A stretch of 24,925 nucleotides of DNA from the IMG/VR virus record IMGVR_UViG_3300046532_000891, positions 1 through 24,925 of that record; one strand, written 5' to 3'. This document shows positions 1 through 24,925 of the stretch, in pieces. This DNA comes from a virus. Each line of letters begins with the position of its first letter. The stretch's first letter is position 1. A program made the position numbers and the translations under genes. Under the pieces are notes generated by a model. The model was not told where the DNA came from, ran no database searches, and saw only the letters and a program-made list of their open reading frames with translations.

Positions 1-1
1 A

Positions 2-694
2 AGTATGGGCAGAGAATTTGTTATGTTACCAGAAGTTGGTGATACAGCTCTTAATAAGGTAAAAAAGTTTTGTGATTGGCTCAAGGATTATGGTTGGCAT
101 ACTAATAGTAGCTGTGGTATTCATGTTCATACTGATGCATACTACTTAGGAGTAAATGAGTTAAAAGGTATATTATTAACTGTAAGAGCATTAGAGCCAC
201 TTATATATAGTATGTTACCTAAATCTAGATCAGAGTCAAGGTACTCAAAACCTATGGATTATATAGATTCTCAAGTTATATTAGATGTAAAAAGTATATC
301 AGATTTATGTCAATTATGGTATGAAACAATGAATGATACTCACGCATCTTCTGAAAAATACAATGACTCAAGATATAGAGGTTTTAATTTGCACTCAAGA
401 TTTTTACATGGTACAATAGAATACAGATATCATCATGGAACTGTAAATCCTTATTATATTAATAATTGGATACTGTTCTGTCTTGCTATATCAGATTTTG
501 GCACTACATTACTTTCTAAAAGTAAGAAGACAGTCAATCTCTTTGTAGACAGTTCTGCAAATAAATACACTGTTCTCTTAGAGGCTATGGGGATATCTAA
601 TCTTATCCCCTATGTAGAGGAAATGATAGACAGAAGTGCCTATCCATCTAACCAAATAAATAGCGAGGATGCAAATTGGAGCTCGCACGTGTAA
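2..694 (+). CDS. GS-fold amidoligase (COOH-NH2 ligase), 5' truncated by window edge
   Basis: This is the C-terminal part of a phage amidoligase of the glutamine-synthetase-like fold, a family that joins a carboxylate to an amine using ATP. The visible signature is SCGIHVHTDA near the start, KSRSESR in the middle, and YNDSRYRGFNLHSR followed by GTIEYRYHHGT. The same blocks occur in the same order in the gene at 2243-3436, so the two are paralogues. The first in-frame ATG (5) has no ribosome binding site. It aligns with an internal stretch of the paralogue (GVEYISKP), so the reading frame enters from outside the window and about 150 residues or more are missing. Whether the missing part has zinc ribbons like the paralogue cannot be seen. 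Substrate unknown. The amidotransferase 40 bases downstream is the likely ammonia source. Confidence 0.8.
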   Translation, partial: SMGREFVMLPEVGDTALNKVKKFCDWLKDYGWHTNSSCGIHVHTDAYYLGVNELKGILLTVRALEPLIYSMLPKSRSESRYSKPMDYIDSQVILDVKSISDLCQLWYETMNDTHASSEKYNDSRYRGFNLHSRFLHGTIEYRYHHGTVNPYYINNWILFCLAISDFGTTLLSKSKKTVNLFVDSSANKYTVLLEAMGISNLIPYVEEMIDRSAYPSNQINSEDANWSSHV

Positions 695-734
695 TAAAAG
701 AATTTCTTAAAAACAAATAAACAAGGAGAAATGT

Positions 735-1937
735 ATGTGTGGAATATTTGGATTCGCCAAACGTGAAGGATGGCAGTCTGAATCACAAATGGATAGAATA
801 GATGATGTTATCAGCAATCTTACCTTTGAATCTGTAGTTAGAGGAAACCATTCAACTGGTTTTGCTATTGCTTCAAAGACTGATAAGCTGGTATATAAAA
901 CACTTAAACCTTCAGATGAACTTGTGTGCAGTGATGAGTGGCACAATGTTATTGATAAGGTTGATGTGAACACCACTGTTTTTCTCGGACACGTTAGATT
1001 TGCTACCACTGGAGCTAAAGTTAAAGAAAACGCTCACCCATTTGTTATGGGAAGTGTTATAGGAGCTCACAATGGTATTATCTATAATCATGAAGAGATT
1101 GCCAGTAAAATTGGTAAGAATGTCCAAGTTGATTCAGAAGTTATTTTTGGTCTGCTTAATAAAAAAAATAAGTACCAAGAGGTATTTGATTTAATTGAAG
1201 GTGATTATGCCTTAAGCTGGATTGATGATGACTATAAAGTGCTTAAGCTTATGCACGAAGAGGGTAGACCTCTTCATATAGCTTATTGGAAAAAAGCAAG
1301 ATGTCTTTTCTGGGCATCAACTGCAGAAATACTAGAAACTGCATTCAAAGAAGCTGGTCTTAGTATAGAAGACAGTATCAATACTTTACCTGTAGATAAA
1401 GTATATGAATTTGATACTTCTAATTTCTGGAGTAAGCATGATGCTAAATTTACAGAAGTAAAAACCAATGTTAACTCTAGTTGGAGTAATTATGGCTCGT
1501 ACGGTAGTTCATATGGTGGATATGGAGGATCAAACTATTTTAGTAGTGCCTCTGCATATTATTGTAAATTCTGTCAATCAACTACATATAAAGCTGATCG
1601 AATTTGTTATAAGTGTGTAGGTAAAACAACAGATACTCTTAATATGAATACCGATGGTAATTGGACTGCTGAGTGCTTAGAGTGTTTTAATGTAGAGAAT
1701 TATGATAACCTAGTATACACAGGAAGTGGATATTTGTGTATACCTTGTAATACTCAGAACAGTAAGTATGTTAGCTCGTTTACTAGCCAATGTGATTATT
1801 GTGGAGACTATGAACCTGCACCAGATTTATATAGCCATGAAGGATATAAATTGTGTCAGAGTTGTTATGACGCTGATAAAAAAACATCTAAGAAGTCAAA
1901 CCTTCCTGTTCCTACACATGGAGGTTTTGGTATATGA
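735..1937 (+). CDS. Class II glutamine amidotransferase with C-terminal zinc ribbons
   Basis: The N-terminal domain (about residues 1-230) is a class II (Ntn) glutamine amidotransferase, which hydrolyses glutamine and passes ammonia to a partner. Cys2 of MCGIFGF would be the nucleophile after Met1 removal. RGNHSTG (36-42), GHVRFATTG (85-93, with Arg88), HNG (112-114, oxyanion-hole Asn-Gly) and DSEV (133-136) are the other family motifs. No asparagine- or glucosamine-synthase domain follows. Instead there is a Gly/Ser/Tyr-rich linker (about 248-275) and then six CxxC pairs (277/280, 291/294, 314/317, 335/338, 353/356, 374/377), probably three zinc ribbons. The start is set by AAGGAGAA just upstream and by the need for Cys at position 2. 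An ATG at 731 is out of frame. The two flanking amidoligase genes are the probable ammonia acceptors; that link is inferred from position and family precedent. Confidence 0.88.
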   Translation: MCGIFGFAKREGWQSESQMDRIDDVISNLTFESVVRGNHSTGFAIASKTDKLVYKTLKPSDELVCSDEWHNVIDKVDVNTTVFLGHVRFATTGAKVKENAHPFVMGSVIGAHNGIIYNHEEIASKIGKNVQVDSEVIFGLLNKKNKYQEVFDLIEGDYALSWIDDDYKVLKLMHEEGRPLHIAYWKKARCLFWASTAEILETAFKEAGLSIEDSINTLPVDKVYEFDTSNFWSKHDAKFTEVKTNVNSSWSNYGSYGSSYGGYGGSNYFSSASAYYCKFCQSTTYKADRICYKCVGKTTDTLNMNTDGNWTAECLECFNVENYDNLVYTGSGYLCIPCNTQNSKYVSSFTSQCDYCGDYEPAPDLYSHEGYKLCQSCYDADKKTSKKSNLPVPTHGGFGI

Positions 1938-2233
1938 AGAAAGCTAATAAGAAAGCTGTATTTGTAGGTATAGCCGACAAGATACAGATTAAATCTAAAA
2001 GCTATGTAATGAGCATGCTCTATAAACGAGCAAGAAAAAATCCTTTTATGGCTGATAAGTCTTATGAGGAGTACCTTGATTACATAAAATCTCAAGTTAA
2101 GCTACTTGAGGGTGTTGATATCCAGGCTAATAATGAAGAAGAATTATATAATGCTCTTAAAAGCCTTGGTTGGCTTAAAGAGGTTAGTGTTCTTGCTATT
2201 TATATAATAACAGCTAATTATGGTATAGCATAG
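1934..2233 (+). CDS. 99-aa protein of unknown function in the amidoligase cluster
   Basis: I do not recognise this protein. It starts with an ATGA overlap on the amidotransferase stop codon, so it is probably translationally coupled, and it ends ten bases before the second amidoligase. The N-terminal half is strongly basic (KKANKKAVF, YKRARKNPF). The middle is acidic and helical (YEEYLDYIKSQVKLLEG). The tail is hydrophobic (VSVLAIYIITANYGIA). No cysteine pairs or known motif are visible. Its place between the ammonia donor and the ligase suggests a dedicated partner, either an adaptor or the modified substrate, but nothing in the sequence proves this. Confidence 0.7.
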   Translation: MKKANKKAVFVGIADKIQIKSKSYVMSMLYKRARKNPFMADKSYEEYLDYIKSQVKLLEGVDIQANNEEELYNALKSLGWLKEVSVLAIYIITANYGIA

Positions 2234-2242
2234 GAGTGTAAA

Positions 2243-3436
2243 ATGCCAGCAGAAACAAATGTAGATACTACAGAAATAGAAGAAGAAGAAAAAGTTAAAA
2301 CTTTCAAATGTTATGAATGTGAGAGTGAATTTGAAGAAGATGAAATGCAACATAATGATGATGGCGATTTATACTGTTATGATTGTTATTATGAGACTTA
2401 TGGTACTTGTAGTGAGTGTGGCGTGGAGACTTCACACGATTACATTCAATTTGATGAACGGAGCGAAGAGTATTATTGCGATGGCTGCTTACCACATCAT
2501 GGTGAAGATGTAGACCTCGACTCATACTATTCAAATGTAAATATAATAAGTCCAGATAATAATACCTATGTAGATAATAAGTTTGAAAGAGCTGTAGGTG
2601 TAGAAATAGAAACCACTGGGTTTGAACATAGTATAGATGATTTTGATTGCTCTGAATTTGACTTTAAAAAAGCATATGATGGGAGTGTGAATGCAAATAA
2701 CTCAGAATACAAAGGTGTAGAATATATATCTAAACCTATGTCTGGAGATTACTTGTTCAAACAAATAGATAATATAGGTAACTATCTGTTAGATAATGAT
2801 TTCGAAGTAAACAAATCCTGTGGATTACATATACATATAGATGCTAGAGATTTATTTTACGAGCAACTAAAAGGTATATTAATAGTAGCAAAAACATTTG
2901 AGGATATAATATTTAGAATGGTTCCTAAATCAAGAGAAAGATCTAGGTGGTGTCGCAAAGTACCTATGGCAAAGCATGAGATTACAAGAATAGATTCTAA
3001 TTCTGATCTTATACAATCCTGGTACGAAAGTTCTGATACTTATCCAGAGTTGGATAAATATAATGACTCTAGATATCACGGATTAAACCTACATGCAAGA
3101 GTATATCTTGGAACTATTGAATTTAGATATCATTCTGGTACTAATAACCCTGAGAAGATAAAGAATTGGATTACTATATGTCAATCTATTGTAGCTAAAG
3201 GAATAGAGCTTGGTAATGAAATGGAACATAAAAAGACAGGATTTGAGTTTAGTAATGAAGCCGTGTGGCTAACATCAGTTGAAGAGAAGAATGTAACTAT
3301 AAAAGATTTTATAAAAGTTCTTGGGCTTGAACAGCTACGTGGATATGTAATAAGAAGGATACATAAGTTTAATGGAGATAACTTAAATTTATTAGATGAT
3401 AAAACTTTAATACAGGATTACTTAAATGCTGTATAA
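2243..3436 (+). CDS. GS-fold amidoligase with N-terminal zinc ribbons
   Basis: Residues 20-85 hold two zinc ribbons (C23/C26 with C45/C48; C56/C59 with C79/C82) in a very acidic setting. The catalytic part begins near 115 and belongs to the putative amidoligase family of the glutamine-synthetase fold. It shows GVEIETTG (119-126; the two acidic residues are expected metal/ATP ligands), GLHIHID (194-200), KSRERSR (229-235), YHGLNLHAR (278-286) and GTIEFRYHSGT (290-300). Family members form amide or peptide-like bonds between a carboxyl group and an amine. The paralogue at 2-694 has the same blocks. The ATG follows an AGGAG site. Both this protein and the amidotransferase carry zinc ribbons, which could serve to dock on each other or on a shared target. 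The true substrate (protein tail, small molecule or cell-wall peptide) is not visible. Confidence 0.87.
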   Translation: MPAETNVDTTEIEEEEKVKTFKCYECESEFEEDEMQHNDDGDLYCYDCYYETYGTCSECGVETSHDYIQFDERSEEYYCDGCLPHHGEDVDLDSYYSNVNIISPDNNTYVDNKFERAVGVEIETTGFEHSIDDFDCSEFDFKKAYDGSVNANNSEYKGVEYISKPMSGDYLFKQIDNIGNYLLDNDFEVNKSCGLHIHIDARDLFYEQLKGILIVAKTFEDIIFRMVPKSRERSRWCRKVPMAKHEITRIDSNSDLIQSWYESSDTYPELDKYNDSRYHGLNLHARVYLGTIEFRYHSGTNNPEKIKNWITICQSIVAKGIELGNEMEHKKTGFEFSNEAVWLTSVEEKNVTIKDFIKVLGLEQLRGYVIRRIHKFNGDNLNLLDDKTLIQDYLNAV

Positions 3437-3510
3437 TATATATAATATATATATAGTATATATGAACCAACGAACAAGAGGTATTAATAATATAAGCGTT
3501 AAACGACAGT

Positions 3511-3539
3511 TTGTCAAGTAAAAAATTATTTTATTTAAT
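3511..3539 (+). promoter_or_regulatory. Sigma70-like promoter for the recombination operon
   Basis: TTGTCA (3511-3516) and TTTAAT (3534-3539) are separated by exactly 17 bases. Each box matches the sigma70 consensus at five of six positions. The site lies in the 165-base gap between the second amidoligase and the nuclease gene and would give a leader of about 55 bases. The gap is very AT-rich, so chance matches are likely. The alternating TATA run at 3436-3461 just upstream has no obvious terminator. Confidence 0.45.
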
Positions 3540-3601
3540 TGTTGATTCGTTTATACATAAGAGTTATATTTATTAGTAATAAATAGTTAAGAAAGGAACA
3601 G

Positions 3602-4495
3602 ATGCCAGCAATAGGATTTAAATACCCAGACGGAGAACATATATCTTTTGAAGATGTATTTGAGAATGGGAAACTAGAACTTGAAAGAATGGGTATAGTT
3701 ATGCCAATGTTAAAAGAGTTGGCTAAACAAAGAGACCCAGATAGGAAGCCATCGGTAACTGAATGTCTTATAGGGACTTGTGAGGCTTACCTTAAAAGAA
3801 CAGAAGATTATTATATCGACCCACAAGAGCACGCATTTGCATTAGCAGGAACATTACATCACTCAAGACTTGAAGGTAATGCCGATAAAGACTTAGCTGA
3901 AATAGCTATGGAAGGTATGGATATAACTGGTATAGTCGATCTCTATGACGAAGATACTAAATCTCTTATAGACTACAAGAACGTAGGCTCTTATAAGGTT
4001 GCCCAGGTACTTGGATTAGATTTTTACTTAGAAGATGACCCAACTGGGGCTGTATACTTACGTAATGGAAAGTGGGGTAGCAAAGGAGAACCTAAGAAGG
4101 TAAAAAGATATTGGGCAAACCCTGAAAAAGCAGACCTTGGTGATTGGGAGTGGCAAATAAATTGTTATAGATACATGCTTGAGAAACAAGGTAAAGAAAT
4201 AAATAATATGTATGTACAGATAACTGTACGTGATGGTGGTATACAAGCGTCAAGAGATAGAGGTGTTGAGCATAAGATATATCTAATAGATGTACCATAT
4301 ATACACAACGACCATATAGAAGAGAAGTTTACTACCAAAAGAGATGCATTGCTTGAAGCTATAAAACTTAGTAAGCTACCAGAAATGTGTAGCGAAGAAG
4401 AAACTTGGGGAGGCAAGAAGTGTAAAAGCTATTGTGATGCTAGAGATGTATGTCCATATATTAATAATAAATCTAAGGAGATAGATTTTGGATAA
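3602..4495 (+). CDS. PD-(D/E)XK exonuclease, Cas4/RecB-like, probable Fe-S protein
   Basis: This is a RecB-family nuclease domain. The family motifs appear in order: GTLHHSR (83-89, motif-I histidine), GIVD (110-113) followed by DYK (124-126) as the catalytic Asp...(Asp/Glu)-x-Lys, and QINCYRY (185-191) as the QxxxY motif. Cys60 near the N terminus plus C274, C278 and C284 at the C terminus (C-x3-C-x5-C; C263 and C55 are also available) resemble the four-cysteine iron-sulfur clasp of Cas4/AddB nucleases. Such enzymes resect DNA ends to expose single strands. AAAGGA stands four bases before the ATG. The next two genes look like an annealing protein and an SSB, so this is probably the exonuclease of a phage double-strand-break recombination set. 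No Cas1/Cas2 or CRISPR repeats are present, so a CRISPR role is not supported. Confidence 0.8.
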   Translation: MPAIGFKYPDGEHISFEDVFENGKLELERMGIVMPMLKELAKQRDPDRKPSVTECLIGTCEAYLKRTEDYYIDPQEHAFALAGTLHHSRLEGNADKDLAEIAMEGMDITGIVDLYDEDTKSLIDYKNVGSYKVAQVLGLDFYLEDDPTGAVYLRNGKWGSKGEPKKVKRYWANPEKADLGDWEWQINCYRYMLEKQGKEINNMYVQITVRDGGIQASRDRGVEHKIYLIDVPYIHNDHIEEKFTTKRDALLEAIKLSKLPEMCSEEETWGGKKCKSYCDARDVCPYINNKSKEIDFG

Positions 4496-5129
4496 TAAAA
4501 AAAATAAGATTGTCAAGGTAAAGGATTCTACTGTAAGGCAATCTCTTGTAAAAAAACATAAAGATATTTCTCAGCGAACTACACCTAAGGCTTACGTAAA
4601 AACGAGACCAGATGGTTTTGATTATGTAGAAGAAGCCTATATGCGTAATGAGTTGACAAAGGAATATCCTGGTTGGTCTTGGTCTCCAGCAGGAGATAAT
4701 CCAGTGCAGTTTTTAGGAGCTGAATGGGTTATAGTCACTGGTGTATTAAGACTGGAAGATAATGGAATAATGAGGGAGTTCTTTTCCCCTGGCTCAGCAA
4801 GAGTTCAATTCAAAAGGGGTAAACCACACACCGCTGAATACGTTATTGATGTAGATAAAAATTTAGCAAGTGCTAATACTAACGGATTTAAACGTGCTAT
4901 AAACAGACTTGGTAATATAGCTGATGATGTTTATAGAAAACAAGACCTTACTTTATCTGATGAAGATATAGAAAAGCTAGAGGAGAAAATGGAAGGACTT
5001 TCTGATGAATGGAAAGATAAGATAATGCAAAGCGTTTTAAATGGCGAGGTGGTTAGACCAGATTTGGAAAAAGTAATTAGTAGAATCGATCAATTAATAA
5101 AAGAAGAACAGGAGAATAAAAATGGCTGA
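4488..5129 (+). CDS. Putative single-strand annealing protein (Rad52/Erf-like)
   Basis: The assignment rests on a short signature and on context. Residues about 45-150 form one domain with a beta-rich middle (EWVIVTGVLRL). It ends in DVDKNLASANTNGFKRAINRLG (122-142), which resembles the 'K-x-A-x-T-x-A-x-KRA-x-x-x-x-G' helix of Rad52/Erf-type annealing proteins. The N terminus is lysine-rich and the C terminus is a charged helix (EDIEKLEEKMEG and later). The start is TTG with AAGGAG seven bases upstream, overlapping the nuclease gene by eight bases. The last codons overlap the SSB-like gene. The nuclease / annealing protein / SSB order is the classic layout of phage recombination modules. Without a profile search the family remains probable rather than certain. 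Confidence 0.55.
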   Translation: MDNKKNKIVKVKDSTVRQSLVKKHKDISQRTTPKAYVKTRPDGFDYVEEAYMRNELTKEYPGWSWSPAGDNPVQFLGAEWVIVTGVLRLEDNGIMREFFSPGSARVQFKRGKPHTAEYVIDVDKNLASANTNGFKRAINRLGNIADDVYRKQDLTLSDEDIEKLEEKMEGLSDEWKDKIMQSVLNGEVVRPDLEKVISRIDQLIKEEQENKNG

Positions 5130-5700
5130 TGTCGGAACAATACTCGACAGTGCTAAGAGTCAAGACTCTTGGTATGACCCAAGGCAAGACTTCTCTGGTA
5201 TTATGCCAGAAGGTGAGTACAAAGCTCACGTTAAGTCCTTAAATATAAAAAGAAATGTAAAAGTTAAAAACAAGTTTCTTTCAGATATTTATGAAGTGGT
5301 CTTTACTGTAGCCGAAGAGAATGTTGATATGGAATACCTAGACGACAAAGGAAATGATGTAACTGGAGCTGCTTTTGTCGGCAGGGACTTTCGTTCAAAA
5401 GGTTTCTTTAGATTTAAGAAGCCTAACAAAAAAGAATACCCTAATCTAAGCGAAAACATGGGTTCTAATAGGTCTTATATGGAACTTATTAATTCCTTTG
5501 GATTAACTATGGAAGAAGTTGACGGAAAGTTTTTTCTTCCAGAGTTAGACTCAAGTGATATAGAAGGTTTGCCTGTAGTAGCAAAAGTTTATCACGAAAA
5601 ATGGACTACCTCTGATGGTGAAGAGAAAACGACAGCTAAAGCATCTATGATATTTAGTTGGGAAGATGGTGACAAAAAAGAAGATGAGTTACCTTTTTAG
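5122..5700 (+). CDS. Single-stranded-DNA-binding-like protein with acidic tail
   Basis: The protein is 192 aa with a beta-rich core (GEYKAHVKSLNI, IYEVVFTVAEE, KGFFRFKKP, PVVAKVYHEKW) consistent with an OB-type fold. It ends in KKEDELPF, an acidic tip with a terminal Pro-Phe as in bacterial and phage SSBs, where the tip recruits replication and repair partners. The gene overlaps the annealing-protein gene by eight bases, with CAGGAG before its ATG. It would coat strands made by the nuclease upstream and at the fork of the DnaB-like helicase. Sequence similarity to known SSBs is not obvious by eye beyond the tail, so the call is inferred from tail, size and neighbours. Confidence 0.6.
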   Translation: MADVGTILDSAKSQDSWYDPRQDFSGIMPEGEYKAHVKSLNIKRNVKVKNKFLSDIYEVVFTVAEENVDMEYLDDKGNDVTGAAFVGRDFRSKGFFRFKKPNKKEYPNLSENMGSNRSYMELINSFGLTMEEVDGKFFLPELDSSDIEGLPVVAKVYHEKWTTSDGEEKTTAKASMIFSWEDGDKKEDELPF

Positions 5701-5716
5701 TTAGTTGTTAGTTAAT

Positions 5717-5850
5717 AAGGGCTTGGATGCTCTGATATAAATCCTATCAAGATGGGCGAATAGGTCTCCTAACTTTTGTTATTTGTAGTTAGGTATGTTG
5801 CCATGCCTTTATCAGATATGTTACATTCAAGCCCTTTCTTAGAAAGAGGA
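5717..5850 (+). ncRNA. Structured intergenic RNA, candidate cis-regulatory leader
   Basis: The 154-base gap after the SSB gene folds into a closed multi-branch structure. P1 pairs 5717-5729 with 5824-5836 (13 bp, one G-U). P2 pairs 5731-5737 with 5810-5816 (7 bp). P3 is a hairpin 5743-5747/5760-5764. P4 is a hairpin 5768-5774/5787-5793. A small P5 (5794-5797/5802-5805, possibly extended) competes with P4. Right after P1, CUUUC (5834-5838) can pair with GAAAG (5842-5846) and mask the Shine-Dalgarno AAAGAGGA of the 57-aa gene. That hairpin uses bases also needed by P1, so the two states exclude each other. I match it to no known riboswitch, tRNA or tmRNA. Confidence 0.6.
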
Positions 5851-5854
5851 ACAA

Positions 5855-6028
5855 ATGGTTTTTAAAAATATAGAAAATACAGATCTTATGCTAAAAAAAA
5901 TAAGCATAAAAAAAACAGATGATATGAGCGAAAAAGATGTAGAAGATTTTTGTGAATGGGTCTGTGCAAAAGCAACAAGGCTTGGATTTGATGTGAGAGT
6001 TATAGATGAAGATAAAAAAGTGGATTGA
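5855..6028 (+). CDS. 57-aa protein of unknown function
   Basis: A short reading frame that starts at ATG five bases after a strong AAAGAGGA site. It encodes a charged, helical protein (KKISIKKTDDMSEKDVEDF, then CEWVCAKATRLGFDVRVIDED). The last part, a helix followed by 'GFDVRVIDED', reads like a small alpha/beta unit. Cysteines 33 and 37 are too isolated for a zinc site. It lies directly downstream of the structured RNA at 5717-5850, which could control its translation. It overlaps the next gene by 23 bases in another frame. Function unknown. Confidence 0.6.
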   Translation: MVFKNIENTDLMLKKISIKKTDDMSEKDVEDFCEWVCAKATRLGFDVRVIDEDKKVD

Positions 6029-6209
6029 AATAGAAAAGTTTATAACTGATCTTATGGGTTGGAAGGAAGGTATAAATGCTATGTGTGAAGCTCATAGAGA
6101 AGTAGCACCAAAAAAACCTATATACGAATTGAGTAAACGTGAAGATAAAAAAATTATATTTAGATTAAGAAAAAGATATTCACGGTACAGAGGTAAATCA
6201 GATATATGA
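6006..6209 (+). CDS. 67-aa basic protein of unknown function
   Basis: Not recognised. The protein begins with MKIKKWIEIEKFITD and ends in a strongly basic tail (FRLRKRYSRYRGKSD), so nucleic-acid binding is possible. It starts inside the preceding 57-aa gene (23-base overlap) with only a weak GAGAG-like ribosome site, so translation may depend on ribosomes finishing the upstream gene. No cysteine pairs or membrane segments. A weak hairpin and later a strong terminator follow its stop codon. Confidence 0.55.
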   Translation: MKIKKWIEIEKFITDLMGWKEGINAMCEAHREVAPKKPIYELSKREDKKIIFRLRKRYSRYRGKSDI

Positions 6210-6226
6210 TATTTTTAACCTTAAGT

Positions 6227-6245
6227 AAGAAAGGCTTCCTTTTTT
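6227..6245 (+). terminator. Weak terminator-like hairpin after the 67-aa gene
   Basis: AAGAAAGG pairs with CCUUUUUU over a three-base CUU loop (five Watson-Crick pairs, then one G-U and two A-U). The U run is partly consumed by the stem. It lies 18 bases after the stop codon. A weak or partial terminator is possible; the stronger signal is at 6314-6355. Confidence 0.25.
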
Positions 6246-6313
6246 ATGTGGAGTTGATAATTTTTAATCTGATGATTCAAAAGGTTGGTTTCTTTTATCC
6301 TCTGTGTCTGATG

Positions 6314-6355
6314 GGCTGAGGCTTTAGTATTAAACTAACCTCAGCCTTTTGTTTT
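6314..6355 (+). terminator. Rho-independent terminator
   Basis: GGCTGAGG (6314-6321) pairs perfectly with CCTCAGCC (6339-6346). The stem continues inside as TTAG/CTAA around a short AT loop and is followed by TTTTGTTTT. It sits in the 161-base gap before the gene at 6371 and is the clearest rightward terminator in the window. The rest of this gap (6246-6313) shows no gene and no convincing promoter. Confidence 0.75.
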
Positions 6356-6370
6356 ATTAAAGGAGAATAG

Positions 6371-6586
6371 ATGGCTAAGTTAAAAAAGAACAAAAAGAGT
6401 TATAAGGAATTGATAAAAGAAATAAAACTTCTTGAGTCAATAGTCTTATATTACAGAGATTACCTTGAAAGAATAGGATTGTTGATAGAAAATTACATAG
6501 AGATGAATAAAGATACTGAAAAATTAGTTAAATACATAGAAGAAAAAGGAAAGAAACTTGAAAATAAATGGAATGAAAAAACATAA
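6371..6586 (+). CDS. 71-aa charged helical protein, unknown
   Basis: Not recognised. The whole chain is predicted helical by eye, with heptad-like hydrophobic spacing (YKELIKEIKLLESIVLYYRDYLERIGLLIENYIEM) and a lysine-rich start and end, so a small coiled-coil protein is likely. The start follows AAAGGAG eight bases upstream and comes just after the terminator at 6314-6355. A separate promoter would therefore be expected, but none is clear. The end overlaps the next gene by 29 bases. Confidence 0.65.
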   Translation: MAKLKKNKKSYKELIKEIKLLESIVLYYRDYLERIGLLIENYIEMNKDTEKLVKYIEEKGKKLENKWNEKT

Positions 6587-6782
6587 TTTTGATAGCAAAT
6601 GCTCGTTATGTGATAAAGAAAAAGATAAGTACACTGCTATTCTATCAGCTACTCATAATTATATATTATGCCTAGCCTGTTATCCTAAGTATGATAAGTT
6701 GGATAACGTAGGAAAGAAATGGATGGAAGCAGAATTTATGAATGGTACTTCATTAGAAGATAGGTATAAGAAAGGAGAATAA
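6558..6782 (+). CDS. Small zinc-knuckle protein, unknown
   Basis: A protein of 74 aa with CSLC near residue 15 and CLAC about 23 residues later, a plausible four-cysteine zinc site. The C terminus is acidic to neutral (KKWMEAEFMNGTSLED). A TTG start at 6558 is chosen because AAAAGGA lies seven bases upstream. The ATG at 6573 has no ribosome site at a useful distance and would shorten the protein by five residues. It overlaps the preceding gene by 29 bases, and a fresh AAGGAG near its end serves the following mini-gene. Role unknown; zinc-knuckle mini-proteins recur in this cluster. Confidence 0.6.
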   Translation: MKINGMKKHNFDSKCSLCDKEKDKYTAILSATHNYILCLACYPKYDKLDNVGKKWMEAEFMNGTSLEDRYKKGE

Positions 6783-6783
6783 T

Positions 6784-6864
6784 ATGGCTGAATTTTTTTT
6801 AGGATTGATATTAGGTTCAATCCTTACATTTATAGGTTTATATTGGTATTCTGAATGGAAATAA
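6784..6864 (+). CDS. 26-aa single-span membrane peptide
   Basis: A very short frame with AAGGAG at ideal distance from its ATG. It encodes MAEFFLGLILGSILTFIGLY and then WYSEWK: one hydrophobic helix (about residues 4-20) with aromatic residues and a charged tail. This fits a small inner-membrane peptide. It starts one base after the previous stop and overlaps the next frame by ten bases. The ribosome site and clean hydrophobic pattern argue that it is real. Function unknown; its place in an early block makes a holin role less likely. Confidence 0.5.
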   Translation: MAEFFLGLILGSILTFIGLYWYSEWK

Positions 6865-6998
6865 AAAAACTTAAAAAACAAGTTATGCTTTGTGGTCATA
6901 AAGAATATTACACTAAGCGTGAAATAGCAGAAGATATATGTATAAGCTGTGAAAAAATTCTTAGAAAAAAAGTAAGGAGGTATTACTATTCCAAGTAA
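6855..6998 (+). CDS. 47-aa basic zinc-binding mini-protein
   Basis: The frame encodes a lysine/arginine-rich peptide with LCGH near residue 13 and ICISC near residue 29, together a plausible Cys/His plus Cys-Cys zinc site (C13, H15, C29, C32). It overlaps the membrane peptide by ten bases and has no strong ribosome site of its own, so coupling is likely. Its C-terminal codons contain the TAAGGAGG sequence that serves the next gene. Function unknown; small zinc proteins of this type often bind nucleic acid. Confidence 0.5.
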   Translation: MEIKKLKKQVMLCGHKEYYTKREIAEDICISCEKILRKKVRRYYYSK

Positions 6999-7299
6999 AA
7001 GCAAAGCAAAAGGAAATAGATTCGAGAGATTGTGTGTTAAAATAGCTACATCTTTTGGATTAGAAGCTCAACGAGCTTGGGGTTCTGATGGTAGGTCTAT
7101 GGGTGAACATCAAGAAGTTGATATTAAAATAGAACATTATAAAATACAATGTAAAACAAGAAAGAGGATAGCAGGATGGTTGAAACCAAGCAAGGAAGTG
7201 GATATACAGGTCGTAAAAGAGGACGCAGGGGAGGTTTTCGTGATCCAGCCTTTAGAGAAATGGTGCGAAATGGTGAAATCTCTCCAAGCGCAGAAATAA
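6988..7299 (+). CDS. Holliday-junction-resolvase-like PD-(D/E)XK nuclease, probable ATT start
   Basis: The product (103 aa from this start) begins IPSKSKAKGNRFERLCVKIA, the pattern of archaeal/phage Hjc-type resolvases, where the Glu of 'G-x-R-x-E' (Glu13) is catalytic. VD at 44-45 and QCK at 54-56 complete the Asp...(Glu/Gln)-x-Lys core. Such enzymes cut branched DNA. There is no ATG or GTG before these motifs; the first usual start, TTG at 7030, would delete Glu13. TAAGGAGG (6973-6980) stands seven bases before ATT at 6988, so an ATT initiation codon is the best reading. It overlaps the preceding gene by 11 bases and the next by up to 124. It would act with the recombination genes at 3602-5700. 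Confidence 0.7.
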   Translation: MPSKSKAKGNRFERLCVKIATSFGLEAQRAWGSDGRSMGEHQEVDIKIEHYKIQCKTRKRIAGWLKPSKEVDIQVVKEDAGEVFVIQPLEKWCEMVKSLQAQK

Positions 7300-7637
7300 C
7301 TCCAGAAAGTTTAATAAGGGTAAGTAGCTCTTCAGAAAATTCTGGTGTGATTGAGTATAGAAGAAAAAAATATGCTCAAATGGAGACACATATTAATTAT
7401 TTCAGTGAAGATTGGTTTGACTTTGATGGGATTATAAAAGATGAAGATGAAAAGTCTCATAGAAAGCAAGCTGGAATGGCAAGTAAAATGTTTAAATGTG
7501 TTACATGTGATAGACCCTGGTCTCCAGGATTAAAAGTAAAATCAGAATATTACGATAAGTCTTTATTTCAGAACATACCTATGGAGAAAAAGACATGCCG
7601 AAAATGCGAAGATGTCCTACCTGTGGAAGCAGGTTAA
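7176..7637 (+). CDS. 153-aa zinc-knuckle protein, unknown
   Basis: Not recognised. CVTC (108/111) and CRKC (141/144) could bind one zinc. The N terminus is Gly/Arg-rich (GYTGRKRGRRGGFRD). The proposed start at 7176 gives a 124-base overlap with the resolvase gene, unusually long. ATG at 7260 (residue 29) would reduce this to 40 bases, but neither start has a strong ribosome site (AGAGGA precedes 7176 at a fair distance). The region 7300-7637 is certainly coding in this frame; the true N terminus is open. The C terminus overlaps the next gene by 43 bases. Confidence 0.6.
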   Translation: MVETKQGSGYTGRKRGRRGGFRDPAFREMVRNGEISPSAEITPESLIRVSSSSENSGVIEYRRKKYAQMETHINYFSEDWFDFDGIIKDEDEKSHRKQAGMASKMFKCVTCDRPWSPGLKVKSEYYDKSLFQNIPMEKKTCRKCEDVLPVEAG

Positions 7638-7966
7638 AACACGAAGACTATACTAAAAGAATAGAAAAGAAAAGGCTGTCAAGAGATAAGATTACTCTTG
7701 AAGCTATAGATGATATGATTGAAAACACGTCATTCTATTTTGAGGTTACTGATTTAGATAGATATTCTTTTTTATCTGACGTAGAAGATATACAGGATAT
7801 AGTTATTAGAAAAATGATCAGACAATACATACACGAAAAGTATTACAAGCGTGGGTATGGTCTTAAGTATCTCATAGGTATGATTAAAAATGAGAACTCA
7901 GCTTATGGATTAAAAAAAGAATATGAAAGGAAGTCACTTGACAGAATCCCACCAAAAATCGATTAA
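7595..7966 (+). CDS. 123-aa protein with N-terminal half zinc ribbon, unknown
   Basis: The protein starts MPKMRRCPTCGSRLKHED, a CxxC knuckle typical of a zinc ribbon or rubredoxin-like start, but no second cysteine pair follows, so any metal site would need a partner or a dimer. The rest is helical and charged (ITLEAIDDMIENTSF, IVIRKMIRQYIHEKYYKRGYG). GGAG stands about seven bases before the ATG. It overlaps both neighbours. Function unknown. Confidence 0.6.
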   Translation: MPKMRRCPTCGSRLKHEDYTKRIEKKRLSRDKITLEAIDDMIENTSFYFEVTDLDRYSFLSDVEDIQDIVIRKMIRQYIHEKYYKRGYGLKYLIGMIKNENSAYGLKKEYERKSLDRIPPKID

Positions 7967-8627
7967 CATATACAATGAGAATTGTATGAAAACAATGGGA
8001 AGAATGGAAGATAAATCTATTGACCTTATAATAACAGACCCACCTTATGGTATGAAGTTTAGAAGTAATCATAGAGCCAAGAGGTACGAGGGAATACATT
8101 GGGATGATAATCTCGACTGGGTTGAAGATTGGTCTTCTGAATCTTACAGGGTTTTAAAAGACAATACTAATATGTATGTGTTCTGCTCTTTCCACAATGT
8201 AGATATATTTAAGCAAGCTCTTCAAAGGGATTTTGCAATTAAAAATATATTAATATGGGAAAAGAATAATACAAGTATGGGTGATTTAAAAGGCGACTAT
8301 GCCCCTAAATATGAAATGATATTGTTTGTTTCAAAGGGAAGAAGGTTATTGAATGGTGGTAGAGACCCTAACATATTTAAATTTGCAAGAACAGGAAACA
8401 AGTTGCATCCAACACAGAAACCAGTTGAGCTTATATCTTATCTTATTAGTAAAAGTTCTGATAAGAATGATTTAATATACGACCCATTCATTGGTTCTGG
8501 TACTACAGCTGAAGCTGCTTACACTAATGAAAGAAGATGTATAGGATCAGAAATAGATGATGCTTATTATGAAGTATCATTAACGAGGATTGAACACCTA
8601 GAAAGACAGGGTACATTGTTTGTTTAG
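7938..8627 (+). CDS. DNA adenine-N6 methyltransferase, beta class
   Basis: This is a DNA methyltransferase with the beta-class motif order. The catalytic DPPYGMKF lies near the N terminus, with HPTQKP later and the AdoMet-binding DPFIGSGTTAEAA near the C terminus. DPPY points to amino-group methylation, most often N6-adenine. At about 230 aa it is a compact, stand-alone enzyme. No restriction endonuclease gene is adjacent, so it probably protects phage DNA from host enzymes. The start is TTG at 7938, six bases after AAAGGA; an ATG at 7923 is in frame (five more residues) but has no ribosome site. It overlaps the previous gene by 29 bases and the helicase gene by eight. Confidence 0.88.
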   Translation: MTESHQKSINIYNENCMKTMGRMEDKSIDLIITDPPYGMKFRSNHRAKRYEGIHWDDNLDWVEDWSSESYRVLKDNTNMYVFCSFHNVDIFKQALQRDFAIKNILIWEKNNTSMGDLKGDYAPKYEMILFVSKGRRLLNGGRDPNIFKFARTGNKLHPTQKPVELISYLISKSSDKNDLIYDPFIGSGTTAEAAYTNERRCIGSEIDDAYYEVSLTRIEHLERQGTLFV

Positions 8628-9963
8628 TGAATCAACAGAGAAGTCATTACTTGCATCTGTAATAATGAAGCCTAACAATATAGACTTAGTGCAGAAGTGG
8701 ATAGAAAAGCCAAGTGTATTTTATAATGATTTTCATAGAAACATATGGAAGACTATACTATCTTTAAATGATAAGAAAGAGGATATAGATATAGTTAGCG
8801 TTGTTCACAACTACCCACAAAAAAAATATGTTGGTAATCAGTTATCTTATGAGATAACTGCGATAGCTACTTCGGAAGCCACATCGTCAAGAGCAGAATA
8901 CTATGCTAAGATGTTACACGGATATTGGCTTAGGCGAGAGCTTGGAGATTACTCTAAAAAACTTGGTGGTTTAACAGAAGATAACTCAAATGATATAAGT
9001 GATTTACTTAATGAATCACATACTCTTATAGGTAATCTTATAAAACTTCAACCAACAAAAGAGTTTAATATGGATGATCTCCTTGAAGAGACCAGGGAAT
9101 CTATATTCAATAGAAAAACAAACATTAAAACTGGTATAAGTAAGTTTGATAAAGTTATATCTGGTATGACAAGAGGTGAGATAACTATTATAGCTGGTAG
9201 ACCAGCAAATGGAAAGACTACAGTCGCAGCTAATATAGCTAGAAACCTTGTTATGAGTGGATATAGGGTTGCTATGTTTAATAGAGAAATGCCGAACACA
9301 GAAATGATGAAAAAGTTTATAGCTATGGAGGGAGATAATATATCTTATAGAAACTTAAGGCACGGCATACCATCTAGTAAAACAAAAGTGCATGAGGCTA
9401 TGGATTTTATACATGATAACTATAAAGATAAACTTTATATGTATGACGATATAAGAACTTTAGCTGATAGCTTTCATGAAATTAAGAATATTAAACCAGA
9501 TGTAGTTATAGATGACCACATAGGTCTTATAGAATACCCATCTAATGATAGAAGAGATTTAAGGCATAAGATAGGTGACACTACTAAGCAATATAAATGG
9601 TTAGCTAAAGCAGAAAACATGTGCGTATTACTTGTATCACAGTTAAATAGAAATATAGAATATAGAACAGATTCAGTTCCAAGATTATCTGACCTTGCTG
9701 AATCTGGAAATCTAGAGCAAGATGCTGAGATAGTAGCATTCACACACTACCCATATATATCAAGATATGGAGAAGAAGACACTGATGGTAGAATATGGAC
9801 TGAAAATGAAATGCAGTTAGTAGTGTCTAAGAATAGATATGGAACTACAGGATCTGTTGAAGTAGGTTACGCTGGTGATAGTTGTAAATTGTTTGAAGAT
9901 TTACAATCAGCTATAAGTCACGAAGAAAAAAAGAAACAATTTGAAATGGAGATAATAGGATGA
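8620..9963 (+). CDS. dnaB: Replicative DNA helicase, DnaB family
   Basis: A 447-aa DnaB-type hexameric helicase that unwinds the phage replication fork. The N-terminal helical domain (1-140) includes the family pattern FYNDFHRNIW (34-43). The RecA-like motor shows Walker A GRPANGKTT (193-201), the post-Walker MFNREM (219-224), Walker B VVIDDH (295-300), VSQLNR (339-344) and the H4-type block RLSDLAESGNLEQDAE (355-370). The start is TTG at 8620 with a modest ACAGGG-like site, overlapping the methyltransferase by eight bases. It ends in an ATGA overlap with the next gene. No separate primase domain or gene is visible in this window, so priming must come from the host or from outside the window. 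Confidence 0.92.
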   Translation: MFSESTEKSLLASVIMKPNNIDLVQKWIEKPSVFYNDFHRNIWKTILSLNDKKEDIDIVSVVHNYPQKKYVGNQLSYEITAIATSEATSSRAEYYAKMLHGYWLRRELGDYSKKLGGLTEDNSNDISDLLNESHTLIGNLIKLQPTKEFNMDDLLEETRESIFNRKTNIKTGISKFDKVISGMTRGEITIIAGRPANGKTTVAANIARNLVMSGYRVAMFNREMPNTEMMKKFIAMEGDNISYRNLRHGIPSSKTKVHEAMDFIHDNYKDKLYMYDDIRTLADSFHEIKNIKPDVVIDDHIGLIEYPSNDRRDLRHKIGDTTKQYKWLAKAENMCVLLVSQLNRNIEYRTDSVPRLSDLAESGNLEQDAEIVAFTHYPYISRYGEEDTDGRIWTENEMQLVVSKNRYGTTGSVEVGYAGDSCKLFEDLQSAISHEEKKKQFEMEIIG

Positions 9964-10181
9964 GTTTATTTTTAGTAACAGGAGTTCATTATATAGAAGT
10001 TGAAGCTAATGATAAAGAAGAAGCTTTAGTTAAGTATGAGAATAATGTCAAAGTAAAAAAGAAGAAAAGTTTTAATTCTGGTAAGATAGGATTTATAGAT
10101 GACTACTATTTATCAGCCGAAGATTGGATTGAAGATTGTACGTACAGTCTTTTAAAAGATTGTAAAAGTAAGGAGAAATAA
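9960..10181 (+). CDS. Small protein related to its downstream neighbour (A)
   Basis: A 73-aa protein that begins MSLFLVTGVHYIEVEANDKE, a short beta hairpin followed by a helix (EEALVKYENNV). The same pattern (G-x-x-Y-x-x-VEA-x-x-x-EEA-x-x-KY-x-x-N) occurs at residues about 33-58 of the following 88-aa protein, so the two share a small alpha/beta domain. The rest ends in a lysine-rich tail. It starts in an ATGA overlap with the helicase. The domain resembles small beta-alpha units seen in many phage accessory proteins; function unknown. Confidence 0.6.
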   Translation: MSLFLVTGVHYIEVEANDKEEALVKYENNVKVKKKKSFNSGKIGFIDDYYLSAEDWIEDCTYSLLKDCKSKEK

Positions 10182-10183
10182 AG

Positions 10184-10450
10184 ATGGGTTATTGGAAAGA
10201 AGCGAAGGCAGAGCTAGATGATATAGGAGATCCTACGGATGGAATTGATATTGAAAAAGAGATGAAGGAAGCAATGATGAATGAATACACAATAAAAGGT
10301 ACTAGTTATTCCCAGGTTGAGGCTAGAAGCGAAGAAGAGGCAATCCAAAAATATAAAGAAAATATTCTTGAATATATATGTGATGATTGGGAAGTAGATG
10401 TAATAGATGATGATGAGGATTACGATGAACAAAGAGGCATTGTAATATGA
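10184..10450 (+). CDS. Small acidic protein related to its upstream neighbour (B)
   Basis: An 88-aa, very acidic protein. An N-terminal extension (WKEAKAELDDIGDPTDGIDIEK) precedes the domain shared with the gene at 9960-10181 (YTIKGTSYSQVEARSEEEAI and on to KYKEN). An Asp/Glu-rich strand follows (DVIDDDEDYDE). AAGGAG precedes the ATG at good spacing. It may mimic nucleic-acid charge or bind a basic partner, but this is speculation. It ends in an ATGA overlap with the bS21 gene, so the three genes 9960-10674 form a tightly coupled set. Confidence 0.6.
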   Translation: MGYWKEAKAELDDIGDPTDGIDIEKEMKEAMMNEYTIKGTSYSQVEARSEEEAIQKYKENILEYICDDWEVDVIDDDEDYDEQRGIVI

Positions 10451-10674
10451 AATTGGAAACTTTACAAGCCAAGCCAATAGAAGTAACTAAAAAGAAAAAT
10501 GAAAGCGTACAACGGCTAATTTCACGCTTTAAAAAAGTATTTAGTGAAAGTGGTGTAATGGAAATATATAAAGAAAAAAGATTCTATGAAAAGAAATCGG
10601 AGAAAAGGAGACGAGAAAAAAAGAAAACTCGCCTCCTCATGAAAAGACAGCAAAGAAATGAAGATAGTTTATAA
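10447..10674 (+). CDS. rpsU: Ribosomal protein bS21 homologue
   Basis: Residues about 12-68 match bacterial bS21: VTKKKNESVQRLISRFKKVF, then SGVMEIYKEKRFYEKKSEKRRREKKK. The family pattern is 'ENE...AL-RRFKR...AG...E-x-RRREFYEKP-x-x-x-R-x-RK'. The E-x-K-R-FYEK core and the Lys/Arg-rich tail are clear. bS21 sits on the 30S platform near the mRNA 3'-end region and helps initiation. Phage copies are known and are thought to replace the host protein. This is the last gene of the rightward block, starting in an ATGA overlap. Its 3' part also carries a terminator hairpin for the opposite strand. Replacement of host bS21 is inference from family precedent. Confidence 0.8.
   Translation: MKLETLQAKPIEVTKKKNESVQRLISRFKKVFSESGVMEIYKEKRFYEKKSEKRRREKKKTRLLMKRQQRNEDSL
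10602..10636 (-). terminator. Leftward terminator inside the bS21 gene
   Basis: Read leftward, GGAGGCGAG (10636-10628) pairs with CTCGTCTCC (10615-10607) in nine pairs with one G-U, over a 12-base U-rich loop, and is followed by UUUUCU. Read rightward, the G-U becomes an A-C mismatch and there is no U tract, so the element would act only on the late operon. It lies 39 bases past the stop of the last late gene. Confidence 0.5.
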
Positions 10675-11112
10675 TTAACTTATAACAGTTGGCTCTGGAA
10701 TTGGATCTCTATTAAATACTCTTGGATCTCTTAATAGTTTTTGTAATAAAAAATTAGATGATTCCATTTCAGAGCTATCATCTTTAACATTTGTTCTATC
10801 TTTTAAAGCTTTAGATAAAAACTCAGCCATATCAGAAGCTCTTATAATATCATCTATTGATTTAGACTCTCCAGCATTTGGTTGTAGCTGATTTCTTCCC
10901 AGCATACTAGAAAACTGACTTCTTATAGGAGATTTTGGATTAGTCATTCCTCTTATAAGTTCTTGAATGTCAATTCCTTCAGGAACTTCAACTCCTTCTC
11001 TATTAAGATTTGGACTTGTAGTATATAAAATTTCTCTTCCCATAGGAGTCTTAGACATTTCTCCTTGGTTTTTAGTTAGGGAATCTATTAATTCAAATAA
11101 TTTATCATTCAT
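10675..11112 (-). CDS. 145-aa late protein with SKSIDDII tag
   Basis: Last gene of the late operon, ending directly against the bS21 stop. Not recognised. It is hydrophilic and probably largely helical (MNDKLFELIDSLTKNQGEM at the start). Residues about 83-94 read SKSIDDIIRASD, nearly the same as the N terminus of the putative metalloprotease at 11233-12054. Its start lies inside the preceding 37-aa gene. A minor virion or packaging-accessory role is possible from its position only. Confidence 0.6.
   Translation of the reverse strand: MNDKLFELIDSLTKNQGEMSKTPMGREILYTTSPNLNREGVEVPEGIDIQELIRGMTNPKSPIRSQFSSMLGRNQLQPNAGESKSIDDIIRASDMAEFLSKALKDRTNVKDDSSEMESSNFLLQKLLRDPRVFNRDPIPEPTVIS
10847..10866. 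repeat. 20-base direct repeat, copy 1
   Basis: These bases are identical to 12023-12042, and similarity extends a few bases on both sides. The repeat encodes the shared SKSIDDII peptide of two late proteins. The two copies are about 1.2 kb apart in the same orientation. Confidence 0.8.
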
Positions 11113-11218
11113 TGCTCTTTTCCTTTTGTAATTTTTTTAATTCTCTTTTTCTACGCTTGTTCTGTATCGCCAATTTTAAACGCTTTCTCTTTCTATCTTT
11201 AGCTTTCTTATTAGGCAT
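11105..11218 (-). CDS. 37-aa highly basic protein
   Basis: A mini-gene in the gap between the metalloprotease-like gene and the last late gene. It encodes MPNKKAKDRKRKRLKLAIQN followed by KRRKRELKKLQKEK, about half Lys/Arg. The stop overlaps the start of the next gene by eight bases, which supports real translation. The ribosome site is only an A-rich run. It is like the other tiny basic late proteins at 12051-13160 and may bind nucleic acid or be packed in the capsid. Function not established. Confidence 0.5.
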   Translation of the reverse strand: MPNKKAKDRKRKRLKLAIQNKRRKRELKKLQKEKSNE

Positions 11219-11232
11219 TACTTTTTTTTTCT

Positions 11233-12054
11233 TTATTTAGGGTTAAGTATATTACTAATCATTTCCTGCAATTGTTTTTTGCTTATTTGTTTTAATATAT
11301 TTTGCTCCATAATATCTGTTGTTTTTGAATATCTTTCCTGGGAAAAGCCTCCACGTTGACCCGCTTTAACTCCTCTTTCTTTATGATATGACGAGTAATC
11401 AAGTTCTCCATCTCCTTCGTCGTGTGTAAAGATAGAATGAAGTGGCTCATGGAGTAATGTTTTCAGCGTATGTTCGTCCTGTTTTCCAAAAAGAGAAAAA
11501 GTATCTGGATAGGCAGCTTTCATTTCTCTTAATTTAGTTAGTCCAGATATCCAGTTGTTAGCTTCTTTTGTTGGAGGAATGTGTAAGGTCTTATTACCAT
11601 TTTCTGTTTTAATTTTCTCTCCTTTAAAAGTTGGTCTATTTTTTAAATAAGAGCTTATAGCACCGTCAATAGCGGAAGTATAAGTTCCGCTTTCCCTATA
11701 ATCTTTTCCATTCTCTGTGAACCTAAACTCATTATCTGGGAAATGATATCCAACCATTCCACCAGCGGTGTCGCCTTTATTAACTCTACTTAATATTTTA
11801 TTTAAATAAAACTCCAAATCATCGTCGCTTACAGATCCAGATGTCTGTTCGTTGTCTTTCATAAGAGTCTGTAGAGCTTTTTTGTCCAATCCCATGCTAA
11901 ATAAATCAGCAAAACTTTGTGTGTTTATAGGAGTATATTTTCTATTCTCAAGTCCTGCGTACCTAACATGAGAGGATGGCTTAAATACACCTGGTGTATT
12001 CTTAATATTAGATGCCTTTATTATATCATCTATTGATTTAGAGTTTGGATTCAC
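11233..12054 (-). CDS. Putative HExxH metalloprotease, late gene
   Basis: A 273-aa protein with LLHEPLHSIFTHDEGDGELD (200-219). H202-E203-x-x-H206 is a zincin motif, and H211, E213 or E217 could supply the third zinc ligand. A hydrophobic approach (TLKTLLH) and the aromatic context fit a catalytic helix, though Pro after Glu is unusual. Residues 5-16 (SKSIDDIIKASN) match an internal tag of the 145-aa protein. The start is GTG in a GTGA overlap with the upstream 57-aa gene. Expressed with ejection proteins, it may be a virion-borne protease acting in maturation or in the new host; this is inference from motif and position. Confidence 0.5.
   Translation of the reverse strand: MNPNSKSIDDIIKASNIKNTPGVFKPSSHVRYAGLENRKYTPINTQSFADLFSMGLDKKALQTLMKDNEQTSGSVSDDDLEFYLNKILSRVNKGDTAGGMVGYHFPDNEFRFTENGKDYRESGTYTSAIDGAISSYLKNRPTFKGEKIKTENGNKTLHIPPTKEANNWISGLTKLREMKAAYPDTFSLFGKQDEHTLKTLLHEPLHSIFTHDEGDGELDYSSYHKERGVKAGQRGGFSQERYSKTTDIMEQNILKQISKKQLQEMISNILNPK
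12023..12042. repeat. 20-base direct repeat, copy 2
   Basis: Identical to 10847-10866. This copy lies at the 5' end of the metalloprotease-like gene, whereas copy 1 is internal to the 145-aa gene. This suggests that a short coding segment was copied between the two. Confidence 0.8.
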
Positions 12055-12224
12055 TTCTTTTTTCTTTTTTTAGCAGTCTTAGCTGATCGAGTAAAAGCTT
12101 TCTTTGTAGGAGCGCCCTTAGTTCCTGGCTTCCTCATTTTTTCCTTAGAGCCAGCTTTAATTCTTTTTCTCTTAGCGTGTATGTTAGCGTACAGTCCTTT
12201 AGGTTTTTTATTTTTTTTTGGCAT
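12051..12224 (-). CDS. 57-aa basic phage protein (GLYANIHAKRKRIKAGS type)
   Basis: It encodes MPKKNKKPKGLYANIHAKRK and RIKAGSKEKMRKPGTKGAPT, then a Lys-rich tail. I recall the block 'GLYANI-x-AKR-x-RI-x-AGS-x-EKMR-x-G-x-x-GAPT' as recurrent in marine tailed phages; its function is not known to me. It starts in a TAATG overlap with the upstream 144-aa gene and ends in a GTGA overlap with the protease-like gene. Very basic and Gly-containing, it may be a structural or DNA-contacting virion peptide. Confidence 0.75.
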   Translation of the reverse strand: MPKKNKKPKGLYANIHAKRKRIKAGSKEKMRKPGTKGAPTKKAFTRSAKTAKKRKKK

Positions 12225-12658
12225 TACTTGCTTTTATCTCCAAATACTTTTCTTACGTCAGTTTTTAAATAATCTTCTCTTAATAGAGGAACATTAGTTC
12301 CTCCAAGCTTATAATTGTATTGACCTCTTTTAAACATATCTAATATTATAGATGCTTTTGTTGACATTTCTTTTTCTTCGTCATCATAATATCTTTGCAA
12401 ATCTTCGTCAGGCATTCTTTTTAAAAAGGCTTCGCTTCGCCTACCAGACTCTGGCATATCATATATCCCTAGCTCTTTATATTGCTGACCAAACTTACCT
12501 GTCTGTAGAGAAGATAGATAGTTTACTAGGTTTATCAATTCATCTACTTTATCTGCACCAGCGTAATTTGCATTTGTCTCGATATTGTTCTCTGGCATAC
12601 GCATTTTTAACGAAGGCATAGATGAGTTTAAAATGTCTTGTAATGTTTTATCGTTCAT
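12224..12658 (-). CDS. 144-aa late protein, unknown
   Basis: Not recognised. It begins MNDKTLQDILNSSMPSLKM, a helical start loosely like the start of the last late gene (MNDKLFELIDSL). A central acidic/basic helical stretch follows (RMPDEDLQRYYDDEEKEM), then a C terminus with GGTNVPLLREDY. No membrane segment or cysteine. It is embedded among the tiny basic late proteins, with two bases between the upstream stop and its ATG. Confidence 0.6.
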   Translation of the reverse strand: MNDKTLQDILNSSMPSLKMRMPENNIETNANYAGADKVDELINLVNYLSSLQTGKFGQQYKELGIYDMPESGRRSEAFLKRMPDEDLQRYYDDEEKEMSTKASIILDMFKRGQYNYKLGGTNVPLLREDYLKTDVRKVFGDKSK

Positions 12659-12660
12659 AC

Positions 12661-12978
12661 TTATTTTTTCTTTTTAGATTTATTTCTTTTAGATATTCCA
12701 GCAGCTTTTCTCTTTGCATCCGCCTTACTGCTTGCACCCCAAGCATTTAAAGATAATAGCAATCTCGTAGGTTTACCATTCTTTCTTTCAGCGCCTGGCA
12801 TACCACCCATTCTAGCTAAGAAAGATGCTCTTCTTGGATTATCTCCTTTTTTAACAGGAGCTTTTAAAGTACCACCCTTATAAGACGCTCTTCCTTTAGC
12901 GTTTAAACCACCCTTAGGATTCTTTCCAGCTTTCCTTGTCCAAGCAGGAGACTTAGGTTTAGATTTTTTCTTAGTCAT
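12661..12978 (-). CDS. 105-aa basic conserved phage protein
   Basis: A Lys/Arg/Gly-rich protein whose core SPAWTRKAGKNPKGGLNAKG is followed by RASYKGGTLKAPV, RRASFLARMGGMPG, and LLLSLNAWGASSKADAKRKAA. This core looks like a family of unknown function (possibly DUF6321, from memory) found in marine podoviruses. The start is ATG at 12978 in a TAATG overlap with the upstream gene and with GGAG eight bases before; an upstream ATG at 12990 has poorer support. The 'PGAERKNGKPTRLLLSL' part and the basic tail suggest binding to nucleic acid or to other virion parts; function unproven. Confidence 0.7.
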   Translation of the reverse strand: MTKKKSKPKSPAWTRKAGKNPKGGLNAKGRASYKGGTLKAPVKKGDNPRRASFLARMGGMPGAERKNGKPTRLLLSLNAWGASSKADAKRKAAGISKRNKSKKKK

Positions 12979-13160
12979 TATTTTCTCCAACTTTTCTTAG
13001 CTGAAGTTTTAGCTTTGTTATTTAAATCTCCGTAATGAAATAATCTTTTACTACTAGTGCTATGTTTTTTTCCAGTATGAAGCTGACCATTTGACATTTT
13101 ATGATAACCACCTTTATGCTCTTTACCATTTTTTAAATAATGTTTTGAACTCATTGCCAT
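12978..13160 (-). CDS. 60-aa Lys/His-rich late protein
   Basis: It encodes MAMSSKHYLKNGKEHKGGYH and then KMSNGQLHTGKKHSTSSKR, a short basic peptide with many His, Gly and Ser. The start chosen is the ATG that overlaps the stop of the 1210-aa gene (TAATG). An ATG 39 bases earlier would put 13 extra residues on top of that gene and has no better ribosome site. One of four very basic mini-proteins made late. Function unknown; a capsid-internal or DNA-bound role is possible. Confidence 0.65.
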   Translation of the reverse strand: MAMSSKHYLKNGKEHKGGYHKMSNGQLHTGKKHSTSSKRLFHYGDLNNKAKTSAKKSWRK

Positions 13161-16100
13161 TATGGATTCAACCTTTCTTTTTCTTTTCTTGCGTACCAAG
13201 TCATATAAGATGAAAAATTAATATCCTCAAATGTAAATGGATTACTTTCCCTTTTATCATTCCACTCTAGATAAAGTTCCTCACCCTTTTTATAATTAAG
13301 TTTTTTATAATGCTCAAATATTTTACTTCTAATTCTTCCTTTTTCAGTAGATATACCCTTTGCTTTCTGACCTGGTGTTTCAAATCTTTCAGCAAATTTC
13401 TTGACACTAGTTCCAAACAAACCAGCAAACCCCTTAACACTTCTTTGATAAGTCTCCCAATTTTCAGCACCATATTTTTCTATATTTTTTTGTAAAGACT
13501 CTATACCAGAATATGCTTTATCAAGATCAGAAAGAGCCACTGGTGTTAATGTAAACTTAAGAGATGACAATACATCTTCTGAATCTAGCAAGTCAGAAAA
13601 GAAACCTAGTGAACCAACAGCGCCCCAAGCCTCTATAAGTCTAGCAAAAAACCCTTCGCTATCTTCTCTTACTACATCTTCTCCACTAAAAAATTTAACT
13701 AAGAAATCTTTAGCTCCGTTAACAAAACCAAGACCCATAAGTCCACCAGCTGCCATCCTTAATGGAACAAGAACATTACCCTGTTGGATTTCTCTTTTTA
13801 ATGTATCTTTGGCATACTTAGCCTGTCTATATCCAAACCTTTTAAATATAAATAAAGGTCTTAACTTTGGATTATTAAATGCAAGAGGGTCTTTAAGTAT
13901 GTCTTTTTGTAGCTGACTCTCTTTAGCAAATCTATACATAGCATTCTCAATGTTAACATCGGTTAACTTCTTAGAAGGATCTGTTACTCCAAGTCTGCTT
14001 AAATTTCTTGTTGCCCATTTGTATCTAAAAGCCTGGTCTTTAAACTGCTTAGTTCTTTTAGCAGGTTTTGACATAGCTATCTTACTTAAATCTTTGACAT
14101 ATACTTCTGCTGTTGAAGCTGCAAGCAATTGGTTTACATAGTTAATACCTTTAAAACCAGATACTGTAGTTAATAAATTAGCAGTATTTGCGAGTCTATT
14201 ATTGATACCTTTTTCAGTTACAATCTTTTTAAGACCTTCCTTTATACTCCTTGGATTGGTAACTCCCATATCAGTACCAAGTAATATATCCATTACATTA
14301 TGATGCGTGGCACCAGATTGTCTAATTCTTTTTCTAACTTCTGGTCTTAATAATCTTACTGCACCTTTAACAGTTCTCCAATAACCAGCCTCTACAGCGG
14401 TAGATATTAAAGTTTGTGTTACGTTTGGAATAGTAGCAAAACCAAGTCCTATCTTAGTACCATATTCAAAAGACATAAGGGCATCTGCAAGTTTACGAGC
14501 AGCAGGTGACATAGCTTTTGCAGGGTCAACGCTTGAAAGACCTGTAAAATTACCATACAATTCTTTCATAACTCTATATTCTACAGGGTCTTTTAATCTT
14601 AATGCCTCAAGAAGAGACTTTGCTTTTTCTCCTTTTTTTCCAAACACTTCAGCTGAGGATATTCTTTTACCAAACTTGTCAAGGTATCTAGTTACAACTT
14701 CTTTAGCATTTCTTTCGTAGAAATCAGATGGAAGTTTTAACTTTCTTTTCTTTTCTAAATTACCAAACGGAGAATACATCTCACTAAAGACTTCACTTCT
14801 TAAATTTTCCATCGCTTCTTTATAACTTAGCTTACCTTCTTTAACTAATTTATTTAAAGCTCTTGTTGTTACTTTGTTAAACTCTCCAGCTTGAATTGAT
14901 CTTTCGACTATCTTATTAAGCATATTCAAGTCTTTTCTTTTTGTTATTTTATTCTGAAGAAAAGCTTCGTTCTTTGCAATGAAGGGCATAAGGTCGTCAA
15001 AAATAATTTTTTGTATATCTTTTCTCATCATTCTTGGAAAGTATTGTTCTATATACCCAGATACTTCTATACCTGTTTTATCAGCAAGCTTATAAGCTTT
15101 ATCAAAAACAACTTTAACCTTACTAGCTATATCCTTAGCCTCTTTACTTACATTCTTTTTGCCTTCTAAGGCATCAGATACTTCTTGAGGTTTTTTAAAT
15201 TTTCTAAGACCGCTTGCAAATACAGCTTCTTCCACAAAAGTTCCAACTATCTCAGCCCTTCTAGCATCTGCTTTAGGAATCATATCAAGACCAAGCGTTT
15301 GGCTTTCTCCCAGTTTAAGTCTTGCTTCAGCTGACAACATTGGCTGAACAAACTTTTCTGGAAAAATTCTTTCGATTAAAGATTTGCCAGGCTCAATCTC
15401 TATTAACTGATTTGGAAGTTCTTTTTTTAATTTTATTAAATCTTGTTCATACTGAAGAGACTTTCTATATTTAAATAATTCTCTAGCACTCATATCTTTA
15501 CTGCTTGTATTTTTATTACCAGTAATTTGTTTTTTTCTTTCTGCTAAAAATTTATTATCAAGTCCAAATTCTTCTGTAGTAAGCTTTCTTTGAAGACCAG
15601 CTACTTGACCAATCCTTTTCTTTCGTAAAGCTTCTGGAGACATTGGTTCTTGAGATCTACCAAATTGCTTAAAAAATTCACCCTTCTGAATTTCCATTCC
15701 GCTTTTACCAGTCTTAAGATTCTCTAACTGAAATACACTTAAGGTCTTTCCACCTTTTTCAACAGATCTCTCGCTAACTATTTTAACTTGTTCGCCAGAT
15801 TTTATATCCCTAAATGATTTTTCAGAAGTCCAGGCTTCACCCTCTATAAATGTTTTTTGTTCTGCTTTTACTCTAAGCTCTGCTTGCTCTTTAACAAACT
15901 CTGGTGATGGTTTGTCTTTTACTTTTAACTCTGGTTGAAAGATACCTTCGCCTCTTTTAATTCTTCCTGGTACCTTAAGTGCCATATTAGCACCACGTAT
16001 ACCAAGAACCATTCCACCAGCGTGAAGAAAATCCTGAGGTGTTGGAGCCCTTAAATCTATTAATGGTTCTGCTATACCAAAACCTGCTATTTCTTGAGCT

Positions 16101-16792
16101 ACTCTTACTGATTGACTTGAACCTTTAAATGCTGCTCTACCACCTATACCTCCAGTAACAGCACCAACAACAGCACTTTTTCCAGCTGTCTTAAGAACTT
16201 CTTCAAAGTCTATTTCATTAGTATCTATTTCTTGAGCCATAGCATCGGCTATGCCACTATAAACTCCAAGAGCAGCAGCACCTGTACCAGCACCTATACC
16301 AGCCTTACCAGCTAAAGTAGCAGCTCCTTTTTGCAATACATCTTCAGCAAATTCTTTTTTAACTCCAGCCCTTATCATCTGTCTAAGTGCTAGCTTACCA
16401 GCTTTTTTAGCAGCTTGTCCACCTATGCCACCTCCAGCAGCAAAGGTTAAAAGATCTGCAGGCATAAAAAAACTTGTTACAGCAGCGCCTATGTCCGAAA
16501 GAACTCCTGGGTTATATCCTTCTAAGTCAAAAGGAGCTTCACCAGTGGCAAGCTGTTGAGCCATGCCAGTTACTGATTCGTTATATCCTTTTTTTATAAC
16601 ATTTGGAATATAGTTAAAAAGTCTTGATGGGTCAGCTTTTTGTGGCTTATATGTTAATTGAGTATAAAAATCTTGTCCACTGCTTATACCACTTTCTAGT
16701 TCTTCACTACTTCCAAACGTTCTTATTGATTCGATATCGCTATCATCTTCAGTAATACTTGTGTAGAAACTATAATCTTTTTCTTGAGGCAT
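13160..16792 (-). CDS. Large internal virion (ejection-type) protein, 1210 aa
   Basis: The longest gene in the window. Residues about 95-270 are glycine/alanine-rich with several hydrophobic stretches (IGAAVTSFFMPADLLTFAAG, KSAVVGAVTGGIGG), a pattern of amphipathic, membrane-inserting segments. The middle (about 280-700) is charged and helical. The C-terminal third has another hydrophobic patch (VLVPLRMAAGGLMGLGFVNG). No lysozyme or transglycosylase motif is apparent. In podoviruses such long late proteins next to the tail nozzle gene sit in the capsid core and are ejected to form a channel across the host envelope. The assignment rests on size, composition and location, not on a recognised domain. 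It starts three bases after the preceding gene. Confidence 0.65.
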   Translation of the reverse strand: MPQEKDYSFYTSITEDDSDIESIRTFGSSEELESGISSGQDFYTQLTYKPQKADPSRLFNYIPNVIKKGYNESVTGMAQQLATGEAPFDLEGYNPGVLSDIGAAVTSFFMPADLLTFAAGGGIGGQAAKKAGKLALRQMIRAGVKKEFAEDVLQKGAATLAGKAGIGAGTGAAALGVYSGIADAMAQEIDTNEIDFEEVLKTAGKSAVVGAVTGGIGGRAAFKGSSQSVRVAQEIAGFGIAEPLIDLRAPTPQDFLHAGGMVLGIRGANMALKVPGRIKRGEGIFQPELKVKDKPSPEFVKEQAELRVKAEQKTFIEGEAWTSEKSFRDIKSGEQVKIVSERSVEKGGKTLSVFQLENLKTGKSGMEIQKGEFFKQFGRSQEPMSPEALRKKRIGQVAGLQRKLTTEEFGLDNKFLAERKKQITGNKNTSSKDMSARELFKYRKSLQYEQDLIKLKKELPNQLIEIEPGKSLIERIFPEKFVQPMLSAEARLKLGESQTLGLDMIPKADARRAEIVGTFVEEAVFASGLRKFKKPQEVSDALEGKKNVSKEAKDIASKVKVVFDKAYKLADKTGIEVSGYIEQYFPRMMRKDIQKIIFDDLMPFIAKNEAFLQNKITKRKDLNMLNKIVERSIQAGEFNKVTTRALNKLVKEGKLSYKEAMENLRSEVFSEMYSPFGNLEKKRKLKLPSDFYERNAKEVVTRYLDKFGKRISSAEVFGKKGEKAKSLLEALRLKDPVEYRVMKELYGNFTGLSSVDPAKAMSPAARKLADALMSFEYGTKIGLGFATIPNVTQTLISTAVEAGYWRTVKGAVRLLRPEVRKRIRQSGATHHNVMDILLGTDMGVTNPRSIKEGLKKIVTEKGINNRLANTANLLTTVSGFKGINYVNQLLAASTAEVYVKDLSKIAMSKPAKRTKQFKDQAFRYKWATRNLSRLGVTDPSKKLTDVNIENAMYRFAKESQLQKDILKDPLAFNNPKLRPLFIFKRFGYRQAKYAKDTLKREIQQGNVLVPLRMAAGGLMGLGFVNGAKDFLVKFFSGEDVVREDSEGFFARLIEAWGAVGSLGFFSDLLDSEDVLSSLKFTLTPVALSDLDKAYSGIESLQKNIEKYGAENWETYQRSVKGFAGLFGTSVKKFAERFETPGQKAKGISTEKGRIRSKIFEHYKKLNYKKGEELYLEWNDKRESNPFTFEDINFSSYMTWYARKEKERLNP

Positions 16793-16795
16793 ATA

Positions 16796-18547
16796 TTACT
16801 CTTCTTCGTCTAGTGATTCTAAAAGTTTATAAAAATCAACAGCAGTCAGTCCAATACCTGCTAAGGTTGCACCTGCAATTATATATGGATTAGCTGTTGC
16901 AGATGCCGAAGCAACTCCTCCAACAATTCTTTTTGCAGCTGATTTTTTCATAAGCGGAGTAAGTTTACTTAAAAGCCACTTACTTCCTTTCTCTTTATAT
17001 AACTTAGATACTTTCTTAGCTACTGCTGGAAGACCTATGCCAGTTGCAATTCCACCAGTTGGATCTCCAAGTGCTTCACCTATTTTTGCAGATGCACTAA
17101 AATAACCCCAGTTTCTAAGTGGCTTTGCAAGCTTTGTTGATTTCATAAGACCAGCTTTAATCTTAGCTAACCTCCATTGATTTGGATTTCTTATTAACCT
17201 TTCAAGATCAGCGTCTTTTAAGCTTGGTGAAAGTTTTAAGCGTCTCATTGTTTTTATTACTTTTTTAACTTGACTGTCAAGCTCTAAATTTAATTTAGAC
17301 AACTTTGCTTTATTTTTTCTTTTTCCAGTAATCTCGCCTATCTCTTCTATTAACTTTTCTACCTTAGGCATCATCTGGCCTGGCTTACCTGGAGTATCTA
17401 ATCCGACTAAATCTAAAAACTTAACTACATCTTTTCCAGGCATTCCACTAATTTGCTTAACAGCCTTAATAGCCTCAGCTCCTTTTTTGTTCATGTATGA
17501 AACAGCTTTCTTCGCTGGTTCTTTTAATAAGTATCCAGTTGCTGCACCAGCTAAAATCTTACCCTCTGTGTCAAGTTTGCTAAAGTCATTTAAAAGCTCA
17601 TCTCCAGTTCCTGGTGGTGGAGGTGAAGTTTTTTCAATGTTTTTTATTTTAACAATAATCTTATCTAATTCAGTTTGTCTTTCTTTTTGACTGTAGGTAT
17701 CAGCTCCCTCACCAGTTGCATATCTACTTTCATAAGCATCAATTATATCTTGATACTTACCACCTTGTCCAAAATACTCATTTATATTTTCCTCTGTAAG
17801 ATCAATACCAGAATCTTTTAAAGCTAGCCTTGTACGACTTCGAAGCTCTGTTCTAATAGAGGTTGGGTCAAACGGAATAGCAAGCTCATATAATTTTCTA
17901 AATTGATTTGTTGAATTATTTTTCAAGCCTTCAATTCTTCCTCTTTCAGCTATTACTTCTGGAGTATTTATTCCAATCAATTTACCTAATTGAGTATTAT
18001 AAGATTTTATATCACTCATATATAACTGAGCTTGAGCTAAAGTTTTTGGGTCTTTAAATTTGTTTCTTAATTGATTGTCTACTATATTAAAAGCAGCTGC
18101 ATCATTGCCTTGCATGTAGAAATTTTTAGCTTGGTCAGTATAATATTTCTCTATACCTACATCTTCAAGCATTTTTACATTTTCACCTGCTTGCTTTATA
18201 CCAACATCAAGAGCACCAACTCTAGACTCACTAAGATCAAAACCAGCTGTAGACCTAATGTTACCAGACTTTAAAAGACTATTATAATAATCTTTTTGAC
18301 CTTGTAAATTAGTTATAGTAGAACCTTGATTAATAAGATTAGAATCAAAATCCCTATTGTCTATTTCAGTTTGCCTTCTTAAGCCATCTTGATATCTAGT
18401 TTCATTTTGATTAAACTCTTGAAGATATCTTTTTTCTTCCTTTTCTTGCTCAATTTCAAACCTAGCTTCTTTTCTAACATTTGCTAGCTCTTGACCTAGG
18501 AAAGTAGGTAAGGTTCTGTTTAGTAAATTTTCTAAAGGACTTGCCAT
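16796..18547 (-). CDS. Internal virion-type protein, 583 aa
   Basis: The N terminus (about 1-70) is a highly charged helix or coiled coil (VRKEARFEIEQEKEEKRYLQ). A proline linker (SPPPPGTGDELL) lies near residue 305. The C terminus (about 330-583) alternates basic helices with Gly/Ala-rich hydrophobic stretches (SASATANPYIIAGATLAGIG) and ends in an acidic SLDEEE. This fits an ejected core protein with membrane-active ends. The start is ATG at 18547, in a TAATG overlap with the upstream gene. An earlier in-frame ATG at 18580 would overlap that gene by 34 bases and lacks a better ribosome site. Not recognised as a named family. Confidence 0.6.
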   Translation of the reverse strand: MASPLENLLNRTLPTFLGQELANVRKEARFEIEQEKEEKRYLQEFNQNETRYQDGLRRQTEIDNRDFDSNLINQGSTITNLQGQKDYYNSLLKSGNIRSTAGFDLSESRVGALDVGIKQAGENVKMLEDVGIEKYYTDQAKNFYMQGNDAAAFNIVDNQLRNKFKDPKTLAQAQLYMSDIKSYNTQLGKLIGINTPEVIAERGRIEGLKNNSTNQFRKLYELAIPFDPTSIRTELRSRTRLALKDSGIDLTEENINEYFGQGGKYQDIIDAYESRYATGEGADTYSQKERQTELDKIIVKIKNIEKTSPPPPGTGDELLNDFSKLDTEGKILAGAATGYLLKEPAKKAVSYMNKKGAEAIKAVKQISGMPGKDVVKFLDLVGLDTPGKPGQMMPKVEKLIEEIGEITGKRKNKAKLSKLNLELDSQVKKVIKTMRRLKLSPSLKDADLERLIRNPNQWRLAKIKAGLMKSTKLAKPLRNWGYFSASAKIGEALGDPTGGIATGIGLPAVAKKVSKLYKEKGSKWLLSKLTPLMKKSAAKRIVGGVASASATANPYIIAGATLAGIGLTAVDFYKLLESLDEEE

Positions 18548-19296
18548 TATGATGTTGCTCCGTATGTTTCCGCCCACCATTCATCAGCTGTTAACTCTGG
18601 TCGGTTTTTTCTTTCATCAGCAAATTCTTTTGAATACTGATCAAATAAATATTGGCTACCACCAGTATTTATATCATTTGCTTGAAAATATGATGTTAAT
18701 AAACTCTGTGCCATTCTTTCTTCTATGCCTTTTGGCATGACAGTATCTGTTTCTACACCTTCTACTAAAGAGGAACCAGAATTAGATGTTCCTGATGTTC
18801 CTGATTTGCTTGGGTCAGCGCTATATATACTACTAGCTAAATTCGTAAGACCACCTAAATAATCAAAAGCCGTTCTTCCAACAGCAGCTCTTCTTTGACC
18901 TAATTTTTCTCCAAGGCTAGATAAAGCCATATTGCCTTTTCTTTTTACTTCTCCCATTACACCTGAAATAGCGCCTTGCCTTGCCCCAGATTTCGTAAAA
19001 CCTCTCCCAACATTCTCTACAACGTCTTGAACACCAGTCATTAGACCAGAAGATACTTGGTCTCTAATATCAGATTTTTGTTCTTTTCCAAATCTTTCTA
19101 CTTCTCCGTAAGATTCCATAGCTAAATTTGGGTCAAACTTAGGCATACCTCCAAACTGATCTAAAAATTGTTTAGATTGATTAGCTCCAAAACCATATAA
19201 GCCTGGTAACTCTTCTTTCGCTGTTGTAAAATATTTAAATTGATCTTCACCAATCCCCATCTTCCTCAATAACTCTTTATATTGTTCTTCGTCCAT
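18547..19296 (-). CDS. Internal virion-type protein, 249 aa
   Basis: The N terminus is acidic and helical (MDEEQYKELLRKMGIGEDQF). The middle is Gly/Ser/Ala-rich and basic (GVQDVVENVGRGFTKSGARQ, GAISGVMGEVKRKGNMALSS, LGEKLGQRRAAV). Then comes a flexible Ser/Thr/Gly run (SKSGTSGTSNSGSS) and an acidic C terminus. The alternating small-residue helices resemble small ejection proteins of podoviruses. Not recognised as a named family; the call comes from composition and its place between two other internal-type proteins. Confidence 0.55.
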   Translation of the reverse strand: MDEEQYKELLRKMGIGEDQFKYFTTAKEELPGLYGFGANQSKQFLDQFGGMPKFDPNLAMESYGEVERFGKEQKSDIRDQVSSGLMTGVQDVVENVGRGFTKSGARQGAISGVMGEVKRKGNMALSSLGEKLGQRRAAVGRTAFDYLGGLTNLASSIYSADPSKSGTSGTSNSGSSLVEGVETDTVMPKGIEERMAQSLLTSYFQANDINTGGSQYLFDQYSKEFADERKNRPELTADEWWAETYGATS

Positions 19297-19305
19297 AGCC
19301 TACTC

Positions 19306-20205
19306 CTATTTAAATATATCACTTAGTAATGTTTCTTGATCTAAACCATCAATATTAAAAGATTTAAACAAGTCTTTTGTATTTGAAAACTTTCTAGGGT
19401 CAAACCCTGTATTCATTAAACCTTTTGATCGATTAAAATTTGAAGAGTTAGCTCCATATTTTCCTAATTGAAAATCGTTATTTAAAAGACTAGTTTTATT
19501 TCTAACAAATCTTGAAGTCTGGTCGTTAAAAGTTCCACTATCAATAGAGCTTGCGCCTTTTTTAGTTAAAGAAGATTTTGTTTTATTTAAAATTTTAGCC
19601 CTTCTAGTTTCCTCTGCAGCTTTAAATGCATCAAAGAAATTTCCACCCTCTTTAATATTTCCAAATATGTCCTTTAAATAATCTGGAGTAAAGCCAGCTG
19701 ATTTTGTTTGCCCAGACGTTATTAAATCTGTAATTAAATTAGGAATCATTCCTTCGTCGAATTGTGTTTCAGCATTACTGATAAAATCTGAAATAGTGTT
19801 AGCTTTAGAATCCAGTCTTTTTCCTGCTGTTGAAAGAAAAGTAGTCTCTGGTCTATCAACATCTAAATCTCTATATGGGTCAGCAACCTTTTCTCCAAAC
19901 GGATTGCTAGAAGTAAATCTTCTATCTTTTGTTACTCCTTGAAAAACATTACTAAGGGTACTTCCAATCGGAGTTCCAGTTATAAAATCAAGAACCTTTC
20001 CAAAGCCTCTAAGGTTAACACCTCTTGATCTTTGATTTTTTATATCTCTTTCACGATCAGACGCTGCTTCTTGTAAAGCTATATCGTATTCTTGAAGAGC
20101 TCTTTTATCTTTTTCAAATATTTTTTTAATGTTTAACTTGCTAAAATCAAAACCTAACTTTTGCTGACCACCCATTCGTCCTAATAATTCATATATAGTA
20201 GGCAT
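19306..20205 (-). CDS. Late virion-associated protein, 299 aa
   Basis: Not recognised. It starts MPTIYELLGRMGGQQKLGFD, carries a charged helix (KDKRALQEYDIALQEAASDRERDI), and later has Asn/Ser/Phe-rich low-complexity sequence (NKTSLLNNDFQLGKYGANSS). The many short 'DF-x-x-F' helices near the end (KDLFKSFNIDGLDQETLLSD) could be peptide ligands for a partner. The position just after the tail nozzle gene and before the ejection-type genes suggests a tail or core component. Confidence 0.55.
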   Translation of the reverse strand: MPTIYELLGRMGGQQKLGFDFSKLNIKKIFEKDKRALQEYDIALQEAASDRERDIKNQRSRGVNLRGFGKVLDFITGTPIGSTLSNVFQGVTKDRRFTSSNPFGEKVADPYRDLDVDRPETTFLSTAGKRLDSKANTISDFISNAETQFDEGMIPNLITDLITSGQTKSAGFTPDYLKDIFGNIKEGGNFFDAFKAAEETRRAKILNKTKSSLTKKGASSIDSGTFNDQTSRFVRNKTSLLNNDFQLGKYGANSSNFNRSKGLMNTGFDPRKFSNTKDLFKSFNIDGLDQETLLSDIFK

Positions 20206-20206
20206 A

Positions 20207-20398
20207 CTAACTCCTTGTAAATTCTAAATAATACCAAGCACCAAGCTCTTTTCTATAAAGCCTAAGCTTGCCATCTGGTGTTTTAACAACTCTTTGTTCT
20301 CCGTCATTTCCAGAAGATTTAGCTGGATACCCTATCTGTAGTTTTGTACCCACACTTTTTGAATTGTATAAAAATCTTTTTTCTCTATCAATGCTCAT
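20207..20398 (-). CDS. 63-aa beta-rich late protein
   Basis: A short protein whose C-terminal half reads SSGNDGEQRVVKTPDGKLRL and then YRKELGAWYYLEF. I recognise the pattern 'GNDGE-x-R...LY-x-K-x-x-G-x-WY' as a small beta motif common in marine phage tail proteins, often within fibres. It starts in a TAATG overlap with the large tail gene. Likely a small virion or tail-attached protein; the exact role is not visible. Confidence 0.55.
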   Translation of the reverse strand: MSIDREKRFLYNSKSVGTKLQIGYPAKSSGNDGEQRVVKTPDGKLRLYRKELGAWYYLEFTRS

Positions 20399-23031
20399 TA
20401 TGTAACTCTTTTATATATAGGTTTATACTCTACAGTAACACTATTTAATTTATGATCTGCGTGAATTCCATTAAAGTTTATTTGCGGTTGAAATGATGAT
20501 ACAGATATTGGTGTTGTAAATGTAAACCTATGCACATCTAAATCGCTAGCTGTAGTTGATAACTGTACACTAGATGCAACTCCAGTCCCTCCGAAAGAGC
20601 TATCTTCTACTCCAGCATCACTAGTTTTTTTATATTGAAAACCGTTAGTGCAATTAGCTCCTGTAGCATATTCAACAGTAACTCCATATATTTTCTTAAC
20701 TAATCCTGGTAAGCCGAAGTCATCATTTTTTAATTGTATTCTTAATGAAGCTGATGTATCTGGTTCTCCATCGTAAGTTTTTATTTCATCTGTGGATTTA
20801 CAAATAGCTGTATTATTCTTATAATCAACTATAGGGTTAGTTAAGGTAACATCATTTGTAACAATTCCAGTATTTTCACTAATTCTTGTAAATGTATTTG
20901 TAGAAAAACTATATATATAACCTTGTGTATTCACATTGCTAATTCCAGTACAATCTTTTATTATTCCTAAATGCTTATGAGTAGGCTCATAAAAAAGTAT
21001 AGTCTTATTAGCGTGGAAGGTTAATGTTTGGCTAGTCTTTGAATCTCCAGTTGTATCAGTTGATAATTCAAAGTCATTTTCATCTGTTACAGAAGAAACA
21101 GTTGCTCCTTCTGGAATACCACTTCCACTTACAAGCATACCTGGAATTACTCTAGCTGTACTTGTCATTACTATAGTGGGGTCGTTATTATAAGCACAAG
21201 TATTATCTACAAAAGATTGAGCATAAAATGATGGAGAGAATGTTCCTTTCCATTCTGATTCTTTAATTTTTGTTTGTAAGTTTCTTACTTCACTACCATC
21301 ATAAAAAAATAATCCATTTGGATTAGCCCAAGCAATCCCAAAATCAGTTTTAATAACAGCTGAATGAAACAATACACCCATATTTTTATGCTCTGATTCT
21401 AAAAACCATTGAGTGTCAGAGCCACCGCCTATATTAATAATATAAAGGGTTTTATCTTTAAAGGCAAGAAGTCTATCAGCATAAGATTCTAATTTTACAA
21501 ACTCTTCTCCATCATTAATACCTATATCTAAAAAGTTTAATTCTGGAAATGAATTAAATTTATTTTTTAAGCTATAACGTATTTGATCGCCATGATTTTG
21601 CAAAGTATTTGTCTTGTCTACATATTTTAGATTTGCTAGAAAAACCCTTCCGTTAGTTACAACGCTAGTCTGGTATTTTTCTCCAGCTGCTCCTATTGTA
21701 AGAAATTGGGTATCTGGACTAAAACCATTTAAAGACCCATAATCAACTAAATTTTGAGAAAGAGAAACAAACTCACTGAAGAATAATCCAGTTGTCCCTA
21801 CAATTGTTTTAGCCCAGTAGACGTATGACCCATCTAAACTTGGTCTTGCTCCTTTTTCAATACTTATATCAGCAAACAATATCCACGCATCGTCAGAACT
21901 TGATTCTTTATAATAAATTCTACCACCTATTATGTCGTCAGAGTATCCAATTGTTCCAGTATTAAAATTATCATGTGCTAAAATAGTGCCAGTTATTTTT
22001 TGATTTGCTGTTACCGTTACTCTACCAGGAAGTTCATAAAGCAAAGACTCTTCGCCTCCAGTATAAACAAAACTACTTGCAAATTTATAATTTCCAGCAG
22101 CCCAAGACCCTCCAGAAGATGTTTTAAAATCAACATTAAATCCTCCTGTTGTTTCAGTTGCTATTGGAGGATATATAGCATAAGCTTCTTCATCATCCCA
22201 AATTGCTCCTGAGCCTGGCATAACTAAAGTGGTTGCGTTTGTTTGGCTTGTAATTAATTCTTCTCTTGGCCCTAAACCTGAAGTGTGCCTTGTTGCCCAA
22301 TAAGTACCTAAATCAAGTGCATCATTGAAGGTATAAGCAGTTGCTCCAGAACCTCCAATAAAAGCATCAGCTTCAGCTGCTACAAGAGCTGTAGTGCTAT
22401 TTCCACTAGCAGCAGTTGTGCCTATTATATGTTCTCCACATATACCAACTGTAGGAGCAAGGAGAGTAGTATTAAAAGATTTCCATCCAGGAGCACTAGT
22501 AGTGCTTGTGAATAAGATTTCTGAAAATTTAAATCTTGATTTTGGAATTAAATATCTATAATTTTTAACTACAGTAGAAACATTAGCAGTGTTAGTGTCA
22601 CATATTTTAACATTTCCATCAGCTATGTGATATACAACTTCTGCTTGATTTACTCCAGTATTTGCTCCTAAACTTATATCGTTAATATCCCAAGCAACAT
22701 AATTTTCTAAATCTAAAATATGAATTACAGAATTACCAGATCCATCATCTGCATCTGCAAGAAAAGTTCTTGTAGTGGATTTATTAACACCACCAGAGCT
22801 ATAATCAAATGAAGCTTGAAATAAACCATAACCAGGTTGGGATGCGGTTAAATCAGGTTCAACATAATCAGTTGTGTTATCTTGAAAAAAACCTATATTT
22901 TTAACAACTCCAAATTCATCTAAATTAGCATTATCAGCGAGAGCTAATTCATTTTCTTGAATAGAGCGAGCATTGGTTTTAGTATTCATGCCACCATCAA
23001 ATCTATCATATGTTTTAAATAGTTTAGGCAT
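20398..23031 (-). CDS. Podovirus-type tail nozzle/stabilization protein, 877 aa
   Basis: The N terminus (FDGGMNTKTNARSIQENELA, LADNANLDEFGVVKNIGF) is the hallmark of phage tail nozzle/stabilization proteins that close the podovirus tail tube ('F-x-GG-x-N...NE-x...N-x-x-x-DE-x-G'). A central propeller-like part contains repeated short beta blades (RLLAFKDKTLYIINIGGG; ANPNGLFFYDGSEVRNL). Two stretches look like inserted beta domains: about 200-288 (TTAASGNSTT, TTLVMPGSGAIWDDEEAYAI) and about 612-672 (PGMLVSGSGIPEGATVSSVT). The C terminus is Ig-like beta (RFTFTTPISVSSFQPQI). The family's usual length is shorter, and the insertions may explain the excess. It starts in a TAATG overlap with the endolysin gene. 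Confidence 0.7.
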   Translation of the reverse strand: MPKLFKTYDRFDGGMNTKTNARSIQENELALADNANLDEFGVVKNIGFFQDNTTDYVEPDLTASQPGYGLFQASFDYSSGGVNKSTTRTFLADADDGSGNSVIHILDLENYVAWDINDISLGANTGVNQAEVVYHIADGNVKICDTNTANVSTVVKNYRYLIPKSRFKFSEILFTSTTSAPGWKSFNTTLLAPTVGICGEHIIGTTAASGNSTTALVAAEADAFIGGSGATAYTFNDALDLGTYWATRHTSGLGPREELITSQTNATTLVMPGSGAIWDDEEAYAIYPPIATETTGGFNVDFKTSSGGSWAAGNYKFASSFVYTGGEESLLYELPGRVTVTANQKITGTILAHDNFNTGTIGYSDDIIGGRIYYKESSSDDAWILFADISIEKGARPSLDGSYVYWAKTIVGTTGLFFSEFVSLSQNLVDYGSLNGFSPDTQFLTIGAAGEKYQTSVVTNGRVFLANLKYVDKTNTLQNHGDQIRYSLKNKFNSFPELNFLDIGINDGEEFVKLESYADRLLAFKDKTLYIINIGGGSDTQWFLESEHKNMGVLFHSAVIKTDFGIAWANPNGLFFYDGSEVRNLQTKIKESEWKGTFSPSFYAQSFVDNTCAYNNDPTIVMTSTARVIPGMLVSGSGIPEGATVSSVTDENDFELSTDTTGDSKTSQTLTFHANKTILFYEPTHKHLGIIKDCTGISNVNTQGYIYSFSTNTFTRISENTGIVTNDVTLTNPIVDYKNNTAICKSTDEIKTYDGEPDTSASLRIQLKNDDFGLPGLVKKIYGVTVEYATGANCTNGFQYKKTSDAGVEDSSFGGTGVASSVQLSTTASDLDVHRFTFTTPISVSSFQPQINFNGIHADHKLNSVTVEYKPIYKRVT

Positions 23032-23423
23032 TAGTCCTTTATCTCAAAATGTACTAAGTCATCAAAATTATTATCTTTAGTGTGCGTATCCTGATCCCAG
23101 TCTCCGCCCCAGCGAATATTCAACCCCATTTGCGAAGCGATACCTAAAACCAATCCACTAAAATAATGAAACCTATCGCGATCATTCCAATCGACTGGAT
23201 AGGGAGCCACGTCGACAGCAATACTAGGACTTTTATTGTGTTTACCATTAGGAAACTTAAGTTTACTATTGCCTTTATTGTATGCTGCATCTTGCTTTTC
23301 CTTCCCACGATTACCTTCTATGATTGTACAATCAAAATGCTTAACTACTTCGTTAAACAAACTGACTAATCTTTCATCGCAAGTGTGTAACTTAGATTTA
23401 CTTTTTGTGCTAAACCTTGGCAT
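23031..23423 (-). CDS. Endolysin, M15-type L,D-peptidase (L-alanyl-D-glutamate peptidase-like)
   Basis: A 130-aa peptidoglycan peptidase of the VanY/M15 group. The zinc ligands are seen as His62 and Asp71 in GKHNKSPSIAVDVAP and His125 in DLVHFEI. EGNRGKEKQDAAYNKGNSKL upstream is the typical substrate loop, and RWGGDWD precedes the last ligand. There is no signal peptide, so export needs a holin. Candidate membrane proteins lie directly upstream in the operon (23727-24404). It starts in a TAATG overlap with a 50-aa gene. Confidence 0.88.
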   Translation of the reverse strand: MPRFSTKSKSKLHTCDERLVSLFNEVVKHFDCTIIEGNRGKEKQDAAYNKGNSKLKFPNGKHNKSPSIAVDVAPYPVDWNDRDRFHYFSGLVLGIASQMGLNIRWGGDWDQDTHTKDNNFDDLVHFEIKD

Positions 23424-23575
23424 TATGAAAAAGTCTCCAATAATACTTTAACTTCAGCCCAAACTTTATCATCTTTCTTAGACTTAGTTGCTTTTACTGC
23501 TGTATCTCCAACCATCATAAGAAGCTGTACCATACCAATCTTCTTAACTACTTTTTTTATTAACATTTTTAACAT
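23423..23575 (-). CDS. 50-aa late protein, paralogue of the next gene (A)
   Basis: It encodes MLKMLIKKVVKKIGMVQLLM, then VGDTAVKATKSKKDDKVWAE and VKVLLETFS. A basic amphipathic start, a hydrophobic core and the pattern 'SK-x-DD-x-x-W-x-x-VK' link it to the gene at 23577-23723. Its stop overlaps the endolysin start (TAATG). Small proteins with a '...K-x-DD-x-x-W/L...' motif are common next to phage lysis genes, but their role is not known to me. A membrane-surface function is possible. Confidence 0.5.
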   Translation of the reverse strand: MLKMLIKKVVKKIGMVQLLMMVGDTAVKATKSKKDDKVWAEVKVLLETFS

Positions 23576-23576
23576 T

Positions 23577-23723
23577 CTACTTTTTCCCTGCTACTTTATA
23601 TATAGCTTTTTTAACTGATGTCCAAATTAAATCATCCCATTTAGATGGGCTAAGAGCTACTATTTTATCCATTGCCATAAGACCAATAACTACGTACTCC
23701 CAATTACCTTGAATCCATTCCAT
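23577..23723 (-). CDS. 48-aa late protein, paralogue of the neighbouring gene (B)
   Basis: It encodes MEWIQGNWEYVVIGLMAMDK, then IVALSPSKWDDLIWTSVKKA and a Lys-rich end. AAAGGAG stands seven bases before the ATG. Shared features with the 50-aa gene are a Met-rich hydrophobic segment, a 'K-x-DD-x-x-W-x-x-VK' motif and a basic end. It lies between the coiled-coil membrane proteins and the endolysin and may belong to the lysis set; no function is assigned. Confidence 0.55.
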   Translation of the reverse strand: MEWIQGNWEYVVIGLMAMDKIVALSPSKWDDLIWTSVKKAIYKVAGKK

Positions 23724-23726
23724 TTT

Positions 23727-23981
23727 CTATTCTCCTTTAAATAACCAACTTATTAAAGAGCCAAATACAACAACAATCATTGAGCCTACACCTTGCAGTT
23801 TTGACACAGATGATTCTAGAGTACGGACTCTACCATTTTGTTCTTTTATTAAACTTTTAATTTCGTCAGTAGTTTCTTTAATATGAGTAACCTCACTGCT
23901 TTGTTTAGCATTCATAACGGTTAACTCTTCAAGTCTACTATCAACATTAACACGCCATCTTTCTATATCGACTTTATTCAT
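23727..23981 (-). CDS. Coiled-coil protein with C-terminal membrane anchor (XhlA-like)
   Basis: An 84-aa protein with a coiled coil (about 4-62, RLEELTVMNAKQSSEVTHIK) followed by one transmembrane helix (63-80, LQGVGSMIVVVFGSLISWLF). This layout is that of the XhlA/hemolysin-associated family, which helps endolysin release. It starts in an ATGA overlap with the 104-aa gene. The soluble coiled coil could pair with that of the 104-aa neighbour, whose membrane segment is at the other end. Family call from architecture only. Confidence 0.6.
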   Translation of the reverse strand: MNKVDIERWRVNVDSRLEELTVMNAKQSSEVTHIKETTDEIKSLIKEQNGRVRTLESSVSKLQGVGSMIVVVFGSLISWLFKGE

Positions 23982-24292
23982 TTTCCGTTCATCCTACCTT
24001 TTAAATATGATAAGTTATCCGTTACATCATTTAATTCTTTTACAATATCTTCTCTATGTCTCGCAGATATATCATCTGATTTATTCCATCTGTCTAACAT
24101 CTTTAAAACAATACTCTCTACATTAGCCACTTTAGCCTCAGCTTTGATAATTGATTGTCTAATTGAATCTAAATCTTCATTTTGTACTTTTTGACTTTTA
24201 ATTAAATTAATTATCATCATTGCAAATAATACTACTATAATTCCAACTGCACCATATTCTGCATACAAACTAAAAACTTTAGTGTCAATCAT
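23978..24292 (-). CDS. Membrane-anchored coiled-coil lysis protein (holin or inner-spanin-like)
   Basis: A 104-aa protein with an N-terminal membrane helix (14-31, GAVGIIVVLFAMMIINLI) and a long charged coiled coil (35-100). This is the layout of an inner-membrane spanin (Rz type), or alternatively of a coiled-coil holin helper. It overlaps the 39-aa gene by eight bases and the next gene by four. The lipoprotein at 24687-24925, if an outer spanin, would be its natural partner. Confidence 0.55.
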   Translation of the reverse strand: MIDTKVFSLYAEYGAVGIIVVLFAMMIINLIKSQKVQNEDLDSIRQSIIKAEAKVANVESIVLKMLDRWNKSDDISARHREDIVKELNDVTDNLSYLKGRMNGK

Positions 24293-24404
24293 TTAAAACC
24301 TTTTTAGTTGCTCTTAATCCTATTATAACTAAAGCTCCTAGAGCTACAGTTAAAAACATATCTTCTCTGATACTAAAAGCAATTATAATAGATTCAACCA
24401 TCAT
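24285..24404 (-). CDS. 39-aa two-helix membrane peptide, holin candidate
   Basis: From ATG at 24404 the peptide reads MMVESIIIAFSIREDMFLTV and then ALGALVIIGLRATKKVLND: two short hydrophobic helices around a charged turn (REDM) and a basic tail. Two ATGs are adjacent but have no ribosome site. In-frame codons continue upstream with hydrophobic residues (IDKAIVSA from an ATA at 24428), so the true start may be a rare codon. Its stop overlaps the start of the 104-aa gene by eight bases. Short two-helix peptides before an endolysin are often holins; here this is inferred from topology and location. Confidence 0.5.
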   Translation of the reverse strand: MMVESIIIAFSIREDMFLTVALGALVIIGLRATKKVLND

Positions 24405-24432
24405 AGCCGAGACTATGGCTTTATCTATTATA

Positions 24433-24660
24433 TTACTCTGATTTTTCTTTGTCGCTTTCATTAACAGAAGCTTTCAAAGCATCTACAAACGCTTGTTTTC
24501 CAAATCGTAACTGAATCAAATTAAACTCAGCTGACTGTAGTTTCCTATCAAGATCAGCTACATGATTTACCATTGCTTTTTGTTCATTGCTCATTGATTC
24601 AATATCGTATTCTTTGTCGTCTATCTTAAGTACAGGCTGTTCTTTTTGTGTTTTAGCCAT
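24433..24660 (-). CDS. 75-aa helical phage protein (DUF6447-like)
   Basis: It encodes MAKTQKEQPVLKIDDKEYDI, followed by a helical part (SNEQKAMVNHVADLDRKLQS, AEFNLIQLRFGKQAFVDALK). The pattern 'I-DDK-x-Y-x-x-x-x-L/M-x-x-E-x-K' plus a two-heptad helix that ends in 'A-x-x-A-L' is like a small phage family of unknown function, possibly DUF6447, from memory. AAAGGAG precedes the ATG at normal spacing. Probably a dimeric coiled coil; its role is unknown. Confidence 0.6.
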   Translation of the reverse strand: MAKTQKEQPVLKIDDKEYDIESMSNEQKAMVNHVADLDRKLQSAEFNLIQLRFGKQAFVDALKASVNESDKEKSE

Positions 24661-24686
24661 TAGTAACTCCTTTGTTTGTTTGTTTT

Positions 24687-24925
24687 TTAATTATATTTTG
24701 TGTTTAAAGAATCTAAATCTTTTTGTATTGTCATTATTAGTGAATCCACTTCAAATATTTGCTGATGAATTTCTTCCATGTCTTTATTGTAACCTGCTAT
24801 AAAAGTATCGTCTGAGCAACTTGACATAAACATCATTAGTCCCACAATAATAGCCACGCTTAAAATGTTTGAACAAACACTAAGTATGACTTTTTTATTA
24901 GGAAGTATTTTAATTTTAAATTTAT
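24687..24925 (-). CDS. Lipoprotein (possible outer spanin), start outside the window
   Basis: The visible frame (78 residues) runs off the right edge. It opens with a basic run (KFKIKILPNKK), a hydrophobic helix (ILSVAIIVGLMMFM) and then MSSC, a lipobox-like site with Cys36 of the visible part as the lipidated residue. SDD after Cys has no Asp at +2, so outer-membrane sorting is expected. The mature part is about 43 residues, acidic and helical (MEEIHQQIFEVDSLIMTIQK). This matches an outer spanin or another phage lipoprotein. Initiation could also be inside the window at GTG (about 24853, VAIIVG), but the basic n-region argues for a start just beyond the edge. Lipoprotein signal clear; spanin role inferred. 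Confidence 0.6.
   Translation of the reverse strand, partial: KFKIKILPNKKVILSVCSNILSVAIIVGLMMFMSSCSDDTFIAGYNKDMEEIHQQIFEVDSLIMTIQKDLDSLNTKYN

Follow-up and report, generated by a model that had tools for sequence, protein, structure and literature searches.

A small basic protein of 99 amino acids (ORF99), encoded between a class II glutamine amidotransferase (GAT) and a GS-fold amidoligase (AL2), belongs to a protein family not described before, for which searches of named phages, of GTDB genomes and of solved structures gave no match, and forms a three-gene core with its two neighbours. This family and this core, rather than the enzyme pair stressed in a first-pass annotation of the same DNA, are the chief novelty of the locus, and the protein that was listed there as a 99-aa unknown is its distinctive component. 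The locus lies at one end of the 24,925-nt stretch of viral DNA analysed here (the window; IMG/VR record IMGVR_UViG_3300046532_000891) and probably encodes a phage amide ligase complex that draws on glutamine and ATP and in which ORF99 would be a dedicated small subunit.

Gene order and linkage of the cassette

Four genes are encoded on the plus strand at positions 2–3436: a first GS-fold amidoligase (AL1, 2–694, with its 5′ end beyond the contig), GAT (735–1937), ORF99 (1934–2233), which is known only from this position between GAT and AL2, and AL2 (2243–3436), with an ATGA overlap joining the end of GAT to the start of ORF99. The open reading frames were found as the first-pass annotation had placed them (ligase, class II amidotransferase, 99-aa protein, ligase), and the order is not due to chance, as it recurs identically in dozens of independent contigs. 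The cassette adjoins replication genes in the window, in which no tRNA genes were found.

Profiles of the three proteins were scanned against IMG/VR and near-copies were removed. The survey retrieved 34 groups with AL1, GAT, ORF99 and AL2 in that order, 10 groups with GAT, ORF99 and AL2 but no recognised AL1 (inspection of these 10 revealed no ligase upstream of GAT) and 25 other groups with an amidoligase and GAT pair lacking ORF99; the protein was absent from 28 survey locus groups, mostly other GAT and amidoligase pairs. To reduce bias, another ORF99 profile was scanned by itself and retrieved 78 loci. In every one of them AL2 comes immediately after ORF99, GAT comes immediately before it in 76 of 76 where the contig reaches far enough, and AL1 is present in 58 of the 73 loci where it would be visible. 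As GAT and AL2 always flank ORF99 and AL1 does not, GAT-ORF99-AL2 is considered the core and AL1 an extra paralog. Neither outcome that the first-pass annotation named as refuting its proposal was obtained: profile searches place both flanking proteins in the amidoligase family, and the genes travel together. The two flanking ligases are nevertheless not the invariant core, as AL1 is missing in 15 of 73 loci. Pairwise identities among the cassette genes are correlated (r 0.85–0.89) more closely than with the neighbouring exonuclease (r 0.77–0.78). In a ligase tree inferred with FastTree only, AL2 formed one clade (support 99) and AL1 and AL2 grouped together (79), AL1 was not recovered as a single clade and the AL1-less cassettes fell in at least two places; loss of AL1 from these cassettes appears likely.

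In 36 of the 43 cassette records a gene for gamma-glutamyl cyclotransferase (GGCT; PF06094) is located upstream on the opposite strand, the other seven being contigs that end just upstream; the window carries no such gene, its contig being cut inside AL1. In most records GGCT is about 4–8 kb away and adjoins terminase and portal genes; over all records the distance is about 3–8 kb (computed by hand from coordinates, with a few records counted across contig ends). Given this distance, the opposite strand and these neighbours, the linkage of GGCT may partly reflect the genome backbone.

Amidotransferase, ligases and their zinc ribbons

The assignment of GAT to the class II (Ntn-type) amidotransferases was borne out by its match to PF13522 (GATase_6; 54.8 bits, cut-off 27), with which PHROGs agrees, and by its N-terminus, MCGIFGF, which carries the catalytic-type Cys2. 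The catalytic domain spans approximately residues 1–235, and Cys2, Arg88, Asn113, Gly114 and Asp133 are invariant in 44 of 44 cassette groups and align with the glutaminase domain of GlmS (1xff). Identification as GlmS, PurF or asparagine synthase was rejected: GAT has zinc ribbons as its C-terminal part and no synthase domain, and it scored 50 bits with NCBIfam glmS (cut-off 418), 45 bits with purF (cut-off 350) and 36 bits with asparagine synthase (cut-off 267). The description of an ammonia donor without a synthase domain is thus true of GAT, but this is not distinctive, as a stand-alone GAT is usual in published cassettes. Pfam matches were to class II GATase families and not to an amidase-signature (GatA) family. 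A role in DNA 7-deazaguanine modification (GAT-QueC-type) was also discarded, with no deazaguanine-pathway families among 41 proteins of a 48-kb relative (G007).

Both flanking proteins had been proposed to be amidoligases, and profile searches place them far over the cut-off of 22 for PF12224 (Amidoligase_2; AL1 90.4 bits, AL2 91.1 bits), again in agreement with PHROGs. Wherever the sequence is present (34 AL1, 44 AL2), both ligases share invariant E121 and E123 (an E-x-E strand), E160, H196 and H198 (in C-G-x-H-x-H), R231, R277, R286, E293 and R295, and also retain N282 and H284. The statement that all catalytic motifs are visible applies to GAT and AL2 but not to AL1, whose 5′ end is outside the contig, leaving the window copy without its N-terminal part and the first strand; full-length AL1 relatives are about 560–630 aa long with up to three N-terminal ribbons. 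The structural model of AL2 (pLDDT 89.4, built with 47 sequences), which includes a GS/GCS-like catalytic domain at residues 104–383 (2552–3391), gave as its matches YbdK (1r8g; Z 13.1, 4.2 Å over 234 residues), plant glutamate-cysteine ligase (2gwc; Z 12.3) and glutamine synthetases (Z about 11.5), and among the matches listed all belong to the GS superfamily. The predicted fold of AL2 is thus that of glutamine synthetases and gamma-glutamyl ligases, and the placing of gamma-glutamyl ligases as top matches is suggestive but not decisive because neighbouring Z values are close. As the catalytic residues are kept and the modelled AL2 fold matches the GS superfamily, GAT and the ligases are expected to be catalytically active.

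The C-x2-C pairs attributed to these proteins, forming three ribbons on GAT and two on AL2, are present. The GAT tail, C-terminal to the catalytic domain, contains three C-x2-C...C-x2-C units at residues 277–294 (C277, C280, C291, C294; 1563–1616; missing in some relatives), 314–338 (C314, C317, C335, C338; 1674–1748) and 353–377 (C353, C356, C374, C377; 1791–1865), and the N-terminal pair of AL2 is formed by C23/26, C45/48, C56/59 and C79/82 (2309–2488). The ribbon regions of the GAT tail and of the AL1 and AL2 N-termini resemble one another (hhalign probabilities 85–96%), and blastp matched GAT residues 297–379 to an AL1 ribbon region (E 3e-6), suggesting that AL1, GAT and AL2 carry related zinc ribbons. 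Part of this likeness is due to the shared Cys pattern. The LIM-like character of the ribbons derives from weak matches (PF00412, 16.3 bits, below cut-off; LIM chains, E 0.01–0.02). Ribbons number at least one in every cassette GAT and at least two in every cassette AL2, and are sporadic rather than universal in other GAT and amidoligase pairs.

ORF99 as a possible subunit or carrier

ORF99 is basic (pI 9.3 in the window, family mean 8.9), the enzymes encoded next to it being acidic (mean pI 5.5 for GAT and 4.7 for AL2), and was modelled as beta-alpha-alpha-alpha-beta-alpha (pLDDT 83.7). Comparison of its sequence profile with solved structures yielded nothing credible, and its model had no Foldseek match to solved structures at E ≤ 0.001 (best VIA-align Z 3.5; GatC not matched). 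The best hit in a viral structure library was A0A516M232, a protein without a name (E 0.0024, TM 0.65), short of the 0.001 line. Two candidate relatives were rejected: a match in that library from Staphylococcus phage 6ec (E 0.26), whose record contains no annotated GAT or amidoligase, and DUF5312 (PF17239, 18.5 bits, cut-off 25).

A dedicated small subunit is the role that fits ORF99 best. The main alternative is that ORF99 is itself the substrate or carrier, with the ligases amidating or conjugating its C-terminus or lysines in a Pup- or LysW-like manner. Its small size and constant position inside a ligase operon would suit such a role, as would a C-terminal segment of nearly constant length whose end is flexible in the model, and near the window ORF99 is 83–87% identical where GAT is 62–65% identical. 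However, ORF99 is not the most conserved member over all groups (48% identity, compared with 53% for the GAT catalytic domain), it lacks a conserved acid, glutamine or di-glycine at the C-terminus, none of its acidic residues or lysines is invariant, and the residues that are invariant (G12, N36, P37, F38, L75 and W80) appear structural, all of which makes a carrier improbable.

Known cassettes, proposed mechanism and substrate

Each of the two enzyme types, GAT and amidoligase, matches hundreds of named phage records, and annotated phages encode GAT beside PF12224, accompanied by genes for GGCT, a PF14395 ligase and an ATP-grasp enzyme. Phage cassettes of GAT and PF12224 have been published as a proposed peptidoglycan modification that blocks superinfection, a role that is itself a prediction (PMC5498523, PMC6256558, PMC10580990), and their genes are listed in PMC3890496; as cited in the former three papers, the proposal goes back to Iyer et al. 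2009 and Hardies et al. 2013. Calling the system undescribed was accordingly too broad for the GAT and amidoligase pairing but is apt for ORF99 and the details given here.

The phiEco32/phi-RIO-1/PSA-HP1/LUZ24-type cassette comprises GAT-II, Amidoligase_2, PF14395, ATP-grasp and GGCT. Class II GAT, PF12224 and an early or replication gene neighbourhood are common to this type and to the window type, as is GGCT in the relatives of the window. In contrast, the window type has one or two PF12224 paralogs in place of the combination of PF12224 with PF14395, adds ORF99 and zinc ribbons on all three enzymes, and has its GGCT at a distance on the other strand. The PF14395 COOH-NH2 ligase and RimK-type ATP-grasp (PF08443) were each found in none of the 43 cassette records, while the positive controls (W01, W02) scored for both, and a scan of 41 proteins from the 48-kb relative revealed no ATP-grasp families, divergent families being possible. 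As PF14395 and ATP-grasp were not found in its records, the window system is set apart from the published cassette and is a related variant of the phage GAT, amidoligase and GGCT cassette. We give little credence to the view that it is an ordinary phiEco32/RIO-1 peptidoglycan-modification cassette in which the presence of ORF99, a small phage gene, is incidental: GAT, PF12224 ligase and GGCT are indeed common to both (PMC5498523), but the two missing enzymes, with controls scoring, and the invariant place of ORF99 over 78 loci, unlike that of an incidental gene, argue against it.

In Arthrobacter phage Waltz, genes 94–96 encode GGCT, amidoligase and GAT and include a minimal GAT and PF12224 pair as in the window; Waltz gave no match to ORF99, and C-x2-C pairs are absent from both of these enzymes. 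OM43-phage MEP401 also encodes a minimal pair of amidoligase and GATase, likened here by description only. MurT-GatD, which amidates peptidoglycan glutamate in Staphylococcus aureus, is alike in outline, with an amidotransferase feeding ammonia to an ATP-driven ligase, and is not homologous: GatD belongs to the class I amidotransferases, and MurT resembles Mur ligases (PMC3267633). GatCAB, with its ammonia donor, GS-like enzyme and small third protein, offers an analogy only; its amidase family is different, and ORF99 gave no match to GatC. Also improbable is a GatCAB-like system in which GAT donates ammonia, AL2 is the GS-fold kinase/transamidase and ORF99 serves as the small scaffold, acting on aminoacyl-tRNA or another nucleic-acid-linked carboxylate, a reading compatible with the core of donor, GS-fold enzyme and basic protein of about 100 aa, with the ribbons and basic charge and with the adjoining replication genes, but opposed by the Ntn class II rather than amidase-signature identity of GAT, by the lack of a GatC or other solved-structure match to ORF99 and by a window without a tRNA gene.

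The preferred amide ligase complex would operate as follows. GAT would convert glutamine to glutamate and ammonia, and AL2 (and AL1 where present) would activate a carboxylate as an acyl-phosphate that is then joined to ammonia or another amine. ORF99 may bridge GAT and AL2 or present the substrate, the ribbons on the three enzymes may serve as shared docking or substrate-binding parts, and GGCT may act on gamma-glutamyl amides or products. Published cassettes of GAT, amidoligase and GGCT, of which this set is a variant, have been proposed to modify the host cell, usually at its peptidoglycan, and so to block superinfection. The analysis established protein families, fold, intact sites, gene order, the exclusive linkage of ORF99 and the linkage of GGCT, whereas the reaction, the existence of a complex, what ORF99 does in it and the action of GGCT are inferred.

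To our knowledge, no phage GAT and amidoligase cassette has an assigned substrate. An envelope or peptidoglycan precursor is a tentative candidate here, and because of the ribbons a protein target is almost as likely. A bolder possibility, which we regard as rather unlikely, is that ORF99 is a new kind of obligate small subunit, or a carrier made by the ribosome, which joins the stand-alone GAT and a GS-fold ligase with zinc ribbons into a three-part machine for channelling ammonia; such a machine would be restricted to uncultivated phages and would modify a host or phage macromolecule for which amidation is not known. Having only three core genes, one of them for a dedicated small protein, simplifies the substrate problem of phage GAT and amidoligase cassettes, with ORF99 as a possible bait for complex and substrate and as a handle on the physical pairing of GAT and ligase, and the missing ATP-grasp and PF14395 enzymes narrow down the step that the PF12224 ligase would carry out together with GGCT. 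Zinc ribbons and a small basic protein would also suit nucleic-acid or protein targets.

AL1 N-terminus and genes flanking the cassette

Full-length relatives of AL1, the first amidoligase of the cassette, present approximately 140 or more residues ahead of their zinc ribbons with no Pfam match, and this stretch is possibly an SH3/KOW-like part (AL1 N-terminus at 6252–6800 in the survey locus L003). A conserved phage protein starting with MQTFLPYxxF is encoded a short distance upstream of the cassette in L003 (5263–5709), and its gene is immediately 5' of the class II glutamine amidotransferase gene in most cassettes that lack AL1. Immediately downstream of the cassette, the window carries a PD-(D/E)XK exonuclease-like gene (3602–4495), a relative of which was found at the locus in 39 of the 44 cassette groups.

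Other genes of the window

An N6/N4 DNA methyltransferase gene (7923–8627) adjoins that of a DnaB-type replicative helicase (8620–9963). The 1210-aa late protein (13160–16792) had no PHROG match, nor did several of its large neighbours within 10678–23031. As the window encodes a small M15-like endolysin (23031–23423; phrog_465, E-value 8e-33), peptidoglycan is expected in the host.

Gamma-glutamyl cyclotransferase genes and paired cassettes

In the 48-kb relative G007 (locus L179; C1:16459–16785) and in 35 further cassette records, the opposite strand carries a gamma-glutamyl cyclotransferase (GGCT) gene upstream of the cassette, mostly at a distance of 4–8 kb. Terminase-region and portal genes adjoin the GGCT gene in G007. 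Two contigs, 64 and 80 kb in size, may each consist of two joined phage genomes; both 3300030101_002855 (L213/L223) and 3300030708_000851 (L193/L256) contain two cassettes separated by ~43 kb, together with two GGCT genes.

Follow-up and report, generated by a model that had tools for sequence, protein, structure and literature searches.

A candidate family of small structured RNAs among the early genes of related uncultured phages, with a putative divergent member

Judged from sequence comparison, the gap between two neighbouring genes in the phage DNA analysed here (IMG/VR virus record IMGVR_UViG_3300046532_000891, positions 1 to 24,925; this whole stretch of 24,925 nucleotides is called the window) holds a real folded RNA that has been maintained in evolution. 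The same comparison establishes that its pairing is conserved and of the RNA type, that it is oriented along the strand of the genes, and that it is independent of the neighbouring gene. With moderate confidence, we assign this RNA, as a divergent member, to an undescribed family of small structured RNAs, of which related uncultured phages carry one copy per genome in their early region.

The gap covers positions 5701–5854 on the plus strand, between a 192-aa gene (5122–5700, plus strand) and a 57-aa gene (5855–6028, plus strand) that encodes a conserved protein without a link to the RNA. The 192-aa protein, for which Pfam and PHROG searches gave no match, has an acidic tail (DELPF) and is a putative single-strand DNA-binding protein on the basis of this tail and its position only. 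The RNA begins 17 nt past the stop codon of this upstream gene. Elsewhere in the window, adjoining genes at 735–1937 and 2243–3436 (also 5–694) encode class II glutamine amidotransferase and amidoligase-family proteins, a pair that is unusual as phage cargo and that possibly serves peptide or surface modification. At position 10675, the sign of both the GC skew and the AT skew flips where the genes turn from plus to minus.

An initial annotation had described the gap as a 13-bp closing helix with one G-U pair, an inner 7-bp helix, and two or three hairpins. Both helices are present: in the closing helix P1, AAGGGCUUGGAUG at 5717–5729 pairs with CAUUCAAGCCCUU at 5824–5836, and in P2, UCUGAUA at 5731–5737 pairs with UAUCAGA at 5810–5816. 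Two hairpins are likewise present, one at 5743–5764 (CCUAU-CAAGAUGGGCGA-AUAGG, stem 5743–5747/5760–5764) with a strongly conserved 12-nt loop, and one at 5768–5793 (CCUAACU and AGUUAGG, stem 5768–5774/5787–5793), but the third (GGUAUG/CAUGCC) is absent in L012, the closest relative of the window. When the gap was shuffled 150 times, the longest long-range helix had a mean length of 7.3 bp and a maximum of 10, and 13 bp was never attained. The folding energy of the gap on the plus strand is unremarkable (z −1.46), and comparison with relatives therefore had to decide. P2, which has a predicted probability of 0.32 and competes with a local hairpin (UGAUA/UAUCA), is favoured over this rival by a compensatory change in L012.

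The L012 contig, which recurs as L001, L004, and L009, carries the same gap, and 32 pairs of the window fold were compared. Three of these have changed on both sides and still pair (one in P2 and two in the 5768–5793 hairpin), two differ by wobble, and one, in P1, is broken. In P1 of L012, the G-U pair has become G-C and a different pair is lost (U-U); in P2, which reads UCUGGUA/UACCAGA, an A-U pair has been replaced by G-C; and in the 5768–5793 hairpin, one wobble change accompanies the two compensatory ones. The 5743–5764 hairpin differs at a single position out of 22 nt, and its stem is invariant. No compensatory pair was left when the pair partners were slid. In the 5′ half of the element, 2 of 48 positions differ between the window and L012; at third codon positions and fourfold sites of four flanking genes, 32–52% differ. 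An open reading frame spans the whole gap in L012, but a coding function was rejected, as the frame stops after two codons in the window and is not kept by the relatives. An RNA from the minus strand was also considered and rejected: the folding z-score is better there, yet the family model described below scores the plus strand higher, and the non-Watson-Crick pairs, which are G-U on the plus strand, would become A-C on the minus strand.

A compact RNA is located at the same place in the near relatives L013, L014, L015, and L017, and in L022 it sits upstream of the 213-aa gene. These contigs, to which the upstream 213-aa gene and not the motif had led, all share P1, the junction sequence UUGYU, and ACAGCGAAUUAACGY, with an exact 14-nt core. 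The compact RNA is not confined to near relatives but extends to uncultured phages that are more distant. Motif scans of IMG/VR in which P1 was left free added L044, L045, L046, L047, L050, L051, L053, L054, and L064, with L059 carrying the same RNA as L046, and an earlier scan had added L040 and the weaker L037 and L041. The motif scans required the core, and its invariance among the members found in this way therefore proves nothing; most members, however, come from a scan that set no condition on P1, so that the pairing of P1 is independent evidence. Across the family, the compact RNA measures 56–120 nt, and its canonical order is P1 (about 8–12 bp), UUGYU, an arm of variable length (P3), ACAGCGAAUUAACGY, an optional insertion, and YG ahead of the 3′ strand of P1. 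An outlying member of about 170 nt at 12082–12251 of L037 (minus strand) has P1 and the core, and the large insertions that separate the two, together with an extra hairpin in the 3′ junction, indicate where the family tolerates insertions.

In an alignment of 15 members, 98.4–98.6% of the pair cells are paired, nine pairs have double changes, and there are 47 compensatory cells against the 13.8 expected from shuffles (0 of 500 shuffles). Sliding the partners by one to three columns reduced the compensatory cells to 0–7. Up to four pair types are found per P1 column pair, and likewise at the first P3 pair, and where P1 departs from Watson-Crick pairing, it does so almost exclusively with G-U, as read on the gene strand. 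The core can adopt two folds, UUGYU paired with AGCGA or a GCG-AAUUAA-CGY hairpin, both of which fit the alignment. The two partners of the same G vary among pyrimidines only, which fits either fold or both.

Like the canonical members of the ACAGCGAAUUAACG RNA family, the window element has the P1 closing helix with covariation. The ACAGCGAAUUAACGY core is not found in the window or in L012, where GAUGGGCGAAUAGG takes its place. The best match of the family model coincides exactly with P1–P1′ on the plus strand, at 17.5 bits in L012 and 11.1 bits in the window; in the wide model search, L012 reached E = 0.24 and the window fell short of E ≤ 1. As chance loci chosen by their core attain up to 23.6 bits, membership of the window form is based on position, the P1/UGCUC sequence, and phylogeny. 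P1 and UGCUC of both sequences are near-identical to those of L015, a GCGAAU remnant is present, and the tree places the window and L012 in one clade (100/98) inside a group (99/100) that otherwise comprises four canonical members. There are good, but not certain, grounds to regard the window/L012 form as a derived relative, in which the core would have been replaced by another branched fold within the same P1. That it is instead unrelated to the canonical family and merely occupies the same gap, as the missing ACAGCGAAUUAACG core and the weak model score could suggest, appears rather improbable in view of the shared gap, the likeness to L015, the remnant, and the nesting of the clade with four canonical carriers.

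The family model identifies one confident copy per carrier contig. The carriers are related uncultured phages in which the element belongs to the early (recombination/replication) gene region, and every copy inspected lies between genes and shares the strand of the early genes around it. The copies are usually located 10–30 nt past a stop codon, and the next gene differs. A related phage (L031) is without the element, which is thus not essential in the wider group. At 2095–2170 in L019 and 5175–5250 in L020, the RNA is replaced by a terminator-like, GC-rich hairpin (GTGCGCCTC/GAGGCGCAC) with a T-run, directly after the upstream gene. No specific co-occurring protein partner was found; a basic CxxC-containing protein is present in 13 carriers, but also in two non-carriers. 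Two motif patterns gave no match when scanned against 84,980 prokaryote genomes, and no convincing match was found among the named phages of INPHARED. Pattern matches in L008, L010, L039, L042, L048, L049, L052, L055–L058, L060–L063, and L065–L075 were rejected as chance matches; they have low model scores and, where read, lie mostly inside genes.

In the L044 clade, the element is directly followed not by a gene but by a second structured RNA (RNA2), located 33–190 nt downstream of the AGCGAATTAACG core in L107, L110, and L113 (all minus strand) and in L109, L111, L112, L114, and L115. In all eight contigs tested, RNA2 has a closing helix of 10–14 bp (0 of 60 shuffles in each) with GGUUGGC just before its 3′ strand. 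The sequence of this helix is variable, the span is 91–175 nt, and a conserved GGUUGGC or GGUUUGGC immediately precedes the 3′ strand. RNA2 often ends shortly ahead of a small gene, and no Rfam match was obtained for the RNA2 loci scanned. The window has a second conserved noncoding stretch, similar to RNA2, at 6210–6370 on the plus strand between the 67-aa and 71-aa genes. This stretch is kept in the whole window clade and consists of a GAAAGG..CCUUU hairpin followed by (G)GUUGG(CAAA), UUAUCCUCU, and GUCU, with a GC-rich hairpin (GGCUGAGG/CCUCAGCC) and a T-rich tail in its 3′ part. It may be the window-clade counterpart of RNA2.

The expectation that the gap would contain a multi-branched, conserved RNA outside the known classes agrees with the compensatory changes and with the covariance scan against Rfam 15, which gave no relevant match for the element in the window, the canonical members, or the relatives at either the curated gathering threshold or a relaxed one. 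The element matches neither an ordinary terminator nor a tRNA: positions 5500–6450 contain no intrinsic terminator (GC-rich short-loop hairpin with a T-run), the loop between the P1 strands being 94 nt, and neither tRNA nor tmRNA was detected by ARAGORN or Rfam. An integron attC site was rejected as well: in such a site the folded strand is bounded by RYYYAAC and GTTRRRY boxes, whereas the element ends in P1 strands such as GGGCUUGG/CCAAGUCC, and GUUGCU and AAUUAAC misfit these boxes. In HK022, the put antitermination RNAs are structured elements of early phage transcripts that act independently of the neighbouring gene. The likeness to them is one of description, and the element described here is positioned mid or late in the run of early genes; a search of the roughly 600 nt that follow gave no terminator-like site. 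The manA, wcaG, and PhotoRC-II motifs are structured RNAs identified by covariation in phage or marine DNA; they precede defined metabolic or photosynthesis genes and are included in Rfam (Weinberg et al. 2010, PMC2864571). Conserved structure and covariation are shared with these motifs, but our element has no Rfam match and its neighbours vary. Similarly, the c4 antisense RNA of phages (RF01695; PMC2864571) is a small structured phage RNA, but the element has no Rfam match to c4 at either threshold. Within Rfam 15 and the literature searched, the family appears undescribed.

The initial annotation had further proposed a riboswitch or protein-bound leader of the 57-aa gene, in which the 3′ strand of P1 and a hairpin burying the Shine-Dalgarno sequence would define two exclusive states. 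The folding calculations lend no support to such exclusivity: forcing the 5834–5838/5842–5846 hairpin keeps 10 of the 13 closing pairs and takes away just the three outer ones. Of the Shine-Dalgarno sequence AGAGG, the hairpin covers no more than the first two bases (A5845 and G5846). The forced hairpin lies 3.7 kcal/mol above the MFE, with a pair probability of 0.003, and no counterpart forms in L022; a ribosome-site switch at 5834–5846 is thus, as far as folding calculations predict, energetically negligible and not conserved. The element has neither a consistent set of downstream genes, since other genes follow it in L013, L017, L022, and L040, nor a conserved expression platform, given the improbable hairpin and the lack of a terminator-like site. 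Conversely, homologues of the 57-aa gene occur without the element in L031 and in L019, which has the plain hairpin and T-run there. It is unlikely that a ligand switch governs the 57-aa gene. More generally, a cis-acting leader, either a riboswitch or an autoregulated protein-binding element, could control translation of whichever gene comes next: the window-clade RNA ends about 20–40 nt ahead of a start codon, and P1′ holds CCYUU, which could pair weakly with some Shine-Dalgarno sequences. The change of downstream gene between members, its substitution by a structured RNA in the L044 clade, and the points just made about the 57-aa gene and the hairpin make such control decidedly unlikely.

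The remaining alternatives concern the level at which the element acts. A post-stop fold which host ribonucleases either cut or cannot pass, so that it determines how stable the mRNA of the upstream early genes is, would suit the usual distance from the stop codon, the variable downstream gene, and the plain hairpin with T-run that L019 and L020 have at that place. We consider such a processing or stabilising element rather unlikely, because the strongly conserved 14-nt core exceeds the usual need of a ribonuclease site or a plain barrier. Action as single-stranded DNA, for example as a site of priming or replication initiation, could be suspected from the single copy per genome near replication and recombination genes, and the G-T pairs would be equally compatible with one DNA strand. 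However, the GC skew of 15 contigs has no consistent change across the element, and the skew profile of the window changes only where the gene direction flips, which renders a DNA-level role very improbable. A bolder proposal is that the canonical RNA, with its UUGYU/ACAGCGAAUUAACGY junction core and, in one clade, the GGUUGGC RNA2 directly after it, represents a new phage RNA class that is catalytic or acts in trans, possibly a self-cleaving ribozyme, and that would be released from the early transcript to target the host or the replication of the phage. A conserved junction core with freely varying helices is also seen in the hammerhead, twister, pistol, and hatchet ribozymes, but no Rfam ribozyme model matches the element, and we hold this proposal to be distinctly doubtful.

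We therefore return to a family of small structured RNAs as the preferred reading, under which the element would be co-transcribed within the early polycistronic transcript, would fold whatever the neighbouring gene, and may work as a stand-alone RNA or as an element of that transcript that serves processing or stability or binds a protein or RNase. Its compensatory changes, its single copy in each genome, and its lack of ties to a neighbour make it a good candidate stand-alone RNA of phages, a kind with, to our knowledge, few known examples. The motif and the covariance model can now be used for finding the family in cultured phages, and in the same phages the family adjoins a second, apparently new structured RNA.
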